Shown: piece after piece, positions 1 through 64,000 of the stretch | Numbering within the stretch: position 1 is the stretch's first letter | Layout: each line of letters starts with the position of its first letter | Origin: Acanthochlamys bracteata | Lineage: Eukaryota; Streptophyta; Magnoliopsida; Pandanales; Velloziaceae | Assembly: GCA_019914995.1 (NCBI GenBank) | Contig: CM034132.1 | Location: forward strand, 1,118,501 to 1,182,500 | DNA: 64,000 nt | Reading direction: 5' to 3' | Made by a program: the position numbers and the translations under genes | The notes under the pieces: model-generated | Seen by the model: only the letters and a program-made list of their open reading frames with translations | Database searches by the model: none | What the model was told of the DNA's origin: nothing

Positions 1-312
1 ACTGGACGAAGTCCTACAGATGAGATCTTCAAGGATGATAAACGACTTCATCAATATGCAGAGGAGTCCTTTCCTGGTAAAGTTCTTGACATTATTGATC
101 CTCGACTGTTCCACAATAAAGCCCAAGGGAGTAAAGGTAGCACGAAAACTGAGGATCTGATCATGGTGGAAGAGATGCACTGTCTAGTTTCAGTGATAAG
201 GATTGCTCTTGCATGCTCAATGGAAGATCCAGGCGAGCGTATGGACATAGCAAGAGTTACCAAGCAGATAAATGCAGTTAAGAGTTTGCTTGTTAGTCAA
301 ATTACTTACTGA
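1..312 (+). CDS. LRR receptor-like kinase, C-terminal exon (partial)
   Basis: The window opens inside the kinase domain of a plant LRR receptor kinase. The first codons read TGRSPTDEIF, the subdomain IX-X block that follows the activation segment in class XII (EFR/Xa21-like) kinases. Further on are a 'DIIDPRL' block and 'IALACSMEDPGERMDI', matching the usual C-terminal 'GLxCSxxxPxxRM' subdomain XI, and the frame closes with TGA at 310-312. About 103 residues are visible. The extracellular LRRs, membrane segment and catalytic loop lie outside the window. Class XII genes usually carry one intron in the kinase region, so this is probably the last exon. A second, complete class XII gene lies at 24154, so the locus belongs to a receptor-kinase-rich neighbourhood. 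Family assignment is firm; ligand and function are unknown. Confidence 0.9.
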   Translation, partial: TGRSPTDEIFKDDKRLHQYAEESFPGKVLDIIDPRLFHNKAQGSKGSTKTEDLIMVEEMHCLVSVIRIALACSMEDPGERMDIARVTKQINAVKSLLVSQITY

Positions 313-1272
313 ATGTGAGATAAGTTGATACAAAACATACAATGTACAGAATAAAACTAGTCTGATTGGTAAAGAATGAGCTTTTATTTACATAATAAAT
401 TAGGAGTTTTCATGATTTCATGTCTCGTCTTTCAGTTCATGACCTTGATATAACTCATGTCAAGATTATTATTAAGAAATTTCATGAAACAAAGTTAACT
501 AACATACATGCTTGTTGCTAAGTAGAATTTTGAAGAGGAGTGGGCGTGCACCTATTTAGATCCTCCACAGGATACACGATTGATGCTATGGTTAAGTTCA
601 AGGATCCTGATTCTTTCCCCCAAGGACTACGCCATTCACAAAAATCTATCGTAATAGCAAATTTCAAATCCCAATCCCCAACAAACACTGACTGGTATGG
701 TAAAACCTGCAGCAGAAATATAAAAGCATAGAATAACTGGCGGTGATACAAAAAAGTCACACAATAGCACAGTAGTCAAAGTTCATTCTCAAGCAATAGC
801 AAAGCTAATTCTCAGGCAAGAAACTCAACATTTAAATCTTCACGCGCCAACAAAACCATGACCAAAATGTGTACTTTAAAAGCTTACGTTCCAAGTAAAA
901 TTATATACCATACGCTTTTGTGCACGTTTCATAGACCCTCTTGCTTTCAACCGATCATTTCGAGCTCTACTACACAACAGCTAAATTTCTTGACCAAGAA
1001 AGGCATATATATTCAAGAACTCAGGCTATGCACTAGAAGTATCAATCTCAAGCTCAGCTATGAGACAGTCATCTACATGGTAACAGACAAGGGATTCACC
1101 AATATACAGAATTAACCCAATGCATACTGGAATGCTTCTCTTTCAGTGGGTTAAGAGATGGGATAAAATAAATTTCATTAGACATCAACTTCAGCTCTTG
1201 GCAATAAATCATTCCAGCCGCAATCTCTAATACTTGCTATCATATGCATCAGGACATATTTCCATCTTTAGC
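313..1272. other. Intergenic, convergent 3' ends
   Basis: This is the gap between the receptor-kinase stop and the CLPR1 stop, so it should hold both 3' UTRs. A frame on the minus strand (518-760) and one on the plus strand (858-1115) are open, but neither has a recognisable domain or splice context. I see no RNA gene or transposon end here. Confidence 0.5.
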
Positions 1273-3721
1273 TTATCTGAATCCAGATGGAGATGCCTGT
1301 GGACCAGCTCCAGCTGCCCTTCTCATGGCTTTTGATTGGGCTAACAGCTTATCATAGTCCTGATTTAACAGAAAACAGTATCAGTGAACTGCACTTGAGC
1401 AAGTTATACAATTGAATCAATCACAGATGTCAAAAGTTACCCGTTTCTCATAGGCAGCATCTCTTGCATCAATGATCTTATCAGCAATTCCATACTCAAT
1501 TGCTTCTTGTGCTTGAAAATATTTAGGTCGTTGTATATCTTTTGCTATCTCTTCTTTGGGCTTCCCAATGCCTTTGGCTAGTAATTCGATGTAGTATTCA
1601 GTATTTGCATCAAGTTCTTTAGCCTGAATGGATTAGAAGTAGAAGTTATAACATGGATTTATCTATTACGAATAGCACTCAAAGTATCACATAGTTTGGA
1701 GAGAACAGTACCTTAATCCACATATCAATCACTGCACCACTCGATTTATTGACCTTTGGCAAGTAAAGTTTAGCTGAACAGCAACCCCAAATTAAAAAAT
1801 AGCAATCAGAACTAACATAGAAGTACTAGCCCTACATAAGAAAGTGGGGAAATTCCTACTGGATGCATTTGGTTGAAGAGCACGATAGCCTTTAGCTCCC
1901 AGTGACAATAGCATCGCTGCCTGACCATAAGCCATGCCGCAATTCACTGTATAGACTTTGGCTTTGCAATACTACCATCAAGCAAAAGTCACCATTAACA
2001 CGGAATATGAAGATCACTTTGAACTGTTAGTGTAAGATGACTGTGCCTTTATTGCAAGTCCTTCATACTAATCTAACATATAGAAAATGATACTTCTGCA
2101 GATAGAAAAACTTATATGCATGCATATCCTATATAAAAAAGCTAGAAGACGAGAAAATACTGAAGAAAAGGGAAAAAACAGGTTACTTCACCATCTAGTA
2201 ATGTCATCAACTCAATGTTTCAAATAAAGATATGGAATCCAAAAACATGTACCATCATGAAAACTTTCTAATGATCAATCTAAAAGTTAATTTCAAAAAC
2301 AAGAAACCACCCCAAGTTATCATGGCATGAGCAGAATGCAGAAAAGCAATTTTCCTTAAGTTAAAAGATCTGAATATAGGTCAAAGGAGTTGCACTTACA
2401 CCCATAGCATCAGCAATAGCATAAGCTTCAGTTTCTGAACCAACAGTCTCCATTTTCTCATTCTGGAATTGTAGCAAACACAGTAAGTTTTAACTTCACA
2501 ACTAATGCTTTTAACTCTGGATTCTTGAAGGAAATCATAAAGCTTATCTCACCTGTGTCCCTGATGAATTGATATATAAATATATCGGCTTTGAGGGATT
2601 ATCATAGTCTAGCCATAAAAGTTGAGCAACAACAAGCTCTGTTACAGCTGGAACAATCTGTCAGCATGAAAAAGCTTCAGGATTCTTGCCTCATACAACA
2701 ATCTGTTCAATTTTCAATGTCCATGCAACGACTAATATGGAGAGGAAATTGATATAATTCATCAAAGTAGATGAGCCTTGTTACTCTCTTACAGGCATGC
2801 CCAAGTAGCAAATTCGAGCATCTAAGAGTAATGAAGGCAAGTCAGGGGGAGCACTTCTGGGTCTCCCATATCCTCTGGCTCCTCCTCGGTACATTTGCAC
2901 GCTCATGCTGTATCTCGATGGTCCATCCTTCATCCCTGAAAGACTATACATCCCTCCATTATCAAGGTAATTCCTCGCAGATGAAATGCTTTCCTGTCAC
3001 AACCCACAAGTATATCAGATCCTACATGTTCTAATCTCTCATGTGTCACAGTTAGCATACATGAGTTAAAATCAACTCCACGACTGAAACCTTCTTAAAA
3101 AAACAATTACATCTCAGATAATCAATCAAAGGAAGAAAAAATGAAGCATAAGTAACGAGATTTGCTTAATTTCAAACCTCAGTAACTTTTGATGATTGCC
3201 TCTGAACAGAGTTGTCTTCTGTCATGAACATGTCCATTTGTGAAGCAGTTAACCCATAAAGATGCTTAGGAACATTCTTGTAATTCTCAATTACTGCAAG
3301 TCAACAAGGTATTCAAGCAAACAATCAATCATTCAAGGTAATCAAGTAATCCATCAATCATTCAACGAATCAACTAAAAGAAGCTAGACGTTGAATCTTC
3401 TACCAAATTACTCAAACAATCTACCGAAATAGCAAAAAAAAAAAAAAAAAAAAAGTTTTGAAACTTACAACCGTCCTTGAGATTCTCTTGACGGAACTGC
3501 TTGGGAATATGGTCGTAATTCTTCGGAGAAGAACTGCAGCAAACTCGTGATAGATTTCCTCGCAAGCGAACGCGGGGAGAAGAAGCGACGAAGAGAACCT
3601 TCGAGCTGGGAAGAAACGAGCTCTTTCCCTTAGAAATTTCATCGAGATTCGCACCAAAGGGGCGACTAGAACAAGAAGAAGACGGGCAGAGAAGAGTTGT
3701 GGCGAGAGATGCTGCCGCCAT
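1273..3721 (-). CDS. CLPR1: CLPR1, non-catalytic subunit of plastid Clp protease
   Basis: A spliced gene read from ATG at 3721 to TAA at 1273. Exon 1 (3721-3469) encodes a Ser/Arg-rich chloroplast transit peptide and joins exon 2 in frame at a GTAAGT donor to give KDGLIENYKNVPKHLYGL. Then come TASQMDMFMTED, a SISSARNYLDNGGMYSL block, a short Gly/Arg-rich stretch, and the Clp core APPDLPSLLLDARICYLGMP. These N-terminal blocks distinguish CLPR1 from CLPR2-4. Near 1870-1975 the motif around the ClpP nucleophile reads NCGMAYGQAAMLL: Gly replaces the catalytic Ser, as expected of a ClpR protein. The C-terminus is KLLAQSKAMRRAAGAGPQ. In Arabidopsis CLPR1 forms the R-ring of the stromal ClpPR core and is needed for plastid biogenesis. 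Intron 1 contains a run of about 22 T on the sense strand. Confidence 0.95.
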
Positions 3722-4299
3722 GGCTACTGCTGTCTGTCGCTGTCGCGGTTGCGGATTCAGTTCAGCTTGTAGGGGCTGGTTCTACTATGGAGCGTTCTGA
3801 TTTTGCTGCAAACCAAGGGCATAAAATTGCAAAAGATTAATGTTTTGCTATAGCGATCCTTTATAATTAATTTTGGCTCTAACGTTATTAGTATGATCTT
3901 TGCAATACACTGAAAATTATTGTTCAGTTCTGTAATATCAGTAGAACGTACTGGAAGAAGAAATTGGGACAGCACCCACTTGAAACATATGGATCCAATA
4001 AATCCACAATGCTAATACAACTATTTTTTAAGTACCACAAAATAATAGAACTTGCACGGAATGAAATACAATAAACAGCAGCAAAGAGTGAGCGCGTTAC
4101 ACTGCAGAATGCTGCTTTAATTTGTTTTACAAAGACAGAGAAAAAAGGAAAAAAGAAAAAAGGTGTGTAACACCACTACTTGTACGTACACTCATATTGA
4201 GCTAGAGAACCAAGTGATGCCAGAAAAGTATGGCAAGAGATTGCTTCATGAGTTCCTTACAGGAAGTCAGGTCCTACACCTTACCATCTGTTAAGGCGA
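3722..4299. other. CLPR1 upstream region / tRNase Z 3' region
   Basis: CLPR1 and tRNase Z lie head-to-tail on the minus strand. This 580-bp gap must carry the CLPR1 promoter and the tRNase Z 3' UTR. No element stands out. The open frame at 3757-3975 (-) has no domain signal. Confidence 0.5.
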
Positions 4300-6585
4300 T
4301 CAGATACCATCTAGGAGTGCGAAAACTCGACCATGCAGTGTAGAAGGCAGTTTGGCTATAGCAGCTTGAATTTGCTGGAAAAAAAAAATCAGAACAAATC
4401 TCTGTTACTTTTTTGTAGAAGGCTGTGGAATCCTGAGATACTTTCATAAGTAAACCAAGAAGTATCTAAATTGTACGTGATAAAATAGGTTTGCTCTATG
4501 CAAAATTCCATTTCCGGAATACATACATCTTTCTCATAGCGAGCTGAAAAATGGATAAGGAGGATGGCCTTGTTCTCAAACTTGTCCGAATAACGTGCTA
4601 TCTGTTGGTTACAACAAAAACATAAGAACAATGTCAGAAGGCCAAAACAAGCTCCCCAAAATCTTTACTCAGAAAGAGATGATGTCCCAATCAACCTCGG
4701 ACAAATGCGTATGACCATAATCCCTTGCATGCTCAACTGTCACTGTATCATCCACAAAGGTGCTCTACAGAATAAAAGAGCATTAAAACAATTCTTACAT
4801 ATTTTTATGTGAAGCAATGGAACTTAGCCTTAACAAGAAGTAATGAAAAAAAAAATGCATTAACCAAGCAGCACATTTTTGTGAATTTTATAGCACTTAA
4901 GTAATCATCTCAACCATCATATCCATTCTGGAGAAAATAATCAAGACAATTGCAAATATAAGCATAACCACATTGCAGATATTTAGTCAGCTTTCCAGTT
5001 CTTTTCATTTCTTGCCTAGCATTCATGGCAAGGGCAATTATATTATTTATCTATGAAACGTAGAAATCTAATAAGCTACATAACATATCCATTCATTCTG
5101 CATTACGATAAGCAAAAATAAAATGTGAACGATGTTTTCCAGTATGTTGCATGCTGTCTAGTCCTAGGTAAATAAATTAATAAAGCATTCGTAACTTCTG
5201 TTGCTAAGATGCCCACATAGGCATAACAGTCCCCAGAAGATATTATTTTCAGACAGGTGTATCAATTAATAGACACATTACTATGTTGGGATAAATGAAA
5301 AGATGTATGTGTTTGCACTTAGACAAAGAGAATGGGAACAAATCAGATAAAGTGGTTCACATAAAAGAAAAAAGTATAATAGATAGGGGAATCATTATAC
5401 ACCTACATATGTCTAACAGCTCTGTAAACAAACTGCAAGGATACTACAAGACAACTCTTAGCAAGCTGCACTGTATAGACTGAAAAGATGCATTCAATAT
5501 ACATGCAACGGAGAAAGGAAACAAAATAAATAATAAGAATAAAGATGGAAAGTAATGGGTATTGGTTTCTGAAAAGGGCACCTCTAATACAAGAATCCGC
5601 GCTTTTAGGACATCCAAATTGTCAGGATCTATGACAAAATCTGACATAGTGTCCCCGGTGAAAGCAATTTCAGGCGATTCCACCGTGTTTGTTATCTGCC
5701 AAGCATAAGATGTATTTGCTAAATTGCAATTACTATATAAAAATCATTGAGATGAAAGAAAAATTCAATTTACAGACTTGAATCTGGATTACGCAAGACA
5801 GACCTCCACACCTGATAACTTTAAGTTCTTAATCTCATTCCCTGAAAGACTAGTATATTCCTGCTTAAGCTTCTGCTTTACAGAAAAAATAATATATCCC
5901 TTCAAACATAAAGACAAATACTCGGATAAGAGAAAAAGCCAGTTGTCTGTAATGACATAATAGATGTGCAAAATCACAGTTCCGTTATTCCTGGAGATGT
6001 CAATACCTGGCTTGGAATCACATGATATGTCCTAAATGCCCTCACTTTAAGGTCTTTTCTTATCTGAGACTCTTCTCCTACAGAATAAATAAGAAATTTG
6101 AGCTATTATTGGCTAAAATAGAGGGATATATTACATAAAGAATTATTAAATTGAACGTAAGAATTTCACCAACATCCAACGCTATAAGCTTGTGTCTCAA
6201 TTCAGATTGGTCCATTGCTCTATGAACCTCGAACAATCTTTCCACGTTTTCTTTGATAGAAGGAGGAACGAATATTGTTGGCGGTTTCATACCATATAAG
6301 CCACGAGTTGCAACATACATGGGTAGCCCTCCCTGTGTATATATCATGACCAGATCATGACCCAAATTCAAATGTGGAACAACATTTAAGACAGGTAATG
6401 GTACTTACAATGTGATCCATATGGCCGTGTGAGATGAACAGAAAATCCTGTGAGATTGCTCTCTGTGGACATCTACCAATGTCAAAGGCGATCTTGAGTG
6501 TTGGAAAGATAACACACGTTTCCTGCCCTCCAATGGATAACCCCTCAACAGAATATCCCTCAATATTTAGACCTTTCTTACCCAT
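4300..6585 (-). CDS. TRZ1: Short-form tRNase Z (tRNA 3' endonuclease)
   Basis: Metallo-beta-lactamase nuclease that removes the 3' trailer from pre-tRNA so that CCA can be added. The ATG at 6585 gives MGKKGLNIEGYSVEGLSIGG, matching the short plant enzymes. Exon 1 ends in the zinc-binding HxHxDH motif (SHGHMDHI). Exon 2 continues GGLPMYVATRGLYGMKPPTI. Later exons give LKQEYTSLSGNEIKNLK, the IAFTGDTMSDFV strand, STFVDDTVTVEHARDYGHTH, and KFENKAILLIHFSARY, with the end FALLDGI. About 280 residues is normal for the short form. There is no transit peptide before the conserved core, so a TRZ1-like (cytosolic or nuclear) enzyme is more likely than plastid TRZ2. A 5'-UTR intron is likely (GTAATA donor near 6953) but not proven. 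The frame opens further upstream only from non-ATG codons. Confidence 0.93.
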
Positions 6586-8322
6586 AGGCGATTCAGAATT
6601 GCGGTAAGCTTCTTTATTTTCACAACTATTTACGATTCCTAAATTCAATTTTCATTGTATAAGAAGAACGGTAAGATTCATAACTTCTGTTAAAAGTTAA
6701 AACTATGCTAACTTCACTTCTTTGTTTAGAAACAACTTGCAGTATCATATTCTGCTTGCAGATCATCGAAAGACTCCAGCAAAGATTGACAGTCAAATTC
6801 ACGAAAATGGTTCTAAAATACATCAATAATATCTAATCTAGTAACTCTCAATCTACTTAAACTCGAATTAACTCTAAATTAAAACTGTAACTGTAATGAA
6901 GAACAGATTCTACATAATTTGAACAAATTTTCTCAGAAAAATTGAATTATTACCAAATAAAACTAGAGACGGGCGGGGGAGATCGAGAAATAGCTGACAA
7001 GTTCGATCGCCGGATTAAAGTGCGTGACTGCGTGAGCAAAGATTAAACAGTCGCTGCCGTTTATTATCCAACAATGCGTTCGATTCGGGTTTGTCGAATT
7101 ATTTATCCAAACCCGTTTTGAGTTTTATATCCGTTGAAGTTAACGGGCCAGTCCAAGTTAAGAGAATATGGGCCCGTGAATAACAAAAGGTACTTAACTT
7201 TGGTCCTTTTCTGCTGCAATTGGCATTGCTTATCAAAAATTTTTAATAAGCAATTTTATTTCAAATTTTTCATAAATTATTATAATATTTTATAAAATTT
7301 ATTTATAAATTAAAAAAATAAACGTTTTAAGTTAAATTTATACTTATTTTATATTTTAATAAAAAAATTTCAAATATATTTTTTGATATAAAACTAAATA
7401 TTTTTCGGTTAGAAAAAATATTCTAGAAGCACTTTCGAATACAAAATAGGTTCAAAAGCTCTGTCATTTGAAAAGATCAAAATAAATCCATCCTATTTAA
7501 GCTTCAGTCGGTCGAAAGTAAGTTCCACAAAGGGTGTATTTATCAACACCCTAAATTTACTTTTTTTTAAACGTATTTTTAATCTAAAATACATATACAA
7601 ATTAAAATAACATTTTTTTAAAAATTAATTATAAAACTTACTATAAATATTAAATTAATATTAATTTTATTTTTTATTAAATATTTTTATTTTTAAATTA
7701 ATTTTCAAAAAATTCACTTCATCCACTTTATTTTCAAGATAAACATGCCCAAAATTAAAGGTCAATAAAAGTAACAAAAATTTATAGTGACAGTTGAAAC
7801 AATTAAAATTTTATGAGATGAAATTTAATATAAAAATAAAAATATAATTTAAAATAATAACTAAAATAAATAAAATATTTGAAGTATAAATTTGATGATA
7901 AAAGTGAAATTTAAAGTAACTGAAACAAACTCTAAAGTGTGCAAAAGTAATTACGTGGTCTGATTTTGCAGAATTCATTACTTACGGTCTTAATCGTACA
8001 TAACAATAGATCATTTTGACTTGGGTGGCTAGTTAATAAAACCCACTACCCGTTAACCTTATCGGGTATTTAAGTTTGTCGACCCACCGACTCAAGCTAC
8101 GTCTGACCCGGCTCGTAAGTAGGCGCGAATCTATCACCAGTACCACGTCCTTCTTCTTCTTCCTCCTCTTCAAAACCCGTCTCCCTCTTTCTTCTTTTCT
8201 TCTTCTTCAATTTTGTCTTCTTTGGATATCTTCATTTGAGAAAATATCAAAAGTGAATCAAAAGTTAAATCAAAAATTTATCTAGGGTTTCCATCGTTGA
8301 GAATAGTTAACATCGGTTAGTA
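6586..8322. promoter_or_regulatory. Divergent promoter region, AT-rich
   Basis: About 1.7 kb separates the tRNase Z start (-) from the DUF1664 start (+), so both promoters lie here. 7200-7900 is extremely AT-rich and includes stretches resembling the MITE family seen elsewhere (7230-7400, 7560-7730), but they are too degraded to bound. A CTT/CCTC-rich tract at 8150-8225 precedes the DUF1664 ATG, typical of a plant 5' UTR. Confidence 0.5.
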
Positions 8323-11300
8323 ATGGCCACACAGGTCGGTTTGGGTCTTACCAGAATCGCTCTCATAGCTGGAGCCGGTAATCGGTCTCTCCCTTGATTC
8401 GTACTGTTTTGGCTAATTTTTATCAATTGATTTTATCAAGTTATGATTTCTTTTTTTTGTTTTTTGTCTAACGAGTTTTTTGACAGGTTTTACGGGATCA
8501 ATCGTTCTTCGTAACGGCAAGCTCTCAGATCTTCTCGCTGAGCTCCAGGTACGCTAACTAATTGGTTGAAACTCATTGAACTTATTAAAAAATTTCCATT
8601 TTTTTCTGTTTGGATTCGGATTAGTATTTTGTTATGAAGGGACTTCAGAGTAGCTAACTTGGGAGAGAAAATATTTGTTTTTTGATATAGTATCTAGTTT
8701 GATTTAAATGAAGAATTATGTGAATCATCTGTGGAGCTCAGCTATTGTCAAAACGATTTTTATTGCTTGGAGAACTCTATCCATTGCAATCTTAAGGAAG
8801 ATATTTATTAGATGATATATACACGCACTGCACATTAGAATATCAATATGTTTAGTGTAGCTGTATGTCTTTGTATGTGAACTCTTTCTTGTAATTTTGT
8901 TGATTGATAGCTTTTGTTAACGTACTCAGTGTATAATTTCATTATTTTTTGAACAGAATTTGGTGAAAGGATTGGAGAAATCTGGTGAGGATGGGTCTGA
9001 TTCTGAGTACTCTGATGCACTTGCTCAACAGGTACTGACCTTTCACTAATTTGAATTTGTAGTGAAAAAGTTTTTCTGCTTTAATTTAAATGAAGTTTTA
9101 TGCTTGCTTGAAATGAGTAATGGGTTTCGGGTATGCTTATCTATCACTGTCATTGTGTGCATTAAGTTCTCTTGTTGAATGATTATCAGCTATCCTTAAC
9201 TTTTTTCAAGAGTACTGTTAAGGTAAACTATGAACTTGTGAATATATATCTGTATGGAAATGATTCGTTGTTCTAAGAAATAGAAGTCAACCAGAAGGCC
9301 TAAATCTGTTTTCCTCCTCGATAGTATTAGTGATTGCATAGTCCACTGCTTTTATATTCGCTAATATGTTGTTTTAGGTGCGTCGGTTGGCCACAGAAGT
9401 TCGGCAACTTGCCTTAGCTCGCCCAATTACTGTACTTAATGGAAGTTCAGGCCAAGGTAGTATAGATATCTTTTATACAGTTTAAATGTATGAATAGCTT
9501 TATTTTGTTTTATTTTTCTCTTTTTAGATATTCGCTATTGTTATATTGTTTTACTATTCAGCTTGTAAACCTTGTATTCATCTTGTCGGCATATGAGAGA
9601 AGTAATAGATGTGCTCGCTGCCCTCTCTTCAATTGTTATTGTAATCTGTATTAGATGGTCATTCTCTTCTTGAAGTGCTCAGGCTATCCTTTTCTGGAGG
9701 AGTTTTGGGGTTTGTAACATGTTAGACAACAAGCAAAAAGTTAAGGCTTTTATAAGGTTGAGTATTTGTTTTAAAAATGCTCAGCATGTAGATTGTAGTT
9801 TAATGGTTACGGAATCTTTTCATATTTTCCAGATTCAAAGGAACTAATGATTTCTTGTGGATAACTAACTATTTATTCTGGTTCATCAGCAAATGCAACT
9901 GCTCTCATAGTGCCAGCTGCGACCTTAGGAGTGTTAGGTTATGGATATATGTGGTGGAAGGTATTATCACTGAACTATCTACTTAACCTATTTTGTTAAG
10001 TACATTTGAAGATTGTTGCCTATTTCTTTTGTGGCTAACATATATTTCTATAATGGATGATTAGGGCATCTCCTTCTCTGACCTTATGTATGTAACAAAA
10101 CGAAACATGGCTAATGCTGTTTCAAGCATGACAAAACATCTTGAGCAAGTTTCTGCTGCTCTCACAGTAAGTCTTAGATCTATAATCCTGAAGTCAATCT
10201 ACTTGATTTTTTATCCTGTGGAATCGTTTCCTATGCGTTCAACGCTCTCTTTGTAATTGCTTAGGAAGGAGAGCGAACTGTCATAGCAATCGGTGATTCT
10301 TTAGTGTTTAATATAGTAGACTATGTGTTAGAGCCATGTATATTGTTTTTACTATATTTAGTAAAAGCTGGGTTTTTAATCAGTAAAACATAGTAAATAG
10401 AAAACATATGAGATTTATTGAAGTTACATGAAAACTAAATAGTATTGCATAACCAGCAGTGATCGTTCCTCTATTTCCAAAGTTTATCAACATGTATAGA
10501 TGTCCCATATACCTGATAACATAGTTGTCTAGATGAAACAGCAAGAGTTCTACTTTGTCTTTTTATTTCCTTGTGTAGCCATTTCATGTTCTTCGTCTAC
10601 AACGAGTTTCTGCTGTCTCATGTCTAGTGGTCTTCCCTATTCTTCTTCTTTTAGGCTACGAAAAGACATTTGACACAGCGAATCGAGGGTTTGGATGGAA
10701 AACTAGATGAGCAGAAGCTGATCTCTCAAGACATTAAGAATGAGGTATGATTTACGTGGCATGTCAACCAAAGAATCTGTGCCATTATATTTTAAAATGT
10801 AAAAGCATTGATCTGGCTTCTTGTTGTAGTGCATGTGCTCTGAATTTTATCTTGATAGTGACTGCTTTTGACTATTGGTTTCACAGTGTTCAGAGCATAA
10901 GAAATGAATCAGCTCCTTATTATCTCTTTTGCTAGTAGGTTACTGATGCTCGTGGAAAACTTGTCAATATCGGTGATGAGCTGTTTAACCTTCAACAGCT
11001 AGTTTCTGGCTTAGTAAGTATTGCAGTGGGTGCTTTGGTAACTCATCAAACAATTTTTCAGTTCTTATGTCCTTATGTTTCTCTTTGGCAGGATGGGAAG
11101 ATGAATACAATTGAAGAAAAACAGGTTTTTTTTGTTCCCCTTTTCGGTCATATATTTTGTAATATTAACGGCATAGCTGCAATCAATAACACAATGCTTT
11201 TCTAATATTGTGGTCTATGTCACACTGGGTCTAACATGCTAAATTTATATCTAATGATATTGGTAATTAATTCTTTATTGGACGACAAGATTATCGGTTG

Positions 11301-12565
11301 AGACTGTAGCATGGACCTTTGTAATTGTGTGAGTAGAACTCAGAAAATTGTTCTTTTCTTTTCTCAATCTGTTATTTTTATAGCTTCATTCCAATCATTG
11401 AGGTAGTCGAGCCAAAAAAACTAGCTTATCACATACTTGGCTAACACTGTGATGACAGAATTACACATGCGCTGGCGTACTATATCTCTGTGAGTTTGTT
11501 GGGGAAAAGGAAGGCAAAATGCCAGAGTTTGTTCAGGTAGCTGCGTCAGTCCCAGATCTCATAATGCTTTTTACTTTGTGAGGTTGTTTGTAGTAATTGC
11601 ATATTCCTGCACTGTACTTAAGATTCTAACCCTTTTCTACAGGATTTTCCAAAACCTACTGTTGGCAAGCACGTGTTTCTGGGTTCTTCTCAAGTTAGAA
11701 GTCTGAAGGTCTCAATTTCTTTTAGTTTTTTATTAATATCGAAATATATCTCCTTTTGATGTTCCCATGTTTAACTTAATGGTAGTTGATTTACCTGCGT
11801 ATATACTTACTTTTCTGACTAATTTGCGCATGCTCTACAACTCTTACTTGTCCTATGAATACACAAACTTCAATGTCTCGTGCCACTAGTCTAAAGTGTT
11901 TGTGTTATATATTGAAATAGTGCTTGCTGTGCAGCTTAAATGTACAAACGTTGAACATTAAAAAGATGTCAGGTCTGGTGGGTGTAAGGCCCCTTGCCTT
12001 TTTCCTGCATGCCTCTAAATGTGATTGTCCAGCCTCCGTCCTTGATCTAGATATTGTTTCCATGTACGGTCCCAATTGGCATATTTTCCTAGTACCTGTA
12101 TACACAACTGTTTTGTGGACGGGTTTTTATTGTAGTTAAATTAGAAATGGAGAATATATTAGTTAATTTTCGTTTATTTGGATAATGTCTTAACCACCAT
12201 TTTCATTTTTAAAAATAAGTTTTAAGATCAGAGAATCTGTTATGATTTTTATTTCTTTCTCGAGTACCATTGCAGGGTCTGCAGCACATTGTAGAGGCGA
12301 TTGACTCAGGGAACTTTGGCAACTCCAAGACAGAAGCACTATTGCAGAATGATATCGACTCCTTTGACAAACCCAAGACCTTATCAAGGTTTGTAGCTTT
12401 ATTTGCATGGCATGAGTTAGTGGCGATGCTGTTATCTATTATTAGTTAGAAATGATTGTTCGGGATGCTTTTGTTTTGCACCATGTTATCAATTATTTAT
12501 GTATTATATGCTGATAGTGACTGTTAGTTGTTTGCTTGTTCAGGACTACTTCGATCAAGTGCTGA
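8323..12565 (+). CDS. DUF1664 family coiled-coil membrane protein
   Basis: The ATG at 8323 opens MATQVGLGLTRIALIAGAGFTGS, a hydrophobic N-terminus that could be an anchor. The exons then join in frame: VLRNGKLSDLLAELQ, NLVKGLEKSGEDG, VRRLATEVRQLALARPITVL, then ANATALIVPAATLGVLGYGY, a second hydrophobic segment followed by MWWKGISFSDLMYVTKRNMA, the signature of plant DUF1664 proteins. The next exons are long amphipathic coiled coil (TKHLEQVSAALTATKRHL; GLDGKLDEQKLISQDIKNEV). The last exons read GLQHIVEAIDSGNF and a short end LSRTTSIKC with TGA at 12563-12565. The family, once mislabelled bZIP, has no established biochemical role. Part of its 3' end is duplicated at 18.1-20.0 kb. Confidence 0.88.
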
Positions 12566-12969
12566 TGATACTGTATGACAACACCGGAAGAAGTGTGCCT
12601 GTTTATAGTACTGACATCTAATTTCTTATCTTCTTGCATGCAGCGCCCATATCAGGGTGGTTGAACCCCCTAACTGTGAGGTGTATGATTTACTTTATTA
12701 TGTTATCAGCTGTGTTTCTACTTTTTATTTGTATTAAGGGATTTTCAGAATAATAAAGACAAGTTTTAACTACTATCAATTTATTTGGTATTGTAATTTT
12801 GTAGCATATTTTTTTCATGCTGTGTCCATTGTTTGGAGATCTCAGTACAAATGCTACTACCATTACCATCTTTTAAGATCCATCGAAAGGTGTTTCTTAT
12901 CAGAATAAGACTTAAGATTGGATTAGTGAGATGTGTGTGCTGCGAGACCTAGTGTCATCGCTACGGAAC
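12566..12969. other. DUF1664 3' UTR and spacer
   Basis: This stretch follows the DUF1664 stop and should contain its 3' UTR; 'aataaag' at about 12750 could serve as a poly(A) signal. I see nothing else in it. Confidence 0.45.
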
Positions 12970-13165
12970 TGAGCAAGCAGGTAAAAACATGTTTGAGTGA
13001 TCGGTGGCTGAGCCGCTACCAGACTTATTAAAAGTCGGTCTTCTCTTGTCTCATGTTGATTTGTGGCTGCTAGTCTCTAAGTCTTCTACTTGAAAATTCT
13101 CATGACGCAGGAATTTTCTTCCTTCACTTTCAGAATAAAAGCATGGGAAAAATCTCAGTACAAAC
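12970..13165 (+). repeat. Single copy of the ~190-bp unit amplified at 21 kb
   Basis: This stretch contains 'gagccgctaccagacttatt', 'aaaagtcggtcttctcttgt' and 'ttccttcactttcagaataa' in order. The same blocks recur in tandem at 20965-21600. It is present once here, next to the peptide genes. Confidence 0.8.
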
Positions 13166-13223
13166 ATTATATACTTGACTACTACCCCACAGCAGTAGAA
13201 GTAGAAGAAAGCAAAGCGAAAAC

Positions 13224-13323
13224 ATGGCCTTGAAAGCTTTCTTTATTCTCACGGTACTGCTACTAGTTTCTAGTCATTTTGCCTTCTCTTTCGGCAGGGA
13301 ACTCTCTGATTCTACTACACCCA
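13224..13323 (+). pseudogene. Orphan first exon of a secreted-peptide paralogue
   Basis: The ATG at 13224 reads MALKAFFILTVLLLVSSHFA followed by FSFGRELSDSTTP, then a GTAAGC donor after phase 1. The signal peptide and the 'FGREL' block match the peptide gene at 15668 (SFGREL). No second exon follows before the next first exon at 13684. Joined to the acceptor at 13906/13907 it stays open for only about 17 more codons and misses the Cys tail. It may be a broken copy, or an alternative first exon for the downstream exon. I call it an exon fragment. Confidence 0.6.
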
Positions 13324-13683
13324 GTAAGCATTCCAACTTCTTAGTTCCTGACTGGCTAGAAGAATACATACACGTACAACTACAACTAGTGTGTTAACTT
13401 TCTATATGACCAGCAGGCACGAGTAACTAAAATCGGAGGAACCAAAACTCTTAATACCATATTTCGTTTCTTCTTAAAAAACTTTATATATGTCATGAAC
13501 TATTAACTACTTAATCTGGTTGGTGCATGCAGAATTAGAAGAAGAAATCTAAAAATGACAGCACAGCTATAATGACTCAAAAATCTTACGTCTTTAGGTC
13601 TTGATGTTAGAAATTCCCTCCTCAAAGATTTCCTGTATGTATATGAGCATGTATCCAGTAGATCAAATATAAACAAAGCTAAG

Positions 13684-14153
13684 ATGGCTTCCAGAGTGAT
13701 CATCATGATGATTTTCGTGCTTCTCCTTCTTACTAATATCGTCATATCTAGACAATTATTTCCACAACTCCGAAATCAGCAGTAAGTTCAATTTTTTTGT
13801 ATCCAAGAGTTCATAATTCCTTTTATTGTTGTTTTTCTTTTTTTCTAACTTGCGTATATGTATGAATTCCAGTTTAATTTCGCTGCTGTTGTTTTATTTG
13901 CTACAGAAAATGAAAAAGAAAAATACGTACTAAAAGTACAAAGGTGCTGCATCATGGATTAATGCCTGATCATGGTGCCTTAGATCCCCGTCCATCAGAT
14001 GGCTCCCATCAACCCGATCCTATAGTTCACTCTCCGGTTGGGGGTAGTCATATCCATTATGGTCCGCCTCCTCTTCTTCCCCGTCGTGGATGCAGTATAT
14101 ACGGATGTCGTGTTGGTGGTAATCCCCCCAGCCCTCCACCTCCAGCACCTTAA
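13684..14153 (+). pseudogene. Secreted Cys/Pro-rich peptide gene, copy A (reading frame doubtful)
   Basis: Exon 1 (13684-13781) encodes a signal peptide, MASRVIIMMIFVLLLLTNIV, then RQLFPQLRNQ and a GTAAGT donor leaving phase 2. The second exon ends in a clear mature domain, PPPLLPRRGCSIYGCR, then VGGNPPSPPPPAP and TAA at 14151-14153, closely related to copies B and C. Using the obvious acceptor CAG at 13904-13906, the joined frame meets TGA (13911-13913) almost at once. A weaker AG at 13935-13936 would give one open frame of about 105 codons. So it is either a pseudogene or a gene using a displaced acceptor. Transcript data would decide. A second possible first exon lies at 13224. Confidence 0.6.
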
Positions 14154-14603
14154 GATCAAATTTTGACAAGAGAAACAGTACTAAAGTATATTAAATTAAA
14201 TTCTGAATGTTATATATACCCGCATAGTGATCATGACTCCCAATCATGTAATGTCTTTGTGTTTCTGCTTATAAATATATAACACACGCAAGCGTTTAGT
14301 GAGCATTGTTTTAAGTTTTTAGGTTGAATTGGAATCTTTATTGGATCGACCGAATCTTTGGATGGAATCCTTATCTTCAATGTTAACATTAGCTCCTTTG
14401 GTAAATCTCCCTAATAAATGGTATAAAAACTGATGGTTGGTCTGGGTTCCAACCAGCGATGATCAGCATACGGTAGCTCTCGAAAATTGTAAAATATTTT
14501 TCATTCTAAAAAGTTGTATTTTATAAGCACTTTTAACGTTCCGTAAAAGCATTATGTCCCTCTTAAAACTTTGGTTTGGTGAGTGATGACATAAAGCAAG
14601 CTA

Positions 14604-15545
14604 GTCTTGAATCTCCTGAACATATGTAACTCTGAATTTTTTGCACGCAATCTTATCTGCTTCAATGCCTATACCTTCAATATCATGTAATCTTATATAA
14701 CAGTGCTCTTACCAGGCTATGTAATCTGCATATGCCAGCTTATGTACATGCCTAGCTACTTTGAGTTTATATATTAATTGCAAGCTCAAACTTTAGTTAG
14801 ATCAAGCTGATCGATCCTGTATTGAAATTGAAGTCGAGCATATATCATACAGGTACTCATGAATACTAACTATTACAGACGCTTGCTTTTCCTACTAAAA
14901 TTCGAAGATGTACATATGTAGTTAAGGAGAATTGATTTTCCATGATACATACTAATTCACCAAAAAATTAAGTGAGGTTTGCGGAAAAGAAGTTCAAAAA
15001 CATTGATCCGTTGCTACGTTTGGAATTATCATACTTTAAACCGCCGTTTATTAATTCTGATTTTTTTTGGCAAAAAGCAATTAATTTTAATGATAACATG
15101 ATCGATCAATACTAGTTAGTACAAATTGTGATGAATTTAAAATTTTTCTCAAAATTAATTGGTAATGAAAAAATAAGTCCAAAACTTTATAAATATAATC
15201 ACAAAATTATTAATAAGCAATGTAAAATTAAATCTTTCTTAACACATATCTTTCAAAAACATCGTTATATATATATTTTGCTGTATTGAAAATGAATTAA
15301 GAGTTTTAAGACCCAAGGTAATTTGAAGCCTACGAAGTCCCTAGTAAAAATCTCATGCTCATTCAAATGCAACCAGAACCAGATTCTATTTTCTATTGTT
15401 TGCTAGTTAATTTTGTTGGGTTTTTCCACGAAGTACTTCTCATTGACTCAAAGTCTTCACTTAGGTCTTCGTCTTCACTTTTTGTCTTGATTCAATAATG
15501 CACAGCATTCTTTCATACATGCTTGTAAAGAAACTTTTCAAGAAT
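14604..15545 (+). repeat. Segment duplicated at about 21595-22400
   Basis: Blocks such as 'aacatatgtaactctgaat', 'caatatcatgtaatcttata' and 'gaaccagattctatttctat' occur in the same order here and at 21610-22200. This is the 5' flank of peptide gene B, so each peptide unit appears to have been duplicated together with its upstream DNA. Apart from the duplicated promoter at its end, I see no gene in it. Confidence 0.8.
15427..15460 (+). promoter_or_regulatory. Conserved upstream block with W-box core (gene B)
   Basis: 'cacgaagtacttctcattga' followed by 'ctcaaagtcttcac' is conserved upstream of gene C (17210-17240) and of broken copy D (22303-22336). It contains TTGACT, the W-box core bound by WRKY factors, overlapping TGACTCA. 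It sits about 125 bases above the TATA box. The regulatory role is inferred from conservation and motif. Confidence 0.55.
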
Positions 15546-15581
15546 TAAACATAATATCTTATTACCAAACGTTTCGAGAAC

Positions 15582-15589
15582 TATAAATA
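15582..15589 (+). promoter_or_regulatory. TATA box of peptide gene B
   Basis: TATAAATA lies 86 bases before the ATG at 15668. Gene C has the same box at nearly the same distance (78 bases), supporting it as the core promoter. Confidence 0.65.
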
Positions 15590-15667
15590 AAGGGAGTTAT
15601 AACCTATAGTGATCATTCAATTGATTCTCTGTGATCACAGGCAACGGCAACAAGTGCTAGCTAGAAC

Positions 15668-16093
15668 ATGGCTTCAAAAGCTTACTTCGTGCTCATTCTC
15701 CTGATGCTTTCTTGTCTCCTTACCGCTTCTTTCGGCCGTGAACTGCAAGGAGTACACTCTTATCTCCAACACCAGTAAGTACATGCATGTAATATACAAA
15801 TTCAATCAACCATGAATTTGTGTAACAATATGCTACTAGCTAGGAAGGTTAATTCGAAGCTGCAGGTATATATCCTTTATTCCTTTTCTTTTGCGCGTAA
15901 TTAATTTTCTGGCTTTCTTGTTGTTGCAGAAGAAGAAGAGAACAGACCATTACCTGCTTATGAGGCATTAGGCCCGGGTCCTGTTTGTAGAGGACCCGGG
16001 CCTTATGCAGGTCACTGTTTCCCATCCCCGAAGCGTCCCCCCGGCTGTAACAAGATCTATGGCTGTCGTTCGACTCCGCCGGCAACACCTTAA
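15668..16093 (+). CDS. Small secreted Cys/Pro-rich peptide, copy B
   Basis: The ATG at 15668 opens a signal peptide, MASKAYFVLILLMLSCLLTA, then SFGRELQGVHSYLQHQ and a GTAAGT donor at 15775. The second exon holds AYEALGPGPVCRGPGPYAGH, then KRPPGCNKIYGCRSTPPATP and TAA at 16091-16093. The mature part has four cysteines; the last two form the family motif GCxxIYGCR. The first CAG acceptor (15927-15929) does not fit the phase-2 donor, but the AG at 15944-15945 does and gives an open protein of roughly 84 residues. Gene C uses the phase-1 arrangement, so B either shifted its acceptor or is frameshifted. The promoter block and TATA box are intact. I do not recognise a named peptide family; a secreted signalling or defence peptide is plausible. 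Confidence 0.65.
15970..16003 (+). repeat. Perfect 13-bp inverted repeat inside the gene B coding exon
   Basis: AGGCCCGGGTCCT (15970-15982) and AGGACCCGGGCCT (15991-16003) are exact reverse complements around an 8-base loop. The stem is almost pure G/C in an AT-rich region. In protein it encodes GPGP-VCR-GPGP. It should form a strong hairpin in RNA. Confidence 0.9.
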
Positions 16094-17209
16094 TTAAGAG
16101 AAGAAGGTTGTTGATCATGAACATCTCAGTCTTAAATTCTCAATTCCGAAACAATAATTTCAATAAATACATGTGAACCTTTGCTTCAACTCCTAAGCAT
16201 CGATATCGATGTTATGTATTACTGAAGAAATAAAGCTAGGTTTGCTAGCTGCTCTACGTACGTATTTATTTGGTGCATATCTCATCTTAAGATTATATCT
16301 TCATGTTATGAAATGTATTGTAACAGAAAAATTGCAGAAAATCTTGAATAAAGGTTGTTTTATATATATTATATCACCGGAATTTTGAACAAACGATAAT
16401 ATACTTCTAAATTAGAACGGAGTTTGTCTTGAGATTTTTCGAAAAATGATCTTGATTTTTTTATCTAAAAAGAGTAGATATATAAAAAGATTCTACGACA
16501 TTAAATTCACATATACTTTTCAAAATCTTAAAATTTTTTTTTAAAAGTATTATAAGATATTTATAGAAAAATATGGAAGCTTTTTCAAAATAAAAAATAG
16601 TGCCAAATAAAATACTCTCTTAATAATGTTAGATAAGCCCTGACTAGAACTGCACCTATAAAACTAACGCAAGTGAAGAGGGCAATCAAATTCATATAAA
16701 TGAGTTAAGAAGTCGAACGGGAGGGCGACACTAGGACGAAAACATCGACAAATATTATGTATTATTCGATATTGCAGCCAGTTGTTCTCTTACCAAGCCA
16801 CATGCTCTGAGTTAATTTACCAACACAAACTTCTACAGTGTATATCAAAGGCACAAACTTCTACAGTGTATATCAAAGGCACAAACTTTAGATCATTAAT
16901 CTAGCTCCATCGGTTTTAAAATTTAATTAACAAACTGATTGATCGTATGTTGAAAGTTCTAAGCATCATACAAGCACTCATGATATCCTAATTACAAGAA
17001 AACAGAAAATAAACAAAAAATTTTCACAAACATAGCTATATAAGTCTGAAAATATTGGAAATGGCATGTATGATGATAAGCAACATATGGTCACCCAAGT
17101 ACGTGAAGCCTGTGAAGACAAGTCTCTACAGCAATCTATCTTCATTCAAATGGAACTACATTAATTATTTCATTTTATTTTCGAGAGTTAAATTTGTACA
17201 TTAGTTTTC
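16094..17209. other. Spacer between peptide genes B and C
   Basis: This is AT-rich DNA with no gene seen. At 16826-16885 a 30-base unit, 'cacaaacttctacagtgtat' plus 'atcaaaggc', is repeated directly, followed by a third partial 'cacaaactt'. The rest is the gene B 3' flank and the gene C upstream region. Confidence 0.6.
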
Positions 17210-17240
17210 CGTGAAGTACTTGTCATTGACTCCAAGTATT
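17210..17240 (+). promoter_or_regulatory. Conserved upstream block with W-box core (gene C)
   Basis: 'gtgaagtacttgtcattgac' followed by 'tccaagtattc' matches the block before gene B and contains TTGACT. A TATAAATA box follows at 17363-17370, 78 bases before the ATG. Confidence 0.55.
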
Positions 17241-17440
17241 CTCTCTATTACTATTAGTTTTTATTAATTGATTCAATTATAGAAAAGTCTCCAGAATTTT
17301 ATTATTTCTTCTAAGGAAAAACATTCAAAAGAATAGATACAAATTATTCCTCGCAACGTTTCTATAAATAAGTGAGTGACCATTCATTCATCCATTCGCC
17401 AGTACTCACAGGCTTAACAAGAGAAGAAGTTACAACATAT

Positions 17441-17785
17441 ATGGCTTCAAAAACATTCTTCATACTCATGTTGCTACTGCTTTATTCTTGTTTCTTTACC
17501 ACTTCTTATGGTCTCCAACTGCAACAGCACTCTAACTCCGATATCAGTCAGTACACATATATACGATTGCTATACACATACGAACATTAGTTCCTTTCGC
17601 ATAATCAATTACTAAGAAGTGAATTGATCGTTGTTAGTGTTGTTTTTGTCGTTGCAGATCAAGAAGGTAGCGCAAGCGAGAAAACAGTTACTGCTATACC
17701 TTATCACGCCCTCGCCCCCAAAGCCTTGTGGCCTCGCCGTGGTTGTAAACCCTATGAAGGATGTCGGCCACCGTCAACACCTTAA
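17441..17785 (+). CDS. Small secreted Cys/Pro-rich peptide, copy C
   Basis: This is the cleanest member of the family. Exon 1 (17441-17546) encodes signal peptide MASKTFFILMLLLLYSCFFT then SYGLQLQQHSNSDI and ends in phase 1 at a GTCAGT donor. Exon 2 (17658-17785) joins in frame after a good polypyrimidine tract and TTGCAG, giving NQEGSASEKTVTAIPYHALA, then LWPRRGCKPYEGCRPPSTP and TAA. The total is 77 residues. The predicted mature region has just two cysteines, in RRGCxxYxGCRPPSTP. The dibasic RR before the motif could be a processing site, and the two cysteines could form one disulphide ring; both are inference. No match to CLE, CEP, RALF, PSK, PIP or EPF peptides is evident by eye. W-box and TATA elements lie upstream. 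Confidence 0.75.
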
Positions 17786-18216
17786 GAAAATTAATCGTTG
17801 GGCACGATCGATCTCAAATCAGAGACGATACATATATATATATGAGCCTTTTGCTCTTAGCATAATCAAGAATAAAATTGGTTTCCTAGCTTTTTATGCT
17901 TGCAACTATATAGAGATATATGTGTGTGTATGTTATGTACAATTTCATGATATTATATTACGTATTTCTTAAGATAAGGAGAATAAAATTGGGTTTTCTG
18001 ACTAAATAATTAATTTTCTGTTATAATTTAGCTGATTAAGATATTAGTTTCTCATCTAAAAGACTCTCTATGACTCTATTACAATGGACTCTATATTCTT
18101 CGTAAGGGATCGTGTGCATGCTTTTCTTGGTTCTTCCAAAAGTTAGAAGTCATCTGAAGGTCTCAATTTCTTTAAGTTTTGAGATATATCTCCTGTTCAT
18201 GTTTCACAGGTTAGTG

Positions 18217-18472
18217 GCTGTTTGGCACTACTTATCATAAACAATTTTTTAATTTTTTTTAATTTCATATTTTTAATACATATTTTATAAATATTTAAAA
18301 ATTTTATTTAAAAATTTAGATAGTGTAAAAAATTCTACGAAGTGAGATCTTTTTATTACATATTTTTATTTTTATTTTTGAAAATAAAAAAAATAAAGCT
18401 CATTTTTAAATCAAAATAAAAATATTTTTAATTTTAAAAAAATTTTATTTTATAAGCACTATCAAAATGCAC
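18217..18472 (+). mobile_element. MITE copy 1 (GGGxGCGTTTGG family) with known empty site
   Basis: The left end is 'tggctgtttggcactactta' and the right end 'ataagcactatcaaaatgca' + cc. The interior is the shared AT-rich consensus (tattttataaatatttaaaa ... aaaaataaaaatattttta). The flank TAG is repeated on both sides. In the parental DUF1664 intron (about 11780-11790) the flanks are continuous, 'ggtagttgattt', so the insertion is precise. Confidence 0.85.
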
Positions 18473-18640
18473 CTAGTTGATTAACCTGCGAATACTTTGT
18501 TTTCTGACTAAATTGCAAATGCTCTAGAACTCTTGCTTGTCCTATACATACACAAACTTCAATGTCTTGTGCCACTTCTCTAAGTATTTTGTGTTATATT
18601 ATGATATAGTGCTTGCTGTGCACCTTTTAATACATTAGTT

Positions 18641-19655
18641 GGACCTTAACGGTATGTTTGAATACATGATTAAAAAATAAAAGATAAAAGTAAGAGCGTA
18701 GATTTGAAAATAATAAAAAGATGGATAAAAAGATAACTATTTAATTTTATAATATTTAAATATATAGTAAAAATAACGAACTAATTATATTTAAATAGAT
18801 AGATAAATGAATGAGTAAATAAAGTAAATTTTTTCATAAAAGACTTCAACACTTTTTTTATTTATATTAATCTAATTTTTATTAATATAAATTTAAATTA
18901 ATTTAAATAATATAACTTAAATTAATTTTATTAATATAATTTTTAGACTAATTTTTTATATTAATTTAATTTTTTCATTAATTTTTGATATAATTTAACA
19001 AAAATTAAATAAATTTTGAATTAAAAAATATGATCATATAATTTTAGTATTTTTTCTACCAAATAAAATTAATTAAACTTAAATAAATATAAAAATTATA
19101 AATTATATAATAAAAGTAATATATATTAATTAAAATAAATATTAAATTAAGAATATCTAACTAATAAAAATTAAAAAAATAAAAAGATAAAAAGAAAAAT
19201 AAATTTGTTTTTCTCTTTGTCACAATATGTACCCATCAAATTCACCATGAAACATGATGATGGAAGGAGAATTGCTCACCTGCCTTTTCATTAATAAAAT
19301 CAAAATAAACTTAGGTAGATAAAGAAATTGCTTTACTTTCACCATCCCTCTTCATGTGTATCTACAATACAAACAGTCCGTAAGAGCGTATTTTTTTGGA
19401 AAAGAATTAAGTTACTAAAAGTAAGTTATTTAAAAAGTAAATATTAAAAATGAGTTTAATTGTTGGGTTTATTTTGTATTGAAAGTGGTTTTAAAATAAA
19501 AAATTTTAGTTATAAAAATTGAATTTTAGAAGTAGAGTTTTTGCCAAAAAAACTGAATTAACTTTGTATTTATTTTGTTTAGAAAGTGAATTAAAGTGAA
19601 ATTTTTAACCCAAAAAACTGAGTTCAAAATATTGATAAACATGCCCTAAAAGGAT
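18641..19655. mobile_element. AT-rich insert, ~1 kb, unclassified
   Basis: It interrupts the DUF1664 copy relative to about 11955-11965. The left end contains 'ggtatgtttgaatacatg' and the right end 'ttgataaacatgccctaa'. Read on opposite strands these are similar (GGTATGTTT / GGGCATGTTT), suggesting an inverted-repeat element. A second apparent edge, 'gagcgtatttttttgg' at 19385, hints at two elements side by side. There is no coding capacity. Confidence 0.5.
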
Positions 19656-20273
19656 GTTCATTCTGGTGGGTGGGTGTAAGGTCTGCCGCCTTTTGCCTCC
19701 ATGCGTAAATGTGATTGTGCAACTTCTATCCTTATCAAGATATTATTTCCACAATTGGCATATTTTCCTAGTACCCGTATGCTCAACTGTTTTGTGGACA
19801 AATTTTGTTGTAGTTAAATAAGAGTGGACAATATATTAGTTAATCGTTCATTATTCTAAATAATATTTTAACCTTAAATAACGTTTAAGATTTATGATTA
19901 GAGAATCCAAGACAGAAACACTATTGCAGAATGATATCAACTCCTACGATAAACCAAAGACTTTATGGAGGTTTGTAGCTTGATTTGCATGGCATAACTT
20001 CGTGGCATCTGTTTCTGTATATTAAATGCCAAAAATTTATTACATCATGGGCTTCAAGCTATTCAAGTTATGTAATTTATCTAAAAGAGTAAGGAATTTG
20101 AATTTTATTAAAAATATTTAAATTTTAGTAAAAAAATAATATTTGTTTATGTAGTTAAGAATTCTATATAGAAATTCTATATAGTATTTGTTTATGAATT
20201 TTTATAAAAAAAACTCTATCTTGTATGATAAAAGATTAATATTAAGTGTTCAAATTAAGTTAAAATTCTAATC

Positions 20274-20950
20274 TGTTGAGCTTCCAAGTTAGATTAGGTC
20301 CGAATTAGTAAAGTGTGAGCTTGATGGGCCCGAGTCAAAGACATGCTAGCTAATTTAGAGATGGGCCAGTAACTCGCTTTGGATTGGGCCAAGTGGACTA
20401 TAATTTGGTGGGCTTAATAGTTTACGCTTTTTAATAGTCCTACATTGGCTAGGTGCTGGAATAGATATGTGCTTATAAGTGGAGGATGCTAATTTGTAAA
20501 AAGTTGGTCAATTCTTTTAGTATGAAGATCCGATCTAACAATTGGTATTAGAATCTGGTAGGGTGGAGCACCCGACGTGTTGTTAGAGAGCAAATTGTTG
20601 GGCCTCTAAATTAGACTAAATTCGGATTAGTAGCGTGGGCTTAATGGATCTGAACGAAAGACGGACTAAATAATTGGGAAATGAGCCAGCAATTTGGTAT
20701 TAGAGTCTGGTAGGGTGGAGCACCCGACGTGTTGTTAGAGAGCAAATTGTTGGGCCTCCAAATTAGACTAAATTCGGATTAGTAGCATGGGCTTAATGGA
20801 TCTGAATGAAAGAAGGACTAAATAATTGAGAGGTGGGCCAGCAATTTGCTTTAGGTTGTGCCAAATGAATTCTAATTTTGTGAGCTTAACAGCTCATAGC
20901 CCTTAATAGTCTGGAATGAATATGTACTTATAAAAGATTGGCCAACTTAT
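20274..20950 (+). mobile_element. Fossil TRIM (miniature LTR retroelement), tandem form
   Basis: An LTR-like block (20274-20540) starts TGTTGAGC and ends CTAACA. It is followed directly by 'ttggtattagaatctggtag', which resembles the initiator-methionine tRNA primer site used by plant TRIM/Copia elements. After a very short internal region a second, shortened LTR-like copy starts at about 20596, then the internal region again, then a third LTR-like copy from about 20748 to about 20950. There is no coding region, as expected for TRIMs. The repeats have diverged visibly, so it is old, and it is broken and non-functional. Confidence 0.7.
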
Positions 20951-20964
20951 ATTAAGAATTTTCA

Positions 20965-21600
20965 TGATGTAGAAATTTTCTTCCTTCACTTTCAGAAGAA
21001 GAACATGAAAAAAATGTCTGTATAAGCAGGCAAATTTTGAGGGAAGTCTACCGGAGACTGATCCGCTACCAGACTTAATTATTAAAGTCGGTCTTCTCTT
21101 GTATCATGTTGATTTATGGCTATCTAAGTCTTAATTTTCTATTTAAAAATTCTCATGAGGCAAGAATTTTTTTCTTTCACTTTCAAAAGAAAAGAATAGA
21201 AAAAACCTCTCTTAAGCAGGCAAATTTTTAGGAAAGCCTACCGGAGACTGATCCGCTATCAGACTTATTAAAAGTCGGTCTTCTCTTGTATGATTGTATC
21301 ATGTCGATTTGTGGCAGTTTTAGTCTTGGTCTTCTATTAAAAGATTCTCATGACGCAAGAATTTGCTTTCTTCACTTTCAGAAGAAAAGCATGAAAAAAA
21401 ATTTCTGTCCAAACAGGCAAAATTTGAGGGAAGCCTGAGACTGATCCACTACAAGACTTAGTAAAAGTCGGTCTTCTCTTGTATCATATTGAATTGTGGT
21501 TGTCCTAGTCTTAGTCTTCTATTTAAAAATTCTCATGACGCTGGAACTTACTTACTTCACTTTCAGAATAAAAGCACGGAAAGAATCTCTGTACTAGTGT
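20965..21600 (+). repeat. Tandem ~190-bp repeats, 3-4 copies
   Basis: The block 'agtcggtcttctcttgt' recurs at about 21086, 21272 and 21466, giving periods of 186 and 194 bases. Each is preceded by 'gagactgatcc' and followed by 'attctcatgacg' and 'ttcactttcag'. The unit exists once at 12970-13165, so this is a local amplification after the segmental duplication. Confidence 0.9.
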
Positions 21601-22400
21601 TGAATCTCCCGAACATATGTAACTCTGAATGTTTTGCCCGCAATCAGATCTTGTTCAATGCCTATACCTTCAATATCATGTAATCTTATATAACAGTGTT
21701 CTTACCAGGCTACGTGATCTGCATATGCCAGCTTATGTACATACCTAGCTACTTTGAGTTTATATATTGAAAGCTCAAACTTTAGTTAGGTCAAGCTGAT
21801 CGCTCTTGTATTGAAATTAAATTCAAGCATATACCATACACTCATGAATACTATACAGACACTTGCTTTTCCTCCTAAAATTCGAAGATATATATATGTA
21901 GTTAAGGAGAATTGATTTTCCATGATACATACTAATTCACTAGAAATTTAAAAGCGAGGTATGGGGAAAAGAGGTTCAGAAACATCGATCAGTTGCTACG
22001 TTTTGGAATCATCATGCCTTAAACAGCCGTCAATATCAATTCTGATAACATGATCGCTATGTACCTTCAGGAAACACCGTTATGTATGTTTGCATTTGAA
22101 ATGTAATCCGTGTTTTAAGACCCAAGGTAATTTGAATTTTATGAAGTCCCTAGTAAAATCATATGCTCATTCAAATGCAACCAGAACCAGATTCTATTTC
22201 TATTGTTTGCTAGGTAATTTTGTTTGCTAGATAATCATCTCATGCTCATTCGATTGCAACCAGATCCAGATTCTATTTCTACTGTTTTGCTAGTTTAATT
22301 TTCCACGAAGTACTTGTCATTGATTCAAAGTCATCACTTAGGTCTACTTCTTCCCTTTTTGTCTTGATTCATGAGTTCATCACAGTTTCTTTACCAGTAT
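21595..22400 (+). repeat. Second copy of the 14604-15545 segment
   Basis: This segment is collinear with 14604-15545. Within it, 22150-22300 holds a further direct duplication of about 80 bases around 'gctcattcaaatgcaaccag' / 'gctcattcgattgcaaccag'. It carries a mutated promoter block (22303-22336) in which TTGACT has become TTGATT. Peptide copy A has no counterpart in this arm. Confidence 0.8.
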
Positions 22401-22631
22401 TTCTTATGGCCACCCAACTGCAAGAGCACTCTAATAAACGCAAATATCAGTTAGTATACTATTGCTTTATACCAACATTTCTTTCATATATAATTAATTT
22501 CTAAGAAGTGAATTGTTGTTTCTTGTTATTCTTGCATGTCAAGAAGTTAGCGAATGCAAAGAGAAAACAGTTAGCACTGTGCCTTGTCGCTGTGGTCAAT
22601 GTCTTTTGGGACCGCCACCGGGCAACACCTT
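22384..22631 (+). pseudogene. Broken secreted-peptide gene, copy D
   Basis: The exon 1 remnant, 'tttctttaccagtatttctt' then 'atggccacccaactgcaaga', matches the end of the gene C signal exon, but the first part with the start is gone. The exon 2 remnant (about 22543-22631) aligns with gene C ('gagaaaacagtta', 'caacaccttaag') but no longer keeps a frame through the Cys tail. The 3' flank ('attaatcgtt', 'acatatatat') also matches gene C. This is a clear pseudogene. Confidence 0.8.
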
Positions 22632-23048
22632 AAGAAGATTAATCGTTGATCATGATGCATGATCGATTTCAGATCAGAAAAAATACATATATATGAACCT
22701 GTTGTTCTTATAGAAATAAAGTTTCCTAGCTTTCTATGCATGCAACTATGTATGAATGATATACGTACAAGTTCATAGTATTGTATTTGGTATTTCGTAA
22801 GTTAAGGAGAATAAAATTTCATACATACATATAAACCATGTAAACCAGAGCAGATATTACAAATACGTGCATTATATAATTAGCTCATGAAGCTAGCTTG
22901 CACATGTACATCTCTTAAGTTTATAAGAAAGCATATATACTACATATATATATTGGTGGGATAGAAGAGATTACATTATTTTCATAATAAAAGAGATTAT
23001 TTCCTCTGGCTAATTTGTTTAGGTTTATTTTCTCTTCTATATATACGA

Positions 23049-23387
23049 CTAAGGCTTAAGGTGATGACATGATTTGCATATCGGATAAGTTCTAACTGGG
23101 TGTCCATAAGCAGGGGGGAAAGGGCCGTATAAAGGGAGCAGACGCCGTATCGGACGATCTTGAAACACAAATTGCAAAAGCATTATTAGTACAGAAAATT
23201 GAAATTCTTGAACAGAATGTAGTATATATATCAGGATTGGTGTAGATCGATGTGTACACTTTGATAAGGGCTTTGTTGTTGCAGCAGCTTCGGAGGCGGC
23301 GCCGGCGGTGATGGAAATTAGAACACTGCAAAGAATCAGTACGACTATCCAGAAACTGTTATTGCTGAAAGAAAGTTTTTGGTCCAT
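23049..23387 (-). CDS. Small secreted Pro-rich peptide on the opposite strand, copy E
   Basis: The ATG at 23387 opens a short polar start, MDQKLSFSNNSFW, then a hydrophobic segment IVVLILCSVLISITAGAA, a good signal peptide. Exon 1 (23387-23258) ends in phase 1 at a GTACAC donor. Exon 2 (23158-23049) follows TTTCAAG and reads YRPIRRLLPLYGPFPPAYGH, then PVRTYPICKSCHHLKP and TAG, 79 residues in all. The exon layout, phase and Pro-rich tail with two cysteines (here CKSC) follow the pattern of genes B and C, but the tail sequence differs and the strand is reversed. It could be a distant family member or an unrelated peptide gene that happens to share the layout. The donor is not the strongest, so the splice model needs transcript support. 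Confidence 0.55.
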   Translation of the reverse strand: MDQKLSFSNNSFWIVVLILCSVLISITAGAASEAAATTKPLSKCTHRSTPILIYILHSVQEFQFSVLIMLLQFVFQDRPIRRLLPLYGPFPPAYGHPVRTYPICKSCHHLKP

Positions 23388-23474
23388 CTCCCTTCTTACT
23401 TCTCTAAGTAGTACGCAGTTTCATAAACATGGCTAAGTGCCATATATATATATTTGTATAAGGAAAGACATTTC

Positions 23475-23726
23475 GGGTGCGTTTGTTTTTTTCCGACTAA
23501 ACTTTTCAATTCTTTATTTCACGTTTTTCAATATATATTTTATAAGTATTTAAAAATTTTATTGAAAAATTTTGAAAGTGTAAAAAAATTTTATGTGATG
23601 AGATTTTTTTATTGTATATTTTTATTATTTTTTTAAAAATAAAAAAATAAAGCTCGTTTTTTAAAAAAAATAAAAATATTTTTTATTTTAAAAAAATTTT
23701 ATTTTATAAATAATTTCAAACGCACC
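23475..23726 (+). mobile_element. MITE copy 2
   Basis: The ends GGGTGCGTTTG (left) and CAAACGCACC (right) are near-perfect inverted repeats around the AT-rich consensus interior. The flanks carry TTC on both sides as a possible 3-bp target duplication. It sits between peptide gene E and the receptor kinase. Confidence 0.85.
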
Positions 23727-24153
23727 ATTCGTAGCTGAACGAGTCGTGTTTGAATTTTTACGGGATTAATTTTCAAGTCTTGTTTTTACTTGTTGAAAAT
23801 ATAATCTACATTTTTCCAGTGTTTCCTATTTTCACATTAATTAGCTACTCAATTTTCTTGCAGATATCGAACTTTTTGTCTCTACGCGCAAGAATCAAAA
23901 TGCAGGTCAAGTACTCTCCCTAACTCAAATGTTTCATAAATGCATGATGTTAGAAATCTTGGACGTAATCTTTCGACGACAAAGTATCGACTGGATTGTG
24001 GAGGCCTAATCACAACTTGCATCCCCTGAAACTTGTACACTTCAAAGTCATTGCCAATCTCCAAACAAGTCAACCATGCCATTAACTTTCTAACACAAAA
24101 ACCTATATAACAGTTAGGACATACTGAAATCTGAGATCTACTTACATTCATCA

Positions 24154-27100
24154 ATGTATACTACAAGTAGCAAGAGTAGTACAACCTTTGCATTGCTCCT
24201 CTTGTTCTTCTTTGTGGCTCCAACACTAGCAAATGACATGTTAGCTTTGCTTTCATTCAAATCTGTCATACATGACCCATCACAAGTTTTGGATTCATGG
24301 AACAATCACAACACTTCTTCACTTGATTACCACTACTGCAACTGGCTTGGAGTTTCATGTGGTTTACGACATCGACGAGTTGTGACGCTCGATCTTAGCT
24401 CTCTCAACATCTCCGGCAAGATATCTCCATACCTTGCAAACCTGACGTTCCTACGGAGACTTCATCTTGGTAACAACCAGCTTCATGGACACATCCCTTA
24501 TGAGCTAGGCTTTCTTCGGAGATTAGAACTTCTCAATCTCTCCGCAAACCATTTGAGCGGCAGGATTCCAGCCACTTTATCGCACTGCAGTCGTCTGCAG
24601 AACTTAAACTTGAGAGACAATTTACTGCAAGGACAGATTTCCAAAAACCTCAGTGGTTTGCTTGAGCTGCAAACACTAAGCTTAGCTAATAACAAGCTTG
24701 TCGGTGGGCTTGCAGGTGAGTTCGGTACGCTACCGAAGCTTACTAATCTCTATCTCCCTGCTAACGCTCTCACTGGTCGTCTCCCTCCGCTTCTCGGCAG
24801 CATCAGTTCACTTGAATACGTTAACCTCTGGGGCAATAGCTTCACCGGCAAGATTCCTCCCTTTCTTGCTAACAGTTCTTCGCTTACCTATCTCATCCTG
24901 GCGAACAACAGCCTTACTGGAAAAATCCGAGAAGCAATCGGCAACAGCTCTTCGCTTACTTATCTTGATCTTTCCCAAAATCTTCTGACCGGAAGCATCC
25001 CGCCAGCACTAGGTAATCTTACAGCCATCAGTACACTCTATCTCGAAGAAAATAATCTTGGTGGAAGTATTCCGGAGAGCTTAGGCAATCTTGTAGGGCT
25101 GCAAAGTCTCGATCTTACCAGAACTTCTTTGTCCGGTGAGATCCCTTCGTCTGTCTTCAACCTTTCGTTGATGATTGACTTGTACTTGGGGGGTAACACA
25201 CTCACTGGAGTCCTTCCATCAAGCATGGGTGATGGATTCCCTGAGTTAAAAACGCTAATCATGCAAGAAAACAACTTCAGTGGGCAGATTCCGATAACCT
25301 TGTCCAACGCTTCCCGGCTTGAGATTGTCAATCTTGCTAACAACAACTTCACTGGCTACCTTCCGCATAATATCGGATCACTAGGAGCTCTCCTTGAGTT
25401 GAGATTAAGTCAGAATCATCTTCGAAGTGATGATGTAAGCTTCTTCTTCGAGTCCTTGACAAACTGCAACCTATTGAAAAGATTGTATCTCAACGACAAC
25501 CAGATCACCGGATCATTGCCGGAATCTGTTGGCAATCTTTCAAAACAATTGCAGTTGCTGGTGATCTCTCAGAACCAAATATACGGAAACATTCCTTAAG
25601 AGATAGGAAATCTAGGAAAAATTTCTGTATTGTTCATGGATGAAAATCTTCTGACCGGAAGCATTCCAGAAAGCATCGGCAAGCTTCAGAATCTACACGT
25701 ACTTTACCTGTCTGGAAATAGACTTTCCGGCCCTGTACCCTATACCTTTGGAAACCTTACTTTGTTGAACGAGTTGAACTTATCTAGCAACAATCTGGGT
25801 GGAATTATACCTTCAGCTCTAGGTAATTGCACACAACTTGTAATGCTAAACTTATCCTATAATGCATTCGTTGGAAGTATACCCAGAGAAGTGGTTAGCA
25901 TTTCGTCGCTCTCGCAGTCGCTTGATCTATCCAACAACAAGCTCACCGGGTCCATTCCATTGGAGATTAGCAACCTGAGAAACCTTGGTCGACTGGACTT
26001 GTCTGAGAATAAGCTTTCCGGTGAAATTCCAGCAACTCTAGGAGCTTGTGAGCTGCTTCAATACTTGCATGTAGAAGGCAACTTGCTTCAAGGAACCATT
26101 GATAGCCCCTTCAGGAATTTGAAATCGTTGATAGAGATCGATCTTTCCAGGAACAATCTATCAGGTGACATACCAGAGTTCTTTTCGACCTCTGCATCCT
26201 TGCAGTATCTTAATCTTTCATTCAACGATTTCGAAGGGGAGGTACCCAAGGGTAACGTCTTTGATAATGCGAGTGAGCTTTTTGTGTTCGGTAACAAGAA
26301 GCTCTGCGGCGGTGATTCTTACTTGCAGCTACCACCTTGTCCAACAACTCAAGGCAAACACAAGAATATCAAAGATTATCGCTGGTTCCAAATTCTGATC
26401 ACAGTTTTATCTGCTGCGGCAATAGCAGTTGTTTGTGTGCTTTTTTGCCTTTACAAGACAAGAAAGGCAGGAAACCAGGTTTCAACTGGTGACGCAGTGA
26501 GCAACAGGTATCCGAAAGTTTCTTATGTGGAGCTCCTCAAGGCGACTGATGGCTTCGCATTGGAAAATCGGATCGGTAGCGGAAGTTTTGGCTTCGTTTA
26601 CAGAGGAAGATTAGAAGGTTATCAGAATCCAGTTGCAGTGAAGGTGCTTAACCTTGACCAGAGAAGAGCACTCAAGAATTTCAAAGCAGAATGTGAGGCA
26701 TTGAGGAACATTAGACACAGGCATCTGGTGAAGATCATAACAGCATGCTCAAGTATTGATTCTAAAGGAACCGTTTTCCAAGCCTTGGTTTTCAATTTCA
26801 TGCCTAACGGTAGCTTGGAAGAATGGTTGCACCCAGGAGTTCATTCACCAAGAAAGCTCATTCTAAAACAGAGATTGAAAATAGTTATTGATGTAGCCAC
26901 TGCAATAGATTACCTCCATCATGGGTGCGAACCGCCATTGATACACTGCGATCTGAAGCCGAGTAATGTTCTTCTCGACGGAAACATGAATGCCCTTGTT
27001 AGTGACTTTGGATTGGCAAGATTTCTTCAGAGCTCCAGCTTCAAAGGATCGATGACCGAGTCATCTAGCCTGACAGGATTGAGAGGCTCCATTGGTTATA

Positions 27101-27552
27101 TTGCACCAGGTACTAGTGCAAAATATATAATTCATGAATTTTGCTAATTCTTTCTACGTAAACAATTCTTCACTCTATTTGCACATGCAGAGTATGGAAT
27201 GGGTAGCCCACCATCAACACAAGGAGATGTGTACAGCTTCGGGATTATGTTGCTAGAAATGCTTACGGGAAAGAAGCCGACCAATGAACAATTCAGCAAT
27301 GGCCAAAACCTTCATCAGTTTGTTAACAGAGCTTTCCCTGAAAAAATATCGGAGATTTTAGACACTCAAATATTACTGGAAGAAATAGTAATGGCTGATA
27401 CCAGTACCGACGAAAGTAACCATATAGAGCAAGTATACGATTACCTTTACTTGTTGTTTGAAATTGGCCTTTCATGCACAAAGGAATCACCAAAAGAACG
27501 TATACAGATCAAGGATGTTATAAGCAAGTTACATCTAAAATTCAAGATTTGA
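24154..27552 (+). pseudogene. Class XII LRR receptor-like kinase with one internal stop codon
   Basis: The ATG at 24154 opens a signal peptide ([15 protein letters not shown]), the LRR cap [16 protein letters not shown] with CNWLGVSC, and some twenty LRRs of the xxLxxLxLxxNxLxGxIP type. A membrane segment follows (ILITVLSAAAIAVVCVLFCL), then a kinase with G-loop IGSGSFGFVYRG, lysine in VAVKVL, catalytic loop HCDLKPSN (non-RD, typical of immune receptors), DFG, and GLRGSIGYIAP. One intron (27110-27190) splits the kinase at the position conserved in class XII and rejoins in frame as PEYGMGS. The whole frame is 1106 codons including the terminal stop. The only lesion is TAA at 25597-25599, within GNIP-stop-EIGNL where relatives have K or Q, so one base change explains it. 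Without readthrough only LRRs would be secreted. Could be a recent pseudogene, a null allele or a sequencing error. Confidence 0.9.
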
Positions 27553-27695
27553 CGGTCGAGCCCATAATGAAGATATGCACCAGTTTGATGTATATGAAAG
27601 TTATTTCAAATAAATAATGGTGTTACATTGACAGTACGTGATCAAGCAACTCCAGTTTAAGACTACACAAACTACTGCAAAAATTGCAAGAAAGG

Positions 27696-30600
27696 CTACT
27701 TGCTTGCAGCTTTCGGATATGAATCCTTCAGGGTAACTGTACGATTGAAAACAATCTTCTCTGGGGTAGAATCTGGGTCTACAGCGAAATAACCTGCAGC
27801 GGTGTCATTGAGCATTAGCATTACTCCAATTTCTGATACGTAAAATATGTTCTAACAGAACTTGATGGAAGCTGATGACTGGTGAGAAAAATATGAGGAC
27901 AACAACAATGATGTCTATGGGCAAAAGTTACCTAGTTATCGCCCACTACTACAACAAAGTGAATACACATATATCTGCTCAATACACAATAAAAATAAAA
28001 CAATCCATACCAAGCCGCTCGAACTGGAATTTATTGCCCAGGGCAGCATTAGCGAGAGCAGGCACGGCATACGCTTCTTGTATTACATCTTTGGACTGCG
28101 GATTCAGATCTGACAACCAATTCCCCAGTTCAGATGGGTTCTGTTAGACAACTAGATATGAGAACTGAATTTCCTCAAGAAATATGTTTCTCAACTACAG
28201 AAATAACTTAAGGATACCAACCTCAGACAAGAACAATCTTTCAAATAACCGGACTTCCACCTTCAAAGGTTCAACACCTGGAGCTGGCTCAGCAACCCAA
28301 TGGAGAACACCCTGCAATGATGACTAAGTGTTTATTCAAATAATTGTCAGAATTAACTTTAACAACTAAATGCAATCCAGTAGGACCCAAACCTTTGGCT
28401 TTGTCTCTTTCAGAGGGTCATATTCAGCTCGAATTTCAACAATCTCATCTTTGTCATTTCCATATATAACATCAGTGCCTTTGATTGGGAATGCATATCT
28501 GCATAGAAAAGAAGCCATAACTATCAACAAAGGTACAACTTAAACACAAGCATCTCATTGGATTCGGTTATAAAAACAATAGGAGACAATAAGTGAATTC
28601 CCCCTCTATATATTTTATTACCTAAGTAAAACAGATTTCCCAGGAGCAAGACCAAAGTAGTCCTTTGAATCTTTAATTCGGAAATCAGTACGTTCAATGT
28701 ACACAACATTTGTGAAAGGAACCTAAACCAATAAAAAAAGTATCAGATATTGTTAAGCCCATCAATAATAGCAGCAAATACACACGTCAACATACAAAAC
28801 CGGTCACAACTTTGACCTCTGTATTGATGAAACATCAATCAAACAACTACTCACCTAAAACAAGTATTACCTATTAAGCTGAAAATGTTAAATATTTTTA
28901 TCCTAAATATTCAATATATTATATATGTGCACGTCTACATATCTTCTGAATCTACTTACAGTTCAAAGGAATATCATGATGAAATATTAACAAAACTGCA
29001 CATATAAGAAGACCAGCGACGACTAAGTGCTTGGCAAATAACACTACATAGCTATCTATTTTATATTTTCCTTATACTCTAGCTTCTTGAGTAGGTAGCT
29101 TTTATCTACAATTCAAATATGGACAGATTTAAAGAATGTCATAGTTACACATATTCACTTGTCTTTAAAGCCAAATTCGTAAGAGAAAATTGTGTCTAGA
29201 AAGACGAAATTTAACTACATCCTGTATAATGCCTAGAAGACAAGACGTATAACGGACAAACATAGAGAAGCCTGTTTCACTACCTTGTAAATGAAAGATT
29301 CATCATTTGGAGGAGCATCGGGCCATTTCTTTGCATCAAGATCCATTTTTAGTCCACATTCTAGATTCGTGATGACAACCTACAGCAAAACATACAGTAA
29401 TGCTAACAAGCTAAAACACAAGTACTAGAGGAAGCATTGAAACAACTACCTTGAGGGGATGCAGCACAACCATTGCCCTAGGTGCTGTCTTGTTCAGCTC
29501 TTCTCTTATATTATACTCAAGTCTATTGTAATGTATCATGCGGTTATCGCTGCACTTTAAGGAACAGAACTATTACTTCGTAATGGAATATATACTTACA
29601 ACAACAACAAAAAAAGTGACCACTTCAGTTTTTTCAGACAAGGTCCAAGCATGCACATATATCCAAATCAAATGCAGTTAATGATTAGTTTGCTTTGCTA
29701 ACAATAATATGTCATTCCCAGATCACTACTTGAAAACAGAAAGAAAAAGAACAGAACAAGAGTGTTTCTAAACCTTCTTGTGATTCCAATTCCTCGAATG
29801 AAAGCATTGATTGAAGTTGAGGACACTCCTCGACGTTTCAAACCAGCTAATGTCATCAAACGTGGGTCATCCCAGCCATCCACATACTTTTCTGTTACTA
29901 AGCGGTTTAACTGCAAAACCACGAAGTCATGAAAGGGCTTAATTATGTTAATTATGGAGGATTATAGCTTCATATATAACAACAAATAAGCAACTGACCT
30001 TACGCTTAGACATCATGTTGTTTGAAATGTTCAACCGAGAATACTCCCAAACATAAGGCTGGTAAAGGTCAAGAGCTGCTAACAGCCAGTAGTAAGATGG
30101 TCGACGTATCTCAAATTCAAGTGTGCACAACTAAAAAAACAGATACATAAGCATCTTAGTATTAGGCAAATAATTACGTATATATACATGTGCATACAAT
30201 AAAGGGCTGATGATACAAAAGTTAATTAGAGATGACAGACATATAAAGAGCCTGAGATTACTTAAATATGAAAGCAAAATTGTTGGCATTCATCTTCTTT
30301 ATACTTCAATAAACAATCAGTGTGCAACCACCATAGACGTTAAGTTAATACATACTTTCAACTATCACTCATCACAAATATCTAATCATACATAGAGTAA
30401 TCATGACAAATGCTATCACAACATTCACATGAAAAGATCACATGTGTGATCATGTAATCAAGCAGTTTGATTTCCTAAAATGTCTATCAGCATCAGAATT
30501 CAAGTCATTTTCTAGCCACGGAATTAATAAGGAATAACTCTGAAGGAAAAACATTTGCAAGAAGAAAATGTGTTGTGAAAGGCAGCTACACTACACAAGT

Positions 30601-33600
30601 TCCAGATGCACATTGGCATTAGTGGATCGACTGGATTGTTAAAAGGTGCATAGTGACAAGATAACAAATGCTACCGTATACACAGTTAATAGAGAATCTG
30701 CAGTGACAAAAAATAAACTTACTGAATGTGTGATGTTCTCAAGTGAATCCACGATGCAGTGTGCATAGTCATAACTTGGATAAATGCACCATTTATCCCC
30801 AGCGTGTGGATGAGGAGTAAACTAAATAACACACCCACACATTCTAATAAGTATAACTTACAATTAACAAAATCCTAGAACATTAGAGCTGATAATCCAC
30901 TTACTTTTATACGATATGCAATCAAGTCATACATATTTTTGTTCTCACTCTGCATGTCCTGTTTTAATCTGAGTGTTGCTTTTCCTTCATCGATCATTCC
31001 ACGCCTCATTTTGCTAAAAAGTCTTAATGATTCTTCTTTAGGTCGATCTCTCCATTGGCTATTCATCTTCTTTTCTCTATATTCCTTGATTTCTTCAGCA
31101 GACTTTAAAAAAAAAATGGAATCAGTAAGCACCTTTCTGACACCAAAATAAATGGCCTGTGGCCTATCTAAATAACAGCATACAGAAATGTATAAATACC
31201 TGGTGGTCCACATAAGCCATATCCCTCTTTATAAGCTCCACAGCTAGATCATGCAGCTCCTGAAAGTAGTCACTAGTAAAGGTAACCTGTCAAGTGAAGA
31301 TGTTGTATTCTATTATTGGTAGATGAAAAGTTTGCTACTCCACAGAAAGGTTAGAAAAAGAACCAAGATGAAACCTTCCATGGCTTCCAACCCATCCACT
31401 CTACAATTCCTTTAATGTGATCAATATATTCTTTTTTCTCTGCTTCAGGATTAGTATCATCAAACCTACAAAACGCATCATACAAGTCTAAGACCAATTT
31501 AACATTTATTAAAAAAGTAGAGAGCCAATCATCTTTTGCTCAACAACTAAAATCAATTCTTAGGATTAGCATGCTTCTGCAATGCGGATAAGACCTATCA
31601 CTTACCTCAGGTAACAACTTCCATCTCTGTCTTTTGCCAGACCAAAATTAATAAACATAGCCTGCATGCATACAGAAGCCAGATGAGGATTCATTAACCC
31701 CTCACAAGGATAAGGCTCACAATAGAAATGTCATATCTACCTTAGCATGACCAATATGCAAATACCCATTTGGTTCAGGTGGGAATCGAGTAAGCACTTT
31801 GCCTCCAGTTGCCTTGAGGTGTCTTTCTAGCTTTTCCTTTGTATTGTGAGCTCTCCATATGTCCCCGTTGCTAAAAAAGATCTCGGTGTGCACCTAATTG
31901 ATAAACAAAGTCAACAATAAATAAGACAGTTGAAGTAGATAAGACTGTCTAGTCCTTTTTTTTACAAAAAGATAGGAAGGAAACAAATCTTGCAACAAGC
32001 CATTAACAGAAGTGTCTAGACATCGATGACACTTCTTGCATCGTCTAATCAGCTTCTTGTAATAACTTTTATATTGCTAAAACTTGTAAATATTAGTACC
32101 TTAAAGTTTTCATCTGGTTTTGGAAAAATGGAGAAAGGGTTCAGCTCCTCTTCAGATAGCGGAGCAGAATATTCAATGGTACCAGGCTTATCCTATAAAA
32201 ACGAAATTCATAGTTAACACAAATTTTCTACTTTACAAAATAGAATAACACCGCAACCTCAGCTTTTGCAGGTTTCTCTTTTTTCTTCTTCCCAGGCTTC
32301 TTGTCATCTTCGGCAGTCCTCTCACCAAGGAATCCACAAAGCTTATCATCAATCATTTCCTGTTGAAGTATAGAGCTAGCTATGTAAATGCAACAAAATT
32401 TAGCAGCAGACAACAACACTACATGTAGGAGAAGTATATTACTTTCACGATCTTGGCATCAGCCCATGGGAGCTGCTTCTTCACTTGTCCGCATAAATTA
32501 CCCACTAACGAAAAAATTTACAAGATTTATTAGAAAAGCTCAAAGTCCATATTGGATTCCAAAAAGAGACTAGAAATTATCGCGAAGCATGTCCAAACAT
32601 ATAGGAAGGATTTATTATATAAAATTGAAAGGTCATATACCATTTATATGATAGCGCTGTTCCAAGATAGCACCCTTGTTTTCTTTAATACCACAGAGAC
32701 TGCAGTCTGTATATCTTCAAGAGACACAACTATCCCTGCAGATGAAAGTCTTTAAGTGAATTGGTAGTTTTCCCTTTTTTCTTTTTCTTTTTTGGCTAGA
32801 CTTATTGTAGTTTCTTTATAATATGTGGATGCAATATAAGCTGCAACAAGCAAATTAAAGCCTAACTTTATACCCATGCCACAGGCTTCCTCAAACTCTC
32901 TCAACTCAAAATTGTCGGGGCCAACTTTTGTAAGGAATGTAAATGCTGCATCCAGTTGAGTAGGGTTCTTGATCTGTGAAAGTAAACATGCAACGAAAGA
33001 AAAACAAATCAAATACTATAGCTGGAACCTCAAGAACAAAGGTATTCATCAACTGAACTAAGATGTCATATGTAAATTATAACTAATCAAACTGCCATGT
33101 CCTTCCATATTCTTCTACGCAAAGACAAACCTTTGATGCAACAATGTATGATAGTAAAGTGGGACGATGAACAAGTGCATTAGCTGGATATTTGGTGGCA
33201 ACCTACACAAACAAAACCAACAAATAATATGATCATCTCCACAACTTTGTGTATTCATTTATGATAGTGAGAAGTTGCAGATACCATATAGAGAAGATTC
33301 CCAACAGTCTTGCTGCATCCGTCAGTGACACCTGCCTATTACTCAAAACAGAAAAGTCATTATCAACATAAGGTAACACTAAAGGAAAGGCAAGCTTGCT
33401 AGAGTAAGAAACAAATTTCTCTAATTAATATTATTGACTTTATTTTCTGAAATCGACATTATACTGCCTGTCCATCTACATTCCAGAGCATATACAGGAA
33501 ACGAAAATTAAAAAAAAAAAGATCCTAAAAGCCTTTTGAGTTAATAATATAACATAAAACTATAACCATCAATTCAAATAATGTATAGAAAATAGAATAA

Positions 33601-34160
33601 GATTTAAGGTCTAACTAAAGTCACTAAACTCCAGAATTACAACAACAACAACAATGAAAATATGAGTATTTATTCAAAATAATAGAATCAACCTCACGCA
33701 AAAACTACAAAACAAGCAATTGAAGGGTACAAAAATAGTTTTCGTCAAAATAAAACCAAATACAAAAAGTACAATAAAACTACGATGTTAATAAAAACAA
33801 GAACAATGACACTCAAGTAAAGTCCAAGGTAACAATTAACATAACAACTAAAAGCGTGTCTACTCAAAATAAGTGCAAATGATTCAGACATAAAACTTAA
33901 ATTCATTAAGAAGAACATTAGAGGAAATACATAAGAAGAGAAATTTACTCAAAACGAGCTCAATCGCGTCTCTCCTAAATTCAAAATTATAGCAGAAACA
34001 ACAAAAAGAGGTAACAACTAACCTCGTTGATTACAGCGGTAAGATTAGCAGTGACCTTCGAATTCACCAACGCGTTCTCCGCCGTCCGCTTATCCAATCC
34101 AATCGACAGAAACCGATCCAACAATTTCTGCTTCTGCCCTTCATCTTCCTTTAACACCAT
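27696..34160 (-). CDS. OVA9: Glutaminyl-tRNA synthetase, cytosolic type
   Basis: This charges tRNA-Gln with glutamine. The ATG at 34160 gives [20 protein letters not shown] and an N-terminal domain ([38 protein letters not shown]) found in eukaryotic GlnRS. The class I signature is split by introns: [18 protein letters not shown] near 31745-31795, then [20 protein letters not shown]. Downstream come [20 protein letters not shown] and the KMSKS-type motif MMSKRK near 30005, continuing [20 protein letters not shown]. The C-terminal anticodon-binding part ends [20 protein letters not shown] and [14 protein letters not shown] at 27696-27698. There are many exons and the length is about 790 residues, normal for the plant enzyme. 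No transit peptide is evident. Its stop lies only 143 bases from the receptor-kinase stop on the other strand. Confidence 0.95.
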
Positions 34161-34399
34161 TACTCCGAAATCCTTCCAAAAAGAAACCTAGCTCAAAAAA
34201 TACTGTTAAACAAACTCGAACTGTTAGAACCCAAACTTGAATTCCAAAGATTCAATCCCTTGATGGGAATCTAATAATCAACAACAGAATTTATATAGAA
34301 GTTGGTCGAACTTTGGAAATTAACGGCGTTGACAGAGACAGATACTTGGAGACGACGCAGTTCTTCTTCTTCGATGCTGCTGCTGTGGCGCGTTACAAT

Positions 34400-34590
34400 G
34401 GTGCGTTTGACAGTGCATACCAAAAGTTATTTTTTTATTTTATATTTTTTAAAATATTTTACGTAATAAATTTTTTTTATTATATATTTTTTATAAATAA
34501 AAAAATTAATTTATTTTTTAAAAAAATAAAAATATTTTTTATTTTAGAAAAATTTTATTTTATAAATAATTTAAAAAATTGAAGCACGAC
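34400..34590 (+). mobile_element. MITE copy 3, in the GlnRS promoter
   Basis: The left end 'ggtgcgtttgacagtgcata' and the shared AT-rich interior are clear. The right end is degraded ('ttgaagcacgactgc'). It lies about 240 bases upstream of the GlnRS start codon. Confidence 0.7.
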
Positions 34591-36011
34591 TGCAGAGGGA
34601 GGTTTGGGCTCGTTTACTAACCACTCCGAACTTCAGTTTTTTAAAATTTATTTTTAATAAAAAATATAAAAATATTTTTTACTAAATTTTTTAAGTTAAT
34701 TATGATTAATATACAAATTTAATTTTATAAATATTTTTATTTAAATTTAAGTTTATTTTTTAAAAATTCAAGTTTATTCATTTTAATTCAGATAAACATG
34801 ATATTTAAGGATAGTTTAGAATTCTTTAAAATAGAATGCGTTTAAAGACAAGATATTTTTGAAAAATGTGAATTTAAAATTTTAATTAAATTTAAAATTA
34901 TTAATTATATAAAGAATTTATTTTAACTTTTAAATGTTATTAGAGTACTATTAGAATGAAAAATATAGCAGAAATAAAATAAGCATCTAAAATATAGCTA
35001 AATATGTCCTTAGAAAATATAAAGTTCATAAGATAATTCTTGTAACCGGATATTTGCAAATAATAAAATATGTACAGCTTAAGAATGTCTATTTACATAT
35101 AAGTCCGATAAACTTATTTATAGGCAGTGTACTTTCATGTTACTAGGAGTTAATATTGGGAAAAACTTGTGGATACTACAAATATATTTACATCAACATT
35201 TTTGCCAAATCGGGACTATGCAAAATCAAATTGCAAAATTGGTAATTTACTATCTGGCTTTTCAGTTCAAATTATTATCGATGTTAATCTTGTAAATGGT
35301 TTATTAGGATGATTTATGTAAAAATTGTATTACATTTGCATAAGAGCTTTATAAGTTATGTTAGCAGAAAACATGCTAAAAGACCAGGACGTTTACTTTT
35401 TTCTTTTAGGACGTGTTTAATTTATAGATAAAATGACTGAATAAAATTTTTAAATGTTAATTTAAAAAATAAAATTAAAAATTAAAAATATTTAATAAAA
35501 AATAAAATTATATATTAATTTAATATTTATAATAAATTTAAAATTAAAATTTTAAAAAATTTTATTAATAAAATTTTTTATATTTATACATATTTTATTA
35601 AAAATAAGATTTAGATATTGATAAAAACGTCTTAATTATTTTTTATTTTAATTTTATTAAATATTTTTAATTTATAAAATTTATTAGTTTAAAATTTTTA
35701 TTGTTATTTGGTATTATTATTTATTTTAAAATAAAAATTAGAACTTATTTAAAATATTTTTTCTTTTAACAAAAATTTATCTCTTAAGTAATTCAAAAAA
35801 TCAACTAAACAGATTTGGTTAAACCCGTTAACTGATGGTTGATCATTCCGGGTGACACGAACGTTCTTCGTATAAGATCCAGAAAGAAAGAAGGCGACTT
35901 TCTTTCTCTTCCGAACGCCAACGATAAAATCTCGTCTCTCGATCGCCGGAACCTAAAAAAAACCTTCGATTTCTGCCTTGTTATCGCCGCCGGTATCTGG
36001 AACAGAAAAAG
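34591..36011. promoter_or_regulatory. Divergent promoter region of GlnRS and V-ATPase d
   Basis: This 1.4-kb AT-rich region has no gene. Low-complexity blocks at 34640-34780 and 35410-35790 may be decayed MITEs. The V-ATPase 5' UTR is the GC-richer stretch just before 36012. Confidence 0.5.
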
Positions 36012-39000
36012 ATGTACGGGCTCGAGGCGTTGACGTTCAACATCGATGCGGGGTACCTGGAGGCAATCGTGCGTGGTCATCGTGCCGGGCTCCTGACTGC
36101 CGCTGATTACAATAATCTCTGTCAGTGTGAAACCCTTGATGATATCAAGATGCATCTGTCTGCTACTGAGTATGGCCCGTATCTCCAAAATGGTGAGAAA
36201 ATTAGTAGATCGAGATCGATTTTCTGCTTGCTTGCTTGATTGATTGATTCAATTGGTGTTTGAGCTTGATTGTTTCCTTTGTGGGAAGATGAATTATGGA
36301 ATGGGTATCTATATTCAATGGGATAATTGACATCAGGTTCCGGGATTTGGTTGGTGCTGTTAAAGTTTAGGCTTTTGGGCATTTTATAGATGGATAAGGA
36401 TAATTTTCTAGAACTTTTTTTTAGACGCCGCTGAAGTTGAAATCTTTTAAGAGTTATCCTTTTCCAGATTGGGATTAGCTATACTTTTGGCTTGGATCTG
36501 ACGCTATACGAATAATGATGAATTATAGAGCTCTGAGAATTTTAGAGAGTTGGACTTTGGTAATGCTTTCTGTACTTTTATGCTTTTGCATCGGATGTTC
36601 ATTACTTTATATTTTGAAATGTTAATTAGCTGAAATCACCCATGTTTCTTCATTTCAGTACTAGTTGTGATTGTAGTGATTTGGGTGAAATGTTTACTTG
36701 CTTGCAGAGCCTTCTCCTCTTCATACAACTACAATTGTGGAGAAATGCACTCTCAAACTTGTTGACGAGTACAAGCACATGCTATGCCAGGCCACAGAAC
36801 CCTTATCAACCTTTTTGGAATATATAACGTATGTAATGCTTGTGTTTTTAACAGCATATATGTTGTTTGTGATTCTTCTCTTAGTATCCTTGTCATAGTA
36901 TCTTGCATGTGCGGATAGATAATTCTTTATTTGATGTATTTTCGTGTGAGGCAACTTGGCTATGTTCCATGTTTCTTTCAGTGTAGATATCATGGAAATG
37001 AAAGCCTAACATTGATCTTTCAGATATGGCCACATGATTGATAATGTGGTCCTAATTGTCACCGGAACACTACATGAGAGAGATGTACAGGAACTATTGG
37101 AGAAATGCCATCCTTTGGGCATGTTTGACAGGTTCTTGAACATTTCACCTTTTATGCTATAATCTGCAACCTTCTTTGCTAGCACTAACTCATTTTTTCA
37201 CTCTGCAGTATTGCTACACTTGCAGTTGCACAGAACATGAGGGAACTTTATAGGCTGGTGCTTGTTGATACTCCGTTGGCTCCATACTTCTCTGAATGCA
37301 TTACTTCTGAGGTGCTGGTCATACCAAACTTATTCTTTTGTTTCTTAAAAGTTGGTTCACCAGAAGGTTCAATTAGAAATCTTGGTTTTTAGAAACTTGC
37401 CGGGTGAACATTTTCTTCAAGTAAAAATCTTGGATTTTAGGAACTTGCTGGATGAACAATTTCAAGTAAAAATCTTGGGTTTTAGGAACTTGCTGGATGA
37501 ACAACTTTCTTCAAGTAGAATTCTAGGATTCAGGGACTTTCTGGATGACAATTTCTTTGTTCAAGTTTATACCTACTTTGCACGTGATGATATGCATTAT
37601 CACACTGACATGAACAAATTTATGGCATGATGAAAGTAGAGAAATGTGTTTTCTGTTTTGAAATCTAGGATCATGCATTTTCAATTGCTCAAGCTGGTTC
37701 ATTTGCATAAGAATTATGTGTGAGTTTGCAGTGTCTCTCACAGATTCTTTATGAAAAGCTAGATGCTAATCAGTGCCCTCGAATTATGCAAGGCCTTTTG
37801 TTGAACCTCCTCTGTCTGATTGGCTTATTATACTTCTTTTTCTAGGATTTGGATGACATGAATATTGAAATCATGAGGAATACTCTTTACAAGGCTTACC
37901 TTGAGGATTTTTACAAGTTCTGCCAGGTAGATAACTGTTGCATTCTGTAGCTCTGATGTTTTACAAGGTGTACCTTGAAATATCAGTTTTTAAATGTTAT
38001 ACATTGTCATCTGTACAGAAACTAGGTGGAGCTACTGCAGAGATAATGTCTGATCTTCTTGCATTTGAAGCAGACAGAAGAGCTGTTAACATCACTATAA
38101 ACAGGTATAGTACAGCATCATTCTTGCTAGTTCTCGTTCGCTTTTAAATTTAACATGCTTGCCTTTTCATAAGTTGGTTGATGCATTATTATGTCTATAT
38201 ATTATATTGTTTACTGAACTCTATTAACCAAAAAAGTATACATATATATACTGAACTTTTGGCATTACGATATCGAAAATCCTCGTTTCCTGACCATATA
38301 TTTCTTGATGCAGTATTGGCACTGAGCTGACTCGTGATGATCGCCGCAAACTTTATTCTAACTTTGGTTTGCTGTAAGTGCTCTGTTTACTTTCCAGCCA
38401 GTCCATTTCTTGTTTAGAAATGTTCTTAACTAGGTGGAAACTTCGCTTTGCAGGCATCCTTATGGGCATGAGGAACTAGCTGTTTGTGAGGATATTGACC
38501 AGGTAATGTTTATGTTTTCCCTTTTAAATGCAAACGTTGAAGTGGACTCGTGTAGATGCTACTATGCGTCTAGAATAAGCCTTTTAGTCTCTATTTACGT
38601 TAAGAGGTTTCTGCACTTCTACACTTTGTAATTAACATGCCACCAAAAGCAGCTTATGAGGAGGCTTTGACAAATATTTGTCACTTTGTAGATTTTGCTC
38701 TAGTGCCAGCTTACTTGCAAAGATATAGTAGCTGTTTTAAATCAGCTTTTGGAGTTCAGTTTCTCAACAAATTGGATATGTGAAAATATTCAGGCTGATG
38801 CATAGTTTTTCCTGAGTATCAGCATCCTATATGTACCTAAGAATGAATTTCCATCTGTAAGCAAGTGCCTTTTGAAAGAAATGAGCTGCATAATCACTGA
38901 ATGCCCATGGCCTGAGTGCATCCCTCTTTAGAAGTGGGTGGCGTGGTATTCCACAAGAGATGCTCATATGTAGCACACCATGTGTTGGGCATGCATTGAC

Positions 39001-39995
39001 TTTGGGATCTCTATCGTTTTGCTGTGCATGGAAGCAGTTAGAGCAAAAGACGGCAAAAATTTTATTTTCATGAAAATGAAACCTTTTTAATCTTCTTGTT
39101 AAAGTGTCTTTGTGGACAATTCATCCCATTTCTAATTTTATTCATCTACTGCTTTTGGTGCGATAGTTGCTTTATGATGAAGACATCATTTGAGCGCGCC
39201 TGCATACCTGTATGCCTATAGTCGAGGGCGTCTATCTTGAGAACTGGGGTCATGCAATTCCATGTGAGAGGTTCACTTTTGGCATACCTTGTCTGATAGT
39301 CTTTGTCACTCTATCAGCTTTACTGTCTAGTTAGTAGTCAAAGCAAGACCATTAAGTTAGTGATGTTAAGTTAGTATTTGTTCCCTTATTTCCAATTTGT
39401 AGTGCTGCTTTCTTTAGTCCTAGTTATGAATGTTAGTACCAAGAAGCATGTGTTCCTCCATTTGCTGAAAATTTCTTTCACTGCAAGTGCATAGTTTATT
39501 GCAAATGGTTACCCCTTTGTTTTGTGGTTCTTTTTTCCTGTTTAAGATTATTCAGCTATTGTGGATAGTTTTGCAGGTACGTGGTGTAATGGAGAAATAC
39601 CCCCCTTACCAGTCAATTTTTGCCAAATTATCGTATGGCGAAACTCAGATGCTGGATAAGGCATTTTATGAAGAAGAGGTGAAACGACTTTGTTTGGCCT
39701 TTGAGCAGCAGGTATCATTGCTTTACTGCAAGTCCTCTTCCACTTGTGTGTACAGTTATTTGTATTGCTTGCTGATATTGCTGATTCACTGTTGTTATGT
39801 CACAACTCATCGTTTGCTTTTTATTGAAGCGTGATACACTAATATTTATGTACTTTTATGCAGTTCCATTACGGGGTGTTCTTTGCCTACATGAGACTGA
39901 GAGAACAGGAGATCAGGAACTTGATGTGGATCTCAGAGTGTGTGGCTCAGAACCAGAAGTCCAGAGTTCACGACAGTGTAGTCTTTATCTTTTAA
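36012..39995 (+). CDS. VHA-d: V-type proton ATPase subunit d
   Basis: This is the central-stalk socket subunit joining the V1 rotor to the Vo c-ring in vacuolar and endosomal membranes. The ATG at 36012 gives [20 protein letters not shown] and exons join in frame: [160 protein letters not shown], then [20 protein letters not shown] and the invariant end [17 protein letters not shown] at 39993-39995. About 350 residues, the standard family length. Two large introns stand out: 37312-37845 holds a degenerate tandem repeat, and 38503-39575 is about 1.1 kb without recognisable content. Confidence 0.96.
37352..37570 (+). repeat. Degenerate ~50-bp minisatellite in a V-ATPase d intron
   Basis: Four to five imperfect units contain 'aaatcttggnttttaggaac' and 'ttgctggatgaaca'. 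By chance they keep one frame open (repeating ILxFRNLLDE), which explains a spurious 92-codon ORF. The repeat lies between the exon ending CITSE and the exon starting DLDDMN. Confidence 0.85.
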
Positions 39996-40272
39996 ACTCA
40001 TAATTTGTAGTGTAAATCTTGAGACTATACTAGCCAATCGTCGCTGTAGTATGTCGTTATTGTTCTTATCATCATGAGAAAAAATAAAATGTGCATTTGT
40101 AAATTTGTATGATGATTACTTTGTATTTTATTTTATGAGGCTCGTCCACATTAAGGATATTATTAAACACTATATGATTTGATGATATGCATTTCCGCAT
40201 CGTTTGCCTTCGCTGTCTTCGTATTCAGTTTGTGAATATTATTTGCAGTTGGTGAATGGGAGTTTTTGTTAA

Positions 40273-40453
40273 GGGTGTGTTCTTTTGGTTTTAAAAGTGA
40301 ATTGTTAGAAATAGTATTATTGGAAGTGATGTGTTTTTTTTGTATTGGAAAATGTGTTGAAAGTAATTTTTTATATATTTTTTAATAAAAAATAAGTTAA
40401 AAGTAATTTTTTAATAAAAAAAAAGTGATTTTTGGGTGTAAAAGAACGCACCC
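40273..40453 (+). mobile_element. Tourist-like MITE
   Basis: The ends GGGTGTGTTCTTTT and AAAGAACGCACCC are inverted repeats, with TAA directly repeated on both sides. A TAA target site fits PIF/Harbinger-derived Tourist elements. It is 181 bp and non-coding, between V-ATPase d and the WD40 gene. Confidence 0.8.
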
Positions 40454-40575
40454 TAAGTCGTAGTTTTTGCGTCTTCTATAATTTCTTTTAATTTTACATT
40501 TTTATCTACAATGAATTTTATTTATTCAGAAAAAATTACATAGCAGGACCAACTTGATATATATTCAAGAAATAG

Positions 40576-40782
40576 GGGGAAAATGTAAACTTCATTTCAA
40601 ATGATGTTATGTTTCTGTACCCAGAATTCAGAAAGAGAAGACCAACTACTGTTATCATTTCGTTTCCAACTTTAACAGCACAAAGCTCTCCCTTTGCTTG
40701 TTGTTGCCCTCGGGATCGAGAAACATCGACAGCGGTAGATGGATCAAACACCTCCCTTTTCTTGTGGGTGTTTAGAGCATGA
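40576..40782 (+). other. Possible N-terminal remnant of the FBX2-like gene
   Basis: A 68-codon open frame without its own obvious start contains KRRPTTVIISFPTLTAQSSP and FACCCPRDRETSTAVDGSN. It looks coding in composition and lies just 32 bases before the first WD40 exon. It could be the low-complexity N-terminus of the FBX2-like protein with the F-box lost. There is no in-frame splice to the next exon that I can support. Confidence 0.35.
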
Positions 40783-40814
40783 AGGTAAAATAATACAAGC
40801 TTTTTAACCAGCAG

Positions 40815-43800
40815 GATTCTACTATTGAGAAGTGGCATATTGATGCTTACTATTCAGCTGGTGAAACACTTAAAGGTCATAGAGCGAGAGTAACTTGTAT
40901 GAGGTATGCTACCCTGAGTTGAATATCCACAAGTTGTTGTTTTAATGAGAAAGCAAGCAATCTTTGCTTGTAAAGTTGACTTAAATGTTATGATTTTTAT
41001 AGTACTTCGCATTCCTAGCTCCTTTTTTCTAGTTTATGGTAGTAGGGGCTCTATTTCATCAACTTGTTTTGTATTTTTTGGTTTCAAATCTGATAGGAAG
41101 GAGCTCAAGTTAAACTTGGTACTCTTAAATTGTAAGGATTCCTATTCTTTTCAACAATTGCTGAGGTTTCAGGTAATGCTAATAAGATTTGAAACAGAGA
41201 ATGATAATGCAGGCTGCGTTCTTCGGAACAATACATTAGATCCATTATTACATATTTCGATCAAATAAGAATTCCTTACTCTGGCTGCCTCTGTGTGATC
41301 TTCTTTGGGGGTTCAAGCATAGATGCTAGTAAACATTTTCTTTGCCTTTATTAATACTAATATAGTTCATCTTTTTCTCAGATTGTTTTCGTTGACTGAA
41401 ACAAGTTTATACCGGAGTGAGATACAAAAGGAGGAAAAAGTTTTGGTGACTGCAAGTTCTGACCGTACTATACGCATGTGGTGGAAGGTTATGATCAGTT
41501 TCTTAGCTTTAGACATTCCCTGCGCTGCATCTGTTCTGCCCCCTTAATGCTCTAAGTTTTTGCATTAGTTACGGCACATTTATGCGTTAGTATTTGTAGC
41601 TGATCGGACTTGTAAGTCAAATCATTATTCTTGCTCTTTATTATACTTTTCAGATATGATTTTGGAAAGCAAAGGTTTATTTTGGTTCTTCATGGAAGTA
41701 GAAAGATAGATGGGTCTTAACTGAGATTGCTAAGGCATATACGATGGGGGCGTTTGGTAGTGCTTATGAAATGGAGCTTTTCTGAAATGGAAAGTATTTT
41801 TGTCTTTTTTGAAAAAACGAGCTCTATTTTTTTTACTTCCAAAAAAATAATAAAAATATGTAATAAAAAGATCTCACTCCGTAGAATTTTTCTACACTTT
41901 CTAAATTTTTAAATAAATTTTTTATGTATTTATAAAATATGTATTGAAAAACGTAAAATAGAAAAAAGTTGATAAGCAGCTTTTCATAAGCTGCGCCAAA
42001 CGCTCCCGATGTTGTGTGAAAAGTCTACATGGTTTACAACTTTAAATGCTTAAAATGATCTTTGTATAATTAAGCGTGAGACTTATTTTAGCTAATCTTT
42101 TGCCATAGGGTCATACACATCGTTGTTTTAAGGGTCACAATGGTCCTGTTACTTCTTTGAGTGAAAGGTTGCTTGGTGATTGTGGAACAAAACTGTTGGC
42201 TAGTGGGGCAGAAGATTGTACTGTTCACCTATGGTCCATTGCTTCAAGTGGGAAGAGCCATCCTCTTGCGGCAACATATTATGGCCATGAGAAACCCATT
42301 TTTTCCTTATCTGTTGCTAGGTATGTGCACCCTTTCAAGTGTTTGCTAGTATTGCATGTCTTGGTGCATGTTCTTAGTGAAGCCTTTGCTTTCTGGAATG
42401 GAGTAAATTTGGCGTATTTCCTCTTGTTCTATAAACATACTTGAAACGACTCGTGAATGGATCCCTTGTATATGTTTGTAAAGTGCTTTCGTTTAGGGAA
42501 GCTTTTCTATACTTCGTTTCAACTTCGTTATACTTTTTGAGAGAGAATGTTCATCATAGAAATTTTAATTTTTTCCACTGGGAGCTTAAGTTTCTTAGTT
42601 ATCTCCTTTGTGGGTTATTAGGCACAAAGCTTACCTCTTGGTAAGCATCTCCAAGGACTCAAAGGTACACGAAGGCATCCTATTTTTAATTTTTTACTAC
42701 TTTTATGTTGGCCAATGTTAACAATCTTTGTTTCTCTTTTACATATAACTGCCTGGATGATTTATTCATTGTGTATGCCCGGTACAAAGGGTAGACTGCT
42801 GAACAATATGTAGAATTTTATTTATTTATGATGTATGTCTGCCATTGTCATTTTCCCAAAAAGAAACAGATTTTCTTAGCTCTTCTTTTAATTTTCAGGT
42901 CAGGGTTTGGGACACAACTCTATCCACATCCTCCAGTTCATCGCCATGTGTGGGAATGGCTTCTGTGGCAGGTCATCCAGTCGGTGTGAGATGTGATGAG
43001 GCGCTGTGCTACATTGCTGCAGGTTCATCTGTTATTGCAATTGACCTCAGAACTATGCAAAAAGTTTTTACTAGCGCATGTCACCTCCCTAAGATTCATT
43101 CTTTTGAAATGCTTCCCTCGAAAGGGTTGATCTGCACTGGTGGGCAGGGCAAGTATGTCAGCATTTTTATGCATCTTACTATTTCTTGCCTTTGCTGTCA
43201 GCTTTTAGTTGCACTTCCTTTCAACATTTGTATGTTGAGTGTTGAAAGTACATTCTGTTGCTGTGTTTTCTAAGGGGCTTTCTTCTATCTATCTTTCCTA
43301 GTACATCATTTGTTGAAGTACCAATCTGTTGCTGTGTTTTCTAAGGGGCTTTTTACTCTATCTAATCTTCAAAGCACATGATTTTAACTTTCAGTTGATT
43401 CTCAAACGTTTTTGTTGATTTAGTTAATGCACAAATGGAGTTGAATTAAGATTTTAGTCTTACTTGTTTTTTTTACACATTGACTTTTTCAGCTTAATTT
43501 ATTTGTTGTGACTATATAGTATTATGGGAGTTTTAGAGTTGTGATCAGTACCTGTTTGTTACAATATTGCGACTTTTGCTTGCCGTGGATATGACAACTC
43601 ACATCAGCTTGATCACTTATATGAGGATAACAAACACGTAATGCTTGGTAGCTATAGCAAATATGAAATACTCACCAGTACGAGGGCTTTATTGCTACCA
43701 AATATGGAATATTATTATTTGGTAAAGTAGTGAGATAACTATATTATCCTCATTGCTCCAGAGCATTGCTTTGGGACATCCGCATGAGCCAAGAGAAGCC

Positions 43801-44143
43801 AGAGCCAGTAGCTGAGTTAGATGCACAGATTGGTCTTGTTACATTGCTACACATGGACTCCTACAAAATTGTTACAGGAGGACCATCAGACCATCATGTT
43901 CATGTTTATGAAACTGACACAGGCTGCTTAGCTAATTCACTGGATTGCAACGTGCCTCGTGAGACAGAAGCAATATCTGGTTTGTCAGCTATGGCGGTTG
44001 ATGGCTACCACATTGCAACAGGTGGATATTGTGAACTATCTGGAGTATTTTATTACAGAGACTACTCTGACTGCAGCAAGCCTGTGGCACCACCTGAATG
44101 TGATTTCGTTCTGGGAAGATACATTTTGATCTCCAATCCGTAG
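40815..44143 (+). CDS. FBX2: FBX2-like WD40 repeat protein, N-terminal F-box not found
   Basis: The exons join in frame: DSTIEKWHIDAYYSAGETLK, GHRARVTCMRLFSLTETSLY, a WD repeat VTASSDRTIRMWWKG, then HRCFKGHNGPVTSLSERLLG, LASGAEDCTVHLWSI, LLVSISKDSKVRVWDT, YIAAGSSVIAIDLRTMQKVF, GLICTGGQGKALLWDI, KIVTGGPSDHHVHVYETDTG and FYYRDYSDCSKPVAPPECDF, stopping at 44141-44143. This is the beta-propeller of the plant F-box/WD40 protein FBX2 (At5g21040 type), which as an SCF receptor would choose substrates. The F-box that should precede the first exon is not in the 820 bases between here and V-ATPase d. The propeller half looks intact, so it is either an N-terminally truncated gene or a gene with a diverged first exon I cannot see. 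A MITE sits in one intron (41746-42007). Confidence 0.8.
41746..42007 (-). mobile_element. MITE copy 4, complete, inside an FBX2-like intron
   Basis: GGGGGCGTTTGG at the left and CCAAACGCTCCC at the right are inverted repeats. GAT flanks both ends as a 3-bp target duplication. The interior is the reverse complement of copies 1-3. This is the best preserved member. Confidence 0.9.
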
Positions 44144-44810
44144 CTTTGTACCATAGAGTTGTCGTCTTTAGGTGTCATCAGCTTATGTATATCTAGTATA
44201 TCAATATTTCTTGTCAATTTCTTATTGTAGAGTTTTTGTAATTGTTTTGACTAGTGCAACGGTAACTCCCACAAGCTGTTGTGTTCTTCTGTAGATAATA
44301 CTGCTTCCTATAGTTATAATTTTCATTTTGTTTGTCATTTCTAGTAGTAGTCTTTTTTTATTGTTCTGGTCAAGAAATGGGTGCCTTAATAACGCGATTG
44401 TTGTTGATCAAGGATTACCATTGAGACTTTTGAGCCAAATTGTTTGACATTTGAAGTGAATTATTAATCTTATGCACTTATAGTCCAATTTCTTCTATGA
44501 AGGGTTTTGTTGATCAAGATTATGGAGAGGTCAAACGATTGCCATCTACTTGTCGTTTTAAACTCATGTCAATGGAGCTTTCTAGCAAACAAGGTACTAT
44601 TTCTTTTCTTTAGAAAATTTTTGGATTCCATTCATGTGTAATTTTCTTTAATCTGGGATTTGTTTTCAATTACATTGAAATTGTGCTGCAGGTTCATGTT
44701 ATTTTTTAACTGAGAAGGGAGTAGGTGGGTTAATCTTTTCACTTATATATACACAGCAACGCTGCTTGACTTATCATTTCCCATGTTTAATTTCCTACTG
44801 ACTGCATTTA

Positions 44811-45050
44811 GTAGTGCATATCAAATATAATTTTTTAATGTTTTTTATTTTATATTTTTTAATATATATTTTATAAATATTTAAAAATTTATTTAAAAAT
44901 TAGATAATATAGAAAAATTTTACCTAATGAGATTTTTTTATTACATATTTTTTATTATTTTTTAAAAGTAAAAAAAATAAAACTCGTTTTTCAAAAAAAT
45001 AAAAAATACTTCTTATTTTAAAAAAAATTTATTTTATAACACTATCAAAT
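44811..45050 (+). mobile_element. MITE copy 5, degraded ends
   Basis: 'gtagtgcatatcaaatataa' at the left and 'cactatcaaatctgtt' at the right bracket the family's AT-rich interior in + orientation. Confidence 0.7.
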
Positions 45051-46082
45051 CTGTTAAATATAAACTTAATACTATTATTTATTAATTTTAATGACAGCTA
45101 TGTGTTGATCAAGTGTTGGTTATAGTAATCAATCTTCGTGGAAGAAGGAGGTCATAGTGATTTGAGAAATCTTGGATTTGTTTCTGTTAGGTTCACCTAA
45201 ATTTAAATCAATATGGAAGAAATGTTTCTCCTCTTTCAGCAATAACTTTTTGAAAGTCAGTGAAGACTTGATTATGAACACTTTCATATACTTTTTTTCA
45301 GAACTTGAAGAGAAACTAATGGTTGTTAACTTGTAGCTTGATATTGTTTATGAGACTTGTTGCTGTTTATTAAGAAGTCAATCTGAATTCTGAAGAAGAT
45401 ACAGGATCAATTCTTCAACTGGTGTTTTCGAGATTGCTTATTCGATATTAGGAATGCAAAAATCTTACTTGAATCGGTTTTATTAATAAGGAACTACATT
45501 CTTATATATGTTTATGTATAATCAACAGCTCTACATCATCTGGAGTCTTAATTTCAATGCTTGATCAAAGCATTGACCTGCTTTGATATTATATTGCATT
45601 TTGTTTTTATTTTACAAGAATATGATCATCGCACGAAGACTTTGAAAAAAAAAAGGAATTTTTTTTTTAAGCTACAATTTCTTATGTTTGATGTAATTTG
45701 ATCGTAGTCAGTTGCATTTCTTATGATTATTAGTTGAACTTAAGTATACGCTAACGTATATAATTAATGAAAAAGTCGTAGAATAAGTCTGTATAAGTTC
45801 AAGTTTTGAAACAGATACTTCTTAACAGATATTACCAATCTTAATAAAATACAATATTTTGGCCTTAAAATAAGAAAATGGAAAATTTTCTTCAATGCTA
45901 AATGTTCCTTTCGTACAAGGTCTAATTTTCTTTTATTTCTCCTAATTATGAAAAGAACTAATTCTTATATGATAAAGAATATTTGCTGGTAGACAAGAAA
46001 ATATGATTCATTTGTTGGGAAAAAGATCGTGAATAGTGTTGAAAGGTTTTTCTTCTTATTGTTTTTTTTGGATTTAACCATA

Positions 46083-46340
46083 GGGGGCGTTTGGCACAGC
46101 TTACATGAACTGTTTATCAATTTTTTTTCATTTTATATTTTTTAATATATATTTTATAAATATATAAAAAATTTATTTAAAAATTTGAAAAGTGTAGAAA
46201 AATTTACGGAGTGAGATCTTTTTATTGCATAGTTTTATTATTTTTTTAAAAGTAAAAAAAATAGAGCTTATTTTAAAAAAAAATAAAAATACTTTTTATT
46301 TCAAAATATTTTCATTTCATAAGTAATTACAAACGCCCCT
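46083..46340 (+). mobile_element. MITE copy 6, nearly complete
   Basis: The left end is GGGGGCGTTTGGCACAGCTT and the right end ACAAACGCCCCT. ATA flanks both sides. Confidence 0.85.
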
Positions 46341-47703
46341 ATAACGTAGAAGAGAAGGAAGGGCTCACTGAAATGAACTACATACTACCATGTTTATTTG
46401 AACTCACCTCCAATACGGACTTATTTTATTGTCTACTTTAGAAACATTGAACTCACTTCCAACACGGACTTATTTTTTGTATTAAAAAATTATTTTTAGT
46501 TCAAATTTAGTTGCAAAAAAAAAAACCAAGTCATAATTTGTAACTATAATAAAATATAAAAATTAAACTTATTTTAACATTATTAGTTATAATAATTTAG
46601 TCTAAGGTAAATTATTTTTTAGTAAATCACTTATATTTGATGATATAAATGGTTGCCACAAGTTCTTGATAAGCATTAACTACAGATAATACCAAAAACA
46701 TGATACTCTTCATTTGACTCTTGGGATCCCAATGAAGTCTTTCTTATACCGTGACATCAAATTACTGAGACATTCAACTTAACGACAACTACGAATATCT
46801 TTGTCACATTATAAACTTGCATAATAAACTTTTTGGCATTATGTGAAGAAGAAAATTTTCTTTTACAAGTTGTTGATTTTACTTTTTATTGATACCGCAC
46901 TATTGTGTTCCAAACTCTCAAACTCTAGATAGTGCTGCTAAAATAGAATTTCTATAGAACGAAAAATAATTTTATTTTATTTTATAAACTAAATTTTATT
47001 TTTATATAAAAAAGTAATTATAAAACTTTATAATATAAAATTTTTTATATTTTTTAATTTTTTAATAAATTATGTAAAATATTGTAAAAAATTTATTAAA
47101 AAATATGATGTATTTTTGTGGAATGAAAAGAAAAAAAAAAAGCTCTACCAAACAGCACACTAATTTATGAGATAAATGTCTCTAGCCATCTTAAAAAAAT
47201 AATAACCTAATTTTCTTAATACAGAAGAAAATATTATGCCAAAAAAAAATATCTATGTGATTTTATCTTTGACGCGCTAGGAAGAGAGTATAATGAAGGC
47301 AAAAACTATCTATAGATTGAATTGGTTGCTTACTGTTGGTTTTAAAAAAATATCATGAAATATAAAATTAGGAAATATTTGAGGGTACTTATAAAATAAT
47401 TTTTTAAAAAAAATAAGTTCTAACTTTTTATATTAAAAAAATAACCAATAGTAAAATTTTATAATATAATTGTTTTTTTACTTTCTAATATTTTAAAAAT
47501 ATTCTTAGAATAATTGTAAAAAATTATTTAAAAAATAAAAAATTGAAATATAATGGAGTTGAAAAGTACTTCTAAATATGAACTTAGTATATTTCAGAAT
47601 AATTAATGAGAATTAAAAAAAGATTGATGGTTGTTGATGACTCTCATGGTGACATTTTCTTTCAAATGTTTCTTCTTCCTTTCAATTTGATTGTAGTTTC
47701 AAT

Positions 47704-47950
47704 AGGTGCAATTAGTGCGCATCTTTTCAATTTTTCACCATTTCATATTTTTTAATATATATTTTATAAATATTTAAAAAATTTATTTAAAAATTTAAAT
47801 AGTATAAAAAAATTTTATATAATAAGATTTTTTTATTGCATATTATTATTATTTTTTTAAAGTAAAAAAAATATAGCTTATTTTTCAAAAAAAATAAAAA
47901 TATCTTTTATTTTAAAAATACTCTATTTTATAAGTCATCCCAAACGCAAT
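47704..47950 (+). mobile_element. MITE copy 7, degraded
   Basis: 'ggtgcaattagtgcgcatct' at the left, the shared interior, and 'tcatcccaaacgcaat' at the right. Confidence 0.7.
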
Positions 47951-48477
47951 CTTAGTTCACAGCAAAGCATGACTACATTATATATAAAATTTTTAATGTA
48001 CATTCATTGACCATCTTCTAATTATTTTTATATCAACATGACAATCTCACACCTCATTGACAATTAAAAATAAAAAAGAAATTCAAATATATATAATTCA
48101 TACAACACATTGCTATACCAAAATTATCCTCCCCAAAAAAAAATTTAATCAATGAAAAACCTTTGAATTGGAAGTAGTTGCATAATGAAATTGGAAAACA
48201 TAAGTAACCGTCAAAATAGAAATTTGAAAGTTGAAGAGAATAACAATAGTGTAAACATTGAGACTCCGTTTGACATCCTGTTTTAGAGTATTTTTAAACT
48301 TTTAAAAATAAAAAAAATCATGCACAATCTTATAAAAAAATTTTAAAATATACATAAATTATACGCTATAAAAGATCTATACTTTTTAAATATTATAAAA
48401 TTTTATATAATATTGTTGTATTGTTTATCTTCCCGGATAGGAAGTTAATGTAAATGCATAATTTATTAAAAGCTTAA

Positions 48478-48680
48478 AAAGAGGTTTGATTTGGAAGTGT
48501 TTATAAAATATAATTTTTTTAAAATAAAAAATAATTTTTTAAAAAAGTAATTTATGTTTTATTTTAAAAAATAATAAAAATATGCAAGAAAAAATCTCGT
48601 AATTTTTTATATTTTTTAAATTTTTAAATATTTATAAAATATATATTAAAAAATATATAATAAGAAAACTTTATTTTGAA
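48478..48680 (-). mobile_element. MITE copy 8, partial
   Basis: 'gaggtttgatttggaagtgt' at the left and the reversed interior (aaaatctcgta ... tataaaatatatatta). The right end is not resolved. Confidence 0.55.
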
Positions 48681-48964
48681 TTTTAATCAATGTATAGTGT
48701 ATTATTTTTAATCTCATATGATGACGTGAAATTAATGTACGATGACGATCAATGTAAGCATTAAATTAAGTTTGTTACTATCGTTGACGTATGACAGTTA
48801 TGGGAACTACATTCGAACAAGTCAAACCTATTCGAAACTTTAAAATTAAATTAACACGATTTGGTCAACAGATTCCTAATCGGCCAATTGTTTTGAACTG
48901 TTGTTTGTTCCTGCAAGACAGTGTACCGCCTTGAGACAGAACAATACAAAAATATTCCCAAATA

Positions 48965-48977
48965 AGTCAAAGGTCAA
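48965..48977 (-). promoter_or_regulatory. W-box pair
   Basis: AGTCAA and GGTCAA on the + strand read TTGACT and TTGACC on the - strand, two W-box cores 7 bases apart. They lie 2.5 kb upstream of the WRKY start, so function is doubtful. Confidence 0.3.
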
Positions 48978-49485
48978 AGGAAGTAAGGAGGGTTATTACA
49001 GGAATAATTAGAGTAATTGGTAATTTTCTAAAAATAAAATAAAGTAAAATTTTCTGTTATAAAGACTTCGAGTTTGTTTGTTAAAATTTTTTTAATTATT
49101 GTAGAAAAATCAAAATTTGAACTTGTTCTACTACTGTGCGTGTTATTTTTGGAATCATTATCAAATATTTATTAGCACATATTTATAAAATTTTAAATTA
49201 ATTTGAATTAAAATTCTATATAAAAATAGTTCTTAAAAAACACGCAAAGTGTTTATTTTGAAACTTCAAAATAAGTGCGTATTTTACTTATCTAAAAATG
49301 CTTTTAAAAATTATTTATGGTAGAATAATTAGGTAAAATATATGATGAGAATAAAGATAAAATAAATATTAAAAATGCTTTAAAATAATTTTTAATTAGT
49401 TAAGATAAACTAACGAGTCCTAAATGGATGGATGATTCAGGGACAGCTAGCTTTCCACATATCCATATAAAAATCATAGGTATTT

Positions 49486-49512
49486 AGTCAACCCAAAACG
49501 GTCAAACGTCAA
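49486..49512 (-). promoter_or_regulatory. Cluster of three TTGAC cores upstream of WRKY
   Basis: AGTCAA, GGTCAA and CGTCAA occur within 27 bases, giving TTGACT, TTGACC and TTGACG on the minus strand. The first two fit the W-box. Clustered W-boxes in WRKY promoters are common and support auto- or cross-regulation. The distance to the ATG is about 1.95 kb. Confidence 0.45.
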
Positions 49513-51450
49513 CCACTGAAAGAAGAACAACACAACAACCAAGTGGTATTTAGTCGATATATAAGAAGAAGTATAAGTACTTTTAAATTAATCATTTTTG
49601 AACACTTTTTTTTTCAATTTATAATAAAATAATTTACATTTATTTTTACTATTAAAAATAAAAACTATAGAAATATATATTAAGGTTCAATTAAATGACG
49701 AATTATTATTTTCTGATGGTTTTATCAAAATAATAAAAATAATTTTTATTATTAAGCTGGAAATTGACTCGTAGTTAAAAAAATTAAAATTTTATTAATA
49801 CATTTTTAATTTCAAATTTTTAATTTTTTATATTTAATTATAAAGATTAAATATAAAGATCGTTCCGATTATTATGAATCCAAAAAAGAAATATTAAAAA
49901 ATGCTCATAAAAGAAGCGTGTATTTATTTTTTCCCCTTATATATAATTGTTTCATCTTGGAATCTCTCTATTGCACTCGAGGTATCTCGCAATTTCAATA
50001 ATTTCAACACCTTCACAATTTTTCAAAAAGAAAAACTTCCTGATAAAATAAAATTGTGAACAAGGCATTAGAATCTTCGCCGTACAAAACAATAGTTAAG
50101 TTGTGGAATTGTGAACGAAAATTTTTGACAACTTCAGCTAAAAAAAAAGAAGAAAAACAGCTTTTATACGTCAATAACTTTGAATATTTAGTTGAACATA
50201 CAAAAGTCCAATTCATAGACGGTGATAATTTCTAATAATCTGAAGACTTTTTATTTTTATTTATTTTTTTTCCCACAACTATTAAATATGATAATAGTCA
50301 CTAGACTAGGTTAATCATCACATAATTAATCCTAACCTTACTCTATGGTGCATATCGAAACTATATATATATATATAATATGTCTAATGTTTGTGTTCAA
50401 AAAACATTAATATCATATATATTTATATGAATTAGCCGAGATCTCGGATCTTAGTTCAGATAATATACACCTTAATTATTACGAGCTGGTCCATGCAACA
50501 CATGGATTACTCTAAATTGATATAAAATATAGAAATTTCTTATAATATTTCAAGTACGTGTGCATACATATACGCACATACACACATTGAAAATTTTAAG
50601 CGTACAAAATATTTTAATATTCCATTTTCTTTAATGCGTATTTTTCATGTATATTCGAATGGTATACGTGTTTGATAGAGTTACGGATTAATCTTCTACA
50701 TGTATATTTTTGACAAAAAATCATAAGAATAATTTATTAGTCAAGGTTTTGTACTCGAAGAATTAATACAATTAGGTCTACGAAATTAATAAGCGCCGAG
50801 GCGTGCGCTCGCCATCGATCAACCATGAACGGGACCCTATCGTCGACCTTAATTTGAACTCTTAAAAATGTCAACAATATTACGCCGCATTGATTTCAAC
50901 TACCTGAACAACTCACCATCAACGTGTTAGCTACATCTCAACGCTGATATGATTAATCAAATATTTTCTCCAGTACATATTTGTTCTGATTAATTAAACA
51001 TTGCATTTATTATCATTATATAGCTCGTATACGAAAGAAGAGAAACGCTCAACGGGATACCTGTGGAAAAGAAATGCAAAGACGTCTCACACGTTTGAGT
51101 AAAATCGTGTGCGTGCACCGAATTGAATTGAAATTTTAGGGTAATGGTGTTGTTGCTTCTTGGACTGGATATATTAATTGTTAGGGTTTTTTTATTCGCC
51201 TTGTTGACATTTTTGTGTACTTGTTTTTTAGATAAAAACTTGAGAGTTGATGTTTTTCTAATTAACAAGTCAAAAACAGCAGGTTGGCTTTATTTAATAA
51301 GAACAAGTAGTTTGATTGATCTAAGCTTTGCTTTGTCGTTGTTTTACTTCTTTTGTTTGTTTCTTTGTTGAGAGAGAAGAAAAGAGAAGACACGAGAAGA
51401 GAAAATTGATCTAAGCTTTGTTGTACTGTTGTTGTCTGCTACATTTATTA

Positions 51451-54218
51451 ATGGAGATGGATCAGTCGATGAACACTGCAGCTAACTCCTCTGTTGTTTC
51501 TGAAGATGGAAATAAAAATACTACCGAATCTTCATATCATCATGAACAAGTTCAAAAGGTTTACACATATATACTTCTTCTTCTTCTTCTTGTTCTTCTT
51601 CTCATGATTTGTATTTTTCGCTTTATGCGATCGAGTGCTGTATGAATTATTAATGATATCGTCAAATTAATGATTCTTCAGGCGGCGGCGGCGGCGGCGG
51701 CGGAAGAAGGATCGCCGGACCGTAGCAGTTCTGATGATCAGGATTCTTCAAGCAGAGCACATTCTGTTGATTGCCAGAAAGATTCAAATACTGCTGTCGT
51801 AATGAAGCTGCAGGTAATTATTAGTCATTAATTCGAAAGCTATATAGCTCTATAATTCGAAGATAGCTAGTCTAAGTAACTTGATCTATATCTTTTAACA
51901 ACTTTAATTAATCGAATCAAGAATTCAAGATGTTCTTAATTGATGTTATTTGTTTAGCACATAATTAGCTAGTTAATTAACAAGCTTGTTGAGCACATAT
52001 ATTGATAATAATGAGCTCCTCTCACATGGTTGTTACTGCTTGATGATATATATATATACACACGATATGTATGTAGTTAATTAAGGTTTGAATCATAAAA
52101 TTAATGTAGACTTTTTTCTGTAAAGTTCTTGTATACAGAAATTTAACATCGTTACCATACTAATTATTCATACGTAATTCAAAATATGTTCGTAATTTTG
52201 ATATTAAATTTCATAATTTCTGCAATATAGGAGGAGAGCCAGCAGCTTGAATCAACAAAACAAGAAATGGGAGAAGTGCGAGAAGAAAATCAAAGACTGA
52301 AGCTTCTGTTAGATCGAATCGTGAAGGATTACCAATCACTTCAGATGCAGTTCTACGATGTAATGAAGCAGGAACGAGAAACAGAAACTGCTACAAATAA
52401 GAACGAAAAACCTGCTTCTGCTTCTGCTCTCGGTTATCATGACCATCAGCTTGATCGTAAAACGAATAGCACCCCAATGGATATCGAAGAAGAAGAAGAA
52501 GAACCTGATCAACTTGTGTCTTTGTGTCTTGGAGCAAGCTCAACAACAAAGATGATTAAGAAAGTCAATGAAAAGAATCGAGGCAAAGAGCGAGATACTA
52601 CTGGAGTTGATGAAGAAGGATTGACTCTTGGGCTTGATTGCAAGTTTGAGCCATCAAGTTCGATCCATAACACAGAGTCTTCTGCACTGAATTTGAGCTC
52701 ATCAGATAATAGCTCCGATCATCAGCAGCAGGAGATGAAGGAGGAGGAGGAGGTGGCCGGAGAACCGTGGCCTCCGAGCAAGATACTGAAAGGCATGAAG
52801 AATAGCAGCACTACAATTGATCAGCAGCAGCAGCAGGATGATGTTTCACAACAAACTCATCATGTCAAGAAAGCTAGGGTTTCTGTCAGAGCAAGATGTG
52901 ATGCACCAACTGTGAGTATATATTTCATTCATGCAGCAACAAACTTAGGCAGGGTATTCCTTAATAATTAGTCCACAAATAATTCAAAATAACTTTTTTA
53001 ATAAAAAAAATTGTTTTAGGAGCTAATAAATTTGGTGGATGTCTATATCTATCTTTGTTTTGTTTTTTTAATATTTAGATTTTAGTTATGTAGTTCAAAA
53101 TAACATTAATCCTGATTGAAATGTTTGGATGTACAGATGAATGATGGATGCCATTGGAGAAAATATGGACAAAAGATTGCCAAAGGAAACCCATGCCCAA
53201 GAGCATACTACCGTTGCACCGTTGCCCCATCTTGCCCTGTCAGGAAGCAGGTAATTATTCCGATGAACATTTGAACGGCACATACATACACATGCATATA
53301 TCTAGTATATCGAAAAATTATTTTCATTCCTTAATCTTTTACTCTTGTGAATTAATTTTTTTGCAGGTACAGAGATGTGCAGAAGACATGTCTATACTGA
53401 TAACAACATACGAAGGTACTCACAACCACCCCCTTCCAATCTCCGCCACCGCCATGGCGTCCACCACCTCCGCCGCAGCATGCATGCTTCTTTCAGGACC
53501 AACTTCTTCATCTCGGTCGTCCATCACCGGAACTCCACCGACGATAATCCCTCCTGCATCCTCTTCTTCAACCCTATTCCAAGGCCTTAACTTCAATCTG
53601 GCATCTTCAAGACAACAACAACAGCAACAACAACAACAAGAAAACATCTTCTTACCAAACTCTTCCATGATCACTTCATCAACTCCTTCATTCCCAACAA
53701 TAACACTAGACCTTACTGCACCGCCGCCACCTGTACCGCCGACACGTTACTCTTCAGGTTTCCCCCTTCCGCCGTTACGATACCCTTCAACAAATTTCAG
53801 CTTCTCTTCTTCTGATAGTTCAAGTTCGATTAGTACCATCACTGCTGGCGCTGTTGGTGCTGCACCTTCATTATGGAATAACAATGGTTCGTACTTGAGT
53901 TACAATAACAGTGATACTAACAAGATGATCAATAGCAGCATTGGTTCTAATAGACAACAAAATCAAGAAAGTTATCAAGCGTTCTTACAGAAAGCCATTT
54001 CTGCGAGTATTCCGGCGCCGGCAAGCTCTACGGCAACGACTTCATCACTGACAGATACAATAGCAAAGGCGATAACTTCAGACCCAAGCTTTCAGTCTGC
54101 ATTAGCAGCAGCGATTACTTCGTACGTAGGCAGCAGCAGTGGAGATAAGAACAATAGCAGCAATGGGTATGGCTCGAGCTTTCTAACGAGGTCGAACACC
54201 GGGAATTCGAACTCGTAG
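51451..54218 (+). CDS. WRKY72: Group IIb WRKY transcription factor (WRKY72/61 type)
   Basis: There are five exons: 51451-51558, 51682-51813, 52231-52911, 53137-53250 and 53367-54218, giving 628 residues. The N-terminal half has an Ala run from (GCG)7, then a leucine-zipper-like coiled coil, [20 protein letters not shown], typical of group IIa/b. Acidic and Gln-rich stretches follow. The WRKY domain begins at exon 4: [40 protein letters not shown], then [13 protein letters not shown], the C2H2 zinc ligands. The intron after VRKQ is the IIb-type R/VQR split. Conserved IIb tails [20 protein letters not shown] and [20 protein letters not shown] identify the WRKY72/61 subgroup, which in tomato and Arabidopsis supports basal immunity. 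The residue before the W of WRKYGQK is His rather than the commoner Gln. Nuclear DNA-binding activator of W-box genes. Confidence 0.95.
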
Positions 54219-54552
54219 GAACGAAGCTTTATGTTTTTGCAGCCATCATCTTTAGCTCTGTCTACAGACTCAAAGACTAGTGCTTCAGCTTCTCCAGTAG
54301 ATAACAAGGAAATCTTGAACTAGCGGTAATTTCGTTTTAATTTTAAGAAGATTTTTCTTGATTGTGATAGATTGATTTTTCCTTGAATTTTTTGTTTCGC
54401 CCAAATCGAAAGCTAGTATAAAAGTTTGTGTTAATTACAGAATGTGTATACAGTCTGATAAAATTACATATTTTTAGAATTCTATAAATTGGATACGCAC
54501 ATTCTATATATGCATGTCAAGTAAAACTTTGGACATATATTCTGATTTAAAA

Positions 54553-54773
54553 TAGCGTTTAGAAGTTTTTTTAAAACAAAAAATATTTTTATTATATTTA
54601 AAAATAAGTTTTATTTTTTAATCTTTTTTAAAAAATAATAATAATAATAATATATTATAAAGTAAAATTTTCATATATTTTTCAATAAATTTATCAAATA
54701 TTATAAATATTATTAAAAAATATAAATAAAATAAAAAATTTAAAATAGAGTGAAATAAAATGCCAAATGCCTC
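54553..54773 (-). mobile_element. MITE copy 9, reversed, degraded
   Basis: The left end 'tagcgtttagaagttttttt', a reversed interior, and the right end 'atgccaaatgcctcc'. It starts about 335 bases after the WRKY stop. Confidence 0.65.
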
Positions 54774-54878
54774 CTAATATTGTTGTAAAATTTCAACTGT
54801 TGTTTGGATAGGACTATATGTAAAAATAGGTAATGTTTATAATTAATAATTAACTCTTAAATTAAAATCAATTAGTTC

Positions 54879-54881
<3 letters not shown>

Positions 54882-54913
<32 letters not shown>
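54882..54913. repeat. (AT)16 microsatellite
   Basis: An uninterrupted run of alternating T and A of about 32 bases, likely polymorphic. Confidence 0.95.
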
Positions 54914-54915
<2 letters not shown>

Positions 54916-55188
54916 AGAAATTTTTAGTCGATTAATTTAAAAGTCGTAATATGAATACAAACTGATATATAATAAGTGCATATTTGCTATAAGAAATAAA
55001 AACTTACATATAATATATAATTATATTTTTTAATTTTAAGGTTTTAATTTGGTGATTTATGCTGATCAAAGTCGAACATATTACTGATCAAAAGAATTCA
55101 TTCATATTATCAAAAATTTTTTAAAACTTTAAAATAAATTTATTATTATTTATTATTATTTTTATTCAAACGAGATTCTATGTATTTA

Positions 55189-55446
55189 GGGGACGTTTAA
55201 TAGTGTTTATAAAATAGAGCTTTTCTGAAATGGAGAATATTTTTATTTTTTCTAAAAAATGAGCTTTATTTTTTTACTTTCAAAAAATAATAAAAATATG
55301 CAATAAAAAGATCTCACTTCGTTGAATTTTTCTACATTATCTAAATTTTTAAATAAATTTTTTAAATACTTATAAAATATATATTAAAAAATATAAAATA
55401 GAAAAAATTAAAAAATTGCTTATGATAAGCAGTGCCAAACAGCCCC
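55189..55446 (-). mobile_element. MITE copy 10, reversed
   Basis: The left end 'ggggacgtttaatagtgttt' and the right end 'gccaaacagcccc', with the same interior as copy 4 ('aaaagatctcacttcgttga'). Confidence 0.8.
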
Positions 55447-55459
55447 CTGATCAGTTGTT

Positions 55460-55675
55460 CCGTTTGGTTTAGCATTTTTTATAAATAATTTTTTATTTTT
55501 ATTTTTTAATATATACTTTATAAATATTTAAAAAATTTATTTAAAAATTTAAAAAATATAAAAAATTTTACGTAATTAAATTTTTTATTATATTTTAAAA
55601 ATAAAATAAGAATTATTTTAAAAATAATTTTTATTTTAAAAAAAAATTATTTCATAAATACTCGTAAATGTCTCT
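55460..55675 (+). mobile_element. MITE copy 11, degraded
   Basis: 'ccgtttggtttagcattttt' at the left with the forward interior. The right end is diverged ('actcgtaaatgtctc'). It lies head-to-head with copy 10, about 700 bases upstream of the histone deacetylase start. Confidence 0.6.
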
Positions 55676-56349
55676 AGAAAGGAAGTCGGGTAAGAGAGAA
55701 AAGATTGGCCCTTAAATCGCTCCAAAGATTCAACCGGAGGAAAAACTTTTAAGCAATTTCAAGTAGCATCTTAATTGATTCCAATAATAGAAGTTGCAAT
55801 CTCTTTTAAAAGACTCATAACTTTAATTCTAAAAAATAATACTAAAAATTCCACATTCTAAATAATTTTAATTACAATAAATACTTGTTATATTTAAAAC
55901 TTCTATTATGATTAAAACTGTCAAACCAAGTAGAACTTCTAACTAATTGTAGGAGTTCAAGGTTTCTTATTCGTAAGAAAATTTTATTTATTATATTTTA
56001 AAGGAAAACAAATAAATTCAATATTTACAAACCAAATCATCAGTTTTCTAGAAACGCCCCTCGATGATATCCTGTTCCGAACCCGAATCAAACATCGACC
56101 ACAATTCAGACCCAACTCTAGTGCCTTCTTCTAATCTTCTTCTTCTTCGTTCTCCTCCCGTTGCCTCTATATAAAAGCTTAGCTTGCTTCATATTATTCT
56201 TTTAGCTCGTTTATATGAACACCCTCCCTTTACCCATCGTTCTCTTCTTCTTCGTTTAGAATTTCCATTAGCTTCTCCGTTGTTCTTCGTAAACGAAGTT
56301 CCTTCAACTGTTTCGATCAATTTTTTAAGAATTTTTCTGAATTTTTTCA

Positions 56350-59300
56350 ATGGAAACAGGCGGCGGGAACTCATTACCATCAGGTCCCGATGGAACGAAG
56401 CGGAAGGTTTGTTACTTCTACGATCCAGAAGTTGGCAACTACTACTATGGCCAAGGTCACCCGATGAAACCTCACAGGATTCGTATGACTCACGCTTTAC
56501 TCTCTCACTACGGATTGCTTCAGCAGATGCAGGTTTTCAAACCTGTTCCTGCTCGCGATCGCGACTTGTGCCGGTTTCATGCCGATGATTATGTCGCGTT
56601 TTTGAGAAGTATTACGCCTGAGACACAGCAGGACCAGATCCGTCAGCTTAAACGGTTTAATGTCGGAGAAGATTGTCCAGTGTTTGATGGGTTGTTCTCG
56701 TTTTGCCAGACGTATGCCGGTGGATCGGTTGGTGGAGCGGTGAAGCTTAATCACGGGAATGATATAGCGATTAATTGGGCTGGCGGGTTACATCATGCGA
56801 AGAAGTGCGAGGCGTCGGGGTTTTGCTATGTTAATGATATCGTTCTTGCGATCTTAGAGCTTCTCAAGCGACATGAGGTAAATTTTTACTTTTCTGGTTT
56901 AGGTGGCCATAGTTGATTGTCTAGCTTAGGCTTTGTTTTCTCAGTAAGGAAAGAGCCTAATTATGGTTATGATTTTGTGATTTCTTGTGGAACAGTAGGG
57001 TAGGGTTTTCAGTTGTTAGGTATGTGGTATGTGTTTCTGAAAAATTACTGATTGGAGTGAGAGCTGTCCCTAAAAGATCTACTATATAGGGTAGAAGAAT
57101 TCGGTTAAACTTTGTTGTTGTGCTGCTGCTGCTACTTCTACTGGATTGATAAATTGTTGTCCTGCTTTTATGAAGCTTACTATTTGCTTTGATGATGCGC
57201 CATAAACTCATAAGTTTAGGGAACTATAGATTATGCAAAATTTACATGTGGTGTTGTGGTAATTACTGAATAAATTAGTTGCTATTATATTGTGTATGGG
57301 GCGTTAGATTCTTCTTTCTTTGGCTACATACATTTGCTGTGATGTGACAGCGTGTTTTATATGTGGACATTGATATTCATCATGGAGATGGAGTAGAGGA
57401 AGCTTTCTACACAACTGATAGGGTGATGACTGTTTCATTCCATAAATTTGGAGATTATTTCCCTGGAACTGGAGATATACGTGACATTGGTTATGGAAAG
57501 GGGAAATATTACTCTCTCAATGTTCCATTAGATGATGGAATTGATGATGAGAGCTACGAATCCTTGTTCAAGCCAATCATGGGGAAAGTGATGGAAGTTT
57601 TCCAGCCAGGTGCAGTGGTTCTTCAGTGCGGGGCTGATTCCTTATCTGGAGACCGGCTTGGTTGTTTCAATCTTTCCATTAAAGGCCATGCAGAGTGCGT
57701 TAGATATATGAGATCTTTCAATGTGCCTATCTTGCTCCTTGGGGGCGGTGGATATACAATTCGTAATGTTGCCCGTTGCTGGTGTTATGAGGTAATTGTT
57801 GAAGTTAATTGTTAGCTTTAATGACAGCCATTATTATGTAGCATACTTCCTGCGTCTTATTTGTTCCATGAAATAATATTATATGCATACCTTTGTTTCT
57901 AGCAAGTAGACTTTATCCTGTTATTGTTTGTCTGCTTTAAGCTGTAAATGGTTATTGATCCAAAAGTAGATGTTCAGAAATTTGCACGGTAAGGCTGATG
58001 TTTGACTTGTTAGGTTGTAACAAGACCTCTTTCTGTGTGTCATTCAAGTCAGCTTATTGTATCATTTGGCTTATTACGTCTTATGCACACCTCATATGTC
58101 CACATGGCTTAACATCTTATCATTCGTCATATTACTGCTTTTCTATTTGATCGAGTAGCATATGTATTTCTCGACTAAAATGCTTCAATTTGTGCTAGTA
58201 CACTTTGTGCTAATTGTTGATGCCATGTGTAGACTGGCGTTGCTGTTGGTATGGAACTCGAGGACAAGATGCCTCATCATGAGTACTATGAATACTTTGG
58301 TCCAGATTATGCTCTTCATGTTGCACCTAGTAACATGGAGAACAAGAATACGCGAGAGGCGTTGGATGATATTAGAACAAAGCTACTGGATTATTTATCA
58401 AAATTACAACATGCTCCAAGTGTTCAATTCCAAGAACGCCCGCCTGACACCGAATTTGTAGAGGTACTTTTGTCACTACTTCCATCTTTTATTTGATTTT
58501 CCTAATAACTTGAACCACCTAATGTATACTGTTCTTTGTTCAAACGTTAAACAAGAAAAAAAAATTCATGTGAGATGTTTAAATTTTCAAACATTTTGTT
58601 GGTGTTTAAAGTTTAAACAAAGATTGTAAACTAGAAAGGTTTTTGGAACGAATTTGGACTAAGCATTGTTTGGATAAAATCAAGATACATGACAAAATCA
58701 GTTACCAAGACATCATGTAAGTGCCAATCGCAGTGTGTGAATCTCTAGGCTAACTTCAACTTAATGGTCGAACGCTCAATGTGAATGTCTAGTGCATAGT
58801 TTATCATTAGGAATCTTGATGACAGAATGAAGCTGAATACTTAATTCTATGTATCTTCTGTTGGGTCATGATGGTAAGTATGGGGAAGTTTTATAAAGCC
58901 AATTTTGAATACTAATGGCTCCACATGAATGTCACCGACGATATCTCCCCTTCTTGTTGGGTGACACGTGTTGGTACTTATAGTTGTGTACCATTTATAC
59001 TGATTTTTGTCTAGCTTAGTGAAAATTTGTTTTTATTAACAGCCTGATGAAGACCAAGAAGACCCTGATGAGAGGCATGATCCAGATTCTGATATGGAAG
59101 TGGATGACAGGAAGCATCGAGATGATACACCAAGGTAGTACTTGCTTACACAACTCCTAAGACATACCAACTTCTGCTGCTGACATGCATGTTTTACTTA
59201 CAGCAAAGTTCCCTCAAACAGTATGCAGGGCGTGAGAGTGAAAAGGGAGATTACAGAAAATGATGTGAAGGATCAGGTAAATTTTATTCTAATCTTTGTC

Positions 59301-60261
59301 CAATATTTGAAAGCTGACGTATAGATATTAAAAATGGGTTATTATCAGAAAATCGTAAAGGAAAGATGTCCTACTGCTTTGACATCGTTGTTTGACTCCC
59401 TTTGTAACTATAGTCTTGTTTGACTATATGCCAAATTTACATGTTAGTGAGCCGTAGCATGTTTACAGACATTTCTGTTAACTTAGGAGTTGGGAAAGTA
59501 TCTTAGCAAGCAGCATGACTTCTGTTAGTTGATCTAATTATTTGTTTCACACTATTAACTTTTGTTAGACCTACTTATCTCCATTCTGTAAAATCGAGTT
59601 GTTTCTGTGAGACTAATCGTTGAAACTGTAAATATGTTGTAAATATGATTGCAGTTCATTTTTCATCAAATTATTCTCTACTCTTTTGCTGAATGTTACT
59701 GTGTTGGTGCTATGAACTGCTATACCATGGAACAAAGGACATATATTCATCCATTCGTCTGAGCCTTAAATACCACACACCCTACTTCACTGGATGTAAG
59801 CAAGTTGAAATTGAACTGCAAGAAAGAGCTGCTAGTAGCAAATGGGATTAAAGGAGATGTACTAATATTTGAGTGAGCCTAGGAGTTGGAAACATATCTT
59901 AATAAAAAACTGCTTAGAAAAATCCCCTTCAACTTATCAAGGTTTCAAAATATTTGTTTCTCATGGAATTGATTTTCTCATAATTTTTAAATCTTTTAGG
60001 AAGGACACAGTGGAGTATCAGCCAAAGTACAAGCTGGTGATGGTATGGATGAGGATCACAAATTCCCCAAGGTGAGGATTCAGCCTACTGGGTCAGTAAA
60101 AAGATGAATATGTATGATTGTAGATAACATTTTTTTGGATCAACTGCCAGGTCTCAGAAATTAGCCCTATGCAAGTAGATGAACCTGCCAACGTAAAGGT
60201 AGAATCAGAGAGCCAGCGCAAGACACTTGATGAATCTGTTCAGATGTTCCCAAAATTGTGA
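56350..60261 (+). CDS. HDA19: HDA19-type (RPD3/HDA1 class I) histone deacetylase
   Basis: There are seven exons: 56350-56877, 57351-57791, 58233-58463, 59043-59134, 59204-59276, 60000-60071 and 60151-60261, giving 515 residues. The start [20 protein letters not shown] and [20 protein letters not shown] match HDA19. Catalytic elements are all present: GGLHHAKK, the zinc site [29 protein letters not shown] and [12 protein letters not shown]. The C-terminal tail is acidic and Ser/Lys-rich ([29 protein letters not shown]), ending [11 protein letters not shown]19 removes acetyl groups from histone H3/H4 in repressor complexes (TOPLESS, SIN3) controlling stress, defence and development. The loop before DIAINWAGG reads NHGN rather than NHGLC, one residue shorter than the Arabidopsis protein as I remember it. 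Confidence 0.96.
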
Positions 60262-61566
60262 GGATGCACATATATCTCATCTTCAATCAAGCTTCTTGTT
60301 TGTAGCGCTTCACTTCATCATCTTAAAAGCATGTCTACATATCACTAGATTAAACATTACTGCAACAAAGTTAACAAACATTCCTTGTGCTACAGATCAA
60401 ACATTACTGTATGAGCGAAAAAGAAGCAAAACAAGAAGCAGATGAACTAAATTAACACAGAGTAATCAAACGCATACAAAAACGTTACTTTCCTACAGCT
60501 TTAATCTGAATGCACATGCCGCTTATATCTGGTAACTTGTAGGCTAATGATCCACCGAAGTAGCTCATAGCCTTCGACCATTTCTCCCCTTTCTCTCTCT
60601 GAATGCTACTTCAGTCACCAACGGTACAAAGAACAAACACTCTATAAACCTCAGCCTCCGTCATGTCTGAGAACGTGCCGGAAAGCATGCGGAATACTTT
60701 TGTCGGCAAAATAAACTGAGAGCATAACTTGGAGTATTGCCTGCATGATGAACGTCTCCCACCCGTTGCTGCCATGAACTTGACAGGAGACGTGGGTACG
60801 TCTTGCGGTAAGTGATCAGTGGCGGCAGGAGGACGGAAGAGAAGAGAAGCCTTCTAGTCGGGTTTGTTCTCTCTCTCTTTAGAGATCAGTAGTAACAAAC
60901 GAAAAGCTGTCCAGAGTTTGGGTATGTTCAGATTCTCGTGAATGAAAATTTTCACGATAAAAAGAAGGTAAACAAAATTTCTTTTTATGTATATGCTAGC
61001 AATGCCATGCAGCACAGAACGAAGGCCGCCTTCCATATTCATGTAGGTTATCTCAATCAAATATTTCTCCCTACAAAAAAGAAAAAATGTTGAAATTTAT
61101 AAACACAGTTAAGGACTCTGTTCTTCTCTAGTGCCTCTCATCGATCGATGAGGCATTAGCGACCGTCCGGAACAACAAACATCCCGCAAGAGGAAGTGAT
61201 GAACAACAACAATGCCAGATGTCTAAGTGATGTACTCATTTTCTTTGATCGGCATCATTTTTTATATTCAGGGTTAAATATAAGAAAACTATGGTACAAA
61301 ATTCTGCCTAAAATATATAAGACCAGATGTTTGTTGTCGTGTATTGCATTCAAGAGCTTAAGGCCTGCTGGAGAAATTAAAAGATAACACCTCTGCAGAA
61401 TTCAAAGACTACTGAAGCTGTTTGCATTCAGCTAACTTCAATACCCTGGTGTTCTCTGACTGATGAGGATTGTCTTATTAACACAAGAGAGACCATCGTT
61501 ATAGCAAAATAATTTTGTGATCGTGGTATTTACAACAGACAAGAGCTTCGACGACATGTATCAGAT
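60262..61566. other. Intergenic, convergent 3' ends
   Basis: Between the histone deacetylase and LPA3 stops. 60500-60840 is GC-richer than usual for a spacer and may be a decayed gene piece. Read on the minus strand it has short open stretches ('GRRSSCRQYSKLCSQFI') but no domain I recognise. The rest probably holds the two 3' UTRs. Confidence 0.4.
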
Positions 61567-63933
61567 TCATTTGGAAATTGCTTTCATGAACCGGTTAAAC
61601 GAGCTGAATGCTCCCATAGCTCTAGCAAACATGGAAGGCTGCTCCTCAGCCTCTTCAGAAAGACCCCCGAATATTACCTGCATAATGAATATGAAAACAA
61701 TTTTTGCTAGAACTCGAAGAAGTACAACATATGCGATCCATTATAAGAAGAGGAATGGAAATATTAATCCCTATCACAACCTTTACAAACAAGGAAAGTT
61801 ACTGGTTGTTCCATGGAACTTAATGGCTATCTACATACCTCAATATCTGTCGCATCAGGTTTCTTAGTTTGTTCTTTGGCTAGCAAATATCTACCAGGCC
61901 TGTCCTTGTCATCATAAAATACTTTCCACATTCTGCTTCCGAGTGGCAAAAAGAAAGAAATTACTGCATAGTTTATGGCGTAATGATTTTCATATCAAAA
62001 GTTAGGCATATTGCCATACCCAGGATAGCATCTAAATATTGCACCTGATTCCAAAGGGCGCATTGAGTAAACAGCAGTGAAGGTGCTGCAGTCACATAAC
62101 AGAACTGTTCAGAACTTATCCAGCTCTATAAATCAATTAGCAGAGCATAAGTTTTCCAGCTCCCTTTTATCTCATAAAAGAAAAAGATAATAGTAAAAGA
62201 AAGGCGAAAGTGGTGGTATTCAAAACTTCAGCCGTCAAAAGTGATCAGGATGTGAAAACTTACTGCATGCAATCAAAAGGAGGATAAAGCTGTTGACCTA
62301 GATTACCTTAAGAACTGCTGGCGCAGCTTGCGAACATTGAACCCAACCCCGACGTCCTCACTTATCAGCCTTGGGTTCCACATAATGAGAGGCTTTGGCT
62401 GAGAAACAGAAACATAGATGCTAAGAAAACCATGTACACGCAGCTCATGAAACGAAATTCTGAATGGAACTGTGTACACTGTCTCTTATACTCAGACTTG
62501 CATGGTTGGAATACTAGACATCAAGCATCTGCTGAAAAAGACATAAATCCAAGGAAAAAAAACAATCTGAAAACTATTGCTTCAAGCAAAATAACAGCTA
62601 TAGCATTCCTTTGTCCTGAGGTAGAGAATTAGAACATTCACGCTGGATCTCAGTCAAAAGAAAATGACTTATACCCAAGTAAAATCAGATTTGCACTTTG
62701 GTTTCCTGATGAAGAATTTCAATTGTATTTATTTGAGAAGAAATTACATACTGGGTCATCTGATAGTCGATTTGCAATTCTTTCAACATATTCCAACATC
62801 TGGTAATCAGGGACTACCATGACTACAATGTCATCTTCATCAGTTATGGGCTTGCGATCACTTAAACTGCAAGAGAGAAAAGGAGAACTGAGAAGACAGA
62901 CTCAAAACAAACTGGAACAGATCGCGACTACAGCGATTGGACATCAGAATAATGTGAACAAATTCAACATCTCAGCCTTCCAAGTTCCATAGGGCCTCTC
63001 TTACTCCTTAAGTATCATGGGAATTAAACAAATTAAAATCTAGACTGTAAAGGTAGGACGACGTGATAAAGTTAAACAAGGCAACTAATTTTCCAATTGC
63101 AGCTAGATTGTGATAAGTCCATCACCTGTGGAACTAACCTTAGGATGTAACAATAGTCTACGAATTGATGACCGACTCTCCCAGTGAGTAGGTTTTTCCT
63201 AGATGCAGCAAGTTTTGAATGTTGCCACATACTTGCAATCTTGGACTACTAAACATGACTTAAAGAGGTTGTCCATGCCATGAGATATAAACTGCAAGAT
63301 ATGACCTATTAAGATCAGTAGAGTATGCATGCTGGCTAGAAAAAAGAACTCCTGTAGGAAGAGCCTGCTCATTGATGTTTCTACAGGAAATAAGAGCCTA
63401 CTCATTGACAATCTCGATATTGTATAGCCTGCCCTTAGTGAGGTCTACTATGAAGCAAAGTCTTAGTCTAACTCTGCACATGATGATATGCTATAAAAAT
63501 CATGGACATATCTTGTAGCTACAACTACCTAGCTGACATATATACTCAGTAACTAGTCTAAGAAACAAAAGGTCAGAGACTAAAGCGGTCTTTGTTTCAG
63601 TAATGAAATACTATAAATCACAATTCATAGGAAGCTCCTCATCTTTCTATTACAACTTGATGTAACTAGACGATTGTCAAGGGCATTTTCCTATCAGGTA
63701 AAATCCATCGGTACCATGTTCTTTAAACTGTATCTAGAAGCAGAAACTGATTGTTATCGATTTTCTTTTTCTGTAGCTTGAGGTATCCAATTAGTTGTAG
63801 TGGGCACTGGCACGCCAAATACAGCATGTAATAATCTGGAAAATAGATACCTTGCAAAACCAAACTTGGCATCCTTCCACTGATGTTTTAAAAGAGCTGT
63901 TGCTCCCGCATCAGGAAATATTGCTTTGATTTT
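61567..63933 (-). CDS. LPA3: LPA3, photosystem II assembly factor (5' part outside window)
   Basis: The C-terminal exons of the chloroplast protein LOW PSII ACCUMULATION 3 (DUF1995). Exons, in transcript order: 63933-63851 (KIKAIFPDAGATALLKHQWK), 62866-62752 (SLSDRKPITDEDDIVVMVVP then LEYVERIANRLSDDP), 62398-62307 (PKPLIMWNPRLISEDVGVGF then NVRKLRQQFL), one near 62085-62020 (TFTAVYSMRPLESGAIFRCY), one near 61940 (SRMWKVFYDDKDRPGRYLLA), and the last with VIFGGLSEEAEEQPSMFARA to FNRFMKAISK, TGA at 61567-61569. LPA3 helps insert CP43 into photosystem II together with LPA2 and ALB3. The transit peptide and first exons lie beyond 64000. One intron is about 1 kb (62867-63850). Confidence 0.93.
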
Positions 63934-64000
63934 CTACAAGAGAGATGACAAAATAATATATCAACCATTCCTTAGAAATACACATGTCAAACAGTCAAGA

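Follow-up and report, generated by a model that had tools for sequence, protein, structure and literature searches.

What kind of genes lie between positions 13,224 and 23,387 of the 64,000-nucleotide stretch of Acanthochlamys bracteata DNA analysed here (the window), and do they belong to a known family of plant peptides? The original prediction saw here clustered genes for small, pre-pro-peptide-like products whose C-terminal tail is conserved, a description that our analyses support. The genes, which encode small peptides that are probably secreted and have two-cysteine ends, have been duplicated locally and have partly decayed; block duplication is how the locus expanded. Signal-peptide-like exons of three units, termed O, B and C, are paralogous (blastp among the family pieces, E 2e-9 to 4e-7), with N-termini that look hydrophobic by eye and are similar among the three. 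The proposed common ending of copies A, B and C was located as GC-x2/3-Y-(x)-GCR at 14082 (RRGCSIYGCR, A), 16040 (PGCNKIYGCR, B) and 17735 (RRGCKPYEGCR, C), three occurrences in the window versus none in 100 dinucleotide-preserving shuffles. In all three copies a Pro-rich end and then a stop come after the motif. The second-exon tails share 58% identity over 26 residues between A and C and 52% over 21 residues between B and C, while the A–B match (35% over 51 residues) includes the linker (all blastp).

Gene C is the member of the set most likely to work, and O joined to A, and B, are plausible further genes. C has sound splice sites and the cleanest two-exon model in the cluster, with a signal-peptide-like exon at 17441..17546 on the plus strand (donor TCA/GTCAGT, phase 1) and a second exon at 17658..17785 on the same strand (acceptor ttgcag/ATC) that encodes AIPY and the tail RRGCKPYEGCR (17735-17767), giving a protein of 77 residues. 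Pattern matches place a promoter block at 17213..17371 (plus strand), containing TTGACT (17226) and CTATAAATAA (17362). The corresponding plus-strand block of B at 15430..15590, delineated by blastn, alignment and pattern matches, contains the W-box-like TTGACT at 15443 and CTATAAATAA at 15581; in the alignment its TTGACT block is common to C, and the counterpart in D, a further unit discussed below, carries TTGATT. By blastn, 15349-15461 matches 17133-17244 at 72% (E 3.7e-6). Since W-boxes abound across the window (29 of TTGAC[CT], 33 of its complement), we dropped their count as evidence, and weight rests only on the aligned B–C promoter block.

The remaining gene models depend on less obvious splicing. 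Exon 1 of B (15668..15774, plus strand) is signal-peptide-like, shares 57% amino acid identity with that of C (E 2e-9) and ends in phase 2 with a GTAAGT donor at 15774, for which the only in-frame acceptor is 15946. The resulting second exon (15946..16093, plus strand) yields an 84-residue protein with a C-x9-C-x9-C-x5-C tail that includes GCNKIYGCR. A weaker donor, GTGAAC at 15737, combined with a better-looking acceptor at 15930 gives 77 residues instead, so that the strongest donor of B and its strongest acceptor do not share a frame.

For A, the first exon originally proposed (13684..13781, plus strand) is an alternative or false one: it has no convincing relative among the B, C and O exons (blastp, best E about 0.05), and its best-looking acceptor leads to an in-frame stop, with open acceptors 12 and 30 bases further downstream. 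The signal-peptide-like exon O (13224..13323, plus strand; MALKAFFILTVLLLVSSHFAFSFGRELSDSTTP; donor CCA/GTAAGC, phase 1), previously regarded as an orphan, does have relatives, in exon 1 of C (E 9e-8) and of B (E 4e-7; both blastp). It can be spliced in frame at 13984, 13999 or 14026 to the tail exon of A (13984..14153, plus strand, acceptor uncertain), which carries RRGCSIYGCR (14082-14111) and a Pro-rich end. Because O is paralogous to the B and C exons and in frame with the A tail, the two may be parts of a single gene. We regard this as possible to likely, since in-frame GT-AG joins are readily obtained at this locus (C, 11 of 28 pairs; B, 8 of 40; A, 4 of 32 from 13684 and 4 of 62 from 13224), so that an open join on its own is little proof; splice-site quality was assessed by eye. 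The claim that all working models consist of a signal exon, one intron and a short second exon therefore applies cleanly to one gene, C; A and B need non-obvious splicing, and unit E is open without an intron.

How much of the cluster is still functional? D (22385..22818, plus strand) is a C-like remnant (66% to 17490-17990, blastn) whose similarity to C begins within exon 1 and runs through the intron and 3' UTR; in the alignment a 30-column gap deletes GCKPYEGCR of C. E (23049..23387, minus strand) is an open frame of 112 residues with a hydrophobic N-terminus. Its proposed kinship found no support, with no convincing similarity to the family pieces (blastp, best E 0.03) and no Pfam match at E 0.01; a Penaeidin match was at chance level (E 0.18) and was rejected. 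One could read the whole locus as a decaying cluster in which the motif is a vestige, carried by copies that are mostly or even entirely pseudogenes. The loss of the motif in D would fit, as would the best-looking splice sites of A and B, which put the tail out of frame, an in-frame stop in a neighbouring receptor kinase gene and the fragmentary state of the DUF1664 copy. This reading is quite improbable, however, given that C is intact and that the core codons are kept in three copies despite much-diverged synonymous sites. In the six core codons (G-C-Y-G-C-R), all differences from copy to copy are synonymous, with pS of 0.72-1.00; the zero amino acid change in these codons is a consequence of how they were chosen, but the high pS is not. 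Retention of the core at such pS values argues that the tail survived a long divergence.

The tail had been considered unmatched to RALF, and this part of the prediction needs qualification: Pfam RALF indeed finds no copy, but likeness to a RALF landmark (exact in C), xIxY upstream in A and C and a profile alignment weaken the exclusion. RGC(5N)C, a named RALF landmark (PMC9583537), is exact in C and appears as PGC-x5-C in B and RGC-x4-C in A; C reads RRGC-KPYEG-C where RALF8 reads RRGC-GVLEG-C. At the YISY/xIxY position, A has HIHY and C has AIPY, and B has LPAY, without xIxY. The pattern xIxY-x4/45-RGC-x4/5-C occurred only in A and C, as a plain pattern match without a shuffle control. In a profile comparison with hhalign, 13 columns of the tail align with three RALFs (84%, P 7.8e-6). 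Against a seven-sequence RALF profile, 12 of 5000 shuffles scored at least as high as A, 91 of 5000 as high as B and 18 of 5000 as high as C, and two other window segments scored above every copy. With RALF8 alone as the reference, C was equalled by 2 of 5000 shuffles and ranked top among window segments, while A and B did not stand out (402 and 363 of 5000 shuffles, respectively, did equally well). When the profile was built without RALF8, RALF8 itself scored 25.6 bits, compared with 10.8 for A, 4.6 for C and 1.9 for B.

Could these be RALF genes? The RALF family, and especially clade IV members such as Arabidopsis RALF8 (PF05498; PDB 6nu4), shares with the cluster a signal-peptide-like start, tandem copies and residues past the last cysteine, and the precursors are likewise short, with a reported clade IV mean of 88 residues (PMC5258720). 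To these likenesses are added the RGC-x5-C tail of C and the xIxY upstream in A and C. The differences are a Pro-rich end, a shorter middle in B, and the following. The Pfam RALF model (PF05498) matched none of A, B, C, O joined to A or the tails at E up to 10, whereas it gave RALF1 79.1 bits and RALF8 46.5 bits. PDB sequence searches with B (out-of-phase join), C and a three-copy profile returned no RALF and nothing above the cut-off. Four cysteines in RALF spacing are absent: B has x9-x9-x5 as against x9-x12-x5 in RALF1, and A and C have the last pair only, spaced x4 in A. None of the translations (A, B, C and O plus A) contains the RRXL S1P cleavage site; it is described as near-absent in clade IV as well (PMC5258720). 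The C signal exon and tail are joined only via GT-AG splicing, whereas two surveys report introns to be missing from nearly all RALF genes, with FveRALF15 and GmRALF11 as rare exceptions (PMC7098601, PMC9583537). Judged from its sequence, then, the tail is RALF-tail-like, and the copies would fall outside the RALF family by its membership criteria.

That they are nonetheless true, divergent clade IV RALF-related genes, with an intron gained and the first disulphide lost, appears improbable. Clade IV members are described as mostly lacking RRXL and YISY, with variable cysteines and xIxY kept in many, and many RALFs as having extra C-terminal residues (PMC5258720); 10 of 61 Brassica napus RALFs reportedly have cysteines 1-2 or 3-4 only (PMC9113046), and RALF8 itself ends in RRGCGVLEGCHRETGPKPT. 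On the other hand, the copies are Pfam-negative where clade IV RALF8 is strongly positive, their RALF profile scores lie far under that of RALF8, and their intron counts against such an assignment.

We therefore favour, tentatively and at a little short of an even chance, a locally duplicated, partly decayed pre-pro-peptide family that would give rise to a short, ring-bearing, RALF-tail-like signal. The precursor would be secreted and lose its linker, and the Pro-rich tail, with a single disulphide closing it, may signal extracellularly; wounding, defence or cell-wall sensing would be the likeliest settings. As the ring would resemble the RALF C-terminal hairpin (RGC-x5-C) and the first RALF cysteine pair is missing from A and C, the likeliest mode of action may be that it binds partners of the RALF type and either activates them weakly or competes for them. 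It counts against this reading that, according to one paper, altering the first two cysteines of RALF1 also affects activity (PMC9113046). By analogy with fungal and nematode RALFs, which are said generally to lack the first disulphide (PMC9583537), we speculate that the cluster might represent a new family of plant-encoded, single-disulphide RALF-tail mimics that adjust or inhibit the perception of RALFs where tissue is under attack, a quite improbable extension. Should C prove to be expressed and active, its tiny ring peptide, simple to synthesise, would allow the RALF C-terminal hairpin to be probed alone, and the locus would exemplify peptide-gene families born and lost through local duplication in plants; if it is inactive, what remains is a commonplace tandem array in decay. 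For B, with A and C in the alignment, AlphaFold gave a model too poor to use (mean pLDDT 52.1, pTM 0.17); such low confidence would be compatible with a disordered peptide but is no proof of one.

Broader searches found nothing above the cut-off in Pfam (A, B, C, E, the three tails and O joined to A) or NCBIfam (B and C). Chance-level matches to DUF4692 (O joined to A, E 0.22), a fimbrial-like NCBIfam model (C, E 0.2) and Contactin-2 in PDB (B, E 1.7) were discarded. The strings IYGCR, YEGCR, GCNKIYGC, RRGCSIYG and RRGCKPY had no match in the literature text searched, which is not a proteome search, and no matching peptide family was among the literature matches listed.

An unlikely though serious contender is that the copies are orphan, lineage-specific defence peptides of the RISP/SPUF type, not descended from RALF and possibly acting as LRR receptor ligands or antimicrobials. 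An LRR receptor kinase gene (24118..27552, plus strand; Pfam LRR and kinase matches) begins about 6.3 kb beyond the point where C ends, at 0.7 kb from E, and in poplar orphan small-protein genes are interspersed among LRR-RLP clusters (PMC3975113, PMC4756128). Poplar RISP is a cationic, secreted protein of 82 residues with four cysteines and AARELLQ directly past the leader (PMC3975113, PMC4756128), at about the place of GRELQ in B and of GREL in O. However, in the published features compared, RISP cysteines (48, 55, 70 and 79) are spaced x6, x14 and x8, unlike x9, x9 and x5 in B, and RISP has one paralogue in poplar, unlike the cluster. RISP adjoins a receptor-like protein gene, whereas the neighbour here is a kinase with an in-frame TAA at 25597, which weakens the idea of a ligand–receptor pair. 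REL past the signal peptide is common in plant precursors, and this likeness was dropped. The CTNIP/SCREW phytocytokines are stress peptides with two essential cysteines in a short C-terminal region, reported to lie 9-11 residues apart (PMC9191895), as against 4-5 in the cluster.

Our analyses, which drew on the 64-kb window, protein-family libraries, PDB sequences and published papers, revealed a conserved C-terminal tail, paralogous signal-like exons and one clean predicted gene. The motif GC-x2/3-Y-(x)-GCR lies in exon 2 of three small peptide gene copies on the plus strand, A (14082-14111), B (16040-16069) and C (17735-17767), and at no other site in a six-frame pattern search of the window; these three sites compare with 0 in 100 dinucleotide shuffles, and the looser GC-x4/5-CR occurs four times against a shuffle mean of 0.24. 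Each motif is followed by a Pro-rich end and then a stop, and the exon-2 tails align (A-C, 58% over 26 aa; B-C, 52% over 21 aa; A-B, 35% over 51 aa), as the original prediction of a common tail had it. In the core of the motif (six codons: G, C, Y, G, C, R), each copy pair has 3-4 synonymous differences (pS 0.72-1.00) and no amino-acid change, the latter because those codons were the ones chosen; their high synonymous divergence shows an old and retained tail. Three signal exons, at 13224, at 15668 in B and at 17441 in C, share 56-57% identity (E 2e-9 to 4e-7). Over only 26-27 codons, exon 1 gives dN/dS of about 0.56 (B-C) and 0.28 (B versus the 13224 exon), with pS 0.75 and dS not computable for C versus the 13224 exon.

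For the gene models, chosen joins were tested, all GT-AG pairs near exon ends were tried and the chosen models were re-spliced, with splice-site quality graded by eye. Chance readily yields in-frame joins: for C, 11 of 28 pairs were open, for B 8 of 40, and for A 4 of 32 from an exon at 13684 and 4 of 62 from the one at 13224. The architecture predicted for every copy, a signal exon, an intron and a short second exon, is clean in C (17441-17546 joined to 17658-17785, plus strand; 77 aa, pyrimidine-rich acceptor). In B the best donor and acceptor are out of frame with each other: only acceptor 15946 matches the frame of the GTAAGT donor at 15774 (84 aa), and only the weaker donor 15737 that of the pyrimidine-rich acceptor 15930 (77 aa). 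Copy A is uncertain. It had been placed with a first exon at 13684, leaving the 13224 exon an orphan, an arrangement now in doubt. From 13684, which has no convincing similarity to the other three signal exons, the pyrimidine-rich acceptor soon leads to a stop; the frame stays open with the acceptors lying 12 and 30 bases downstream. From 13224, A is open with acceptors 13984, 13999 and 14026, all poor by eye; the first two yield 89 or 84 aa, with phase and junction asparagine identical to C. Mainly because the 13224 exon is a homologue of the first exons of B and C, it may form one gene with A.

What is the relation of this tail to the RALF peptide hormones? By eye, the tail had not been matched to RALF, which holds for Pfam, where a RALF search of all copies gave zero matches (RALF8 control, 46.5 bits), but less well for the motif itself. 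RGC(5N)C is among the RALF landmarks in a soybean survey (PMC9583537); the end of Arabidopsis RALF8 (PDB sequence), RRGCGVLEGCHRETGPKPT, is close to C's RRGCKPYEGCRPPSTP; and xIxY precedes RGC in A and C, the sole two such places in the window, counted without a shuffle control. Clade IV RALFs, to which RALF8 belongs, are described as mostly lacking RRXL and YISY, with xIxY kept by many and cysteines variable (PMC5258720), and a single Cys pair is retained in 10 of 61 B. napus RALFs (PMC9113046). A three-copy profile aligned with RALF1, 4 and 8 over 13 columns (probability 84%, P 7.8e-6). Against a seven-RALF profile, four rows of which are unchecked, 12 (A), 91 (B) and 18 (C) of 5000 shuffles scored as well; the A, C and B segments ranked 3rd, 7th and 11th of 1651 reported (2107 in total), so equally high scores occur elsewhere in the window. 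With RALF8 alone as reference, shuffles were as good in 2 (C), 402 (A) and 363 (B) of 5000. A profile built without RALF8 scored it at 25.6 bits, versus 10.8 for A, 4.6 for C and 1.9 for B. Unlike RALF genes, in which introns are rare (PMC7098601, PMC9583537), the peptide gene here has one. Given the negative Pfam search, the low profile scores and the intron, we do not file the family as RALF, although in function it may resemble a RALF tail.

We tentatively propose a RALF-tail-like family of pre-pro-peptides with an extracellular ligand, a reading to which we give somewhat less than even weight. The precursor would be secreted and trimmed, and its tail, closed by a disulphide ring, would signal extracellularly. 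Activity of a one-ring tail by itself is possible rather than established; for RALF1, an effect is cited when the first two cysteines are changed (PMC9113046). That these are real peptide genes we hold with clearly greater confidence, and descent from RALF with less. Two other secreted peptide systems were set aside on cysteine spacing: CTNIP, with cysteines 9-11 apart (PMC9191895), and poplar RISP (PMC4756128). The surroundings do recall poplar clusters in which LRR-RLP genes occur together with genes for small proteins (PMC3975113). An in-frame TAA (25597-25599) interrupts the leucine-rich repeats of the receptor kinase gene at 24118-27552, which is otherwise open into the kinase domain; in this assembly the gene is therefore not convincing as an intact partner.

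Self-comparison of the window suggests how the locus arose. Pieces of block 11676-15494, which holds the 3' part of a DUF1664 gene, a repeat, the flank of A and the promoter of B, recur at 18123-22371 with about 76-88% identity. The DUF1664 part (11676-12444) is repeated in pieces at 18123-20024, on the downstream side of C; the block duplication apparently brought this remnant with it. Following the block copy, D (22385-22818, plus strand) matches C from within exon 1 onward at 66%, less than the flanks of the block do, and is thus not necessarily a simple duplicate of C. In D, which had been proposed as a pseudogene, a 30-column gap in the alignment with C removes GCKPYEGCR. We read this history, from sequence comparison, as gene birth and death via local duplication. 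A repeat of roughly 190-base periodicity is present as several diverged copies at 20946-21594 and once at 13002-13166.

B and C also have promoter sequence in common, a block with 72% identity across 116 bases (E 3.7e-6) that includes GAAGTACTT[CG]TCATTGACTC; the block is present at D with TTGATT. WRKY factors recognise TTGACT as the W-box core, and TTGACT in the B and C promoters hints at, without proving, stress induction. On the minus strand, E (23049-23387) is a 112-aa open frame whose N-terminus is hydrophobic; its RRLL stretch resembles the RRXL site of RALFs, and its end, rich in Pro and Tyr, contains C-x2-C. Searches matched E to no family; on the seven-RALF profile with its four unchecked rows, it scores -0.3 bits and D 0.4.

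The window looks like plant DNA from its split genes with introns and its gene content: the DUF1664 gene (exons read by eye), the LRR receptor kinase gene, and frames matching class I tRNA synthetase (E and Q), WD40 and histone deacetylase, with a WRKY match just under the cut-off. An AT-rich dispersed element of about 250 bases, which looks like a miniature transposable element, occurs at least six times, in either orientation (18212-18466, 41744-42011, 44807-45051, 46079-46351, 47723-47947 and 55176-55448), 79-87% alike among the 12 pairs listed in the self-comparison.
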